This document shows, one piece after another, positions 1-64,000 of a stretch of 64,000 nt of DNA. The position numbers and the translations under genes are program-made. The stretch's first letter is position 1, and every line of letters begins with the position of its first letter. Origin of the DNA: Lunularia cruciata (taxonomy: Eukaryota; Streptophyta; Marchantiopsida; Lunulariales; Lunulariaceae); contig OX419758.1 in NCBI GenBank assembly GCA_948567375.1, positions 11,909,001 to 11,973,000 of the forward strand. The letters run 5' to 3'. The notes under the pieces were generated by a model. The model did not search any database, was not told the origin of the DNA, and saw nothing but the letters and a program-made list of their open reading frames with translations.

Positions 1-700
1 TACACACATCTTGCCAAACACACCAGTTACTTCCGGGTCATAGACTGCCAACCGAACCGAACCGGCCTTACCGTCCATACCCATTCTTGCATTCCCTCTA
101 CTGTGAATTTAAATTAATAGAATGGAGTACTCGTCGTTTTCTGAAATGTACACGAACATCAAGAGATGCACCTATAAAGACCTACATGAAAGATTAAAAT
201 CGCTTGGAGAACAGATGAGATTCCGACGCTAGAAACGTTTATACATGTAGCACCAGGTCTTTTCTCGGCGCCAAGTTCCCCAGTAACTTTTTGGTCTCTG
301 AACGTATTCATTATGCACCTTTTAGCTCACCACCATGAGATCTTGTTTCTCCCTTCAACTTGAAAGTTTTGAATATAGAAAGTCCTAGAGCCGTGAATTC
401 CTCAATGGAGCAGAAATATTCAAGGACAGAGCGAGGGACAGCTTCTTTCTAACTAAAATTCTGCTGATGGTAAGACAAGTCAGTACACAGATCGCCCGCC
501 ATTTGTATACTTCTCCTACCCATCTGAATTCATAGCACTCAAGAGCTGCTACCCGCCTTCGTGTACTCATTTTTTGTTTCCATCACAGGTCCTGCAGTAC
601 AAAGTTCACTGACTTTGACTCGTTGTGTTCTTTTCTTATAGACTCACCTACCTTTTACATTCACATTCTGAAAGGATCTTTGTGTGCTGAGATTTATCAT
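1..700. other. Left-edge sequence, unassigned
   Basis: No convincing gene is seen here. Base composition is more mixed than in the retroelement blocks and no family repeated elsewhere in the window occurs, so it may be low-copy DNA. A short minus-strand open frame (385-570) has no recognisable domain and I do not call it. The segment could be the 3' flank of the candidate exon at 701-970. Confidence 0.3.
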
Positions 701-970
701 TCACATTCGGAAGGGATCTACGTGTGCTAAGAAGTCTTGCTTGACAAGCCTTTTATCAACTAGAAACTTCTTATTTTCATCTGTATAACGAACGTACCGA
801 GCATTGATCTTGCTTGGATCAATTTCTCCGTCGTAGATTTGCTGACTCCCCAATTCTTTGAATAGATTCATTCTAGAGGCAGGAACTCTAGGAGCTCTGG
901 CCGTAGTTTCATCCCAAACTGACATGTAGAAAAGTACGGGGAAGTGTCTCAATCTTGCTTGTTTAATCTC
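701..970 (-). CDS. Candidate terminal exon of an unidentified host gene
   Basis: On the minus strand an open frame of about 90 codons follows a plausible 3' splice site (TTTCTGCCTAG immediately before position 970) and ends at a TGA just below 701. The peptide is mixed and charged and looks protein-like. It includes the stretch DGEIDPSKINARYVRYTDEN and ends in LAHVDPFRM. I do not recognise the family. It has no retroelement motif and no close repeat in the window. An ATG lies inside the frame but not at the 5' end, so it is more likely the last exon of a spliced gene than a complete gene. It could also be a pseudogene fragment. Confidence 0.3.
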   Translation of the reverse strand, partial: EIKQARLRHFPVLFYMSVWDETTARAPRVPASRMNLFKELGSQQIYDGEIDPSKINARYVRYTDENKKFLVDKRLVKQDFLAHVDPFRM

Positions 971-1025
971 CTAGGCAGAAACCACTCAGAGAAGAGGATA
1001 CGCATACCCATAGTGGTATCCTACA

Positions 1026-1135
1026 GAAAGGAGAAATTATCAACCACTCAATCAAAAGATCTAATCTAAAAAGCTCTTCAGAAAGGAGAAATTAACAACC
1101 ACTCAATCAAAAAATCTAATCTAAAAAGCTCTTCA
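1026..1135. repeat. Tandem duplication, 2 x 55 bp
   Basis: Positions 1026-1080 and 1081-1135 are two adjacent copies of a 55-bp unit starting GAAAGGAGAAATTA and ending AAGCTCTTCA. They differ at only two or three positions, so the duplication is recent compared with the flanking relics. Confidence 0.85.
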
Positions 1136-3573
1136 TAGTGGTGGTAGACTTCATGCCAAAGGCCTCTCCTTCCTTAAGAGCCTCTTTTACCTTGGCAGCT
1201 AGTCCTTTCTTTGCAAGGATATTTCATCCTGGCGCCATTGCTGATTACATACATCTCTTCCCCAAAAACACAATGCCAACAAAATCCAAAATAGACTCTC
1301 TTTTCTATTCCATGGTACTCTCAATGCTTCATCCTTCCCAGAACCCTTCTCACATTGACTTGCTTGTTCAGAATGTCAAGGGTAACTTCCTTGATAATGT
1401 GCAAATTTCTTGTCTAATTACTCAAACACATTCATGCTGAACATCAAGGGTAACTTCCTTGATTCATTGCAAATTTCCTAAGCAAGTACTCAAACACATA
1501 CTCCTACTACACGATTCCTCACCTCTACTTGAACAAGTATGCAATCAAAGATGTAAGCAAAAGCAACCCAAAGACTAAGAAGAGATGTTTGAGCTGAATA
1601 TTTTGTTTATGAGAGAAGTGGACATTTTTTTGTGGGTCCCAACCCATATATATACAATTTTCTACCTATCAAGCAAAGAAGATCGATGGCTGAGGATGCC
1701 CATAATATCCTAATTGCTCCTACTATACTTAATGCTAATCCTACCTATGGAGCTTATCCTAAGCGCAATTAAGATGTGTCTACCTAACCTCCTTCCTACT
1801 TGAGCTTTGTCCTCTCCCCGTCTGGAATGAGGGCCTACTCTCTGCTCTCTTGATGTCTACAAAGACAATAGGCTCCTGCTACTCTGATATTTAGTTTGGT
1901 TGGGGTGGGTGTCTTTATAGTGGATGATCCTTTGTTTTGCCTTTGATCATGCTGGTGAAGCTTGTCTTTGGCCTACAGAGCAGCATTTTCTTGACACAGA
2001 CCTACATCTTCCCTCTCAAGTACTTCTTGTGCACAAAGGATGCACTCTTCTCTTACCTCTACTTCCCCTATGGCTGGGAATAAAGGGGCTTTCATCGTTT
2101 TTGAACCCTCTGCCATGCTTTTCTTCTAGCTTAAAGGTCTGGCTTTGTGGTTGTAATGCCCAAGGGTGGATGTTCACTCCTCCTTGTGAAAATTGGTTGT
2201 TTGGGGAGAAGTTGGGGTTGGGGTAGATTGTACTTCTCCACCTTTTTCTGCACCCTTGTCAAACAAGATGAAAATCAATGTGAAGGATTGCTTGCTCATT
2301 GTAGGCATAGGATCTGGTTGTGGTCTTGCCTCTTTTTCTTCTTGAACTTCTTCTTCTTTGTCCTCTTCTTTCTCCTTCAAGAGTATTCTCCTTGTTCTCT
2401 TGGTGGTCTTTTCCTTGAGCCTGGCAAGGGTAGGGCGTTGTTTCTTGAGTATCAGCTCAGCAGCAGTTTCCTCCTACCCATGCTTCTCAAACCCAAGGTG
2501 TTGTAGGCTTCCTTTACCTCCACATATTTTCCTATGCAAGCAAAATCCACATCAATCTTTGCATATCATCAGCACTCTCTCTTGAGGCTCATCAAAATGT
2601 CCTCCCATGAAGAAGTGGTCCAAGTACTTCTTCTTTGATCAACAATCCCATACTCAAGTAAAAATTAACAACAAAGGGGGAGATAAGAGTTACTCCACTT
2701 TCTTCAATCTTTGATCCTACAAGCTCTCTTATTCTAGCCCAAAACATTGTTGCCCCATTCATAGGTCTTCCTTGGTACAAGTACTCATAGAAGATAGCCT
2801 AACTTTTGCTTAAATAATTTTCTTGCTTGGACTTGAACAACTTCATAATAGATTATTGCAAGATCCTTCTCGTATGATCATTAATTCCAAGGACACGCCA
2901 ATCATTGTTGGTCTTATTGCAACAAAAGGTAGAATTGAATTTCAACTCGAAGGCCAAATTTGGTTTTGTCCATAAGCTATCCAAAGTCATGCCATCTAGG
3001 GGTGAATTCCTAGGCCCTACCAATGCTCTTATGTCCAAGCAAAAAGATTCCCTCTCAAATTGATCAACTTGGGATCCTTGTTGTCATAAATTTCATGGAA
3101 CATAGCATGTCACTTTATTCACCATTCTCTAACAAGAATCTTGTTATGAACCAACTCCTATTGTTAGTACAAACCCCACTTGACTAATATGGGGGGCTTG
3201 ATTATGAATTATGAAGCATTGTGCATCCTTCATGGCACATACACGATAGCTACTTCCTTTCCGTTTTGTTTTCTCATCATTCGCCACTCTTGTTTACCCT
3301 TTTTCTTCTCTTTGCACAATTACCCTCTCTCAAAACACACAAGTTCAAGCAGAGGTTTCCTGCCAAGGTAGAAGGTAGCATGGCTAATTGGCCTAGATCA
3401 ATTTGGCAAAGGGTGAAGAGATTCTAAGTTTTAGAAAAATATCTATATTGTTGGTTCAACCTTTACAACTGTTTGGTGAGTCATCACTACTTGCACATAT
3501 AAGTAGTTAGCCCAATCAAATGGTCTCAATTATGGTTCTTGATCTATTAGCACCACCTTTATGCGGGTGTTGT
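1136..3573 (-). pseudogene. Decayed retroelement-like region, unassigned
   Basis: No intact gene. Minus-strand fragments at 2592-2780 and 2853-3038 read as broken pieces of one protein (for example GATMFWARIRELVGSKIEES followed by hydrophobic, aromatic-rich sequence). They resemble the long poorly characterised ORFs of plant gypsy-type elements, but this is an impression and no catalytic motif is present. A short imperfect direct repeat (CAAGGGTAACTTCCTTGAT) occurs twice around 1378-1465. The region lies beside the Y LTR-like block and is probably part of the same old insertion. Confidence 0.35.
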
Positions 3574-4330
3574 TGTAACAACCTGGTATATATCACTTTT
3601 GCAATAATCAAGTAAGTAAAGTTTGTTCGTGCAGAGATATGATTTAGAAATGTCTAAATACAAAGTCAAATATCACAATGTAGTCCTTGATTTTGTCTTT
3701 AATCTCTTAGATAGTAACTACACCCAAAAGAGAGTAACAAGGTAGCAACTACACCTAGAAGAGAGTAACAAGCACTAACTCACAATCTAGTCACAACAAT
3801 TTGTCACCCATAATCCAATTCCATCAAATATTTCCAAATAATCTTGATTGTGATGATTTAGATTCTCCTAAAAATGGCACTTCAATGCAAAACTACTTTG
3901 CCTCAATTTTTTGTTCCACCCCTCCATTGAAGGTACAACTTCCTTGATCAAAATTGCTTCACATCAACACTACGCTGCACTTACAATTGCAGACTACTAC
4001 CAACACTACAACTCCTCTCAGATCTAAAAAGGTATTGTTCCAATTGCACTTCACTCAGGATCAAACACACAAAATGAAGATCAAGGTTGTGGAATTCAAC
4101 ATCCAACAAGCACATTGATTTTCACTTTAGAATTATCCACACACTCACAAACACAATCACAATCACAATGTTTATACTCGAAATCAAGCTCAAGCGACAA
4201 GCAATGAAATCAACACTTTGCTTTATCTATTCTAAAAAATTATGAATATTGAACAACAACATAATGCAAATGCTCCCTTTAAATAGTAAAGCACTTGATA
4301 GTTACTGACAACTATACCGTCTCCTAACAA
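3574..4330 (-). mobile_element. LTR-like block of element Y, left copy
   Basis: The reverse complement of this block is clearly homologous to 49130-49743, although diverged. Both share an end with TG(T)-ACAACC followed by (T/A)TATCACTTTTGCA and a run ending near AGCTCAAGCG. The + strand edge at 3574 begins TGTAACAACC, as an LTR end would. On the minus strand a TATA-like CTATTTAAAG lies near 4280. Coiled-coil coding relics lie upstream in the element's own direction (4600-6260), so this would be a 3' LTR. The outer limit near 4330 is uncertain. Confidence 0.55.
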
Positions 4331-4599
4331 CTCTTCCTACCTGCAGATCCGAAATGACAATGCACCTCTTATATCTGCCTCTTCAAATCTCAAAACTGTT
4401 CCTACTCTAATCTGATGTCTACTTCTTCCTCGGCTTCCAATCCCAAAGTAACCTCACATACTACTCTATCCTTGGGTTTCACAACTACTAATTCTTCTAC
4501 CAATTCTAACACTTCTTCCTCCTAATCTACAATTCCTATCCTAGTTAACCCTTCTACTTCTTTATCTCTTGACCCACTCTTCTCTAATATCTTCAATGG

Positions 4600-6260
4600 T
4601 AACTTTTAAGATATCTATACTCCTATCTCATCTTCTTTGGGCTTTGCTCTTACATCTTTCCAAAGTTTATCTATCTCTAACTTAACCAAATATAATTTGA
4701 TCGTGATATTATCTTCCACTTCCAATATCTTCCTACCTACACAAGCTCTAAGACTGATCAATAATGAATTCAAATCTTTATCCTTTGCATATCTCCTCCT
4801 AGTTTCCTTTAGCAACAACTTCAACTCGTGCAATCTTGTTTCCTCAATCCGCACACAGGCTTTTGTACTTAGCATTGCATTCATCTTCATTACGATCTCC
4901 TTCAATGACTCGAGTCTCATCCTTCTCTCACGTTCTCAATCGGCCAGCCAATCTTCCCTATACATCACCAGTTCTGCCTCAAATTTTGTTTTCACCATCT
5001 CCTTCTCCTTCTCTTTCTGAACAATCTTCTCTTCCAGATTACAAAGTAACTCCCGCAATCTCTCTTCCTCTCTATATCTCACTGTCAACTCTCTTTGCCA
5101 AAGATGCGTCTTCTCTTCTACATTCTCCATCACTCTATTGAGCTCTTGCTCTTTCTGTGCTACTCTTGCGATAGCATGGATGATTTCTAATTGTGAATCA
5201 ACAAACTATTGGTTCAAGATTTCATACTCAACTATTTATCTTTCATTTGCTATGACATTTTGCTCTATTACTCGCTCTTTACTTCCCACTTCCTTCTTTA
5301 AATTTTCAATTACTTGATTCTGTACTACTGCATCTACTTGTAGTACTTCCCTCTGCTCCTCACCTTGGGTTATGGTCTCCTTCAACTCCAAGTTCTCTTT
5401 TTCTAATCTTGCCAACACCTGCAACACAGTCTTCACCTCTAGACATTTCAACTGCATATCTTTCTTCTTCTCCTCTAACTTCACTAACAACGGGCATACA
5501 ACATCCCGCAAATACTCTACTCCTTTGCTATGTTTTACCTTGACTTGCAGGTTTTTCACCTTCTTTGCTTCTTCTTCACTGGACACTCTTCTTCTCAGCC
5601 GCAGTCACCTTATTGGGATGGATTCTTCACTCCCCAAACTTCCGCTCTTCACTTCTCTTCTTCTACTCTGTCCCGCCTCATACGTCACCTTCCTTCTAGA
5701 AAGGACTACTCTTTGAATGATCACCCTCTTTTCCTCCTTCTCTAGAACTTCATCTTCTTGTCTCGGGTTACATTCTTTTGCTATTTCCAGCTTTTATTCT
5801 TCCTCCTTTGGTACTAGCTTCCTCTTCACTCTCGCTGCTTGCTTCACCACACTTCAACTTGAGTTTTGGTTCTTCCTCCTTCTTCAAGTCTTCTGACTTG
5901 TACTTAGCTTTGCCTTTTGATTCTTCACCTAACAACACGATTACCACCAGGTCTTTCCTCGGGTTTACCTTCTTGGTCTTCCAAGGTCTCGTCGCTGCTA
6001 CTTCTTCTTCTTCTTCTCATCTACTCCTCTTCTTTGACTTTGGAGTATTCACCTTCAACCACATGCTTTGCCCTGTCTGCACGTAGTACTTGTCACTGCA
6101 CTAATTTGCAAAATGTATTGCTGCTCCTCCGCATAAGCATCTTTTCTCAAGTCAGGATGGAAGTGTGACACCATCTTGTGTCTCTCTGCCGCATTCAGCA
6201 AATTCAATCCCAAGTAGAAATGGACTGCAAACATCACAATGTAATGCGGAGGCAACCTGT
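4600..6260 (-). pseudogene. Coiled-coil protein remnant of element Y
   Basis: Three consecutive minus-strand frames (5586-5236, 5133-4936, 4920-4615) and a charged stretch up to about 6260 encode Lys/Glu/Leu-rich sequence with heptad-like spacing, for example LARLEKENLELKETITQGEE. They read as one long coiled-coil protein broken by frameshifts and stops. No zinc knuckle, protease or polymerase motif occurs in it. A similar coiled-coil ORF lies next to the other Y LTR block at 49772, so I infer it belongs to the element, perhaps as a gag-like or accessory protein. Function unknown. Confidence 0.45.
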
Positions 6261-7404
6261 CCTACAAGTTCCACACCATTTGCTCGTACGTTGATGAAAA
6301 AACTTTGCCCAATTGATTGGCTCCCCTGCAAACATCTTATGAAAGAACACCATTTGATGTTTCATCACATAAGTAGTTCAGTCCATGTTGAAGATAACCA
6401 TCATTGCTCCTATGATGCCTCTCCTCACAGGGTCCTTGTAGCTCTCAACTTTGTAGCCATTCTTTATGCACTTTGAAGAAAATGTGTCTCTCACTTCTTG
6501 GGTTTCTTTAGTTACCTCTCCTTTCCCCAAGAACATGGCTCCCTGCTCCTCACCCGCCTCTCTTCTGAGTACTAACCTCCAATCCGGTCCAGCAAGCCGG
6601 ATTTCCTATCTTACCTTCTTCCTTGGGTCCATCAAGACATTTACTCTCAATGATCTTGGTCATGAAACCTGGAAAACTAAGGTTCTAGTTCCATGCCAAG
6701 AATGTGATCTGAAGCCTGCTCAAGACTTTGATTCTTGCGATGCCAGCTAATATCTAAATTGCATGATTTCTCATTGTGAATTTTGAGTTCTTCTTCCCAC
6801 CTCCCATCTTACTCTCTTCCACTATGGGTTGGTGGCTACTCTTCTGACTGATTCTTGGACTAACTCCCCTAAGTTCCTCTCGACACACTAGTGCATCTCT
6901 TCTTACACTTCCTTTTCCACGATCTCCCTCAGGACAACTCCTTAATGGTGATGGAAAACTACTTGTCATCTCTTTGTCTTGATCTTGATTCTTATAGAGG
7001 CACGCTTCCTCCGTCTTTCTTCACTTTGAGTTTCCACCGAGAAATCACACCTTCTTCATGCTCTTGTCATTGTCAATTTTCTCCCGCTCATAGGCCAGCC
7101 AGTTTTGTGTGCAGTAGTGAGAACTTTGTCTTCTGATACAAAGTCACTTTTCCTTGGGTTACAACCCGAAGACACCATTCTTCACCTTCTGATGTCATAT
7201 AGGTGCAATATGACTTCATTTGTACACTTCTTCTTCACAAATACAAAAAAAAACAAAATGTGGGTACCACAGTTGCTCCAAGCCAAGGGCTTTCTAGGGT
7301 AAATGATATTTTTGGCCTAAGGTCTTCCCAAGGCAAAGGTCTGCCTTCAAGGCAAAGACCTTCCAAGGCAAATGGTTCCCTCATCGAAGGTTGTCTATGT
7401 TGAC
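6261..7404. other. Unassigned relic sequence
   Basis: Only short broken open frames are visible. The minus strand continues the charged, low-complexity style of the coiled-coil block to about 7000. At 7300-7380 the motif AAGGCAAAG(G/A) recurs several times. No host gene is supported. Confidence 0.3.
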
Positions 7405-7745
7405 CATTACTTGTTGATGGTCAGATTTTGTGTTTGGGGTACTAACTACATGGTAGAGCCCACTATCACTAAGTGTCATTTGCACCATCAGATGTGCCAT
7501 TAACAAGACCATTAGGGTTGGAGACAAGGGGATATAATTTTGAAGTGCAGCTCCAAAGAGCTCACTTCTCTGATGTCGAGCCTTCGAGTTCTTGGTTATG
7601 GTGGATAGAGGCCGACAAGCATCACCTGGATTCTCTCAGCTAGAGTGGGTGTAGCTTGACTTTAATCAATGCCTAGTTGTTGGCCAATTATTAAGTGATA
7701 GATCAAGTACTAATTTGATTGAGTGTGAGTCAAGTTGTGTAAACA
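7405..7745 (+). repeat. Partial 5' LTR of element E
   Basis: This stretch, from ACTTGTTGATGGTCAG to AAGTTGTGTAAAC, matches the middle of the 3' LTR of E at 33908-34245 and, inverted, 46092-46370. The first ~200 bp of the LTR are missing, so the 5' end of E is truncated here. Confidence 0.7.
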
Positions 7746-9668
7746 AATTGATTACATCAAAGAAGTGATTCTTATCTAATTACATCAGAGAAGTAAGGTC
7801 AAGGATACCACCAAGCCTTGTTGATTGTTTGTAGCTTGATCATGTTCCAAAGATTCAAAGATTTCCTAAGAGTGATTGTGTGTAGGAAGTCTTTGAATTG
7901 GTGCAAATTTGGTAGTGATACAAGTGTGCGGGACCCTTGGTCAAATTTTGAGCAAAGAGAAGCATTTTTCAAGCCGTAGTTGTGATTTCGAGAGCAAGAA
8001 GTGAAGGAAAGACCAATTAGGCTTCAAGGCATAGGGCTGTGGGCTATGAAGGCCTAGAAGGGCCAACAAGTCAGGTTGCTAGCACGAGGCTAGCTAGTTT
8101 AGAGTAGATTTTGGTCATTGTTTGGCAAAATCTACCCACCTTGCTAGATTATGCTCAATAAGGTTTGACCCCTAGATCTTTAGTTTCTAGTTTTATGCCC
8201 TAGAAAATTGGTCTACCCTCACTTTTTGTTCGAATGATTGTTCCATTATTATTCATACACCTATATAACTTTGGATAGTAGAGACAATTTGATCCTATTC
8301 TTGGTGATCCTAGTAGCTTAGGAGATAAATAACTCATATTATATCAAATGCCAAATGGTGGTAGAGTTAATTCAATATTGCTTTATGAGATGGAGAGCTT
8401 TTGTTGAATGTCTTGTGATTTGGACCCCTCCATTCTCTGCTTCCTATTTTTGCACCATGTTTGTGTGAGGTGCCCTGACTTTAGAACATTGGTGCTTTGG
8501 TGTGCTCTTGGTAGTGAGGCTAGAGTGATGACCAATCAAACTACTTGTGTTTCTATCTGGTGAAGTAAGAAGTAATGACCTATAGACCGTTGTCACAGGG
8601 ATTGTATGGTCTCAAGAATGCATCGGGCACCTAATTGCTCGCACTTAGACTTCACAATTTTGCAATAGCACGAGTAGCATGCATACATTTTGATAGTTAA
8701 AACTATGAACTTATAATGAATATTGGGCCAATACAACAACACCTATTGCTGAGTTTCTTTTATTCCTTCTTGGTTGCAACAATTGCTACAATGTGTTTCA
8801 GTTTCTTACAATTATTGCCTAAAGGCTTTGTTGAACATTCAATAGTTGTGTATCACTGAGCTCCTAATAACTAATGACTATAGTCCAAAAAGTCACAACT
8901 TACTCTTGTCCTTTCCCTCAATTGATTGTGGTATTACCAGTCCCTATTTCCCTTGGACCTCCTTTTCTATTGTTCTTTGATTTCTTCTTCTTCTTGACCT
9001 TTCTCTTTGTTTCTTGCTGGTTCAATTTCTCTCCTCCCCACCAATTTCCTTTCATTCTAAAATAACACCCAATGCATCATCAATCCTCTCCTCCTCACAA
9101 GGCTCCTTGAACTCATTTCTAATAGAGTTGTGGGTGAATAAAAAGACATCAAAGACACTTCCATAGTCATTTGTGTGAAATGAAACTCAAACATATGTTT
9201 TAGTATCTAATCTGATATCTGATCAATCAAAACAAGGAAAATTTCCTTTCATTTACAAATAGACAAGCTGGATAGACAAGACAACAAGAAAATACAATAA
9301 ATGGATACACATGAGAGTTCTAAGGAGTCCACAAGATGGGAGCACATTTTCATAGAGTTGTTTAGAGAATAAGACTTTTGAGAGATGAGTTACTTGACTG
9401 ACAACAACTTCAAACTTTACATTGATGCTATAGATTACTATAGATTACTTGAATAGGAAACACTTGGACAAAACTATGATAACGCAATAAGTTTAAATGA
9501 AAGGATTTGATATTGAATATATAATTAGGAACATGTAGTGTTGAAGTCAAGCATAAATTTAGTAATGAGAAGATAAAAAATTATGGCTAGTGATTGCAAT
9601 TTTGAAGTTGATGAGTGATTGACCTTGAATACAATACAACAAAGGAAAACATTGACGACGATGTGGTC
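7746..9668 (+). other. Untranslated leader or start of E, no gene seen
   Basis: About 1.9 kb without a supportable gene. A short imperfect direct repeat (ATTACATCAAAGAAGTGATTC and ATTACATCAGAGAAGTAAG) occurs at 7750-7800. By position it should be the leader and gag start of element E, but I could not recognise gag motifs. Confidence 0.35.
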
Positions 9669-10345
9669 TATGAGCCTGCCTGTCGCTCACTCAAGATGAA
9701 CCTCTAATGGCCATTATGGTAGCACAACATGGACTAAGAATGCAAGGAACCCCAACTCCATCATACTCCTCCAAGGCTAACATTCCAAGACTCAAGACAT
9801 TGCTCACCCTAAACTCAATGAGAGAGAGATAATTACAAATGAAAGGATGATGAGTACCTCCTCACCTCTAGTTTATATACTTGTGAAATAGTACGCACCA
9901 AAGTTACTAATTATTGGAGTAACTCAAGTTACTAGGCTAAAAGTCAAGTAAAGTGAAAAAGTAAAAAGGAATATCCATCCACATGGGCATATTCCACTAA
10001 GCATGTAATCTTATCTTGACCCAACCACTAAGTTAAGGATTCATTCACATGGCTATCCTTGGACTATAGAACAATCCAAAACAAAACTGCTTGTGGGCCC
10101 AAGAGTTCTCAACTCTTTTCTCAAACCCAAACACCTAGGAATAATACTAAGTCAACACACTAGAATCCAAAATAGTGGTGCTCATCTTTTCCACTTCCTC
10201 TAAAATAAGGTCCCCACTTATCTTAGCTATGAATAACTTAGCTAATCATGACTAATATAGAACCATCCTTTATCCCTTTATAAATAATATCTCTCAAGTA
10301 TTTGTAATACTAAGCTAAATATCATAATACCACAACTATGCTCAC
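9669..10345 (-). mobile_element. Old solo LTR of family A (G)
   Basis: The segment aligns through most of its length with the 679-bp family-A LTR in reverse orientation (edge TATGAGCCTGCCTGTCGCTCACTC, where young copies have TGTGAGCCGG). It has many substitutions and a damaged outer end. No family-A internal sequence adjoins either side. It is therefore a diverged solo LTR or fragment, much older than copies A, B and C. Confidence 0.75.
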
Positions 10346-11240
10346 ACCCTTCATGACATGGAAGGGGTATTTCAGGACTGAGAGGGTCCACCAATGGACA
10401 ACTACCATGAGTTGAAGAGAGCTCACTTAGAGGAGATCAAGAATGGAGACAATATTGGTCTCCACATTATGTCTCTATCACTTTAGGCTCAGTTTCTAAG
10501 GGTAGATCAACTGTGCCCACGAGTTCTAGCTTTAGTAGCATTGGTGAACCTCTTGGTGATGGTGCTACTATGAGTGGAGGTACTATTACAAGAGGTGGTG
10601 TATTATCGAGGTTTAACCCCATGGTGGAGTTCTTGTATGAGGGAAAACTACCAATGAGTGCGGATTGACAAGATGAGTTGCTTGTAGGAGTTCTAGTGGA
10701 AGGCTTGAGAGTGCCTATGTGAGGCATACGCTTGCATGAGATGGCCGATCAATTTTATTTATGGAGTTACTAAGGTCCAATCAATCTAGTTATAGTATGG
10801 GATACTAGACAGGAAGTCATGACATAAAGTCCATGATGCTACATTGTTAAAGGCTACTTTGCGTATTTTGGCAGCGATCTTTGGTTTGGCTGAGTGTATT
10901 GAGCTCAACATGGTAGAATAAAGAGTGGTGATATTTGGATTTGGTAAGGAGACCTCATCCACAACTTTTACTTCTTCTAGAGCATAGCAGTGTGCACCAT
11001 GCCATGTTGGTTTCAGAGGATAGGCTGGATAGCCTAGATCCTATGGAGCAAGTGGAGGGCCTACCGTAGTTAGACCCTTACCTTTATTTTGGGGTCAGCA
11101 ATAGTCAGTGAGTGGTGGTGTTGCTTGTTGGGCTTGTGGTGGACCTGACCATAGGAGAGAGTGCACTCAGGGCAGCGGACCTCATACTTCAGGTGCATCA
11201 TAGCCAACATAAAGACAATGTGATTTGGACAAATTTGGTC
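10346..11240 (+). pseudogene. gag region of element E, first part
   Basis: Broken + strand coding sequence with stops in all frames. Near 11130-11175 one frame reads CWACGGPDHRREC, a degenerate CCHC zinc knuckle with one residue fewer than usual between His and the last Cys. This supports a gag nucleocapsid origin. The segment is cut at 11240 by element A and resumes at 19043 after a GGTC duplication. Confidence 0.5.
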
Positions 11241-11919
11241 TGTAACACCCATTTGTGCATGTGTGTGGTATTGTGATATTTAGCTTGGTATTACAAGTAC
11301 TTAAGAGATATTATTTATATAGAGATAAAGGATGGTTCTATATTAGTCATGGTTAGCTAAAGTTAGTCATAGCTAAGATAGATGGGACCTTACTTTAGAG
11401 GAAGTAGAAAAGATGAGCACCACTATTTTGGATTTTAGTGTGTTGACTTGGTATTATTCCTAGGTGTTTGGCTTTGGGGAAAGAGTTGAGAACTCTTGGG
11501 CCCGCAAGCCTTTTTGTTTTGGATTCTTCTTTAGTCCAAGGATAGCCCATGTGAAGGAATCCTTGCTTTAGTGGTTGGGTCAAGATAAGGGGAATATGCC
11601 CATGTGAATGGATATTCCTTTCTACTTTTTGACTTTACTTGACTTTTAGTCTAGTAACTTGAGTTACTACGGTAATTAGTAACTTTGGTACGTAACTATT
11701 TCACAAGTATATAAACAAGGAGTGAGGAGGTACTCATCATCCTTTCATTTGCAACTATCTCTCTCTCATTGAGTTCTCTAGTGAGCAATGTCTTGAGTCT
11801 TGGAGTGTTAGCCTTGGAGGAGTATGATGGAGTTGGGGTTCCTTGCCTTCTTAGTCCATGGTGCGCTACCATAATAGCCATCAGAGGTTCATCCTGAGTG
11901 AGAGACAGGCCGGCTCACA
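11241..11919 (+). repeat. 5' LTR of copy A
   Basis: 679 bp, TGTAACACCC...GGCTCACA. A TATA box (TATATAAA) lies at 11708-11715. About 70 bp upstream are two TTGACT motifs (W-box core) within TTTTTGACTTTACTTGACTT, and a palindrome-rich stretch of GTAAC/GTTAC motifs. These are the likely core promoter and upstream elements of the U3 region. Confidence 0.93.
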
Positions 11920-11923
11920 TTTT

Positions 11924-11940
11924 TGGTTCCGTTGCCGGGA
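11924..11940 (+). other. Primer-binding site, tRNA-Asp-like
   Basis: TGGTTCCGTTGCCGGGA begins four bases after the LTR. It matches the complement of the plant tRNA-Asp 3' end (TGGCGCCGTTGCCGGGG) except at positions 4-5 and the end. The same priming tRNA is used by Athila-type elements. Sequence is identical in copies B and C. Confidence 0.75.
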
Positions 11941-11960
11941 CCTCTCTAGAAGGCAAGATA

Positions 11961-12131
11961 ATGTTCCGCGTCCAATTCTACATTAGGCAGAAGGAGGCTA
12001 TGAGAGCTCACTTGGAGAGAACATTAGGAGAGGAGAGCGCTGAACTTATGTTAGAGAACCAAGATCCATTTGTATACCCTGTAGTTCATTATGATGTCTT
12101 TGAGGTGATTTTGTACATCTTGTACACATGA
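11961..12131 (+). CDS. Leader ORF-a (56 aa), unknown function
   Basis: First ATG-initiated frame after the primer-binding site, 56 residues. It is open in copies A, B and C with one or two substitutions. Its last 42 residues align without gaps to ORF-b at 13256: 19 identities, including shared MR, TLG, PFV and a terminal YILY. No known domain is recognised. The homology to ORF-b suggests an ancient internal duplication in the leader. It may be a translated small protein or the remnant of a larger upstream gag-like exon. The start at 11961 is chosen because frames extending further upstream lack an ATG. Confidence 0.5.
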   Translation: MFRVQFYIRQKEAMRAHLERTLGEESAELMLENQDPFVYPVVHYDVFEVILYILYT

Positions 12132-12779
12132 GAGGAATTGGAGAGATTGTGTGAGGTGGATTGCAGATTTTGGGGATTAAGGTGATTTTGGGCAAAATCT
12201 CAAGTTTGAGATCTGGACTTGAGATTTCTACACATGATAGCTTGGGTTATCTTTCAGTTAGCACACTTGAAATTATTGTGAGAGCTTCTATGCGCACTGG
12301 GCTAGAATTTTTGAAAGTTGATAGGGTAAAGTGCTCCCGCAACTGCATGCTCTCTGGAAAATTGTACAGAGTCTGCCATTTCTTCAATTTTCAGTGAATT
12401 GTCTGGAAAATTTCCAAGAAAACTCAGTGCATTGTATCCTACCTGCTGCCACAAAAATTAGAGAGAGATCATTTTTGCGCAGTGCGTTATGAGTTTTTGA
12501 AGTGAGGGGGGTGGTTTTTAGACCAAATCTGAAATATGGGTGCTGAATAGAAAGGTGTCTAGGCCAAATGGCTCGATGAAAAGATCTAAAATTTTGCAGG
12601 GAGGGACGCCCTCGAGTTGTGATCAAGTGTGGAAAATTTCAGAGGACTGTGACATATTGGTTGGGAGATTTGAGTGACATTGTGAGGAAGGGTCAATTCT
12701 GCAGAGTGGAGATCTCATGCATGAGAAGTTTGAGATCAACAAAAAGCATGTTTGAGTGTTTAGATTCATCTTTGGGAAC

Positions 12780-13253
12780 ATGGAGGGTCATCAAGAGTGG
12801 AAATTGAGATTATGCAAGGTTCCCCAAGGGTTTGAGGTGATTGTAGGGGTGGATTTGAGGAAAAGAGAGTTTACAATAGAATTTGAAGAGAGTGTTGAGA
12901 GGATCCAAAAACCTACACCACTTGGAGGAAAGAGTGAGTCTAAGTGCTTTCTATGTGGAGAGAAGGGACATAAGGCAAGTTCATGTCCATTAACCTTTGA
13001 GAGCAAGAGATTGAGGGAAAGGAGAGGCTTACTTGACTTGGGTTTGCATGTTGGACCTTCTTCACCAAGATTGGGAGGGAGAAGATCTAAGACCAAGGAG
13101 TTGTGTGAGGTTTGTGGAGTTGAAGGACTTCCAAAAGGACATGAGTGTAGTGGAGTAAAAGCACTTTTGGAAACTTTGGTGAAGGATCTTGGAGAGAGTC
13201 TTAGTACAGCTACAGAAATACTACCACCTTCATCAGCTAGTTCTCAAGATTAG
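12780..13253 (+). CDS. Leader ORF-z (157 aa), zinc-knuckle protein
   Basis: A 157-residue ORF upstream of gag-pol. Residues 56-69 form a classic retroviral zinc knuckle, CFLCGEKGHKASSC (C-x2-C-x4-H-x4-C). Residues 112-126 give a second Cys/His cluster, CEVCGVEGLPKGHEC. The rest is basic and Ser-rich, with an acidic Leu-rich end. This is separate from the zinc knuckle inside gag, so the element encodes two nucleocapsid-like modules. A role in RNA binding or packaging is inferred. The frame is open in A, B and C. Its stop TAG is followed after two bases by the ATG of ORF-b. Some Ogre-type elements also carry an ORF before gag, but I cannot show homology. Confidence 0.65.
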   Translation: MEGHQEWKLRLCKVPQGFEVIVGVDLRKREFTIEFEESVERIQKPTPLGGKSESKCFLCGEKGHKASSCPLTFESKRLRERRGLLDLGLHVGPSSPRLGGRRSKTKELCEVCGVEGLPKGHECSGVKALLETLVKDLGESLSTATEILPPSSASSQD

Positions 13254-13255
13254 TG

Positions 13256-13420
13256 ATGGAGATAATCTTTCAACTTATGGATAAACTATCCATGAGAGTT
13301 AGATTAATATGCACTCTAGGATTTGATGTTGCTATAGAAATCTTGGAGCAACCTGAACCTTTTGTGTTCCCTAGAGTGGATTATTCTCAGATGGTGTTAG
13401 TCATGTATATACTCTATTAG
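13256..13420 (+). CDS. Leader ORF-b (54 aa), paralogue of ORF-a
   Basis: A 54-codon ORF starting two bases after the ORF-z stop (TAG-TG-ATG) and ending in TAG 68 bases before the gag-pol start. It aligns with ORF-a over 42 residues (about 45% identity), with the same ending YILY followed by a stop. It is intact in all three copies. The close stop/start spacing would allow reinitiation after ORF-z. Function unknown. Confidence 0.5.
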   Translation: MEIIFQLMDKLSMRVRLICTLGFDVAIEILEQPEPFVFPRVDYSQMVLVMYILY

Positions 13421-13488
13421 TAATAGAGTGAGAGAAAAGAAAAGAGAAAAAAAAAATTAAGAGAAAAGAAAGATAGTGAGGGGTTAAG

Positions 13489-16400
13489 ATGGGGAAACTT
13501 CCGGTTTTCTTTGGCAAGGATGGAGAAGATGTGGAGGCCTTTGTGAGAGACTTCAAGAGAGCTTGCATAGGAAACAATGAGAGGAGGAAGAATGAGTGGG
13601 CCTCATTATTACCAGATTTCTTTGAGGATGCAGCACTTACATGGTATGAGTCAGAATACCAAAAGAGAGAGAGGAGAGAGGGGGAAGAGGAGTCTTGGGA
13701 GACTTTGACTTCAGCACTCATTGAGAACTTTCTTCCTGATGAGAGTTATGAGAGATTGATGAGTGAGGTTACATTTCTCAAGCAAGGAGATGGAGAGAAA
13801 GTGAGGGTCTATGTGGAAAGAGTGGAAAAGTTGGAGTCCAGATTTCGCATAGTGTTGAGGAAGGGTGGGGATGATGTGGAGACTACAATGATTGGCATAG
13901 GGGCCATGCTCACCAAGAATTTTGTGGGAGGATTGAGACCACAAATTAGAAGCAAGGTGAGATATGAGAAACCTTCTTCCAAGGTTGAAGCTATCAAGAT
14001 CGCAATTCGTATGGAGGAGAGTTTGGAAGGGGATGAGAGTGATTTGGTGGTGAAGGAGGTTGTGCATCCTCCTCAAGGCTACAAGTATGGTGGAACTTCT
14101 GATACTTTGGTGACAAGGGTTGCACCACAAGTAGTAGTTGCTCCAATTCTTGCACCTCCACCAAAAGATCCACTCCAAACCATCACAGAACAACTTGCGG
14201 ATCTCAAGATCAATGTGGTGCAACTATGGGAGAAGAGAGAGGTGGATCAGAATGTAGGGAGAGGACCTAGGAGTTATGGAAACTATCCATATAGAGGAGG
14301 CCAACCAGCCAACAATTTCAATGATAGAAATTGTTTTGGTTGTGGAGGAAGAGGCCATATCCAAAGGAATTGCCCAAATTCCACTTACCATGGAGGAAGG
14401 GGTTATGAGGGAGCCAATAGAGGGAAAGAGGGAGGTAGTGAAACCCAAGTGGCTCCTAATCCCAACAAAGGTAAGGAGATAGCATCCATAGATGTGGTTG
14501 AGAGCAAGTATGAGAAGGGAGAGTGCTCAAACTCCAAGGGTCTTAATTTGGAGCTTTTGGCACAAGAGAAGAAGAGAGCTCGTTTTGCAGAGGATGTTCA
14601 CTCTTCTCAAGGATTTACTTCAAGCAAGGATACTCCTATGTCTACTAGGAGCACTCGCACCTCAACACCATCAACAACAAAGACTCCAAGGAAGAAGTTG
14701 GGGATGGAGGACTTCTTGATCTCAAAGCAACAATGGAACTACAATGTGTTGGAGGATGTTGGTAGTCACAAGGCTAACATCACAGTGGGCCAATTAATTG
14801 CTTTGAACCCTACCTTGAGAAAGGAGCTTAGAGGTGGTTTGAGTTCTACAAGGAGCAAAAAGAAGAAGAAGGCAAAAGTTCCAGTATCAATGGGGGTGGT
14901 GGATGCCAAGCCAGCACCATGGGAGGCTTGTGAATATGCCTCCAAGATTGATGTGAGAGTGAATGGTCACAACATCAAGGATGCATTGGTTGATGGAGGA
15001 TCAGCAGTGAATGCCATGTCAGAAAGGTTGATGAAGAAGTTGGGTATGATACCCTCAAGACCTTCAACATTTGTGGTGAGCATGGCAAACAAGCAACAAG
15101 TTCGACCAGTAGGGGTGATGGATAAGGTGGTAGTTTCAGTTATGGGAGTTCAAAATCTCATGACTTTCCAAGTCTTGAAGGATTCAAGCTATGACTTACT
15201 TCTTGGGAGGCCATGGTTGAGAGCAGCACGCACAACTGATCAATGGCACAAAGGGTACTTGAGGATTGGGCCATCAAACCATAGAGTCACTGTTCCTGTG
15301 ACTAACACCACCAACACTTCACATTCAGATACCCCATCTTCTAATTATTGGGAATCAGATTCTGAAGAAGGAGCTTCAGGTGTGGACACAAGCATGGAAG
15401 AGGAGACTTCCACGGAGGAAGATGAATCTGAATCTGATTCAGATGTGTATCCCTTGTGTGCTATGGATTTTGCACCTAAGCCAGAGGTTTTGAAGGACCC
15501 AGATAAATCACCATTGACACTTGAGGAGGTAGAGAGAAGGTTATCTACCCTCAAGTATGGCCCAAATGTTACCAAGGAGGAGAAGGTGAGATTTGAGGAG
15601 ATTTTCCGCAAGTTCATCCATGTGTTTGCTTTTAGTTACAAGGATTTGAAGGAAGTCACCTTGGAGGAGCACAAGATAGAGGTGGAGTCACATGCAAGAC
15701 CAATCCGCCAAAAGCAACGTCGCATTAGCCCACCAATATCTTTGGTTGTGAAGGAGGAGATTGATAAGCTCAAGGAGGCTGGATTTATCTTTGAGGTGGA
15801 GAATTCAGAATGGGTGTCTCCAATTGTCATTGTGAAGAAAAAGAATGGCAAGCTTCGGGTATGTGTGGATTACAAGAAGCTCAATGCTGTTACCAAGAAG
15901 GACTACTACCCATTGCCATTCATTGATGAGATCTTGGAGGAGGTTGCAGGTCATGAGAGGTACAGTTTTGGAGATGGTTATAGTGGATATAACCAAATCA
16001 AGATTGCACCAGAGCATCAACAACTCACCACATTCACCACACCTTGGGGAACTTACGCTTTCAAGGTCATGCCTTTTGGGCTTTGCAATGCTCCAGCCAC
16101 ATTCCAACGGTTCATGAACAAGGTATTTGAACCTTTCATTGGGAAATTTGTGAGAGATTTCATTGATGACTTTTGTGTCTATGGGAGCAAGGAGGAGCAC
16201 TTTGAGCACCTAATCAAAGTCTTGCAACGCTTGGATGAGGCAAATGCATCACTCAACCCAGAGAAGTGCATTTTTGGATGTGAAGAAGGTCTACTTTTGG
16301 GGCACATCATCTCCAAGGATGGAATAGCAGTTGATCCTGAGAAGGTGAGGAAAATCTCAGACCTTCCATTCCCTTCAAGCTTGACAAAGTTACGCCAATT

Positions 16401-18315
16401 CTTGGGAATGGTTGGGTACTATAGGAGGTTCATCTTCTCATTTTCCAACAAGGCTTATGCATTGACCATCTACATGAAGAAGGGTGTAGATTACATGGTG
16501 ATTTTGGAAGACAAGGAGGCTCTCAAAGCTTTTGAGGAGCTCAAGCAATCCCTTGTTGTAGCTCCAATTCTTGCTAAACCTGATTGGAGTAAGCCTTTCA
16601 TCCTCTACACTGATGCTTCTAATGTAGCTATAGGATGCACTCTTAGTCAATTAGACCAAGATGGGCATGATCATCCAATAGCTTATGCTAGTAGGCAGAT
16701 GGTTTCAGCAGAGAAGAACTACTCTGTCACAGAGAGAGAAGGGTTGGCAGTGATCTTTGGTCTCAAGAAGTTTAGACACTACTTGATTGGAGGGAAAGCC
16801 ACAATTGTCACGGATCACAAGGCTTTGAAGTACATCTTCAACAAGCCTAATGTTGAAGGGAGACTAGCAAGGTGGATGATACTCTTGTCTGAGTATGACT
16901 ACACAATTGAGGATAGGCCAGGAAAGAAACATGCAAATGCTGATTTGTTATCTAGAGCCTATGATCATGATGGAGATGAGCCAGTAGATGATTCCTTCCC
17001 GGATGAGGAGCTCATGACAATCTCAGTCACTCAAGAGATTCCAATGGAGTACAAGGAGATTGTGGATTTTGTGACAAGAGGTAACTATCCAGAAGGGATG
17101 CATGCTAGGGAGAGGAAGGCCCTTGCAGCAAGATCTAGACCTTACACAATGGTGGAGGATATTCTTTTTCACCAAGGAGCAGATGGTCTACTTCGAAGAG
17201 CAGTGGGTAAGGAAGAGTCTATCCTACTCATAAAGGAGTTTCATGAAGGTTTAGTATGTGGAGGACACTTTGCAGGAAAGGTGACTGCTTTCAAGATTCT
17301 AGATGCAGGTTATCATTGGAGAGGGATTTTCAAGGATTGTCTTGATTATTGCAAAACTTGTCATGTTTGTCAAGCTTTTGCTAGAAAGTCTACATCCACT
17401 CCACCACTTAGATCAATTCCATTGCTAGGACCTTTTGAGAAGTGGGGAATTGATTTTGTAGGACCTCTCAATAGAACCCCAAGGAACAATCGGTACATTG
17501 TGGTAGTTACTGATTACCTTACCAAGTGGGTTGAGGCTAGACCATTGAGGGACAAGAATGAAGATGAAGTGGGTAGATTTCTTTATGAACGCATTATCAC
17601 TAGGTTTGGATGCCCTTTGGAGTTGGTTTCTGATAGAGGAGGAGAGTTTACAGGAAGCATTACTACAGCCATGCTACGACATTTCTCTATCACACATAGA
17701 GTAACTACATCCTATAAGCCAAATTCCAATGGCTTGGCAGAGAGAACCAATCAGACCTTGTGCATGATGTTGGCCAAAGATGCAGAAATGGAGGGGGCTA
17801 AACATCATTGGGACAAGAGGATTCATGCAGTTTTGTGGGAGTATAGGACAACCATGAAGACTTCCACTGGATATTCTCCATTCCAATTGGTGTATGGTAT
17901 TGAGTCTACCTTACCTATTCACTTTGATCTTCCTACCTTCCAAAGCATTCATAGAAGATTGAAGAAAGCACAAGGAAGTGATGCAGGGAAGTCAAGGAAG
18001 GATCAACTCATGGAGTTGGAAGAGGCAAGAGCAGTTGCTATGGTTCGAGTGGAGCAAGCCCAAAGGAAACAAAAGGAGAGCTATGACAAGAGGCAAGGCA
18101 AGAAGAAGGTGGAGCCTTTCAAAGAAGGTGATTGGGTAATGTTGTTTGATTCCATTCGATTCAAGAGAGTGCAAAAGAAGTTTTTGCCTAAGTACTTTGG
18201 ACCTTTCATAGTAGAGAAGGTGTGGGGCAATTACACCTATGATCTCAAGGAGTTGGGAGGAAGACACTTTGATAGGATTAACCATGATAAGTTGAAGATG
18301 TACCATAGAAGGTAG
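13489..18315 (+). CDS. gag-pol polyprotein of family A, copy A (1608 aa)
   Basis: A single uninterrupted frame encoding all core proteins. The gag capsid region lies in roughly residues 1-250, followed by the zinc knuckle C282-C285-H290-C295. Protease has active-site D502 in DGG rather than DSG/DTG. Reverse transcriptase covers about 750-980, with catalytic D829 and the FIDD pair D893/D894. RNase H covers about 1035-1160 (LYTDAS...). Integrase has an HHCC zinc site near 1250-1298, D1322, D1382 and E1418 (35 residues between the last two), and a GPF module near 1568. No chromodomain follows. All catalytic residues are present, so this copy may be functional. gag and pol are in one frame, so the gag:pol ratio must be set some other way. 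Confidence 0.95.
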   Translation: MGKLPVFFGKDGEDVEAFVRDFKRACIGNNERRKNEWASLLPDFFEDAALTWYESEYQKRERREGEEESWETLTSALIENFLPDESYERLMSEVTFLKQGDGEKVRVYVERVEKLESRFRIVLRKGGDDVETTMIGIGAMLTKNFVGGLRPQIRSKVRYEKPSSKVEAIKIAIRMEESLEGDESDLVVKEVVHPPQGYKYGGTSDTLVTRVAPQVVVAPILAPPPKDPLQTITEQLADLKINVVQLWEKREVDQNVGRGPRSYGNYPYRGGQPANNFNDRNCFGCGGRGHIQRNCPNSTYHGGRGYEGANRGKEGGSETQVAPNPNKGKEIASIDVVESKYEKGECSNSKGLNLELLAQEKKRARFAEDVHSSQGFTSSKDTPMSTRSTRTSTPSTTKTPRKKLGMEDFLISKQQWNYNVLEDVGSHKANITVGQLIALNPTLRKELRGGLSSTRSKKKKKAKVPVSMGVVDAKPAPWEACEYASKIDVRVNGHNIKDALVDGGSAVNAMSERLMKKLGMIPSRPSTFVVSMANKQQVRPVGVMDKVVVSVMGVQNLMTFQVLKDSSYDLLLGRPWLRAARTTDQWHKGYLRIGPSNHRVTVPVTNTTNTSHSDTPSSNYWESDSEEGASGVDTSMEEETSTEEDESESDSDVYPLCAMDFAPKPEVLKDPDKSPLTLEEVERRLSTLKYGPNVTKEEKVRFEEIFRKFIHVFAFSYKDLKEVTLEEHKIEVESHARPIRQKQRRISPPISLVVKEEIDKLKEAGFIFEVENSEWVSPIVIVKKKNGKLRVCVDYKKLNAVTKKDYYPLPFIDEILEEVAGHERYSFGDGYSGYNQIKIAPEHQQLTTFTTPWGTYAFKVMPFGLCNAPATFQRFMNKVFEPFIGKFVRDFIDDFCVYGSKEEHFEHLIKVLQRLDEANASLNPEKCIFGCEEGLLLGHIISKDGIAVDPEKVRKISDLPFPSSLTKLRQFLGMVGYYRRFIFSFSNKAYALTIYMKKGVDYMVILEDKEALKAFEELKQSLVVAPILAKPDWSKPFILYTDASNVAIGCTLSQLDQDGHDHPIAYASRQMVSAEKNYSVTEREGLAVIFGLKKFRHYLIGGKATIVTDHKALKYIFNKPNVEGRLARWMILLSEYDYTIEDRPGKKHANADLLSRAYDHDGDEPVDDSFPDEELMTISVTQEIPMEYKEIVDFVTRGNYPEGMHARERKALAARSRPYTMVEDILFHQGADGLLRRAVGKEESILLIKEFHEGLVCGGHFAGKVTAFKILDAGYHWRGIFKDCLDYCKTCHVCQAFARKSTSTPPLRSIPLLGPFEKWGIDFVGPLNRTPRNNRYIVVVTDYLTKWVEARPLRDKNEDEVGRFLYERIITRFGCPLELVSDRGGEFTGSITTAMLRHFSITHRVTTSYKPNSNGLAERTNQTLCMMLAKDAEMEGAKHHWDKRIHAVLWEYRTTMKTSTGYSPFQLVYGIESTLPIHFDLPTFQSIHRRLKKAQGSDAGKSRKDQLMELEEARAVAMVRVEQAQRKQKESYDKRQGKKKVEPFKEGDWVMLFDSIRFKRVQKKFLPKYFGPFIVEKVWGNYTYDLKELGGRHFDRINHDKLKMYHRR

Positions 18316-18322
18316 AGAGACC

Positions 18323-18344
18323 TTCACTTTGAGGACAAAGTGAA
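18323..18344 (+). other. Hairpin between gag-pol stop and polypurine tract
   Basis: A perfect 9-bp inverted repeat (TTCACTTTG / CAAAGTGAA) with a 4-base AGGA loop. It is identical in copies B (45372-45393) and C (53231-53252) and in the older fragment F (48928-48949). Possible roles are RNA 3' processing, packaging or plus-strand priming; all are inference. Confidence 0.7.
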
Positions 18345-18351
18345 AACTTAG

Positions 18352-18363
18352 TCCGGGGGTAAA
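18352..18363 (+). other. Polypurine tract region of copy A
   Basis: CCGGGGGTAAA lies directly before the 3' LTR, the usual position of the plus-strand primer. The same sequence precedes the 3' LTRs of B and C. Confidence 0.65.
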
Positions 18364-19042
18364 TGTAACACCCATTTGTGCATGTGTGTGGTATTGTGAT
18401 ATTTAGCTTGGTATTACAAGTACTTAAGAGATATTATTTATATAGAGATAAACGATGGTTCTATATTAGTCATGGTTAGCTAAAGTTAGTCATAGCTAAG
18501 ATAGATGGGACCTTACTTTAGAGGAAGTAGAAAAGATGAGCACCACTATTTTGGATTTTAGTGTATTGACTTGGTATTATTCCTAGGTGTTTGGCTTTGG
18601 GGAAAGAGTTGAGAACTCTTGGGCCCGCAAGCCTTTTTGTTTTGGATTCTTCTTTAGTCCAAGGATAGCCCATGTGAAGGAATCCTTGCTTTAGTGGTTG
18701 GGTCAAGATAAGGGGAATATGCCCATGTGAATGGATATTCCTTTCTACTTTTTGACTTTACTTGACTTTTAGTCTAGTAACTTGAGTTACTACGGTAATT
18801 AGTAACTTTGGTACGTAACTATTTCACAAGTATATAAACAAGGAGTGAGGAGGTACTCATCATCCTTTCATTTGCAACTATCTCTCTCTCATTGAGTTCT
18901 CTAGTGAGCAATGTCTTGAGTCTTGGAGTGTTAGCCTTGGAGGAGTATGATGGAGTTGGGGTTCCTTGCCTTCTTAGTCCATGGTGCGCTACCATAATAG
19001 CCATCAGAGGTTCATCCTGAGTGAGAGACAGGCCGGCTCACA
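18364..19042 (+). repeat. 3' LTR of copy A
   Basis: 679 bp and about 99.7% identical to the 5' LTR. The two differences seen are one G/C in the GATAAA(G/C)GATGG stretch and one G/A in TTAGTGT(G/A)TTGAC. Followed by the GGTC duplication. Confidence 0.94.
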
Positions 19043-19570
19043 GGTCACATCAATGACTGATGCTTTGACCTACACCCAGAGTTACAAAGTGGTAGAGCTA
19101 CTATGGCAGGTAGTAGGGTTGCTCTAGATCATGGAGGACAATGTGATAGAGGTGGTGGTAGAGGATCCACACCTAGTAGGGGTGTAGTACCAACCCTTAA
19201 TAACCAACCCTTCAAATATAGTCATGGCTACTTGCATTGAGCACTTGGAGTAGAGATAAGCTAGCATGGCCATAGCTTAGAGGAGATTAGATTTGAGTGC
19301 TACAGCTTCTACTTCATACGTTGGGTGGTAGAAACGTCTTGGATTTCATGTGCGGAGTAGAATAGGTGGATGCATCTACCATAGTGACTTAGAGTGCAAT
19401 ACGTGCTTTAAGTCTATAAAGCCTAGAGGAGCATCGGTGGAATTGGACCCACAGAGAGGAGAGGCTAGTAGAAAGGTTAGGCTTCCCTAGTCTTTTAAAC
19501 TCTCTATGGCACTATAGACAACATCCATGACTCCTAGACATCCTAGTGCATGTGTGGTAGGTAGTGATGT
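19043..19570 (+). pseudogene. Element E, gag to protease linker
   Basis: Continuation of element E between insertions A and D. All frames are broken. It includes Gly/Arg-rich low-complexity coding near 19130-19200, typical of the sequence around gag zinc knuckles. It ends at 19570, where D inserted into GATGT. Confidence 0.4.
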
Positions 19571-19982
19571 TATAAAAGACCGAAACCGAGGAGAGAAATA
19601 GGAGAATGGAAACTCACATTGGGACACTTGAATGAGGGAAAACTCCGAATGCCTAGCATGAGCTTTGGCTTGGGTATTTATAGGTAGCATACAAGGCCCT
19701 TAAGAAGCTTCTCAAGAAGCTTCCTCAAGCCGCTTTCTTAGAGTGCAAGCCAAGTTAACTAGGAAGCTTCTCAAGAAGCTTCCTTCTAGAAGCCGCCTAC
19801 TTGGCGTGCAAGCTAAGCTAGTTGGAAGCTTCTAGAAGCTACTTACTTAAGGTGCAAGCTAAGCTAACCGGGAAGCTTCCCAAGAAGCTTCCTATATACT
19901 TTTGGAATATTCTAGGCTAATTTGTCTTATGTGCTACTTCGTGAGCCTAACTGACTTCGTCGCTAAACTCCATATTGTTACA
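19571..19982 (-). repeat. 3' LTR of chromovirus D
   Basis: 412 bp. Its terminal TG has become TA (19571-19572). It lacks a 14-bp stretch (one heat-shock-type unit) present in the other LTR. Confidence 0.9.
19825..19837. promoter_or_regulatory. Heat-shock element, 3 units (D 3' LTR)
   Basis: GAAgcTTCtaGAA is a perfect nGAAnnTTCnnGAAn array, the minimal functional heat-shock-factor site. Further inverted GAAgcTTC pairs occur nearby at 19690-19890. Confidence 0.65.
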
Positions 19983-20037
19983 TATTCCCCTGCCGCTAGT
20001 TGGTGATGTCCTCATCGCCAGTGAAGCTTCGAACAAC

Positions 20038-20200
20038 CTAGATGGCCATATGTGCATTGTGGAGGTAAGAAAGAGGTTCCCAGGTGGGATCATGAAGGGG
20101 ATACCCTTTCCAAAGGACCTTGTACTCCGTATGTTGGCGACGGCCTCGTTGAATGTGGCGACGCGCAAGGATACAATCAACTTCGTACTCCTCATGATCA
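20038..20200 (-). pseudogene. Chromodomain at the C-terminus of D pol
   Basis: The minus strand encodes EEYEVDCILARR...YKVLWKGYP...TWEPLSYLHNA and a stop at 20038-20040. The aromatic and W-x-x-Y/WEP pattern is that of retrotransposon chromodomains, which bind methylated histone H3 and guide integration. A stop or frameshift near 20230 separates it from the integrase frame, so this copy is broken. Confidence 0.8.
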
Positions 20201-20232
20201 TTGATAGGGATAGGAATAGGGGGAGGTTGGAC

Positions 20233-21600
20233 TCAAGAGGAAAAGGAAGAGGGGTTAGAAACAAAGGGTTTCAACTTGGAAACATGAAAGACAGGATGAA
20301 TACGCATGTGACAAGGCAAGGCAAGACGATAAGCAACAAGAGAGATAATTTGGGTGATATCAAAGGGTCCTATCCAATTAGGGGCAAGTTTACGAACTTG
20401 GGTATCAAGTGGGAGAGGGAGGTTACTAGAGGATAACATGACTTTATCACTGACTTCGAAGGTGAGATCTTGACGATGGTGGTCCGCATATTGTTTTTGG
20501 TGATTCTGAGCAACAAGGATGTGAGACTTGGCTTGTTGGAGAGATTGGGATATAGTGGTCAAGAATATGGAAGTATGAGGAACCTGAGATGGAGGAGGAG
20601 CAAGAAGAGAATATGGAACAAGCGGATCTTGGCCAAAATTGAGAAAGAAAGGAGAGAATCCGGTGCTTGCTTGTTTGGAATTGTTGTAGGCAAATTCGGC
20701 AGCGGCAAGACATTCATCCTAATTGGTATGGTGGACATTGACAAAGGCACGCAACATATCCTCCAATGTATGATTTGCACGTTCGGTTTGTCCATCAGTT
20801 TGAGGATGATAGGCCGTGGACAAAGCAAGCTTAGTGCCGAGTATCTGAAAGAGTGCTTGCCAAAACTTCCCAATAAAGCAAGGATCACGGTCGGAGATGA
20901 GTACACATGGCATTCCATGATGCTTGAAGACATTGTTGGAGTAGATTTGCGCTAAGGTTGGAGCATCCACGGTATCACAGGTTGGTGCCAAGTGGATTTG
21001 CTTACTAAGCTTATCAACAAACACCACGATGGCGGTGTGTCCTTGTTTTGTCTTTGGCAAGGATGTGATGAGATCCAAGCTCACATGCTCCGAACGAGCT
21101 GATGGAATGGCAAGCGGTTGAAGGAGTCCACCCGGCTTCTGGTTGCTGGCCTTGTTACATTTGTAGCTCTCACACGATCGGACAAATTCTTGAACATCCC
21201 GTGTCATGTTGGGCCACCACCATTGACGTTGGAGGGTACCCAAGGTCTTGTCCACACCCATGTGACCAGCGATGGGTAAATCATGGGCTTCTTGAAGGCG
21301 CACAAGTCAAAGGTCACCTTTGGCTGGAACATAGATCCGGTCCGCATGGAATAGAAGGCCTTCCTTGAAAGAGAAGGTGTTGTACTCCTTGTCACCTGTT
21401 GTTAGTCGACCATGTACCATTTGCAAGAAGGGATCTTGCTGTAGAGCTAACCGAAACTTGTGATGAATCTTGGGATCAATTGACATCATCGTAATTGCTG
21501 CCGCGATGAGAGGAAGAGACTTCAAATCAGGTCGTCGTGATAGAGCATCAAGGATGACATGGAACCGACCTGGTTTGTACTCAAGTTTGATATCGAACAA
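20233..21600 (-). pseudogene. Integrase of chromovirus D
   Basis: Three minus-strand frames give the integrase. 21600-21307 holds the end of RNase H and the linker. 21303-20719 holds the zinc-site end (C-x2-C) and a catalytic core with LDLITSLP, ISDRDPCF and GQTERANHTL (D, D, E). 20562-20233 holds the C-terminal part with IGPF and HPVFHVSKLK. In-frame stops near 21304 and 20715 interrupt what was one frame. Confidence 0.85.
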
Positions 21601-21627
21601 TTGGAGTTGCTCTTCCCATCGATGATG

Positions 21628-22710
21628 TCAACTCTTCATGTGCTCTAGGTGTAAGGTCTGCAACAATGGCTTGTGATCAGTTCGCATGATCACTTGTTTC
21701 CCCAAGAGATAATGCCTCCATACCTTGGTGGTGTATACCATTGCAAGTTGTTCCCGATCTTGAGCAGAGTAATTTCTTTCAGCTGTATTTAGTCGGCGAG
21801 ACACAAAGGCAATAGGATGTAGTCCATCTAGAAATTCTTGTTGCAACACAGCTCCAATTGCAAAGTTAGAAGCATCAAAATCAACCACACAAGGTAGTTG
21901 AGGATCATATGGTTGAAGAATGGGTCTTGAAGACACCATATGCTTTCACTTCTGGAATGCTTCTTCATGCTTGGTGGTCCATTGGAAGCTCGAGTTCTTT
22001 CCCAAGAGGTCAGTCAATGGTGCAGCCACGTGAGCATAATAGTGGATGAACCATCGGTAAAAACTGGTCAATCCATTGAATGCTCGTACTTTGGTAGCAT
22101 CCTTCGGGGTAGGCCAATCAGTAATGGCCTTGATCTTCTCTTCTTCCATCTTGATCCCCTCTGATGAGATCTTATGACCCAAGAAGGTAACCTCCTTCTG
22201 CCAAAAAGCACACTTTGACTTCTTGCAGTAAAATTTCCATTGTCGCAGTCGTCTTAGGACTTCTTGCACATGATTCCTGTGTTCTGGCTCTGTCCTACTA
22301 TAGATTAAGATATCATCTAAGAACACTACCACGGACTGATCCAATAGTCCCTCCAACACCCGATGCATCTGATCTATGAAGACAGCTGGAGCATTAGTGA
22401 GTCCAAAAGGTAGAACTCTCCACTCAAAATGTCCATACCTTGTGCGAAAGGTAGTCTTTTGCACGTCCTCACCTTCAATAGGAATTTGCCAATAGCCGCT
22501 ACAAAGATCTAGCTTGGAAAAGTAGCGTGCTCCACTTAACTGATCAAGCAGGTCATCAATCCGAGGCAAGGGATATGCATTCTTCACGGTTTGCTTATTG
22601 CGCCCACGGTAATCAATATAGAAACAAAGTCCTCCATCCTTCTTTGGAACAAATAGTACCGGTGCTCCCCACGGAGAGGTACTATGTCGTATGAAATCCT
22701 TCTCCAACAA
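21628..22710 (-). pseudogene. Reverse transcriptase and RNase H of chromovirus D
   Basis: 22710-21946 encodes RT with SKLDLCSGYWQI, FGLTNAPAVF and the catalytic FLDDILIYS. 21939-21628 encodes RNase H with VDFDASNFAIGAVL and YSAQDREQLA. Single stop codons near 22708 and 21943 interrupt the frame. Sequence is otherwise well conserved, so decay is moderate, in line with the LTR divergence. Confidence 0.88.
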
Positions 22711-23583
22711 CTATTTAAGTGTTGTTCGCAACTCTTCCAACTCCTTTGGTGAGAGCCGATAGATTGGTCTACTCACTGGAGTACTCCGTGGCAATAACTC
22801 GATCTTGAAGGGCATACCTCGATCAGAGGGTAATCCCTTTGGCAGATCATCCAGAAACACATCTGCAAACTCCTGAACTATCTGATCAATGGTTGCTTGA
22901 TGCGGCACCTGGCCCTCCTCAGATTGTTCTTGTGCAATCGGCTTGATCCACACCGCGAACACAGAGTTATCTTCCTCCAAAGCTTGCTCTATGGCTGCTT
23001 CATTAACAAATTTCCCTTCTAGGGACTCATCTCTCTTCCAAGCTTGCTCCATGGTTGCCTTCTTGGCAAACTTCCCATCTTGGGACTCATCTCCCTTCCA
23101 GATTTGCTCTATGGCTACCTTCTCAACAAACTTCCCATCTTGGGACTGACTATTGTTAGGTGTCTTACTCAGAGGTGCCAGACAACCTAATCGGAAATTC
23201 CTACCTTGGTGTTGTACTTGAATTTGACGTTCGGTCCAATCAAATTGAACCTTATGACGTTCAAGCCAAGGTAGACCCAGAATGATATCATAGTGTAGAG
23301 GTGCCACTACAAACCTCATACACTCCAAATACTCCTTCCCAATCTTGAAGGTAACAGGATGCGAGGTGCGGAGTGCAGAACCTTTTCTACCATCCGCCAT
23401 CATCAAACTACTTCCAATCACTGGCTTGATAGGAATACCCAATTCCTTTGCTACTTGCATAGATATGCAATTGTCTGAACTTCCAGAATCAACCAAAATC
23501 CCACAACCCCGATTAGATATCATACCTTGCAAGTGAAGCAAACTTGCATAGGTCGAGCTTTCAATCCCATTGGAACTAATCAA
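22711..23583 (-). pseudogene. Protease region of chromovirus D
   Basis: Minus-strand frame with ILVDSGSSDNCIS (active-site DSG) and the flap-side motif DIILGLPWL, as in plant chromoviruses. The linker towards RT contains three imperfect tandem repeats of about 20 residues (consensus DGKFVEKAAIEQAWK-DES, at about 22990-23150), an unusual expansion between protease and RT. Confidence 0.85.
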
Positions 23584-23679
23584 GCTCCTAGTTGGCTGCT
23601 TGAAATCTCCTATTGGGATTCTTTGTTTCCCTGATCATTCTTTTCCACAAACTCCATCTGGGCAACTTGTTGAGGTCAC

Positions 23680-24360
23680 CCATTCCTAAGTGGACATTCA
23701 GCAATGCGATGTCTAACTTGGCAACAATAAAAGCAACCTCTATTTTGTCGTAATCTTTCTCTATCTGCTATGCCAAGTGGTCTTCGTTGGATAGCATCAA
23801 TCTCCATTGGTACCGGTTCTTCCACTCATGGTACTGGTAGGTTTTGTGTAGGTCGAGGTCGAGACCAAGTTGTCGCAACTAAGGAATCAAAACGCTCAGC
23901 CAATTGCATGGCTTCTTCTACGTTTTGTGGCTGTTGCATGGTCACCTCCAATCTGGTTCGTGACTTCAATCCTCGCACAAATCAATCCAAAACTTCACCT
24001 TCTTGGATATCTGGAATTTGCATGATGGCATTTTGAAATTGTGTGATATAGCTTCTCACTGAACCAATCTGCCTCAACTCCGCCAATTTATCTTGTGCAG
24101 CTCGGGTGGCATTTATAGTTTGAAATTGACCAAGTATTGCATCCTTGAATTCTGCCCATGTCAAAATCGGTTTAACAATTTGTCGTTCAGCTCTTTCTAC
24201 TGGGAATCGCCACCAAAGTTTTGCCACGCCATCCAACTGGCTAGAAGCCAAGAGAATTTGTTTCTGCTCGTCTTGAATATTGGTGGCTTCAAAGTAATGT
24301 TCATAGTCAAACACAAAATTCTCCACTATGCTTGGAACATTCTTGCCTTCAAACACCTTG
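23680..24360 (-). pseudogene. gag of chromovirus D
   Basis: 24356-23982 encodes a capsid-type segment (KLWWRFPVERAE, WAEFKDAILGQF, the usual retrotransposon gag signature). About 23745-23690 encodes the zinc knuckle CFYCCQVRHRIAEC (C-x2-C-x4-H-x4-C). Frames are broken between the two. The start of gag, between 24360 and the primer site at 24767, is decayed. Confidence 0.8.
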
Positions 24361-24766
24361 GGTTTCAGAAATCGAATGCGATCTTCTCCATCTCAAACTG
24401 GCGCTCTGTCTATCTGTTCTCGTCGTTGCTGGTCTCGTTCATCCAACAATCAAGTAAGATGCTTGATTTGTTGTTGCATTGCAAGTATACATCTGGTATT
24501 GCCGCCATTGCTACTCCCCTAATCCACTACCCTCAATTTTTCTAGCTGATTAACACATAGATACAACACGTCCACCGTTCTCCATAAGTTACAACTGGAA
24601 GTATCAAGGGTTCCTCTAACACGGTGATCATATGTAGAAAATCCTGCCCAAAGCGTGAGGTGATGAATTGTGTGAAATGATGCTTTGGTAATATCTGGAC
24701 ATGAAAGTCCCAATGGTTTGGCGGAAGTGGATTTGGTGGTCCATAAATTCCATCCATCCCATTCCT

Positions 24767-24778
24767 GCTCTGATACCA
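24767..24778 (-). other. Primer-binding site of D, initiator Met tRNA
   Basis: On the minus strand TGGTATCAGAGC, the standard complement of plant initiator tRNA-Met, starts one base inside the 5' LTR boundary. It confirms element orientation. Confidence 0.92.
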
Positions 24779-24779
24779 A

Positions 24780-25205
24780 TGTAAAAGACCAAAACCGAGG
24801 AGAGAAATAAGAGAATGGAAACTCATATTGGGACACTTGAATGAGGGAAAACTCCGCATGCCTAGCATGAGCTTTGGCTTTGGTATTTATAGGTAGCATA
24901 CAAGGCCCTTGAGAAGCTTCTCAAGAAGCTTCCTCAAGCCGCTTTCTTAGAGTGCAAGCCAAGTTAACTAAGAAGCTTCTCAAGAAGCTTCCTTCTAGAA
25001 GCCGCCTACTTGGCGTGCAAGCTAAGCTAGTTGGAAGCTTCTAGAAGCTTCCTTCTAGAAGCTACTTACTTAAGGTGCAAGCTAAGCTAACCAGGAAGCT
25101 TCCCAAGAAGCTTCCTATATACTTTTGGAATATTCTAGGCTAATTTGTCTTATGTGCTACTTCGTGAGCCTAACTGACTTCGTCGCTAAACTCCATATTG
25201 TTACA
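24780..25205 (-). repeat. 5' LTR of chromovirus D
   Basis: 426 bp, TG...CA ended. In element orientation the order is a heat-shock-element-rich stretch (about 25110-24910), then a TATA box (CTATAAATA near 24885), then the transcribed part. This is a complete promoter layout. Confidence 0.92.
25034..25060. promoter_or_regulatory. Heat-shock element array, 4 perfect units plus 2 (D 5' LTR)
   Basis: GAAgcTTCtaGAAgcTTC (25034-25051) is four contiguous alternating units with exact spacing. After one extra base, TTCtaGAA follows (25053-25060). Additional GAAgcTTC pairs occur at about 24912-24932, 24981-25000 and 25095-25115. The array lies about 150 bp upstream of the TATA box in the element's direction. 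Confidence 0.75.
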
Positions 25206-26319
25206 GATGTGGTGCATGATGGACTAGTCAACCACCTATTACTACAAAAATTGAGTCTAGTACAATGGTGGGAGCGGCTCAATTGATTATGCGCTTTCTA
25301 TTATTCTCAACCAATGATATGTTTACCTTGGGAGTTGATCCAACCCGAGTGTTCTGATTGGCTGCCAGGCTTTGTGAGAGTAGAGAGAAAATGGTCCCTA
25401 CTACTGGAGTAGAGGTGCTTGATAATGGAGCTGACTTGGTTGAGGAGCAAGGGATTTGCTTAATGATCAATGATTTAGGCAGGCAACAGAGGCTAGATTA
25501 GAGGAGTTATCAACTAGACTGGCCTTTGGGCAAGCATGATTTACATCAGGGGTTGTTTTATTAGATAAAAAATGGGGGATTTTTTTTGGTGGTACCTTTA
25601 GGGAAGGTCTATACGCCATAGAGTGTCTTACTAGACTTTGGTGCACAACCCTTTATGTTGAGAAGGCCGTAGTTGTTGGTCTAGAGTTGTGGAAGATTGA
25701 TATAAAGAGGTGTTCATTTTAGATCCATACATCTCTAGGTGGTGGTTCTACATAGTGCATCACATGTGGAGAGCTTGTTATTTAGATTCAACTCAATCAT
25801 CCAATCATCCGACTAATAGCTTTGTGCTGAGAGCTCATGCCATTGCAACTATAGTTGAGTCATATGATGTGTTAGTTGGGAGAGTAGTGTTATACTCCAT
25901 GGGTTTCAATATTGACTATTGGGAGGAGACAACCTCCTATAGATGAGGTTGGCAGTCAGGTGAGGGACAAGTATGTCACCTACCAGTATGCTTCAATAAT
26001 GGTAGTCTTGGCTCACTATAGTCCAAGACCATGGCGTGATTAGTTTTAGCGGTCAATGGTGTTGTTACTTAGCTAGGTGATTTATTGGAGAGGAACACCC
26101 ACGCAAAGGATACGCTAGTACCAAAGGGGATCACTCTGATTTGGAGTATGAGTGGGATCATTCCATCCACCTTGGATGTTCCATTGTGGAGTTTAGAGGA
26201 GGCATTGCAACAACATGCAGATCAGTTGGTGTAGTAGGCTAAGAGTGGAGCCTTTGTAATACCAAAAGATCAGTGTGAGGATGAGCTTCTACAATTGATT
26301 ACCTTGACACGTTTGGATC
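25206..26319 (+). pseudogene. Retroviral protease region of element E
   Basis: Near 25620 one frame reads SVLLDFGAQPFMLRRP, corresponding to the active-site loop of a retropepsin with DSG changed to DFG. Near 25850-25945 another reads ESYDVLVGRVVLYSMGF and then DYWEETTSYR, the second half of the same fold. Many stops interrupt it. The 26000-26320 stretch is a decayed linker leading into the methyltransferase. Only a relic. Confidence 0.65.
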
Positions 26320-27192
26320 CCACACTCATTGCTTGGCAATATCCAATAGAGGGAGTATGTCTATTAGAGTTGTTTGGGATAAACATTGGACTAAGTGTGG
26401 TACTATAGGCGGATATACAAGTATAAAGGTACTTGTATGTGGAGAGAGATGAGATTGTTAGTCAAGTCTCCCTACATCATGTGGCATACTTGGCCTATCG
26501 GTATCCTGAGTTGTTCCCAATGTCATGAGTCAAGGGTCACTGGAGGACCCTTCTAGCAAACATTTCCTTACGGGGGTGTAGGATTTGGAGAGACATGGTC
26601 CCATTCATTTGGTGATTTTTGGATGGTCATGTTATGGACATACACATGCTGGCCAAGGTTTGGGTCTTTAGGATCCTTGTTCTGGTGTCTTTTGGGAGAT
26701 GTTACAAATACTATGACATCTTAAGGTTCATCTAGTCCATTTCTCCAACATACATTTTGGAGAATATCCTTTTGATGGGTGATTCTTGCACTCAAGTGGT
26801 GGCAAGTACACATCAGGTCCATTCTTGGATAGGACCTATCATGTTGCTAGATGCAGCCTGAGTGGGATCACAGGCTCATCATCTTCATCTTTGGTGGAAA
26901 AACCTCTTACCTACAGAGGTTCTATAGTATGCGTATGATATGATTCAACCACTAAACCACATCATTGTGTGATGAAATCTTGGATGTTGGGCGTCAATCT
27001 CAAACAATGGTAGTGATTGATAGGTCACCTATGATAGTGATGAACCAAGTTGGATAGCCTAGAGCCACTTCTCTCACACTTATGAGTTTCCCAAGCTCAC
27101 ATGCTTTTCAAGAGGGAGGTCTTGGATTGGTTTGAGACTCATAGTTACAACAGTTGGTGGAGCCCAACGCTGATGAGAGAGAGAGAGAGCGG
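26320..27192 (+). pseudogene. DNMT3-like DNA cytosine methyltransferase domain of E, first part
   Basis: Conserved C5-methyltransferase motifs appear in order. Motif I (SAM binding): LLELFGINIGL at about 26361. Motif II: YLYVERDEIVSQV. Motif IV: HLVIFGWSCYGHTHAG with the catalytic Cys codon at 26630-26632, in a shifted frame and with the usual Pro replaced by Ser. Motif VI: TYILENILL at 26751. Motif VIII: LLDAA-VGSQAHHLHLWWKNL at about 26845-26900; this DA..V...AH..R.FW.NL pattern is typical of DNMT3. Motif IX start: LVEPNADERER at about 27155. Stops and two frameshifts make it non-functional. The domain sits between protease and RT of element E. The insertion at 27193 splits it. Confidence 0.75.
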
Positions 27193-27514
27193 TGTCGTCG
27201 GGAAAATAGCCCACGTGTACCCTTGAGGCTTTTGGTGTGATAAATTTTCTTTTCTCTTTTATTTGTTGTAAGGAACAGGGATTTATGATAATACATCTCG
27301 GGTATGGTTTTGCTATCTTGTTTTGGGAGAAAGTGAGGAGACAGAGAAGGGCTGAGGGTTTTCAGAAAATGCCAAAAGATTTTGAGATGGAAGTTTGCAA
27401 AAGACTTCGAGAGGGAAGTTTGCAGAGGATTTAGAGAGAAGTAGCAGAGATTTTCGGGAGAAGAAAGGAGTAGGGTTTTTTCGGACAGGAGGAAGGATGG
27501 ACAGAAAGTTTTTT

Positions 27515-27970
27515 GAGTTGGACAGGAGGGCTTGAGAGTGCAAGGAAAAAAATTTCTCGAGAACTGAAGGGTGGAAGAGAGGAACAATCAGGGCCAGGAT
27601 TTTGGAGTTGGACAGGAGGGCTTGAGAGTGCAGGGGAGAAAATTTCTCGAGAACTGAAGGGTGGAAGAGAGGAACAATCAGGGCCAGGATTTTTGGAGTT
27701 GGACAGGAGGGCTTGAGAGTGCAGGGAAAAAAATTTCTTGAGAACTGAAGGGTGGAAGAGAGGAACAATCACGGCCAGGATTTTTGAGTTGGACAGGAGG
27801 GCTTGAGAGTGCAGGGGAGAAAATTTCTCGAGAACTGAAGGGTGGAAGAGAGGAACAATCAGGGCCAGGATTTTTGGAGTTGGACAGGAGGGCTTGAGAG
27901 TGCAGGGGAGAAAATTTCTCGAGAACTGAAGGGTGGAAGAGAGGAACAATCAGGGCCAGGATTTTTGAGT
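27515..27970. repeat. Tandem array 1, about 5 copies of a ~90-bp unit
   Basis: Units begin GAGTTGGACAGGAGGGCTTG at 27515, 27605, 27696, 27786 and 27877, with a partial one at 27967. The period is 90-91 bp and copies are about 95% alike. Confidence 0.93.
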
Positions 27971-27984
27971 TGGACAGGAGGGGT

Positions 27985-29110
27985 GAGAGTGCAGGGCTGT
28001 GCTTGGACCAGGAGAGGAATTCTGAAATGTGTGAGTGCAGGGCTGTGCTTGGACCAGGAGAGGAATTCTCAAAATGTGAGAGTGCAGGGCTGTGCTTGGA
28101 CCAGGAGAGGAATTTTCGAAATGTGAGAGTGCAGGGCTGTGCTTGGACCAGGAGAGGAATTTTGAAATGTGAGAGTGCAGGGCTGTGCTTGGACCAGGAG
28201 AGGAATTTTCGAAATGTGAGAGTGCAGGTTGTGCTTGGACCAGGAGAGAAATTTCGAAATGTGAGAGTGCAGGGCTGTGCTTGGACCAAGAGAGGAATTT
28301 TTGAAATGTGAGAGTGCAGGGCTGTGCTTGGACCAGGAGAGAAATTTTGAAATGTGAGAGTGCAGGGCTGTGCTTGGACCACGAGAGGAATTTTCAAAAT
28401 GTGAGAGTGCAGGGCTTTGCTTGGACCAGGAGAGGAATTTCAAAATGTGAGAGTGCAGGGCTGTGCTTGGACCAGGAGAGCAATTTCGAAATGTGAGAGT
28501 GCAGGGTTGTGCTTGGACCAGGAGAGCAATTTCAAAATGTGAGAGTGCAGGCTGTGTTTGGACCAGGAGAGGAATTCTGAAATGTGAGAGTGCAGGGCTG
28601 TGCTTGGACCAGGAGAGGAATTTTTGAAAGGTGAGAGTGCAGGGCTGTGCTTGGACCAGGAGAGGAATTTTTGAAATGTGAGAGTGCAGGGCTGTGCTTG
28701 GACCAGTAGAGGAATTTGGAAATGTGAGAGTGCAGGGCTGTGCTTGGAGCAGGAGAGAAATTTCGAAATGTGAGAGTGCAGGGCTGTGTTTGGACCAGGA
28801 GAGGAATTCTGAAATGTGAGAGTGCAGGGCTGTGCTTGGACCAAGAGAGGAATTCTGAAATGTGAGAGTGGAGGGCTGTGCTTGGACCAGGAGAGGAATT
28901 TTTGAAATGTGAGAGTGCAGGCTGTGCTTGGACCAGGAGAGGAAATTTTGAAATGTGAGAGTGCAAGGCTGTGCTTGGACCAGGAGAGGAATTTTCGAAA
29001 TGTGGGAGTGCAGGGCTGTGCTTGGACCAGGAGAAGAATTTCGAAATGTGAGAGTGCAGGGCTGTGCTTGGACCAATAGAGAAATTTTGAAATGTGAGAG
29101 TGCAAGGCTG
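27985..29110. repeat. Tandem array 2, about 24 copies of a 46-47-bp unit
   Basis: Unit of the form GTGCAGGGCTGTGCTTGGAC then CAGGAGAGGAATTTT-GAAATGTGAGA. Starts are spaced 46-47 bp (for example 28035, 28082, 28129, 28175). Copies vary by one or two bases. Minisatellite. Confidence 0.95.
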
Positions 29111-29640
29111 TTTTGGACCAGGACAGAAATTTCGAAATGTGAAGGGAGTCTTGAAGGGCTGAAGGCTTTTGGAGATGCATGAGGGCTGTGTTTTGGACCA
29201 GGACAGAAATTTTGAAATGTGAAGGGAGTTTTGAAGGGCTGAAGGCTTTTGGAGATGCCTTAGGACAGTGTTTTGGACCAAGATAGGAATTTTTGAAATG
29301 TGAAAGGAGTCTTGAAGGCTGAAGGCTTTTGGAGATGCCTTAGGACTGTGTTTTGGACCAGGAGAGAACTTTCCAAAATGTGAGAGGAGTCTTGAAGGGC
29401 TGAAGGCTTTTGGAGATGCATGAGGGCTGTGTTTTGGACCAGGACAGAAATTTTGAAATGTGAAGGGAGTTTTGAAGGGCTGAAAGCTTTTGGAGATGCC
29501 TTAGGACTGTGTTTTGGACCAGGATAGGAATTTTCGAAATGTGAAAGGAGTCTTGAAGGGCTGAAGGCTTTTGGAGATGCCTTAGGACTGTGTTTTGGAC
29601 CAAGATAGGAATTTTCGAAATGTGAAATGAGTCTTGGAAG
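29111..29640. repeat. Tandem array 3, about 6.5 copies of an 80-81-bp unit
   Basis: The anchor TTTTGGACCA occurs at 29111, 29191, 29271, 29351, 29432, 29512 and 29593. The unit contains the TTGGACCAGGA...GAAATGTGA core of array 2 plus a GGAGTCTTGAAGGGCTGAAG segment, so array 3 probably arose from array 2. Confidence 0.93.
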
Positions 29641-30035
29641 CAGATTTGTGTTATGAATTGTGACTAGAGTTGAGGAAACTCCATTCTAGGATCTCTCAGT
29701 CTGGTCCAGGTGAAAAGCATAATCAAATGATCTGAGTGCCGGATTTATGTTCAGTTAGATCACTCAGTTGTTGTTTATTTTATTTTATCAAAGGGCCACC
29801 GGACCTAGGTCTATGAACTGCCAGATCCCAAACCATAGCTTGAACCTGACGAGAAAATAGGATATGAGACCAAGCAGAAGTAGAAATGATAACACTAGCC
29901 TCGCATGACAAGATTGGTTTTACAAAAGTCAAGGATAAAACAAAACCTTCAGGGTGAGTCAACCTCAGGAAAACTAAGCACAAGCAGCCATGTGCTCGGC
30001 GCACTCTCAAGACCAAACGTTCCCCACGACAGCGG

Positions 30036-30190
30036 GTGATGGGTTTTTGCCCCTATATTACCGTTGTTTCTGTATTGTTAGAGGCATCTAGCCGTCAAGT
30101 GTTAGGTTAGGCTATGCACCTGAATTATTTTACTTGGATAGTGAGCCTTGGCTTAGCAAAGCAACATAGGATGCACTTGACAAGGATCAC
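30036..30190 (+). pseudogene. DNMT3-like domain of E, second part (motifs IX-X)
   Basis: After the insertion and its GCGG duplication the coding sequence resumes with VMGFCPYITVV, which continues the ERER of the first part into the (R)-x-x-GFP-type motif. Then comes RQVLG-AMHLNYFTWIVS, corresponding to the C-terminal motif X (asparagine/glycine-rich SAM-site helix). This shows that the methyltransferase once extended to its normal C-terminus. Confidence 0.65.
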
Positions 30191-31299
30191 CACTCAGACA
30201 CTTGTGAGTTGTGTGCCTATTGAGATGATTCAGGCACATGATGGGGATGATAGATCGAGTAGATAGGGTATTCTTGGGACACAGCCCGTGGCTTTTAGGG
30301 AGAGTGGTCTACTTGGATTACACCCTTGGTCTACTTGGGATCCAGCTAGAGGACATATGGAGCTTGTAGCCAAAGTGAAGGGAGTTTTTCACACTGAGGT
30401 TGGGAGCATGACACTATTGCTCCCAAGGGCCTAGTGTAATAGCTAGTCCGTATGTCTTCCACTCCTAAAATAGTTACAAAGGATACTTGGGAGCTAAATT
30501 TTGGACCCAAGCTTACACGAGAGGAAAGATGGGGAGTTTGGAGGTTCATAGGAAGCTATTTGAGTTGGTTTGCCTTTAATATGAAGGATTTTGGTGCTCT
30601 AAAGTGATTTACTATTCAGATTAAGCAACTAGCAATATACCAATTTTCTGACATCCCTATTGAGATAGTGACATGGAGAGAGCATTGATTTAGAGCCGGA
30701 GTAGAGATCTTTTTGAGGCTAGTTTGGTGGAGATTTCACATGGAGAGTATGCATCAACTACAATGATGCTGCCCAAGAAGGATATGCATGGCAACTACAC
30801 AGATAGGCAGATGCATGGAGATTACCATCCTATCAACCAACAAACTATGGCTAATTGGTATACCATGCCTACATTGGAGGAGATCTTTGATGCAATTGGG
30901 CATGCAAAGGTCTTTAGCACTTTGGATCTTCAAGCAGGATATCATCAGTTGCTGATCAAAGTGTGGGATAAGTCCAAGATATCATTTTGGGTTATTGATC
31001 CTCACGATAAGGATATGTTATATCATTGGAAGTTCTTACCATTTGGGGTAAAGAACACTCTCTGAGTTCCAAAGGGTCGTAGACATGATCTTAGCTAGAT
31101 TGGATTTTGCTTAGTGTTTTATTGATGATATTTTGGTCTATAGCATTACTATGGAGGAGCATGAGAGACATTTGTTGGAGGTGTTTGAGAGATTGAGATC
31201 TCATGGACTCAAATTAGATCATGGGAAGTGTAGGTTCTTCCATGAGCAGGTTGAGTATTTAGGTCACACTTAGAGGACTTGGTGTTCAACAAGCTAAGG
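30191..31299 (+). pseudogene. Reverse transcriptase of element E
   Basis: 30724-31065 reads LPKKDMHGNYTDRQMHGDYH, then PINQQT, VFSTLDLQAGYHQL and KFLPFGVKN, the N-terminal half of a Ty3/gypsy RT. The catalytic CFIDDILVYS lies at about 31115-31145, with CRFFHEQVEYLGH after it. A frame change and stops near 31065-31115 break the frame. The linker before 30700 is poorly conserved. Confidence 0.85.
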
Positions 31300-31925
31300 T
31301 GGAGGCTATTGCACATATTCTTCAACCTATAGATGTTAGTAGAGTGCGAGCATTCCTTAGGTTGGTAAACTTCTATCACAGTTATGTTAGAGGATTTAGT
31401 GCCATTGCCAAAGCCTTGACAAAGCTGAAAATACTTACACAAGAGTGGTGTTGGGGAGATGAGCAGGACAGAGCTTTGGTAGAGCTTAATGAGAGGTTGG
31501 CATCTACTCCTATTTTGAGGAGACCAATCAGAGGAAAACCATTTCAAGTTCACTTTGATTGGAGTATGTTGGACCTTGGAGCAAAGCTCACCCAACATGA
31601 TGATGAGGGGAAGGAGTTTCTGGTGGCCTATGCTAGTCACTCCAACAATTTAGCAAAGGCAAAGTATAGTTCAAAAGAGGGAGAATGCTTGGTAGTTGTA
31701 TGAGCACTAGCACATTTTTGCATTACCTATTTGGTAACCCCTTTACTCTCATCATTGATCATCATCCATTGAAGTAGTTGATAGAACATGACAAGCCTTT
31801 CAGGAAGCTTGCATGATGGACTCTCATTTTACAAGAGTATGATGTCATAGTTATTCATAAACCTAGAGTGGTGAACTATGATGCAAATGGGTTGAGTAGA
31901 AACCCATGTCCAAGCTAAGAAGATT
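31300..31925 (+). pseudogene. RNase H of element E
   Basis: 31299-31703 gives the tether VRAFLRLVNFYHSYVRGFS and an RNase H start with FQVHFDWSMLDLGAKLTQHD (the catalytic Asp of TDAS-type motifs is kept as FDWS). It then gives AYASHSNNLAKAKYSSKEGE. It continues in other frames to about 31920 (DHHPLK, NYDANGLSR). Decayed. Confidence 0.83.
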
Positions 31926-33200
31926 AGATTAGAGCATGTTGGCATGGCAAGACAGATGAGGAGATGATGTGAGGTTGGCATGCATTTTCCTTTCTCAATA
32001 TATTTTTTAAGGCTTTGGTGGTATCTCTCCAAGTGCATATAGGAGGAGTTATTGAGGCTTCACAGATCAAAAGAGTGGAGATAGTGGTACAATTCAACAA
32101 GATATTCATGATAATGTCTTAGTGATAGAATATCTTTGAATTGGTGTTGTGGGTAGTACAGTTGGGGCCAAGGAGAGAAACCATGTTCTTTAGCAAGCCT
32201 GATGGTTCAAATTGGAGGGCAGACACCTTCTTTGTGTATGGGAGGATGGTAGAGGGAGAGTAGTACCACTTCCATCTTAGAGACCACAGTTGGTCCGTCA
32301 TGTTCATGAGGAGCTAGGACATTTTAGAGTAAAGCATACATATAGTTTACTCCTCAATCATTTTTGGTGGCACAGTATGCAAACTAATGTATAGTAGCTT
32401 GTTGCAAGATGTGTGGTTTTGGATCAAGTTAGAGCATCATTTAATGCTCCTATGCCATAGTTACACCCATTATCTACTATGGGATTATTGTTGGATTTTG
32501 GACTTTGTTGGACCTTTACCATTGATTGTGAGACATCATTGGTACATTTTGGTGATGGTGGAGCACTTCTCCAAGTGGATTGAGTTGGTATCACTTCTTG
32601 ACAAGTCTAGTGAAAGGATGGTTTACTCATTCTTGGATTGGCTTCTAAGTCATTTTGGTGCACCAATTGAGGTTTTGACTAATCAAGGTATAAAGTTCTT
32701 GAAGGAGTTTCAAGCCTTGTGTGACAAGAGTTTGATTGATCATTGTACTACCTCCTAAGATCACCTTGAGGTAGATGGTTAAGCAGAGAGAATGGTTCAG
32801 ACAATGAAGAGAGGATTGCAAAAGTATAGTTTGTAGAGAGGCCACTTGGGAGATTGGGATCTCCAACTACCTTGGTTGGCCATGGGCCATTGGTTAAGCC
32901 GATAAGCCTCCCCAACATCCTCCTCTCCTTACCTTCTACTCTATAGATGAGATCCAGATTTACATGTAGTCATTCATCAAGATGCTACTATAGTGTTGGA
33001 CTTGGATGATCCAAATGTATGGATGAGTGCATGTTCTCAATGGGCATAGATCTTTCAGAGATTGATACCAATGGCCTTTGAGAACTTGGTGATTTCTCAA
33101 CTTAGAATACCTTATGCTATGCTACCATTTTAGTAGGATATTATATACTCTCTATCCATCAATTTCATTTATTTGACTCTATATATCTATAACAAATAGC
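31926..33200 (+). pseudogene. Integrase of element E
   Basis: The zinc-site remnants VRHVHEELGHFRVKHTYSLL (about 32290) and ARCVVLDQVR (about 32405) precede a catalytic core. In that core ILDFVGPLPL carries the first Asp, LTNQGIKFL replaces the second Asp-containing SD(Q/R)G with TN, and the third region near 32770 (VDG-AERMVQTM) keeps the Glu. The C-terminal part at 32850-33130 (LQLPWLAMGHWL, VLDLDDPNVWM) is broken by many stops. The second Asp is lost, so even apart from stops it would be inactive. Confidence 0.82.
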
Positions 33201-33211
33201 ATTGACGACAC

Positions 33212-33538
33212 TTGATGTTTCTACGAGCTGCATTTATCTTGAGAGTGGGTGAGGTTTTTCCATTTGGGGTCCTTGTGTTGGAAGGATGTTATGAAGTTAT
33301 TTGGAAGAATCATGTGCACAATTGTGCACCATGCCACCTTCTAAACATTGATGGTACTATGGATCCAAGCTTAACATTTGTACATGTAGGCTTACAATGT
33401 ATGTTATGTAGCTCTTTTGGTGGAGTTGCTACTATATTAGAGTGTCATAACTGTTTGAGAGGATGGCATATGGCATGTATGACTTCTCCCCTCATGGTGG
33501 TTTCTCAAGGACAGTGGTTATGTCATAGATGTACTTGA
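33212..33538 (+). pseudogene. PHD-finger protein segment at the end of E pol
   Basis: An open frame of 108 codons following integrase. Codons at 33398-33532 encode a textbook C4HC3 PHD finger: C-x2-C-x11-C-x2-C-x4-H-x2-C-x14-C-x2-C, with the conserved Trp two residues before the penultimate Cys (QWLC) and a Trp just before the His (GWH). All eight zinc ligands are present and the frame ends in TGA right after the domain. PHD fingers read histone H3 tails. In chromoviruses this C-terminal position is taken by a chromodomain, so a targeting role is a reasonable inference. The upstream part (NCAPCHLLNIDGTMDP) is shared with E2. The polyprotein as a whole is broken upstream. Confidence 0.82.
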
Positions 33539-33540
33539 CT

Positions 33541-33709
33541 TATAAGTAGTTCATCCTTTATATGGTATAGTTTGCAAACAAGCAACAAATGATGGGGCTC
33601 TATAGCACATGGCCTCCTGATCTTTTGCCCACCATAGGGTCATACCATATACTTAGAGTAGATGGTTATCTGGAGTTAGAGGGACCTAACCACCAGCTAG
33701 GGAGACAAT
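33541..33709 (+). other. E 3' untranslated region and polypurine tract
   Basis: Non-coding spacer between the PHD stop and the 3' LTR. It ends in CAGCTAGGGAGACAAT. E2 has the better preserved AACTAGGGGGGCGAT at the same place, a typical plus-strand primer. Confidence 0.6.
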
Positions 33710-34356
33710 TGTGGCACTTTAGAGTCCATGTATGACTTATGTGTGAGTTGTGCTTCTATAGTGTGTGATGTTGACAACAATGTATGTTGTGTAGCAATGT
33801 ATATATGCAAGACAACTATCATGCCATTTGTAGCATCCCACCTAGATTGCTCAAACTTGGAGTAATAGTGTTGGTAGTCAAGAGTATTTTGGTAGTTACT
33901 CATAGACTACTTGTTGATGGTCAGATTTTGTGTTCAGTGTATTGACTACATGGTAGGACCCACCGTCACTTAGCACCATTCACACCTGTTGGATGTGCCA
34001 TCAGTGAGACCATTAAGGTTGGAGACCATGGGGTATACTTTTGAAGTGCAGCTCCAAAGAGCTCACTTCTTTGATGTTGAGCCTTCAAGTTCATAGCTAT
34101 GGTGGACAGAGGCCGGCAAGCGTCACCTAGATTCTCTTAGCTCTAGTGGATGTGGCTTGATTGTAATCAATACCCAATTATTGGCAGATTATTGAGTGAT
34201 AGATGAAGTACTGATCTAATTGATTGTGATTCAAGTTGTGTAAAATTTTTTATTAGTATGGTAATTTAGAGTCCATGTATGACTTATGCATGAGTTATGC
34301 TTATATAGTGTGTAATGTTAACAAGAATGTATGTTGTGTAGCAATGTATATATGCA
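33710..34356 (+). repeat. 3' LTR of element E
   Basis: Starts TGTGGCACTTTAGAG directly after the polypurine tract. It matches 7405-7745 in its middle and E2's LTR (inverted) along its length. The first ~95 bp recur at the far end (from about 34266), so the outer boundary, placed at TATATATGCA, is not certain. Confidence 0.72.
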
Positions 34357-34640
34357 TGATAGAGCTCCTCACCCTTCTCAATTGTAGTATTTCTGAACAT
34401 GCCATCCATTCACTTGAGTGGCAAGTAGATTTCCTTCTAGGTCAGCCAACTGCAACTATCCATTCTTGTATAGTCTCTCCATGCAATATGTTGCCATCCA
34501 ACAAAGATGTAACTTCCGATGGAAGAACTTGTGTGTACTATCATATAGCAACCAACTCTCCTTCTATGGCTTTGATAGGTTGTACCTTCTGATTATTAAC
34601 TTCTTTTCATTTCATCTTGACTTCTAGTGTGTAGTTTAAT
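34357..34640. other. Spacer, nothing identifiable
   Basis: Short broken frames only. Probably the 3' end of the minus-strand relic that follows. Confidence 0.3.
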
Positions 34641-37140
34641 GACTCATCTCTTTTCTTCTCCAAGAACATTAGTTCCCAAATTTAGACTTCACTCTTCATT
34701 CATTCATTCCTTTGATAGGATCCTGAAGATGGGAATCTCAAATTTGAATAGTAATATGGGATGGAACCCATAGGTGAGAAAGAAAGGAATCTGCCTTGTG
34801 GTAATTTTCCATGTAGTGGAATATGCCCATAGGGCCATTGGCAATTTGGTATCCTAGCTGTATGCATAATCCATTGTTGCTTTGTTAATTATTTTACGTA
34901 GCAATCCATTGGCCTTCTCTGGCAATCCATTTGTCTTTGGATTGTAGGGAGTGGTTTTTTTATGTATACTTTGAAAATATTGGGTGAGAGATCCTACTAC
35001 CTTGTTCAAGAAATGAACACCCTGATCACTCACTAACACTAGTGGACATCCATATCAAGAAATGATGGTTTTGAAGAAGAACTCTACAACTATGTCCGCA
35101 TCATCCTACATGGTAGCTTCTTCTTCTACCATTTTTGTGGTGTAGTTAGTATAAACTAGCATGTATCTCTTCCTTGTAGTTTTTGTGGGAGGTTCTATGG
35201 GCCCTACAAAATTGATCCCCTATTTCTCAAATGGAGTGAGAGGAAGTATGGGTCTGAAATGCCACTAGGAAGAAAGTGTTGGTCAGTCCATTTTTTGGCA
35301 TGTATTGCACCATTCGATGAATTTGTGCACATGCTTGTACATTGTCTGCCACTAGTATCTTGTTGTTACAATTTTAGTCATTGGGTTTTTCAAGGCAAAG
35401 TGTCCTCTTGTGGTTTCCATGTGTATGGCATGTATCACTCCACCTACTTTGTATGATTCTAAGAAATGCTAAAGAACCTCATTGGCCCCTAATTTGAATA
35501 AAGTAGTTCCCTTCAACTGGTATAGTCCCATTTTGTGGAGAAAGCCAATCCTTCTAAACATTGCAATGTGTGGAGATATTGCAACTCAGAAGAGTATCTT
35601 GTTGGCTTTATTGTCAAAATATGGACACCTCCTACCTAGTAGGTAGTGACAAAATTTCTTATAGGTATATACTATCCCAAGGGCTTCCATCTTTGTAGAG
35701 GTGTACTTTCAGTCTGCCTCTAAAAATTGCTGATTGGCATAGTATACGGGGTAGTCTTCTTGTTCTTGGTCTTGTTCTTCTGAAATAAGGATTCCACTAA
35801 TAGTCACTTAGAAGCTATCCACATACACATGGAAAGTGTTTCCCCGATTAGGTGCTTGCATTAGAGCTTCCACCAACTTGTCTTTTAGGACAACAAAGGT
35901 ATCCTCCTATGCCTTCATCCAAATATAATTGTTGGCCTTCTTTAATAGTTTGGTTAGGGGTGCCATTGCACTACATAGTTGGGGAATAATCTCTTGTAAT
36001 AGTTTATGTGGTCTAGAAAGGCTTGTAGGTCACGCAAGGTATTGGGTGCTTTGAAGGATTGGATAAATTTTACCTCTACAATTCCTCCACCTAAATTCCT
36101 TTGCTGGAAACACAATGTCCAAAAAGAATATCTTTTGTCATGACAGAGAAGTGCTTCTAGAGATGTAACAATAATCCAAGTTTTTACATCTTTCAAATGT
36201 CTAGAAGAGAAATGAGAGATGATCCTTTCTTTTTCCAAAAACACAAAATTAATTGATGAAGACCTCTAGGAATTTCCAAATTAGTCTTTGAAGATGGTAG
36301 TCATCATTTGCTGAAAGGTTGGGGGCACATTGCACAACCAAAAGGGTATCCAATTGTAAGCATTTGTTCCTAAGTTGGGGGTGAAGGAATTCTTGTCCCT
36401 ATCTTCTTCTTCTTGAATGGAAACCTGATTATATCTTGAAAAAGAAACTATAACATTCATGCACTAAGACTTGGTCTAAGATTGCATCTGAGAAAGGTAA
36501 AGGGTGGTGATGTTCCTTCATGGCTCTACTGAACTTATGAGAATCGTGAGACACTCTTATCCTCTGTATCTTCTTCTTGGGTACTTCTTTAATTAGAGAC
36601 ACCAATTCACTACTTAGCATTGGAAAGATGATGCCAATGTTGAGATACTTATAGATTCCTTTCTTAACCAACAACAAGTATTGAGGATTTAGTTGTTATT
36701 GATGTTGTTGGACATGAACTGATCCTCTCTCTTGGTTGATATGGTGTTCTCCAATGTCTAGGAATCCCAAGCATTTGCTCAATCTTCTAGGTAAAGATGT
36801 CTTGATACTCCCAAAAGAGGCCATCATAGTCTACCAATTCCTCTTCTCACATGAACTTGGAAATCTTGAGTGATTTCCCTTTTTTGATTTGCACATTTTG
36901 GCAATCAATTGGGTGGACCATGCCTTCAATGTGACTAATGAGGCTGATTCCCAAGTGTGCAAAATTTTTGTCCCCAACTTCAGAACAATTGTTGCCTTTG
37001 GCTTAAAGCTCAATTTTGTAACACTCTAAGTAGTTCACTTCACCTTGTTTTGATGAGCCTTAGGCCTGCTCCAAGGTTCCTTTCATGTACACTTCATTTG
37101 AAGATAAGGTTTTTCCAAGGTGAGGAACTTTCTTCCAAAA
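34641..37140 (-). pseudogene. Decayed gypsy pol (element I), RT to integrase
   Basis: Minus-strand fragments in the correct order for a pol gene. 36677-36429 is RT N-terminal (HHPLPFSDAILDQVLVHECY). 36244-35954 covers the end of RT and the tether (FQQRNLGGGIVEVKFIQSFK, then LRDLQAFLDHINYYKRLFP). 35039-34854 is the integrase core (LVSDQGVHFLNKVV and PYNPKTNGLPEKANGLLRK, keeping the second Asp and the Glu). Frameshifts are frequent and no LTR pair could be found, so it is an old fragment. The LPF-D-IL and HECYSF spacing resembles OTA-type elements. Confidence 0.7.
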
Positions 37141-37214
37141 CACCATCATAGATTTTGCTCTAGTGGAGTTGGGGTTCAGGAAATGTTATTTGTGCTGGTA
37201 TCACTCATCCATTA

Positions 37215-37620
37215 CCCTTGTCCTATACAACGAGGATCTAAGTGCAATGCCTTAAAGCAATCCAAGCCAATTAGGTATACAAACAAGAATGCAAGCACAA
37301 AAAGAATCCAATTACCTAGCAAGGAAGGAAACTCCAAATGCCTAGCAAGAGCTTGGGCTTTGATATTCATAAAAAGCAAACAAGGCTCTTGAGAAGCTTC
37401 TTAAAGCCATCTTCTTGGAGTGCAAGCAAAGCTACCTTGGAAGCCTCTCAAGAAGCTTCCTTCTAGAAGCTATCTACTTGGCATGCAAGGTAAGCTAGTT
37501 GGAAACTTCAAACTCTTGGATAGCCGTTTGAGCAATCTAGAGATGAGCAAAAGACTCCCATGTGGCATCATGAAGAGGATACCCTTTCCAAAGGACCTTG
37601 TACTCAATATGTCACTAGCG
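37215..37620 (-). mobile_element. Fragment of a second family-D element (D2)
   Basis: 37330-37505 matches the D LTR, including GAAGCTTC repeats and the AAGCTAGTTGG stretch. 37545-37620 matches the chromodomain-side internal sequence of D (ATCATGAAGAGGATACCCTT and onward, compare 20090-20140). The part between has been deleted. It is truncated at 37620 by the family-A LTR fragment H. Confidence 0.7.
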
Positions 37621-37623
37621 GCA

Positions 37624-38083
37624 TGTAACACCCATTTGTGCATATATGTACTAGTGTGATATTTAGTTTGGTATTACTAGTACTTGAGAGATATTATTTA
37701 TACAAAGATAAAGAGCTCATTGATCATGATTAGCTAAAGTTAGTCATAGCTAAGATAGTTGGGACCTTACTTTAGAGGAACTAGAAAAGATGAGCATCAC
37801 TATTTTGGATTTTAGTGTGTTGACTTGGTATTATTCCTAAGTGTTTGGCTTTGAGGAAAAAGTTGAGAATTCTTGGGCCCGCAAGCCTTTGTGTTTTAGA
37901 TTCTTCTATAGCCCAAGGATAGCCCATGTGAAGGAATCCTTGACTTAGTGGTTTGATCAAGATAAGAAGATCATATGCTTAGTGGAATATGCCCATGTGG
38001 ATGGATATTCCTTTATATTTTTTGACTTTACTTGACTTTTAGCCTAGTAACTTGAGTTATTCCAGTAGTTAATAATTTTGGTC
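37624..38083 (+). mobile_element. Truncated old LTR of family A (H)
   Basis: Begins TGTAACACCC like the young LTRs and aligns along about two-thirds of their length with numerous substitutions. It stops at 38083 against the end of the E2 LTR, losing the TATA box and downstream part. Confidence 0.8.
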
Positions 38084-38091
38084 CATTATCG

Positions 38092-38289
38092 TGTATATGT
38101 ACACTGCTACACAAGATACATTGCTGTCAACATCATACACTATAGAAGCACAACTCACACATAAGTCATACATAGACTCTAAAGTGCCACAATAATCAGA
38201 TTGTTTAACACTCTCAACTCAACTCAACTCAGATCAGTACTTGATATGTCATTCTATAAACTGCCAACAACTAGGCACTGATTACAGTA
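38092..38289 (-). repeat. E2 LTR, distal part (split by copy B)
   Basis: Reverse complement of the end of the E LTR, including the second copy of the ACTTTAGAGTC...GTATATG segment. The match continues at 46088 after copy B. The uninterrupted site can be read in the 7405-7745 copy as ...AACTAGGCATTGATTA-AGTC.... Confidence 0.75.
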
Positions 38290-38968
38290 TGTAACACCCA
38301 TTTGTGCATGTGTGTGGTATTGTGATATTTAGCTTGGTATTACAAGTACTTAAGAGATATTATTTATATAGAGATAAAGGATGGTTCTATATTAGTCATG
38401 GTTAGCTAAAGTTAGTCATAGCTAAGATAGATGGGACCTTACTTTAGAGGAAGTAGAAAAGATGAGCACCACTATTTTGGATTTTAGTGTGTTGACTTGG
38501 TATTATTCCTAGGTGTTTGGCTTTGGGGAAAGAGTTGAGAACTCTTGGGCCCGCAAGCCTTTTTGTTTTGGATTCTTCTTTAGTCCAAGGATAGCCCATG
38601 TGAAGGAATCCTTGCTTTAGTGGTTGGGTCAAGATAAGGGGAATATGCCCATGTGAATGGATATTCCTTTCTACTTTTTGACTTTACTTGACTTTTAGTC
38701 TAGTAACTTGAGTTACTACGGTAAATAGTAACTTTGGTACGTAACTATTTCACAAGTATATAAACAAGGGGTGAGGAGGTACTCATCATCCTTTCATTTG
38801 CAACTATCTCTCTCTCATTGAGTTCTCTAGTGAGCAATGTCTTGAGTCTTGGAGTGTTAGCCTTGGAGGAGTATGATGGAGTTGGGGTTCCTTGCCTTCT
38901 TAGTCCATGGTGCGCTACCATAATAGCCATCAGAGGTTCATCCTGAGTGAGAGACAGGCCGGCTCACA
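38290..38968 (+). repeat. 5' LTR of copy B
   Basis: 679 bp. Carries two B-specific variants shared by both its LTRs (GTAAATAGTAAC and AACAAGGGGTGAGG). Confidence 0.94.
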
Positions 38969-38972
38969 TTTT

Positions 38973-38989
38973 TGGTTCCGTTGCCGGGA
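38973..38989 (+). other. Primer-binding site of copy B
   Basis: Same tRNA-Asp-like TGGTTCCGTTGCCGGGA as in copy A, four bases after the LTR. Confidence 0.75.
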
Positions 38990-39009
38990 CCTCTCTAGAA
39001 GGCAAGATA

Positions 39010-39180
39010 ATGTTCCGCGTCCAATTCTACATTAGGCAGAAGGAGGCTATGAGAGCTCACTTGGAGAGAACATTAGGAGAGGAGAGGGCTGAACTTATGT
39101 TAGAGAACCAAGATCCATTTGTATACCCTGTAGTTCATTATGATGTCTTTGAGGTGATTTTGTACATCTTGTACACATGA
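39010..39180 (+). CDS. Leader ORF-a of copy B (56 aa)
   Basis: Equivalent of the ORF at 11961, differing by one residue (Ser to Arg after GEE). Open and full length. Function unknown; paralogous to ORF-b at 40305. Confidence 0.5.
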   Translation: MFRVQFYIRQKEAMRAHLERTLGEERAELMLENQDPFVYPVVHYDVFEVILYILYT

Positions 39181-39828
39181 GAGGAATTGGAGAGATTGTG
39201 TGAGGTGGATTGCAGATTTTGGGGATTAAGGTGATTTTGGGCAAAATCTCAAGTTTGAGATCTGGACTTGAGATTTCTACACATGATAGCTTGGGTTATC
39301 TTTCAGTTAGCACACTTGAAATTATTGAGAGAGCTTCTATGCGCACTGGGCTAGAATTTTTGAAAGTTGATAGGGTAAAGTGCTCCCGCAACTGCATGCT
39401 CTCTGGAAAATTGTACAGAGTCTGCCATTTCTTCAATTTTTAGTGAATTGTCCTGAACATTTCCAAGAAAATTAAGTGCATTGTATCCTACCTGCTGCCA
39501 CAAAAAGTAGAGAGAGATCGTTTTTGCGCAGGGCGTTATGAGTTTTTGAAGTGAGGGGGGTGGTTTTCAGACCAAATCTGAAATATGGGTGCTGAATAGA
39601 AAGGTGTCTAGGCCAAATGGCTCAATGAAAAGATCTGAAATTTTGCAGGGAGGGACGCCCTGGAGTTGTGATCAAGTGTGCAAAATTTCAGAGGACTGTG
39701 ACATATTGGTTGGGAGATTTGAATGACATTGTGAGGAAGGGTCAATTCTGCAGAGTGGAGATCTCATGCATGAGAAGTTTGAGATCAACAAAAAGCATGT
39801 TTGAGTGTTTAGATTCATCTTGGGGAAC

Positions 39829-40302
39829 ATGGAGAGTCATCAAGAGTGGAAATTGAGATTATGCAAGGTTCCCCAAGGGTTTGAGGTGATTGTAGGGGTG
39901 GATTTGAGGAAAAGAGAGTTTACAATAGAATTTGAAGAGAGTGTTGAGAGGATCCAAAAACCTACACCACTTGGAGGAAAGAGTGAGTCTAAGTGCTTTC
40001 TATGTGGAGAGAAGGGACATAAGGCAAGTTCATGTCCATTGACCTTTGAGAGCAAGAGATTGAGGGAAAGGAGAGGCTTACTTGACTTGGGTTTGCATGT
40101 TGGACCTTCTTCACCAAGATTGGGAGGGAGAAGATCTAAGACCAAAGAGTTGTGTGAGGTTTGTGGAGTTGAAGGACTTCCAAAAGGACATGAGTGTAGT
40201 GGAGTAAAAGCACTTTTGGAAACTTTGGTGAAAGATCTTGGAGAGAGTCTTAGTACAGCTACAGAAATACTACCACCTTCATCAGCTAGTTCTCAAGATT
40301 AG
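39829..40302 (+). CDS. Leader ORF-z of copy B, zinc-knuckle protein (157 aa)
   Basis: Same length as in copy A. The CCHC knuckle CFLCGEKGHKASSC and the second Cys/His cluster are unchanged. The base differences seen in the coding region, such as GTTAACC/GTTGACC near 40040 and AAGGAG/AAAGAG near 40146, are silent. Followed by TAG-TG-ATG into ORF-b. Confidence 0.65.
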   Translation: MESHQEWKLRLCKVPQGFEVIVGVDLRKREFTIEFEESVERIQKPTPLGGKSESKCFLCGEKGHKASSCPLTFESKRLRERRGLLDLGLHVGPSSPRLGGRRSKTKELCEVCGVEGLPKGHECSGVKALLETLVKDLGESLSTATEILPPSSASSQD

Positions 40303-40304
40303 TG

Positions 40305-40469
40305 ATGGAGATAATCTTTCAACTTATGGATAAACTATCCATGAGAGTTAGATTAATATGCACTCTAGGATTTGATGTTGCTATAGAAATCTTGGAGCAA
40401 CCTGAACCTTTTGTGTTCCCTAGAGTGGATTATTCTCAGATGGTGTTAGTCATGTATTTACTCTATTAG
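40305..40469 (+). CDS. Leader ORF-b of copy B (54 aa)
   Basis: As in copy A except for one Ile-to-Leu change three codons before the stop. Open. Confidence 0.5.
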   Translation: MEIIFQLMDKLSMRVRLICTLGFDVAIEILEQPEPFVFPRVDYSQMVLVMYLLY

Positions 40470-40537
40470 TAATAGAGTGAGAGAAAAGAAAAGAGAAAAA
40501 AAAAATTAAGAGAAAAGAAAGATAGTGAGGGGTTAAG

Positions 40538-43500
40538 ATGGGGAAACTTCCGGTTTTCTTTGGCAAGGATGGAGAAGATGTGGAGGCCTTTGTGAGAGAC
40601 TTCAAGAGAGCTTGCATAGGAAACAATGAGAGGAGGAAGAATGAGTGGGCCTCATTATTACCAAATTTCTTTGAGGATGCAGCACTTACATGGTATGAGT
40701 CAGAATACCAAAAAAGAGAGAGGAGAGAGGGGGAAGAGGAGTCTTGGGAGACTTTGACTTCAGCACTCATTGAGAACTTTCTTCCTGATGAGAGTTATGA
40801 GAGATTGATGAGTGAGGTTACATTTCTCAAGCAAGGAGATGGAGAGAAAGTGAGGGTCTATGTGGAAAGAGTGGAAAAGTTGGAGTCCAGATTTCGCATA
40901 GTGTTGAGGAAGGGTGGGGATGATGTGGAGACTACAATGATTGGCATAGGGGCCATGCTCACCAAGAATTTTGTGGGAGGATTGAGACCACAAATTAGAA
41001 GCAAGGTGAGATATGAGAAACCTTCTTCCAAGGTTGAAGCTATCAAGATCGCAATTCGTATGGAGGAGAGTTTGGAAGGGGATGAGAGTGATTTGGTGGT
41101 GAAGGAGGTTGTGCATCCTCCTCAAGGCTACAAGTATGGTGGAACTTCTGATACTTTGGTGACAAGGGTTGCACCACAAGTAGTAGTTGCTCCAGTTCTT
41201 GCACCTCCACCAAAAGATCCACTCCAAACCATCACAGAACAACTTGCGGATCTCAAGATCAATGTGGTGCAACTATGGGAGAAGAGAGAGGTGGATCAGA
41301 ATGTAGGGAGAGGACCTAGGAGTTATGGAAACTATCCATATAGAGGAGGCCAACCAGCCAACAATTTCAATGATAGAAATTGTTTTGGTTGTGGAGGAAG
41401 AGGCCATATCCAAAGGAATTGCCCAAATTCCACTTACCATGGAGGAAGGGGTTATGAGGGAGCCAATAGAGGGAAAGAGGGAGGTAGTGAAACCCAAGTG
41501 GCTCCTAATCCCAACAAAGGTAAGGGGATAGCATCCATAGATGTGGTTGAGAGCAAGTATGAGAAGGGAGAGTGCTCAAACTCCAAGGGTCTTAATTTGG
41601 AGCTTTTGGCACAAGAGAAGAAGAGAGCTCGTTTTGCAGAGGATGTTCACTCTTCTCAAGGATTTACTTCAAGCAAGGATACTCCTATGTCTACTAGGAG
41701 CACTCGCACCTCAACACCATCAACAACAAAGACTCCAAGGAAGAAGTTGGGGATGGAGGACTTCTTGATCTCAAAGCAACAATGGAACTACAATGTGTTG
41801 GAGGATGTTGGTAGTCACAAGGCTAACATCACAGTGGGCCAATTAATTGCTTTGAACCCTACCTTGAGAAAGGAGCTTAGAGGTGGTTTGAGTTCTACAA
41901 GGAGCAAAAAGAAGAAGAAGGCAAAAGTTCCAGTATCAATGGGGGTGGTGGATGCCAAGCCAGCACCATGGGAGGCTTGTGAATATGCCTCCAAGATTGA
42001 TGTGAGAGTGAATGGTCACAACATCAAGGATGCATTGGTTGATGGAGGATCAGCAGTGAATGCCATGTCAGAAAGGTTGATGAAGAAATTGGGTATGATA
42101 CCCTCAAGACCTTCAACATTTGTGGTGAGCATGGCAAACAAGCAACAAGTTCGACCAGTAGGAGAGATGGATAAGGTGGTAGTTTCAGTTATGGGAGTTC
42201 AAAATCTCATGACTTTCCAAGTCTTGAAGGATTCAAGCTATGACTTACTTCTTGGGAGGCCATGGTTGAGAGCAGCACGCACAACTGATCGATGGCACAA
42301 AGGGTACTTAAGGATTGGGCCATCAAACCATAGAGTCACTGTTCCTGTGACTAACACCACCAACACTTCACATTCAGATACCCCATCTTCTGATTATTGG
42401 GAATCTGATTCTGAAGGAGGAGCTTCAGGTGTGGACACAAGCATGGAAGAGGAGACTTCCACGGAGGAGGATGAATCTGAATCTGATTCAGATGTGTATC
42501 CTTTGTGTGCTATGGATTTTGCACCTAAGCCAGAGGTTTTGAAGGACCCAGATAAATCACCATTGACACTTGAGGAGGTAGAGAGAAGGTTATCTACCCT
42601 CAAGTATGGCCCAAATGTTACCAAGGAGGAGAAGGTGAGATTTGAGGAGATTTTCCGCAAGTTCATCCATGTGTTTGCTTTTAGTTACAAGGATTTGAAG
42701 GAAGTCACCTTGGAGGAGCACAAGATAGAGGTGGAGTCACATGCAAGACCAATCCGCCAAAAGCAACGTCGCATTAGCCCACCAATATCTTTGGTTGTGA
42801 AGGAGGAGATTGATAAGCTCAAGGAGGCTGGATTTATCTTTGAGGTGGAGAATTCAGAATGGGTGTCTCCAATTGTCATTGTGAAGAAAAAGAATGGCAA
42901 GCTTTGGGTATGTGTGGATTACAAGAAGCTCAATGCTGTTACCAAGAAGGACTACTACCCATTGCCATTCATTGATGAGATCTTGGAGGAGGTTGCAGGT
43001 CATGAGAGGTACAGTTTTGGAGATGGTTATAGTGGATATAACCAAATCAAGATTGCACCAGAGCATCAACAACTCACCACATTCACCACACCTTGGGGAA
43101 CTTACGCTTTCAAGGTCATGCCTTTTGGGCTTTGCAATGCTCCAGCCACATTCCAACGGTTCATGAACAAGGTATTTGAACCTTTCATTGGGAAATTTGT
43201 GAGAGATTTCATTGATGACTTTTGTGTCTATGGGAGCAAGGAGGAGCACTTTGAGCACCTAATCAAAGTCTTGCAACGCTTGGATGAGGCAAATGCATCA
43301 CTCAACCCAGAGAAGTGCATTTTTGGATGTGAAGAAGGTCTACTTTTGGGGCACATCATCTCCAAGGATGGAATAGCAGTTGATCCTGAGAAGGTGAGGA
43401 AAATCTCAGACCTTCCATTCCCTTCAAGCTTGACAAAGTTACGCCAATTCTTGGGAATGGTTGGGTACTATAGGAGGTTCATCTTCTCATTTTCCAACAA

Positions 43501-45364
43501 GGCTTATGCATTGACCATCTACATGAAGAAGGGTGTAGATTACATGGTGATTTTGGAAGACAAGGAGGCTCTCAAAGCTTTTGAGGAGCTCAAGCAATCC
43601 CTTGTTGTAGCTCCAATTCTTGCTAAACCTGATTGGAGTAAGCCTTTCATCCTCTACACTGATGCTTCTAATGTAGCTATAGGATGCACTCTTAGTCAAT
43701 TAGACCAAGATGGGCATGATCATCCAATAGCTTATGCTAGTAGGCAGATGGTTTCAGCAGAGAAGAACTACTCTGTCACAGAGAGAGAAGGGTTGGCAGT
43801 GATCTTTGGTCTCAAGAAGTTTAGACACTACTTGATTGGAGGGAAAGCCACAATTGTCACGGATCACAAGGCTTTGAAGTACATCTTCAACAAGCCTAAT
43901 GTTGAAGGGAGACTAGCAAGGTGGATGATACTCTTGTCTGAGTATGACTACACAATTGAGGATAGGCCAGGAAAGAAACATGCAAATGCTGATTTGTTAT
44001 CTAGAGCCTATGATCATGATGGAGATGAGCCAGTAGATGATTCCTTCCCGGATGAGGAGCTCATGACAATCTCAGTCACTCAAGAGATTCCAATGGAGTA
44101 CAAGGAGATTGTGGATTTTGTGACAAGAGGTAACTATCCAGAAGGGATGCATGCTAGGGAGAGGAAGGCCCTTGCAGCAAGATCTAGACCTTACACAATG
44201 GTGGAGGATATTCTTTTTCACCAAGGAGCAGATGGTCTACTTCGAAGAGCAGTGGGTAAGGAAGAGTCTATCCTACTCATAAAGGAGTTTCATGAAGGTT
44301 TAGTATGTGGAGGACACTTTGCAGGAAAGGTGACTGCTTTCAAGATTCTAGATGCAGGTTATCATTGGAGAGGGATTTTCAAGGATTGTCTTGATTATTG
44401 CAAAACTTGTCATGTTTGTCAAGCTTTTGCTAGAAAGTCTACATCCACTCCACCACTTAGATCAATTCCATTGCTAGGACCTTTTGAGAAGTGGGGAATT
44501 GATTTTGTAGGACCTCTCAATAGAACCCCAAGGAACAATCGGTACATTGTGGTAGTTACTGATTACCTTACCAAGTGGGTTGAGGCTAGACCATTGAGGG
44601 ACAAGAATGAAGATGAAGTGGGTAGATTTCTTTATGAACGCATTATCACTAGGTTTGGATGCCCTTTGGAGTTGGTTTCTGATAGAGGAGGAGAGTTTAC
44701 AGGAAGCATTACTACAGCCATGCTACGACATTTCTCTATCACACATAGAGTAACTACATCCTATAAGCCAAATTCCAATGGCTTGGCAGAGAGAACCAAT
44801 CAGACCTTGTGCATGATGTTGGCCAAAGATGCAGAAATGGAGGGGGCTAAACATCATTGGGACAAGAGGATTCATGCAGTTTTGTGGGAGTATAGGACAA
44901 CCATGAAGACTTCCACTGGATATTCTCCATTCCAATTAGTGTATGGTATTGAGTCTACCTTACCTATTCACTTTGATCTTCCTACCTTCCAAAGCATTCA
45001 TAGGAGATTGAAGAAAGCACAAGGAAGTGATGCAGGGAAGTCAAGGAAGGATCAACTCATGGAGTTGGAAGAGGCAAGAGAAGTTGCTATGGTTCGAGTG
45101 GAGCAAGCCCAAAGGAAACAAAAGGAGAGCTATGACAAGAGGCAAGGCAAGAAGAAGGTGGAGCCTTTCAAAGAAGGTGATTGGGTAATGTTGTTTGATT
45201 CCATTCGATTCAAGAGAGTGCAAAAGAAGTTTTTGCCTAAGTACTTTGGACCTTTCATAGTAGAGAAGGTGTGGGGCAATTTCACCTATGATCTCAAGGA
45301 GTTGGGAGGAAGACACTTTGATAGGATTAACCATGATAAGTTGAAGATGTACCATAGAAGGTAG
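40538..45364 (+). CDS. gag-pol polyprotein of copy B (1608 aa), RT probably inactive
   Basis: Intact frame with the same domain order as copy A and all protease, FIDD, RNase H, HHCC and D,D35E residues present. However codon 790 (42905-42907) is TGG, where A and C have CGG. It turns KLRVCVDY into KLWVCVDY. This Arg is nearly invariant in reverse transcriptases and corresponds to HIV-1 RT Arg72, which contacts the incoming nucleotide's phosphates. The change must have come with or after insertion if the copy mobilised itself, or the RNA was copied by RT from another copy. Other differences from A are scattered conservative substitutions. Confidence 0.93.
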   Translation: MGKLPVFFGKDGEDVEAFVRDFKRACIGNNERRKNEWASLLPNFFEDAALTWYESEYQKRERREGEEESWETLTSALIENFLPDESYERLMSEVTFLKQGDGEKVRVYVERVEKLESRFRIVLRKGGDDVETTMIGIGAMLTKNFVGGLRPQIRSKVRYEKPSSKVEAIKIAIRMEESLEGDESDLVVKEVVHPPQGYKYGGTSDTLVTRVAPQVVVAPVLAPPPKDPLQTITEQLADLKINVVQLWEKREVDQNVGRGPRSYGNYPYRGGQPANNFNDRNCFGCGGRGHIQRNCPNSTYHGGRGYEGANRGKEGGSETQVAPNPNKGKGIASIDVVESKYEKGECSNSKGLNLELLAQEKKRARFAEDVHSSQGFTSSKDTPMSTRSTRTSTPSTTKTPRKKLGMEDFLISKQQWNYNVLEDVGSHKANITVGQLIALNPTLRKELRGGLSSTRSKKKKKAKVPVSMGVVDAKPAPWEACEYASKIDVRVNGHNIKDALVDGGSAVNAMSERLMKKLGMIPSRPSTFVVSMANKQQVRPVGEMDKVVVSVMGVQNLMTFQVLKDSSYDLLLGRPWLRAARTTDRWHKGYLRIGPSNHRVTVPVTNTTNTSHSDTPSSDYWESDSEGGASGVDTSMEEETSTEEDESESDSDVYPLCAMDFAPKPEVLKDPDKSPLTLEEVERRLSTLKYGPNVTKEEKVRFEEIFRKFIHVFAFSYKDLKEVTLEEHKIEVESHARPIRQKQRRISPPISLVVKEEIDKLKEAGFIFEVENSEWVSPIVIVKKKNGKLWVCVDYKKLNAVTKKDYYPLPFIDEILEEVAGHERYSFGDGYSGYNQIKIAPEHQQLTTFTTPWGTYAFKVMPFGLCNAPATFQRFMNKVFEPFIGKFVRDFIDDFCVYGSKEEHFEHLIKVLQRLDEANASLNPEKCIFGCEEGLLLGHIISKDGIAVDPEKVRKISDLPFPSSLTKLRQFLGMVGYYRRFIFSFSNKAYALTIYMKKGVDYMVILEDKEALKAFEELKQSLVVAPILAKPDWSKPFILYTDASNVAIGCTLSQLDQDGHDHPIAYASRQMVSAEKNYSVTEREGLAVIFGLKKFRHYLIGGKATIVTDHKALKYIFNKPNVEGRLARWMILLSEYDYTIEDRPGKKHANADLLSRAYDHDGDEPVDDSFPDEELMTISVTQEIPMEYKEIVDFVTRGNYPEGMHARERKALAARSRPYTMVEDILFHQGADGLLRRAVGKEESILLIKEFHEGLVCGGHFAGKVTAFKILDAGYHWRGIFKDCLDYCKTCHVCQAFARKSTSTPPLRSIPLLGPFEKWGIDFVGPLNRTPRNNRYIVVVTDYLTKWVEARPLRDKNEDEVGRFLYERIITRFGCPLELVSDRGGEFTGSITTAMLRHFSITHRVTTSYKPNSNGLAERTNQTLCMMLAKDAEMEGAKHHWDKRIHAVLWEYRTTMKTSTGYSPFQLVYGIESTLPIHFDLPTFQSIHRRLKKAQGSDAGKSRKDQLMELEEAREVAMVRVEQAQRKQKESYDKRQGKKKVEPFKEGDWVMLFDSIRFKRVQKKFLPKYFGPFIVEKVWGNFTYDLKELGGRHFDRINHDKLKMYHRR

Positions 45365-45371
45365 AGAGACC

Positions 45372-45393
45372 TTCACTTTGAGGACAAAGTGAA
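45372..45393 (+). other. Pre-polypurine hairpin, copy B
   Basis: Identical to the 9-bp stem and AGGA loop at 18323-18344. Confidence 0.7.
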
Positions 45394-45412
45394 AACTTAG
45401 TCCGGGGGTAAA

Positions 45413-46091
45413 TGTAACACCCATTTGTGCATGTGTGTGGTATTGTGATATTTAGCTTGGTATTACAAGTACTTAAGAGATATTATTTATATAGAGATAA
45501 AGGATGGTTCTATATTAGTCATGGTTAGCTAAAGTTAGTCATAGCTAAGATAGATGGGACCTTACTTTAGAGGAAGTAGAAAAGATGAGCACCACTATTT
45601 TGGATTTTAGTGTGTTGACTTGGTATTATTCCTAGGTGTTTGGCTTTGGGGAAAGAGTTGAGAACTCTTGGGCCCGCAAGCCTTTTTGTTTTGGATTCTT
45701 CTTTAGTCCAAGGATAGCCCATGTGAAGGAATCCTTGCTTTAGTGGTTGGGTCAAGATAAGGGGAATATGCCCATGTGAATGGATATTCCTTTCTACTTT
45801 TTGACTTTACTTGACTTTTAGTCTAGTAACTTGAGTTACTACGGTAAATAGTAACTTTGGTACGTAACTATTTCACAAGTATATAAACAAGGGGTGAGGA
45901 GGTACTCATCATCCTTTCATTTGCAACTATCTCTCTCTCATTGAGTTCTCTAGTGAGCAATGTCTTGAGTCTTGGAGTGTTAGCCTTGGAGGAGTATGAT
46001 GGAGTTGGGGTTCCTTGCCTTCTTAGTCCATGGTGCGCTACCATAATAGCCATCAGAGGTTCATCCTGAGTGAGAGACAGGCCGGCTCACA
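45413..46091 (+). repeat. 3' LTR of copy B
   Basis: 679 bp, no difference from 38290-38968 found on reading both. Confidence 0.94.
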
Positions 46092-46555
46092 AGTCAAGCC
46101 CCGCCTACACTAGTTAAGAGGATCCAGGTGATGCTCGCCGGCCTCTGTCCACCATAGCTAGGAACTTGAAGGCTCAACATCAAAGAAGTGAGCTCTCTGG
46201 AGCTGCACCTCAAAAGTATACCCCTGGACTTGAGCTAGGTCTGAAACCCTAATGGTCCCATAAATGGCACAATTGATGGTGCAAATGGTGCAAAGTGACA
46301 GTAGGCCCCACCATGAAGTCAATACCCCAAACACAAAATCTGACCGTCAGAAAGTAGTCTCTAAGAATTTGCTGAAATAACTCTAACTACTATCATTGGA
46401 ACTCCAGTGTCCGAGCAATCTAGATGTGACACTACAAATAGTGTGATAGCTGTCATTCATATATACATCGCTACACAACATACATCACTGTCAACATCAT
46501 ACACTATAGAAGCACAACTCACACATAAGTCATACATAGACTCTAAAGTGCGACA
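46088..46555 (-). repeat. E2 LTR, proximal part
   Basis: Reverse complement of the first ~460 bp of the E LTR. On the minus strand it starts TGTCGCACTTTAGAG at 46555, just after a clean polypurine tract (AACTAGGGGGGCGAT). It is diverged from the 33710 LTR by many substitutions. The first four bases are the target duplication made by copy B. Confidence 0.8.
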
Positions 46556-46734
46556 ATCGCCCCCCTAGTTGGCAGTTAGGTCCCTCTAACTCCAAATAGT
46601 CATCTACTCCAAGTATATGGTATACCCTATGATGGGCAAAGATTAGGAGGCCAGGTGCTATAGAGCCCCATCGTTAGTTGCCTGTCTGCAATCTATACCA
46701 TATAAAGAATGAATTAGCTATAGGTCAAGTACAT

Positions 46735-47110
46735 CTAGGACATAACAATCGTTCCTAAGGAACCACCATGAAGGGAGGAGTCATACATGCCATATGCCAT
46801 CCTCTCAAATAGCTATGACGCACTAATATAATAGCAGTTCCACTATAAGAGCCACATAACATACACCTCAAGCCTGCACGTACAAATGCCGAGCTTGGGT
46901 CCATAGTACCATCAATGTTTGGGAGGTGGCATGGTGCACAATTGCACACATGATCCAAACAACACCATCATGTCTTTCTAACACAAGGACTCTAGGTGGC
47001 AAAACCTCATGCACTCTCAAGATAGTGCGGCCTGTTGAAACATCAAGTGTAAAGTAATTGGTGTTGTTTGCTATAGATATACATAGTCTCTTGGATGAAA
47101 TCAACGGATC
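46735..47110 (-). pseudogene. PHD-finger segment of E2, zinc ligands lost
   Basis: The minus strand repeats the arrangement of 33212-33538: VLVLERHDGVVW, NCAPCHLPNIDGTMDP, then CMLCGSYSGTAIILVRHSYL and RGWHMACMTPP. The third and fourth zinc Cys are replaced by Arg and Tyr, and a stop precedes the final CPRC. So this copy cannot fold as a PHD finger. Its presence in a second, independently inserted copy shows that the domain belongs to the element family. Confidence 0.8.
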
Positions 47111-48214
47111 AAAAGTCTATAACCTCCTTCTTGAATGGTAGCATAGCATAAAGTATCTATATGCTGAGCAATTGCCAAGTTCTCAAAGGCCATCAACATC
47201 ACTCCAAAAGATCTCTTCCCACTAAGAACATGCGCTCATCCATACATGTGGGTCATCCAAGTCCAAAATTACAGTAGCATTTTGACAAATGGTTGCAGGT
47301 AAATTTGGATCTTGTCCATAGGGTAGGAAGTAAGGAGAGGAGGATGTTAAGGAGGCTTGCCAGTTGAACCAATAGCCCATGGCCAACCAAGGTAATTGGA
47401 GATCCCAATCTCCCAAGTGGCCTCTCTACAAACCATACTTTTGCAAACCGCTCTTCACCGTCTGAACCACTCTCTCTACTAAGCCATCTGCCTTAGGGTG
47501 ATCTTGGGATGTAGTATGATGGTCAATCAAAGCCTTGTCAAACAAGACCTAAAACTCCCCCAAGAACTCTTTACCCTGATTAGTCAAAACCTCAACTGGT
47601 GCACCAAAATGACTAAGAACTCAATCCAAGAATGAGTAAGTTGTCCCTTCACTAGACTTGCCAGGAAGGGCCACCAACTCAATCTTCTTGGAGAAATGCT
47701 CCACATCACCAAAACATATTGATGATGTCTCACAGTCAGCGGTAAAGGTCCAGCAAAGTCCAAACTCCAATGGTAACCCAATCCCATGATAGGTAATGGG
47801 TGTAATTGTGGCATAGGAGCATTGAATGATGCTTTTACTTGGTCATAAACCACACATCTATCTGGCAACAAACTGCTATACCCCGGTCTGCATACCACAC
47901 CACCAATAATGACTCTGGAGTAAGCTATATGTACACTTTACTCCAAAATGTCCTAGCTCCTCATGAGCATGATGGACCAACTGTGGTCTCTAAGATAGAA
48001 GTGGTACTACTCGCACTCTACCATCCTCCTATACACGCAAAAGGTGTATGCACTCCAATCTGAACCATCAGGCTTGCTGAAGAACACGGTCTCTCTCCTT
48101 GGCCCCAATTCTGCCACCCATAACACCAATACAAAAATAGTCCATCACTAAGACATCATCATGAATGTCTCGCTGAATTGTACCAATATCTTCACTCTTT
48201 GGATCTATGACCTG
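47111..48214 (-). pseudogene. Integrase of E2 (partial)
   Basis: Minus-strand fragments 47898-47584 (YHWSLDFAGPLPLTVRHHQY) and 47416-47222 (WDLQLPWLAMGYW, VILDLDDPHVWMS) match the integrase of E. The remnant of the zinc region reaches about 48000. It is truncated at 48214 by family-A fragment F, so RT, the methyltransferase and gag are absent. Confidence 0.8.
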
Positions 48215-49129
48215 TGAACTGGCCTATCTCTCACTTAGGATGAACCTCTGATGGCTATTATGGTAGTGCATCATGGACTAAGAAGGCAAGGAACCCCAAC
48301 TCCATCATACTCCTCCAAGGCTAACACTCCAAGACTCAAGACATTGCTCACTAGAGAACTCAATGAGAGAGAGATAGTTGCAAATGGAAGGATGATGAGT
48401 ACCTCCTCACCCCTTGTTTAAATATTTGTGAAATAGTTACGTACTAAAGTTACTAATTACCGTAGTAACTCAAGTTACTAGGCTAAAAGTCAAGTAAAGT
48501 GAAAAAGTAAAAAGGAATATCCACCCACATGGGCATATTCCACTAAGCATGTGATCTTATCTTGACCCAACCATTAAGTTTAGGATTCATTCACATGGGC
48601 TATCCTTGGACTATAGAAGAATCCAAAACAAAAGGCTTATGGGCCCAAGAGTTCTCAACTCTTTCCTCAAAGCCAAACACCTAGGAATAATACCAAGTCA
48701 ACACACTAGAATCCAAAAAGGTGGTGCTCATCTTTTCCACCTCCTCTAAAGTAAGGTCCTTTCTATCTTAGCTATGACTAACTCTAGCTAATCATGACTA
48801 ATGTAGAACGATCCTTTATCTCTACATAAACAATATCTCTCAAGTACTTGTAATACCAAGCTAAATATCACAATACCACACATGCATATGCACAAATGGG
48901 TGTTACATTTACCCCCCGGACTAAGTTTTCACTTTGTCCTCAAAGTGAAGGTCTCTCTACCTTCTATAGTTCATCTTCAACTTATCATGGTTAATCCTAT
49001 CAAAGTGTTTTCCTCCCAACTCCTTGAGATCATAGGTATAATTGCCCCACACCTTCTCCACTATAAAAGGTCCAAAGTACTTAGGCAAAAACTTCTTTTG
49101 CACTCTCTTGAATCGAATGGAATCAAACA
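48215..49129 (-). mobile_element. Truncated family-A element (F): LTR plus end of pol
   Basis: 48215-48907 is a diverged family-A LTR in reverse orientation. 48908-49129 continues into the polypurine tract, the conserved hairpin (48928-48949) and the last ~60 codons of gag-pol. The sequence stops abruptly at 49129 inside codons matching FDSIRFKRV and joins the Y block. F is older than A, B and C but keeps the hairpin exactly. Confidence 0.85.
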
Positions 49130-49743
49130 TGTTGTTTTCAATGCTCTTCGCTTGAGCTTAATTCTGATTGTCAATTCTGTGTTTGTGTAGAGAATTTCTA
49201 AGTGCAAGTCAGTGTGTCTATGGATGTTGGATTATGCAACCTTGATCTTCATTCTGTGTGTTTGATCCTGAGTGAAGTGCATCAGAGTAATGCCTTGATA
49301 GATTTGAGAGGAATTGTAATGTTTGTAGTATTTTGCATTTGTGAGTGTAGCACGAAGTTGATGTGAAGCAATTTTGTGAAGCAATTTTGTGAAGCAAGGA
49401 AGTTGTGCCTTCAATGGAGGGGTGGAACACAATTTTGAGGTAAAATCATTCTTCACAGTGAAGTGCAGTCTTCGGGAGAATCTGAATCATCACAATCAAG
49501 AGTTGTTGGACAGAATTTGCTATGTTGTGATTATGTGTGTGTGTTTTTGTGACAAGTTGTCAAGATTGTGAGCTTGTTACTCTCTTCTGGGTGTAGTTGC
49601 TACCTGAGAGACTAAAGACGCAACCAAGAAGAACTACATGTTACTATTTGACTTCATATTTGACCAATTCTGATTTGTATCTCTACGGGAATGAACTTTA
49701 CTTACCCGATTACTGCAAAAGTGATATTTGCCGGGTTGTCACA
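49130..49743 (+). mobile_element. LTR-like block of element Y, right copy
   Basis: Homologous to the reverse complement of 3574-4260. It ends GGGTTGTCACA at 49743. Its start is truncated at the junction with F. A coiled-coil ORF follows, as expected if this is a 5' LTR. Confidence 0.55.
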
Positions 49744-49771
49744 GTCACCCTCATCAATCACTTTCTTTGCA

Positions 49772-50330
49772 TGGTGCAAGAAGTAAACTTGGAGAGGATG
49801 AAGGCAACGGATGAACTCAAGGAAGTTTGTGCCCAACACTTGGAGAGGGTTAAATGGAACAATGACTTAGCACAGGATGTGGCCAAGCATAGGGCAAAAG
49901 GTGTGGCCCTAGAGAAGAACATTTCAAAGGAGAGGATGATAAGACATAAGATGTCTGAATTGAAAGAATAGGTAAAGGCCCAAGAAGAGATTGATGCACT
50001 GAAGGGAGAAGTGGAAAAGTTAAAGGTGTCCCTCATAGCAGGAAAAATTCATGATTAAGATGAGATATGAGTAGTGGACATCAAAAGTGAAGGAGCTCAT
50101 GGAAAGTCTTAAGTAGAAGAAGGAAGAACACATGAAGGAAAGGGTAGCCATTCAAGGGGAAATTGTGGTTGAGATAAAGGAGAGTTGAACCTAGAGAAGA
50201 CTACAATATTGGTGAGGATGGAGATGATGTAGGTCCATCTTGAAGAGATCAACAAAGGGTGTTATGAAGGCCTACTTGGAGAAATTGGAAGCTCAAGACT
50301 GTCAATGGGAATGACCTAACCCATAGTTTG
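49772..50330 (+). pseudogene. Coiled-coil ORF next to the right Y block
   Basis: From 49772 the + strand reads MVQEVNLERMKATDELKEVC, then QHLERVKWNNDLAQDVAKHR, with a stop near 49970. It continues in frame as Glu/Lys-rich coiled coil (IDALKGEVEKLKVSLIAGKI) and in shifted frames to about 50330. Like 4600-6260 it has heptad-like Leu spacing and no enzymatic motif. The remaining intact piece is 66 codons. Confidence 0.45.
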
Positions 50331-52532
50331 GGCTACTAGGCACTATGGGACAAGGGAATTGTGGGCCAGCCCTTCTCTGGGCTTTGGGTGTGAACTGCAG
50401 GCAGGTTTCTCATAATGCACTTAGCCGTATTGTACGACTGGATCTTGTGTGAGACACTTAACCTTGAAGAGAGATCACAGATCTATCGCCCTTATGAGCC
50501 AGTTGACCTCCTTGGTTGTCACTCTGTGTTAATCAAACTTCACACTCCATGAGAACTACATGACATCTTGTAGTGGGAACACAAGTATTGAGGATTCATG
50601 AGAACACCATATCATACAAGTTCCATGATCATTCATTGCAATCATCCATACAAGGATCTGAGAGCAAACAATGGATAGGGTACTCAGAGTTTATATCTCT
50701 TGGCTGTGGGTTGTCACCTACAACATATGGTCATCACCTGCACTACAAGGAACACCATAATATTACCTGGGATTCCTCTCTCTGGCCAAGTCCTCCTCCT
50801 TGCTAGTTAACCCTCAATCAAGATCAAATGGCTAGTTAACCCTCAGTCTCTACTAAATGGCTTATTGATCTACTTATGATAACTCTCTACTACCAACACC
50901 AACCCCACCATAGTAGATTAAGGTCTGTTATATATGGTGAACCCTAAAAAGAATTTCTACTTTCCTCCCAATACTTCTTTTGTGCTAGTTATCTCCACCA
51001 AATGCCACCCGCCATAAATACCAATTGACTCTTAATCCTTGATTCTAATCAAGATTACATTATCTAAGTGCATCATCACACTACCTTTGCATTCATTATC
51101 TACCTAAATTTTTCCTACTATCTTACATACCCATAGCAATTTGTGCTTGCTCTCTTGTTTGTTCCATAGAGAGGAATCCCACACCCAATTTTAGTCCCGT
51201 TAGAAGAATATCCCATAGTGGGAGTCCCATAGCAACTCACCTGCAATGGAAATCCCACACTCAGATTCCCGTAACATTAACTTGCTTGCATTTGACACAG
51301 CCCTCAACAGCTACTTTGCCAGATGACCTAGCCCTCTCCTCAGTACTTGCCCTCCAAGTAAGCCCTTTTGAAGTCTACTTTTTCTTCTTGCCCTTGTTTG
51401 CAAAAGGGAAGAACTAGGCTCTCATCTAGTAGTAGATGCCCATATGATCTCTTTCTTGATAATCCTTGAAGATGGTATCATGTACTTGGATGAATCCATC
51501 CATGTGGGCAAACTCCAAGGTCCTTCCTAGACCGACAACAACCCCATATGTTTGCTTGCTCTAGAGGTACATGAAGTTTAGCTCAAAAAATTTCATGTAC
51601 AACTATGGATTCTACTTAGATCTCCCAATCTAAGCAATAAGGTACATGCCTTCCTTTAACTTTTGGCTTTGTATAGTTGAGTTTGTGTGCAACAGCTCCA
51701 AGATTGTTGGGCTCACTAGAGTCTTCTTCCTTGGCATTGAGATCTGCATACCACTTCTTGCCAAAGCACTTAATCATGCAATTGCTCAAAGAGTCATGCG
51801 ATAACAAGTATTTGAAGGGCTATGTTTGGGAGTGTCTCACTTGCTTCTCTAAGACCACCAGAGGAACTTCCAAAGAGGGAACAAATTTCGTATGAGTTCT
51901 TGTCCTAGTTGCTCAAATACGGTCCTTACCTCCTGGACTATAGTACTGATGGGTGTGGTCTGAGACACTGGGACTGTAGTGATAGTGGTGTTACAGGCAG
52001 CCTACAATCTGACATCCTAGTGGATCCAGAGGATTTCAACATTGGTGATCCTGCTTGTTTTGACATATTCATGTCTAGGACATAGGTGTGGTTTCAATGC
52101 CAAACCTTGGTTCACCAGCTTCAAAAAATCCACTAAATACCTCAAAGAAAAGTATGGGAGGCTGATTGCTACATATGTTAACTTGTGGGGTACTCTAACC
52201 AGAGGTCCTCCCTTAGTGATTCTTTTATTAGTACACAATGGGTTTTGAAGAGATCCCAAAACTCAATTTCTCAGGTCTATAACATGGAGAACTTATTTTC
52301 ATGGAGAATTTTCTATAACAAGATATATTGGTTTATTGTTGCTCCTACAATGAAGAGGGCCAAGTCAAATTGGTAGACTTGTTCTATCAAAGAAAACATT
52401 AGGGTTTCCAATTGTAGCCTACTATAGGCAGCAAGAACATGCACCTATATATCATGTGTGAGGGTTGGTTGTGGTAGGAAGGGATGGTACTCAGACTCCT
52501 ACTTATCTTCCCGGCATAGGGCTTGGTCGGCC
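50331..52532. other. Unassigned sequence left of copy C
   Basis: No intact gene. Scattered short frames on both strands (for example 52042-52248 + and 51616-51807 -) show no domain I recognise. 51120-51260 contains a loose repeat of (G/A)AATCCCACAC / AGTCCCATAG phrases. It is probably old retroelement sequence, perhaps the continuation of relic J interrupted by copy C. Confidence 0.3.
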
Positions 52533-53211
52533 TGTGAGCCGGCCTGTCTCTCACTCAGGATGAACCTCTGATGGCTATTATGGTAGCGCACCATGGACTA
52601 AGAAGGCAAGGAACCCCAACTCCATCATACTCCTCCAAGGCTAACACTCCAAGACTCAAGACATTGCTCACTAGAGAACTCAATGAGAGAGAGATAGTTG
52701 CAAATGAAAGGATGATGAGTACCTCCTCACTCCTTGTTTATATACTTGTGAAATAGTTACGTACCAAAGTTACTAATTACCGTAATAACTCAAGTTACTA
52801 GACTAAAAGTCAAGTAAAGTCAAAAAGTAGAAAGGAATATCCATTCACATGGGCATATTCCCCTTATCTTGACCCAACCACTAAAGCAAGGATTCCTTCA
52901 CATGGGCTATCCTTGGACTAAAGAAGAATCCAAAACAAAAAGGCTTGCGGGCCCAAGAGTTCTCAACTCTTTCCCCAAAGCCAAACACCTAGGAATAATA
53001 CCAAGTCAACACACTAAAATCCAAAATAGTGGTGCTCATCTTTTCTACTTCCTCTAAAGTAAGGTCCCATCTATCTTAGCTATGACTAACTTTAGCTAAC
53101 CATGACTAATATAGAACCATCCTTTATCTCTATATAAATAATATCTCTTAAGTACTTGTAATACCAAGCTAAATATCACAATACCACACACATGCACAAA
53201 TGGGTGTTACA
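52533..53211 (-). repeat. 3' LTR of copy C
   Basis: 679 bp. Differs from the 5' LTR at about four positions, including the stretch read on the + strand as CCGTAATAAC against CCGTAGTAAC. Confidence 0.94.
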
Positions 53212-53230
53212 TTTACCCCCGGACTAAGTT

Positions 53231-53252
53231 TTCACTTTGTCCTCAAAGTGAA
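53231..53252 (-). other. Pre-polypurine hairpin, copy C
   Basis: Same perfect 9-bp stem and 4-base loop as in copies A, B and F. Confidence 0.7.
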
Positions 53253-53259
53253 GGTCTCT

Positions 53260-56200
53260 CTACCTTCTATGGTACATCTTCAACTTATCATGGTTAATCC
53301 TATCAAAGTGTCTTCCTCCCAACTCCTTGAGATCATAGGTGTAATTGCCCCACACCTTCTCTACTATGAAAGGTCCAAAGTACTTAGGCAAAAACTTCTT
53401 TTGCACTCTCTTGAATCGAATGGAATCAAACAACATTACCCAATCACCTTCTTTGAAAGGCTCCACCTTCTTCTTGCCTTGCCTCTTGTCATAGCTCTCC
53501 TTTTGTTTCCTTTGGGCTTGCTCCACTCGAACCATAGCAACTGCTCTTGCCTCTTCCAACTCCATGAGTTGATCCTTCCTTGACTTCCCTGCATCACTTC
53601 CTTGTGCTTTCTTCAATCTCCTATGAATGCTTTGGAAGGTAGGAAGATCAAAGTGAATAGGTAAGGTAGACTCAATACCATACACCAATTGGAATGGAGA
53701 ATATCCAGTGGAAGTCTTCATGGTTGTCCCACTGCTCTTCGAAGTAGACCATCTGCTCCTTGGTGAAAAAGAATATCCTCCACCATTGTGTAAGGTCTAG
53801 ATCTTGCTGCAAGGGCCTTCCTCTCCCTAGCATGCATCCCTTCTGGATAGTTACCTCTTGTCACAAAATCCACAATCTCCTTGTACTCTATTGGAATCTC
53901 TTGAGTGACTGAGATTGTCATGAGCTCCTCATCCGGGAAGGAATCATCTACTGGCTCATCTCCATCATGATCATAGGCTCTAGATAACAAATCAGCATTT
54001 GCATGTTTCTTTCCTGGCCTATCCTCAATTGTGTAGTCATACTCAGACAAGAGTATCATCCACCTTGCTAGTCTCCCTTCAACATTAGGCTTGTTGAAGA
54101 TGTACTTCAAAGCCTTGTGATCCGTGACAATTGTGGCTTTCCCTCCAATCAAGTAGTGTCTAAACTTCTTGAGACCAAAGATCACTGCCAACCCTTCTCT
54201 CTCTGTGACAGAGTAGTTCTTCTCTGCTGAAACCATCTGCCTACTAGCATAAGCTATTGGATGATCATGCCCATCTTGGTCTAATTGACTAAGAGTGCAT
54301 CCTATAGCTACATTAGAAGCATCAGTGTAGAGGATGAAAGGCTTACTCCAATCAGGTTTAGCAAGAATTGGAGCTACAACAAGGGATTGCTTGAGCTCCT
54401 CAAAAGCTTTGAGAGCCTCCTTGTCTTCCAAAATCACCATGTAATCTACACCCTTCTTCATGTAGATGGTCAATGCATAAGCCTTGTTGGAAAATGAGAA
54501 GATGAACCTCCTGTAGTACCCAACCATTCCCAAGAATTGGCGTAACTTTGTCAAGCTTGAAGGGAATGGAAGGTCTGAGATTTTCCTCACCTTCTCAGGA
54601 TCAACTGCTATTCCATCCTTGGAGATGATGTGCCCCAAAAGTAGACCTTCTTCACATCCAAAAATGCACTTCTCTGGGTTGAGTGATGCATTTGCCTCAT
54701 CCAAGCGTTGCAAGACTTTGATTAGGTGCTCAAAGTGCTCCTCCTTGCTCCCATAGACACAAAAGTCATCAATGAAATCTCTCACAAATTTCCCAATGAA
54801 AGGTTCAAATACCTTGTTCATGAACCGTTGGAATGTGGCTGGAGCATTGCAAAGCCCAAAAGGCATGACCTTGAAAGCGTAAGTTCCCCAAGGTGTGGTG
54901 AATGTGGTGAGTTGTTGATGCTCTGGTGCAATCTTGATTTGGTTATATCCACTATAACCATCTCCAAAACTGTACCTCTCATGACCTGCAACCTCCTCCA
55001 AGATCTCATCAATGAATGGCAATGGGTAGTAGTCCTTCTTTGTAACAGCATTGAGCTTCTTGTAATCCACACATACCCGAAGCTTGCCATTCTTTTTCTT
55101 CACAATGACAATTGGAGACACCCATTCTGAATTCTCCACCTCAAAGATAAATCCAGCCTCCTTGAGCTTATCAATCTCCTCCTTCACAACCAAAGATATT
55201 GGTGGGCTAATGCGACGTTGCTTTTGGCGGATTGGTCTTGCATGTGACTCCACCTCTATCTTGTGCTCCTCCAAGGTGACTTCCTTCAAATCCTTGTAAC
55301 TAAAAGCAAACACATGGATGAACTTGCGAAAAATCTCCTCAAATCTCACCTTCTCCTCCTTGGTAACATTTGGGCCATACTTGAGGGTAGATAACCTTCT
55401 CTCTACCTCCTCAAGTGTCAATGGTGATTTATCTGGGTCCTTCAAAACCTCTGGCTTAGGTGCAAAATCCATAGCACACAAAGGATACACATCTGAATCA
55501 GATTCAGATTCATCCTCCTCCGTGGAAGTCTCCTCTTCCATGCTTGTGTCCACACCTGAAGCTCCTCCTTCAGAATCAGATTCCCAATAATCAGAAGATG
55601 GGGTATCTGAATGTGAAGTGTTGGTGGTGTTAGTCACAGGAACAGTGACTCTATGGTTTGAGGGCCCAATCCTTAAGTACCCTTTGTGCCATCGATCAGT
55701 TGTGCGTGCTGCTCTCAACCATGGCCTCCCAAGAAGTAAGTCATAGCTTGAATCCTTCAAGACTTGGAAAGTCATGAGATTTTGAACTCCCATAACTGAA
55801 ACTACCACCTTATCCATCACCCCTACTGGTCGAACTTGTTGCTTGTTTGCCATGCTCACCACAAATGTTGAAGGTCTTGAGGGTATCATACCCAACTTCT
55901 TCATCAACCTTTCTGACATGGCATTCACTGCTGATCCTCCATCAACCAATGCATCCTTGATGTTGTGACCATTCACTCTCACATCAATCTTGGAGGCATA
56001 TTCACAAGCTTCCCATGGTGCTGGCTTGGCATCCACCACCCCCATTGATACTGGAACTTTTGCCTTCTTCTTCTTTTTGCTCCTTGTAGAACTCAAACCA
56101 CCTCTAAGCTCCTTTCTCAAGGTAGGGTTCAAAGCAATTAATTGGCCCACTGTGATGTTAGCCTTGTGACTACCAACATCCTCCAACACATTGTAGTTCC

Positions 56201-57446
56201 ATTGTTGCTTTGAGATCAAGAAGTCCTCCATCCCCAACTTCTTCCTTAGAGTCTTTGTTGTTGATGGTGTTGAGGTGCGAGTGCTCCTAGTAGACATAGA
56301 AGTATCCTTGCTTGAAGTAAATCCTTGAGAAGAGTGAACATCCTCTGCAAAACGAGCTCTCTTCTTCTCTTGTGCCAAAAGCTCCAAATTAAGACCCTTG
56401 GAGTTTGAGCACTCTCCCTTCTCATACTTGCTCTCAACCACATCTATGGATGCTATCCCCTTACCTTTGTTGGGATTAGGAGCCACTTGGGTTTCACTAC
56501 CTCCCTCTTTCCCTCTATTGGCTCCCTCATAACCCCTTCCTCCATGGTAAGTGGAATTTGGGCAATTCCTTTGGATATGGCCTCTTCCCCCACAACCAAA
56601 ACAATTTCTATCATTGAAATTGTTGGCTGGTTGGCCTCCTCTATATGGATGGTTTCCATAACTCCTAGGCCCTCTCCCTACATTCTGATCCACCTCTCTC
56701 TTCTCCCATAATTGCACCACATTGATCTTGAGATCCGCAAGTTGTTCTGTGATGGTTTGGAGTGGATCTTTTGGTGGAGGTGCAAGAACTGGAGCAACTA
56801 CTACTTGTGATGCAACCCTTGTCACCAAAGTATCAGAAGTTCCACCATACTTGTAGCCTTGAGGAGGATGCACAACCTCCTTCACCACCAAATCACTCTC
56901 ATCCCCTTCCAAACTCTCCTCCATACGAATTGCGATCTTGATAGCTTCAACCTTGGAAGAAGGTTTCTCATATCTCACCTTGCTTCTAATTTGTGGTCTC
57001 AATCCTCCCACAAAATTCTTGGTGAGCATGGCCCCTATGCCAATCATTGTAGTCTCCACATCATCCCCACCCTTCCTCAACACTATGCGAAATCTGGACT
57101 CCAACTTTTCCACTCTTTCCACATAGACCCTCACTTTCTCTCCATCTCCTTGCTTGAGAAATGTAACCTCACTCATCAATCTCTCATAACTCTCATCAGG
57201 AAGAAAGTTCTCAATGAGTGCTGAAGTCAAAGTCTCCCAAGACTCCTCTTCCTCCTCTCTCCTCTCTCTCTTTTGGTATTCTGACTCATACCATGTAAGT
57301 GCTGCATCCTCAAAGAAATCTGGTAATAATGAGGCCCACTCATTCTTCCTCCTCTCATTGTTTCCTATGCAAGCTCTCTTGAAGTCTCTCACAAAGGCCT
57401 CCACATCTTCTCCATCCTTGCCAAAGAAAACCGGAAGTTTCCCCAT
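53260..57446 (-). pseudogene. gag-pol of copy C, internal 640-bp deletion
   Basis: From 57446 the frame encodes 1242 residues: gag, zinc knuckle, protease (DGG), RT with FIDD and the normal Arg at codon 790, RNase H and the start of the integrase linker. At 53727/53728 a deletion joins the codons for LLRRAVG to sequence normally 640 bp further on, at the codons for TMKTSTG. 640 is not a multiple of three, so the frame shifts and stops after two residues. The remaining C-terminal part (153 codons, 53721-53260) is open but out of frame. The junction shares GG on both sides, as in microhomology-mediated loss or template switching. Confidence 0.93.
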
Positions 57447-57514
57447 CTTAACCCCTCACTATCTTTCTTTTCTCTTAATTTTTTTTTTCTCTTTTCTTTT
57501 CTCTCACTCTATTA

Positions 57515-57679
57515 CTAATAGAGTATATACATGACTAACACCATCTGAGAATAATCCACTCTAGGGAACACAAAAGGTTCAGGCTGCTCCAAGATTTTTA
57601 TAGCAACATCAAATCCTAGAGTGCATATTAATCTAACTCTCATGGATAGTTTATCCATAAGTTGAAAGATTATCTCCAT
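57515..57679 (-). CDS. Leader ORF-b of copy C (54 aa)
   Basis: Open, with one Glu-to-Lys change in AIEILEQPEP relative to A and B. Starts two bases after the ORF-z stop. Confidence 0.48.
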   Translation of the reverse strand: MEIIFQLMDKLSMRVRLICTLGFDVAIKILEQPEPFVFPRVDYSQMVLVMYILY

Positions 57680-57681
57680 CA

Positions 57682-58155
57682 CTAATCTTGAGAACTAGCT
57701 GATGAAGGTGGTAGTATTTCTGTAGCTGTACTAAGACTCTCTCCAAGATCCTTCACCAAAGTTTCCAAAAGTGCTTTTACTCCACTACACTCATGTCCTT
57801 TTGGAAGTCCTTCAACTCCACAAACCTCACACAACTCCTTGGTCTTAGATCTTCTCCCTCCCAATCTTGGTGAAGAAGGTCCAACATGCAAACCCAAGTC
57901 AAGTAAGCCTCTCCTTTCGCTCAATCTCTTGCTCTCAAAGGTCAATGGACATGAACTTGCCTTATGTCCCTTCTCTCCACATAGAAAGCACTTAGACTCA
58001 CTCTTTCCTCCAAGTGGTGTAGGTTTTTGGATCCTCTCAACACTCTCTTCAAATTCTATTGTAAACTCTCTTTTCCTCAAATCCACCCCTACAATCACCT
58101 CAAACCCTTGGGGAACCTTGCATAATCTCAATTTCCACTCTTGATGACCCTCCAT
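57682..58155 (-). CDS. Leader ORF-z of copy C, zinc-knuckle protein (157 aa)
   Basis: Open. Both Cys/His clusters are intact. One Arg-to-Ser change (KRLSERRG). Its preservation next to a ruined integrase gene reflects recent insertion rather than selection on this copy. Confidence 0.63.
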   Translation of the reverse strand: MEGHQEWKLRLCKVPQGFEVIVGVDLRKREFTIEFEESVERIQKPTPLGGKSESKCFLCGEKGHKASSCPLTFESKRLSERRGLLDLGLHVGPSSPRLGGRRSKTKELCEVCGVEGLPKGHECSGVKALLETLVKDLGESLSTATEILPPSSASSQD

Positions 58156-58803
58156 GTTCCCAAAGATGAATCTAAACACTCAAACATGCTTTTTGTTGAT
58201 CTCAAACTTCTCATGCATGAGATCTCCACTCTGTAGAATTGACCCTTCCTCACAATGTCACTCAAATCTCCCAACGAATATGTCACAGTCCTCTGAAATT
58301 TTCCACACTTGATCACAACTCTAGGGCGTCCCTCCCTACAAAATTTCAGATCTTTTCATCGAGCCATTTGGCCTAGACACCTTTCTATTCAGCACCCATA
58401 TTTCAGATTTGGTCTGAAAACCACCCCCCTCACTTCAAAAACTCATAAAGCCCTGCGCAAAAACGATCTCTCTCTAATTTTTGTGGCAGCAGGTAGGATA
58501 CAATGCACTGAATTTTCTTGGAAATTTTCAGGACAATTCACCGAAAATTGAAGAAATGGCAGACTCTGTACAATTTTCCAGAGAGCATGCAGTTGCGGGA
58601 GCACTTTACCCTATCAACTTCCAAAAATTCTAGCCCAGTGCGCATAGAAGCTCTCTCATTAATTTCAAGTGTGCTAACTGAAAGATAACCCAAGCTATCA
58701 TGTGTAGAAATCTCAAGTCCAGATCTCAAACTTGAGATTTTGCCCAAAATCACCTTAATCCCCAAAATCTGCAATCCACCTCACACAATCTCTCCAATTC
58801 CTC

Positions 58804-58974
58804 TCATGTATACAAGATGTACAAAATCACCTCAAAGACATCATAATGAACTATAGGGTATACAAATGGATCTTGGTTCTCTAACATAAGTTCAGCCCTC
58901 TCTTCTCCTAATGTTCTCTCCAAGTGAGCTCTCATAGCCTCCTTCTGCCTAATGTAGAATTGGACGCGGAACAT
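58804..58974 (-). CDS. Leader ORF-a of copy C (56 aa)
   Basis: Open, with a Val-to-Ile change in YPIVHYD. Equivalent to 11961-12131. Confidence 0.48.
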   Translation of the reverse strand: MFRVQFYIRQKEAMRAHLERTLGEERAELMLENQDPFVYPIVHYDVFEVILYILYT

Positions 58975-58994
58975 TATCTTGCCTTCTAGAGAGG

Positions 58995-59011
58995 TCCCGG
59001 CAACGGAACCA
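58995..59011 (-). other. Primer-binding site of copy C
   Basis: tRNA-Asp-like site identical to A and B, four bases inside the 5' LTR. Confidence 0.75.
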
Positions 59012-59015
59012 AAAA

Positions 59016-59694
59016 TGTGAGCCGGCCTGTCTCTCACTCAGGATGAACCTCTAATGGCTATTATGGTAGCGCACCATGGACTAAGAAGGCAAGGAACTCC
59101 AACTCCATCATACTCCTCCAAGGCTAACACTCCAAGACTCAAGACATTGCTCACTAGAGAACTCAATGAGAGAGAGATAGTTACAAATGAAAGGATGATG
59201 AGTACCTCCTCACTCCTTGTTTATATACTTGTGAAATAGTTACGTACCAAAGTTACTAATTACCGTAGTAACTCAAGTTACTAGACTAAAAGTCAAGTAA
59301 AGTCAAAAAGTAGAAAGGAATATCCATTCACATGGGCATATTCCCCTTATCTTGACCCAACCACTAAAGCAAGGATTCCTTCACATGGGCTATCCTTGGA
59401 CTAAAGAAGAATCCAAAACAAAAAGGCTTGCGGGCCCAAGAGTTCTCAACTCTTTCCCCAAAGCCAAACACCTAGGAATAATACCAAGTCAACACACTAA
59501 AATCCAAAATAGTGGTGCTCATCTTTTCTACTTCCTCTAAAGTAAGGTCCCATCTATCTTAGCTATGACTAACTTTAGCTAACCATGACTAATATAGAAC
59601 CATCCTTTATCTCTATATAAATAATATCTCTTAAGTACTTGTAATACCAAGCTAAATATCACAATACCACACACATGCACAAATGGGTGTTACA
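59016..59694 (-). repeat. 5' LTR of copy C
   Basis: 679 bp, TG...CA ended on the minus strand, TATA box as in copy A. Confidence 0.94.
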
Positions 59695-62060
59695 GGCCTC
59701 CTCCACTTGGTTAACATTGATAATCCCTGGGGTCAAAACATCACAAATAATAGTTGGGTGGTGATAGCAATGGGGTATCTTCAGGTAGGAAATGGGTTGA
59801 GTTGTGGAGGCAAGAAGTGGTCGCTTATCTTTTCAGTCGGCAGTTTGGTCTTGAATGCTGAAGTGGTGATGGTACTCGTTTGGGGCATAATGGTATTGTT
59901 ATGAAGGTATCCTTCAAGAGGAAGGCAATCCTCATTAATTTCCTCATCTTGGCTATCAATATCATCCTCAATGTAACAACATGACATAGTTGAGGTTTTA
60001 CAAGTATGCTCCTTTGTGCTCAAGGCAAGGGAAACTTTAGCCACGGATAGATAGGGTCAGCCAAGCTAGTGCATTCATCCTTTGAGTTCAAGGAAGTGTT
60101 GTCAAGCGTCAAGGAAGCAAGCATGTCTAGAACATTTTGTGGTTCTTGTGATTTTGGTGAATAGTCAATGAAAATGCTATCAAGAGGAAGGCTTCACCTT
60201 GGGTGTGGTTAGGCCACACCTCAAAACCTCTACTATGAATATACAATAAGTGATGGTGTCTATAAGTTCTTCATCACTATAGCATGAGCAGGACTTCACA
60301 AATCAATGTTGAAACTTGGTTCTCCTTCTTGATCCGAGCTTGAAATTGGCTTTTTCAGGTACATCAGAAGGTGAGTGTTTTGATTTCCTTCCAAAGGTCA
60401 ATTTTCTCATTTTCCAAAGATGTGATGATATTGGCTTCTACTAGCCACGAGATGCCTAACAATAGGAGAAATTGTGCCAAGGCAAGCAAGTCCATGATCA
60501 AGTAATCAATTAAGAAGGTTTGCTTGCCAATGAGTGTGGAGACCTTTGATAATAGGCCAAGGGGGAAATTTTTCTATCATATGTTATTTTGAGGAGAGTA
60601 GAAGTTTTTGCCATTTCCTTGGCCCCAATGTCTGCATAACTCCCTTGGTCGTGATATTTACTAGAGATCCTCAATCAATGCAATAATTTGGGATAACATT
60701 GCCTTCAATATAAGGATATTGGGATCATGGACCTTGGTGTACAATACTTGGAGATTTGGCAACTCAAGGTCTACAAAAGTAGCATGGGGGCTTTCTGTTG
60801 TAAAGGTCTGCAGGCATCCTTGAGTCGGAGAGTGCTGGCTGCCTGCAGTTGATGTTGGGGTTGAATCTATGTTGTCTTGGAGAGGGTTGTTTGATTTTTT
60901 GATCAGTGGTTCCTTGAAGTGTTTGACAAGCTTCTCCTTCAATAGAAAGTTTTGAAGTTTCATGTGTTCCATAGGGAACACTTTGTAGAGTTGCTTGAAA
61001 GTAATGTTTGCTTTTACATTAGCCAAGTCAGTCATAATGTCATAGTTGTGTATGACAGAAGTGGGTGGCGACTACCTTGCTTGGGTGTCAAACATAGGGA
61101 TCGCTGCCTTATACATTTTCAGAACAAGATCAGTAGTTTCTTCTCGCACGGTCTCTTCATCATGACTTTCAGAGTAGCTCTTGAAGGTTCTATTTGGATC
61201 AGGCATGGCATACATGCAAGATCAAGTCATAAGAAAGATGGTTGCCTCTGTAGTAGCACTTCTATTGGTTGGAGGAACCTCTTGGAATGGAATCATGTTC
61301 TACTCTGATGAAATCCATACTCCCGCTAGGATCAGCACTGTTGTGTTGATCATTCTGTGTGGGAAAAACTTGTCTTGTTTGGGTTATAAATTTCAAGAAG
61401 TCCATGCATTGTGCCACAGTGTGTGTGCCAGACCAGAAGGCACAATGGGCAGGATTTTTAGGGCATTGATTTGCATAGTGATTTGCAAATGTGACAGCAT
61501 ATATAGGTGGTCCTTGTTCTTGTCCATTTCCTTGTCCATCTTGGGAAGGCAGGTCTTGTAAGTGCTGGTTGAAGTTGTTCTGCTATGAGATGATATCCAT
61601 AGTATGCACCCTTTCCTCTTAAGAATCATGGAGTCTTGGTAGTGTTTTGCAATTTTCCATGACATGCCCATACTTCAAACAATGGACATAGAAATTTGAG
61701 AGATTTCTCCCCAAGCGGTAGTGTTAACCAGATTTCTCTCTTGGTGTTGTTGTGCTAAGAGAAGATTCTTGAGATGTTACAACTTGACTAGGATATCGTC
61801 CATTTTAGTGGTTGTTATGGGAACCAAGGCAGCTATAGGAATGGGTAGGGCCAATGGTGGAACTGCGGGAGAAATTATGGGTAGTTGATCATATATGGGC
61901 ATTGCTTGTGATATCGTACATGGGCCTGATGTAGCTGGGGTTTCCCATATAAATAGTTAGATTGTGGAAATCCTTGAGTAGTAGCAGAGGGATTAAGCAT
62001 TGTACTTCCTTTGAATCTTGGGATGATGGAGTAGGAGTCAAGTTAGGCCAGATCTTGCTC
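59695..62060 (-). pseudogene. Decayed gag-protease relic (element J)
   Basis: The minus strand carries, in order, a Pro-rich segment (about 61900-61750), a Cys/His remnant CPKNPAHCAF..GTHTVAQC near 61480-61430, and a stretch with NVKANITFKQLYKVFPMEHM (about 61010), which corresponds to the linker before protease in OTA-type elements. It also carries a protease-like YCIDRGSLVNITTKG (about 60680-60640) with LALAQFLLLLGISWL downstream. All frames are broken. No LTR was found. Copy C's insertion marks its left end. Confidence 0.5.
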
Positions 62061-63646
62061 ATTAGCTTGGGCCGGACAGCGTGTTTTTACGGGCGCTCTG
62101 ATGGAAGAAAATCAAAACTAAACAGAGATATCTAGGAAGCATTTAGGTGAATCAAGATTGAAGGAATTCCTTGATTTCCCTTATAATGACTAGAATTGGC
62201 GACCGGGTGGAATAACAAGAAGGATAGGAAAATATGATCAAATCGTACAAGAATTAAGACATAAGAGGTAAAGTGGAGCTCTTGCCCAATAGTATCTGTA
62301 TATAGTACCCTTTGATGGTGGTCCTCAGGTCCTTCGGCCCCTCGATACCTACCCAAAAATCGTCAACATAAGGGACGGACAGCATTGAACGAAGGGTGGC
62401 TCTTAAGGATATACATTATCGGCATTTGTTATCAGTGAGAGGGAGGTAAGACAATGTGCAGTTTTCTGTGTAGAGTTAAGAACGGTTTTGAGCAACAGTA
62501 TTCAATTTAGCGTATAAAACCATATGGAGCTCTCGCTAAAATACCACAGTTTAATTTAAGAGGGTTACTCTTATTGTAAGAATATGTATTGCCGATAGTT
62601 GCTTAGAGTTTGCGACGCGTTTAAAGCTAGGGATTCAATTTAGCAAGTGTAACCATATGGAAGTCGTGCTATTCTACTGCAAGTGAAGAATGTTATGCTT
62701 GTCGATAAGTGTATAATACATATTTTCGACTTTTTCATAGTGAGAGAAGTAACATGATATACAGTTTGTTGTATAGAAGTTTCAATTGATTTGAAAAGCG
62801 AGGTTTAGTTAGGTATATTAAAATCCTACAGAAAGTTTCTTATGTACAATTATTTCATGCACTAAATTTCTAGTTGGTACGTGAAATTATCGCTTGTATT
62901 TTAGCTCCATTCAGTAGGAATAATTTTCTGTCTTTTATACAGTATTGGAACGAATACCGTATTCGAACTAATGGGAAATAATTTTATGGGTTCATGTTCG
63001 GGCTCAATAATAATGAAATAATGTTCGGGGACTTAGTTTCAATTATTGGTCCCACGTGTGACTAATGCCAAAAATACCAATGTCGTCGACTTGCTTGACT
63101 TTTTTATTTCTTAGAACCTACGGGGTGTACCTAACCTACTGGCTAACACATGCGCCCCTAATATGTTTTGTAAGTGGCTGATAATCGATCTTCATGGATA
63201 ACTCTCTCCATCTATCAAGGAGAACCTGTTTTCACTGGTTGGTATTAATGAACTACATGGAAAACATTTAACAATACCTTAGAATTATGCGTACATAGTT
63301 TTATGTGGTACAGCCCATGGTCCGATGAATGAAAAACCTAGCACCCGGAAGGAAACGGATAGGAGAGCACCAGGAAAATAATTTAGTGCTTGTAAATGGT
63401 TAATTTCATAATTTAGAATCTTACTTTTCAATATTTCCATATACCTTTGTAAGGGACTAGATAAACTCGAGGTACAGCATTCTAAAAATAGCATAATTAT
63501 TTTGGTCGTTTTCAGAACTAATTATGGGGAGAGTTGACTCTACGAGCACTGGACAACAGAAGAAGCTGAAACTAACTATAAAGGCAACGGTGATATCTTT
63601 GGTGGTCAGTCCAGGCTAATTTGACGCTTCATCTCTTCTCCCTTAG
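62061..63646. other. Unassigned, possibly low-copy flank of a host gene
   Basis: AT-rich with no repeat shared with the rest of the window. Some short motifs recur locally (AATTTAGC(G/A)...AACCATATGGA at about 62505-62525 and 62636-62660). It ends in a good 3' splice site (CTTCTCCCTTAG at 63635-63646). It is probably intron or 5' flank of the gene that runs off the right edge. Confidence 0.35.
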
Positions 63647-63970
63647 ATTTCACCTGGTACAACGGACGAGCACCTTATCATGGCCACTGGGTTAGAACGC
63701 ATGTCCAACAATAGCTCGTATTTGGTTGCCTGCGAGAACGGTCACGAAATTGGAGACAAAGGCTCTCAAGGCGATGCCGTGAATAACCGAAAGTTTGAAA
63801 GGGTGTACAAACTTCCTAATTTCCACCATGTTTATACAAACCATGCGCGTCACCCTTTAAGTGCGCTGTACACAGATGAAGCTCACAAATTTTTGGTTTC
63901 CCATGGCGTCGATTCTCATCTTGGTCCAGATATGTGGAACAGTATCGTGAGAGCCAAGAGCCCTGAGCTT
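63647..63970 (+). CDS. Candidate internal exon of an unidentified host gene
   Basis: A 324-bp frame of 108 codons lies exactly between a strong acceptor (CTCCCTTAG) and a consensus donor (GTAAGT at 63971). It contains MATGLERMSNNSSYLVACEN, then FERVYKLPNFHHVYTNHA and ending AKSPEL. An ATG at 63680 could also start the protein. No retroelement motif is present and base use differs from the surrounding repeats (more CG dinucleotides), so a host gene is likely. I do not recognise the family. The gene continues past the window end; the frame also stays open through the donor to 64000, so intron retention or no intron is possible. Confidence 0.5.
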
Positions 63971-64000
63971 GTAAGTTTCATTTTTGTGGGCACAGATGCC

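What the first reader, a model, noticed from the sequence alone, without database searches (positions are those of the whole stretch)
26320..30190. LTR retrotransposon carrying a DNMT3-like DNA methyltransferase
Between the protease and reverse transcriptase of element E, conserved C5-cytosine methyltransferase motifs I, II, IV (GWSC, usually GWPC/GPPC), VI (ENI, usually ENV), VIII (DA..V...AH..., FW/WW.NL) and, after a later insertion, IX and X occur in canonical order. The pattern is closest to DNMT3. Capture of DNA methyltransferases by retrotransposons has been described in a charophyte alga and in dinoflagellates; a vascular-plant-type gypsy element with one would be notable. A methyltransferase made by the element itself could mark its own or competing copies. 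This copy is dead, so live relatives matter most.
Basis: partly seen in the sequence, partly recalled or inferred. Interest (0 to 1): 0.92.

Follow-up and report, generated by a model that had tools for sequence, protein, structure and literature searches.

The report
Jumping gene carrying DNA-methylating enzyme
A dead plant retrotransposon in this window once encoded its own DNMT3-like DNA methyltransferase and a histone-reading PHD finger; relatives with a complete enzyme are predicted in liverwort genomes, so mobile elements of early land plants seem to carry their own epigenetic tools.

The parts
7408..7743 (+). putative 5' LTR relic of element E
   Evidence: 82.8% identical to 33908-34244 over 337 bp; tentative
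10335..11197 (+). gag remnant of element E
   Evidence: tblastn with P0004 residues 43-325, E 2e-9 and 1.9e-26
19046..19574 (+). Gag-to-protease linker remnant of E
   Evidence: tblastn with P0001 residues 357-512, E 4.9e-14
25238..26321 (+). protease region and protease-MTase linker of E (broken)
   Evidence: tblastn with P0004 from residue 508 on; Pfam finds no protease family here
26322..27177 (+). DNMT3-like C5-MTase, motifs I to IX region, broken by stops and frameshifts
26621..26632 (+). motif IV GWSC with the catalytic cysteine still encoded (family: mostly GW[PE]C)
27178..30032 (.). later insert splitting the MTase: imperfect terminal inverted repeats (by eye), tandem repeats of 90, 46 and 80 bp
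30033..30170 (+). C-terminal end of the MTase (motif X region)
   Evidence: profile positions 278-321 at 30021-30152, block E 3.9e-6; tblastn with P0004 residues 1156-1265, E 3.4e-17
30488..31270 (+). reverse transcriptase of E (broken)
   Evidence: tblastn with P0005; Pfam RVT_1 E 0.0018 for 30694-31065, below the curated cut-off
31263..31945 (+). RNase H of E
   Evidence: Pfam RT_RNaseH_2 2.4e-17 on 31263-31703; tblastn
32065..32833 (+). integrase of E (zinc-binding and core)
   Evidence: Pfam rve 2.2e-9 on 32333-32758; tblastn
33398..33532 (+). PHD finger at the C-terminus of Pol, zinc ligands kept in one open frame
   Evidence: Pfam PHD 1.1e-5, 25.8 bits against cut-off 24; alignment
33908..34244 (+). 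putative 3' LTR segment of E
   Evidence: tentative
46089..48210 (-). second, 3'-only copy of E (integrase and PHD region), 82% identical to 32060-34164
9671..10334 (.). solo LTR of the young gypsy family, nested in E
11238..19047 (+). younger gypsy element nested in E
19573..25208 (-). second gypsy element nested in E, opposite strand

Best explanation
Shown: E is a dead member of a Ty3/gypsy family whose gene order is Gag-protease-MTase, then RT-RNase H-integrase-PHD. Relatives with a complete MTase domain are predicted in liverworts (Marchantia, Calypogeia) and in unnamed metagenome proteins; the two Sphagnum models have pieces missing. The MTase is DNMT3-like, unpermuted, with conserved active-site residues, and is kept about as strictly as RT and integrase. 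Inferred: the protease frees the MTase in the particle; the integrase-PHD module steers the cDNA to nucleosomes with unmethylated H3K4; the MTase lays de novo 5mC on the element's own cDNA or fresh insertion. The insert thus lands in quiet chromatin already methylated, which lowers harm to the host and selection against it, and it can be re-expressed when methylation is reprogrammed. Confidence is for anatomy (about 0.97) and this mechanism (about 0.4) taken together.
Confidence: 0.45

Rival explanations
1. The MTase acts in trans: it methylates and silences competing or older copies (a kind of copy-number control) rather than the element's own new insert.
For: An enzyme shed from particles could reach any chromatin; the constraint on the domain fits this equally well.
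Against: Its place beside protease or inside Pol favours action in the particle or at the integration site; no targeting to other copies is known.
Confidence: 0.2
2. The domain works on RNA or as a non-catalytic nucleic-acid binder during packaging or reverse transcription.
For: de Mendoza et al. raise RNA methylation for SymbioLINE-Dnmt (passage).
Against: Sequence is closest to DNMT3, with DNMT2, the tRNA enzyme, far down the list (E about 0.004 and weaker); conserved catalytic residues argue against a non-catalytic role.
Confidence: 0.15
3. Host-directed role: the element MTase serves or disturbs the host methylome, for example adding CH methylation in stages where host enzymes do not account for it.
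For: Schmid et al. 2018 (PMC5784723, passages) list five host DNMTs in Marchantia (MET, CMTa/b, DRMa/b) and note a CHH gain in mature sporophytes although host DNMT expression stays at gametophyte level.
Against: Circumstantial; that list was drawn up from genes known in Arabidopsis, so a host DNMT3 could have been missed; no expression data for the element genes here.
Confidence: 0.1
4. Chance motif match or unrelated coding remnant.
For: Pfam, PDB and single-frame searches of the broken copy found no MTase.
Against: Matches of 5.2e-93 and 1e-95 to relatives; collinear profile hits in this region alone of 642 blocks; 500 shuffles far below.
Confidence: 0.01

Closest known systems
KnitGypsy-Dnmt3 (Klebsormidium nitens; de Mendoza et al. 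2018, PMC5890265; section 9 read, other passages)
   Same: Gypsy LTR element with a DNMT3-related MTase in the Pol frame; key residues conserved and Ka/Ks under 0.2 reported there
   Different: Charophyte alga; its repeats are described as DIRS-like; 'PHD' does not occur in the main text (figures and supplements not seen); no Klebsormidium protein was named among my hits, so whether it shares one origin with E is open
SymbioLINE-Dnmt and SymbioDIRS-Dnmt3 (dinoflagellates, same paper, passages)
   Same: retrotransposon-borne DNMT
   Different: LINE or DIRS backbone; that paper treats the Klebsormidium case as an independent acquisition
Host DNMT3 (animals, moss)
   Same: unpermuted catalytic domain; host DNMT3 of animals also pairs the MTase with a PHD-like ADD reader (recalled)
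   Different: host gene without Gag, protease, RT or integrase
DRM2 (plants)
   Same: de novo C5 MTase related to DNMT3
   Different: rearranged motif order in DRM; E and relatives keep I to X; much lower profile score
Chromoviruses (gypsy with integrase chromodomain; recalled)
   Same: histone-reader module at the C-terminus of integrase
   Different: chromodomain, not PHD; no MTase

Membership tests
C5-cytosine DNA methyltransferase (PF00145) | significant profile match | tested here: met
   Met by relatives: 9 of 10 scanned pass the cut-off, P0050 does not. The window copy itself gives no PF00145 hit; it matches the relatives' own profile in five collinear pieces
C5-cytosine DNA methyltransferase (PF00145) | catalytic Cys of motif IV and Glu of motif VI | tested here: met
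   48 of 49 and 49 of 49 full domains; window copy reads GWSC and ENI
DNMT3-like | closest to DNMT3 among solved MTases, motifs in unpermuted order | tested here: met
DNMT3-like | groups with DNMT3 in a tree with DRM, DNMT1 and CMT | not tested
DRM | rearranged motif order (recalled: VI-X before I-IV) | tested here: not met
   motif I first, X last in window and relatives
Ty3/gypsy LTR retrotransposon | protease-RT-RNase H-integrase order with gypsy-type domains | tested here: met
Ty3/gypsy LTR retrotransposon | paired LTRs | tested here: inconclusive
   one 337-bp pair at 82.8%; boundaries not fixed
KnitGypsy-Dnmt3 | common descent of MTase and RT | not tested
   no Klebsormidium sequence obtained

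The most novel reading that the evidence does not exclude
E belongs to an ancient lineage of gypsy elements, spanning green algae to bryophytes, that carries a matched epigenetic writer (DNMT3-like MTase) and reader (PHD of the unmodified-H3K4 type) together with its integrase, so that each new insert chooses and then marks its own chromatin. The writer was relocated within Pol at least once. In Marchantia, whose published host list names no DNMT3, these elements could be the only source of DNMT3-type activity.
Probability: 0.3. Interest if true: 0.88.

Novelty: new variant of a known kind. Interest (0 to 1): 0.75.

Why it matters
[quoted passage not shown] Relatives with complete MTase frames in Marchantia polymorpha, a standard laboratory plant, indicate that bryophytes do carry them. 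That makes the open question of what a retrotransposon gains from a DNA methyltransferase testable by gene removal and methylome work. The PHD partner suggests a concrete reader-writer mechanism.

Full report
What was checked. The copy is so decayed that Pfam, the PDB and a single-frame search of 545 candidates find no MTase. The decisive evidence came from relatives. A read-through of 26322-27177 with X at stops and frame switches matched 14 of 1984 scored proteins at E<=10; the best, from Marchantia polymorpha, scored 5.2e-93 at 54% identity, with others from Calypogeia fissa and Sphagnum troendelagicum. Run the other way, without any read-through, the Marchantia protein P0004 matched the raw window by tblastn at 1e-95 across the protease-MTase region. 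The relatives' MTase profile, run over 642 single-frame blocks of the whole window, hit only 26349-27186 and 30021-30152 at E<=1, in five pieces that run in order from profile position 3 to 321. In 500 dinucleotide shuffles of the region no HSP passed 27.3 bits for four query domains, against 63.5 to 151 in the real DNA.

Anatomy. tblastn and self-comparison give the element E: gag remnants at 10335-11197 and 19046-19574, protease region and MTase at 25238-27174, the end of the MTase at 30027-30407, RT, RNase H and integrase at 30488-32833, and a PHD finger at 33398-33532. It is broken up by four later insertions: a solo LTR at 9671-10334, a gypsy at 11238-19047, another at 19573-25208 on the other strand, and a 2.85-kb repeat-rich piece with imperfect inverted ends (27178-30032). 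A second, 3'-only copy lies at 46089-48210 (minus), 82% identical. A 337-bp pair (7408-7743 and 33908-34244) may be the LTRs.

The PHD finger. Pfam finds it in the window in one open frame at 1.1e-5, above the curated cut-off; the zinc ligands are kept. Among the 68 relatives, 29 reach the integrase and 26 of these have the PHD; the other three (P0015, P0037, P0039) end in or just after the integrase. P0015 and P0037 are the bryophyte proteins among the 29, so in bryophyte-type elements the PHD is so far seen only in the window's two copies. The PHD profile (8 rows, one from the window) is nearest in the PDB to KMT2D, KMT2C, CHD4 and KDM5 proteins, with WSTF, DPF3, KAT6A, PHF21A, BAZ2 and UHRF1 further down (60 of 72 hits seen). 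From general knowledge several of these bind unmodified H3K4; that reading is an inference.

Architectures. Of 68 proteins, 39 have the protease before the MTase (bryophyte proteins and a set with no organism named). In 27 the MTase lies after RNase H or directly before the integrase: 16 run from RT or RNase H (some cut) to PHD, 8 start in the MTase, 3 end before a PHD. None of the 27 bears a bryophyte name; one, P0062, is from the green alga Monoraphidium neglectum. Two have MTase-RT-integrase-PHD. Trees are compatible with one capture and later relocation but do not prove it. E lies in the bryophyte clade (100/100, 14 rows, three of them without organism).

Constraint. The catalytic Cys is kept in 48 of 49 full domains (the exception, P0006, lacks that stretch) and Glu-Asn of motif VI in 49 of 49. 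Among 10 proteins chosen from the 16 with RT-MT-IN-PHD order, median identity is 0.43 for MTase, 0.47 RT-RH, 0.50 integrase, 0.44 PHD, 0.41 for the stretch between integrase and PHD, and 0.19 and 0.22 for the linkers beside the MTase. Ka/Ks could not be computed, as the DNA was not held. 'Complete' MTase here means a full domain in a predicted protein; the models were not checked against DNA. The Sphagnum models P0009 and P0037 have gaps in the domain, and several Marchantia models do too.

Hosts. Of 67 proteins, 15 are named Marchantia, one Calypogeia, one Sphagnum fallax, one Monoraphidium and one a Spirochaetia MAG (probably stray); 48 bear no organism. The host of the window was not identified; nearest kin suggest a bryophyte. 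Only the 7988 candidates sharing most words, of about 703-2236 residues, were scored, so the absence of Klebsormidium or vascular-plant names means little.

Literature. KnitGypsy-Dnmt3 is the precedent (PMC5890265; section 9 read, other passages); Marchantia occurs 0 times in its main text. PMC6338049 (passages) says transposon methylases are not in land plants such as tracheophytes. PMC12344493 (passages) mentions DNMT3 in retrotransposons of streptophytes and dinoflagellates, citing the former paper. PMC5784723 (passages) lists five host DNMTs for Marchantia. PMC6453930 and PMC9516144 (passages) say nothing of element-borne DNMTs in the passages seen. PMC6317226, a survey of plant LTR elements, has 0 occurrences of methyltransferase, methylase, PHD, Marchantia or liverwort in its main text. 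Searches listed no paper that by title or abstract treats bryophyte gypsy elements with a DNMT, or MTase with PHD in one element; the library holds open-licence papers only, and supplements could not be searched.

Mechanism. Shown: gene order, homology, conserved active site, constraint, PHD. Inferred: cleavage by the element's protease, action of the MTase on its own cDNA or insert, PHD-guided integration into H3K4-unmethylated chromatin. I hold self-marking the likeliest role (about 0.4), above trans-silencing (0.2), an RNA or structural role (0.15) and a host-directed role (0.1).

Noticed in passing
   Followed up: yes
11238-19047, 38287-46096, 52531-59698: Three copies, about 99% identical, of one young gypsy family; two have an open 1611-aa frame, the third lacks about 0.64 kb near 53.7 kb. 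Each has a separate upstream 165-aa frame with a CCHC-like knuckle by eye.
   Followed up: partly
27178-30032: Repeat-rich insert with imperfect inverted ends of about 15 bp and arrays of 90-, 46- and 80-bp units, perhaps a non-autonomous DNA transposon.
   Followed up: partly
9671-10334, 37623-38082, 48208-49129: A solo LTR, a partial LTR and a 3' fragment of older members of the young gypsy family, roughly 86-93% identical to it.
   Followed up: no
60661-61071 (-): 136-aa frame resembling the pre-protease region of plant retroelements (recognised from memory only).
   Followed up: no
whole window: CpG is depleted (observed/expected 0.22): 0.08-0.22 in E, 0.24 in its second copy, 0.14-0.15 in the young gypsy, 0.51 in nested gypsy D.
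   Followed up: partly
P0065, P0066: Two proteins without named organism in a third order, MTase-RT-integrase-PHD, with very divergent MTases.
   Followed up: partly
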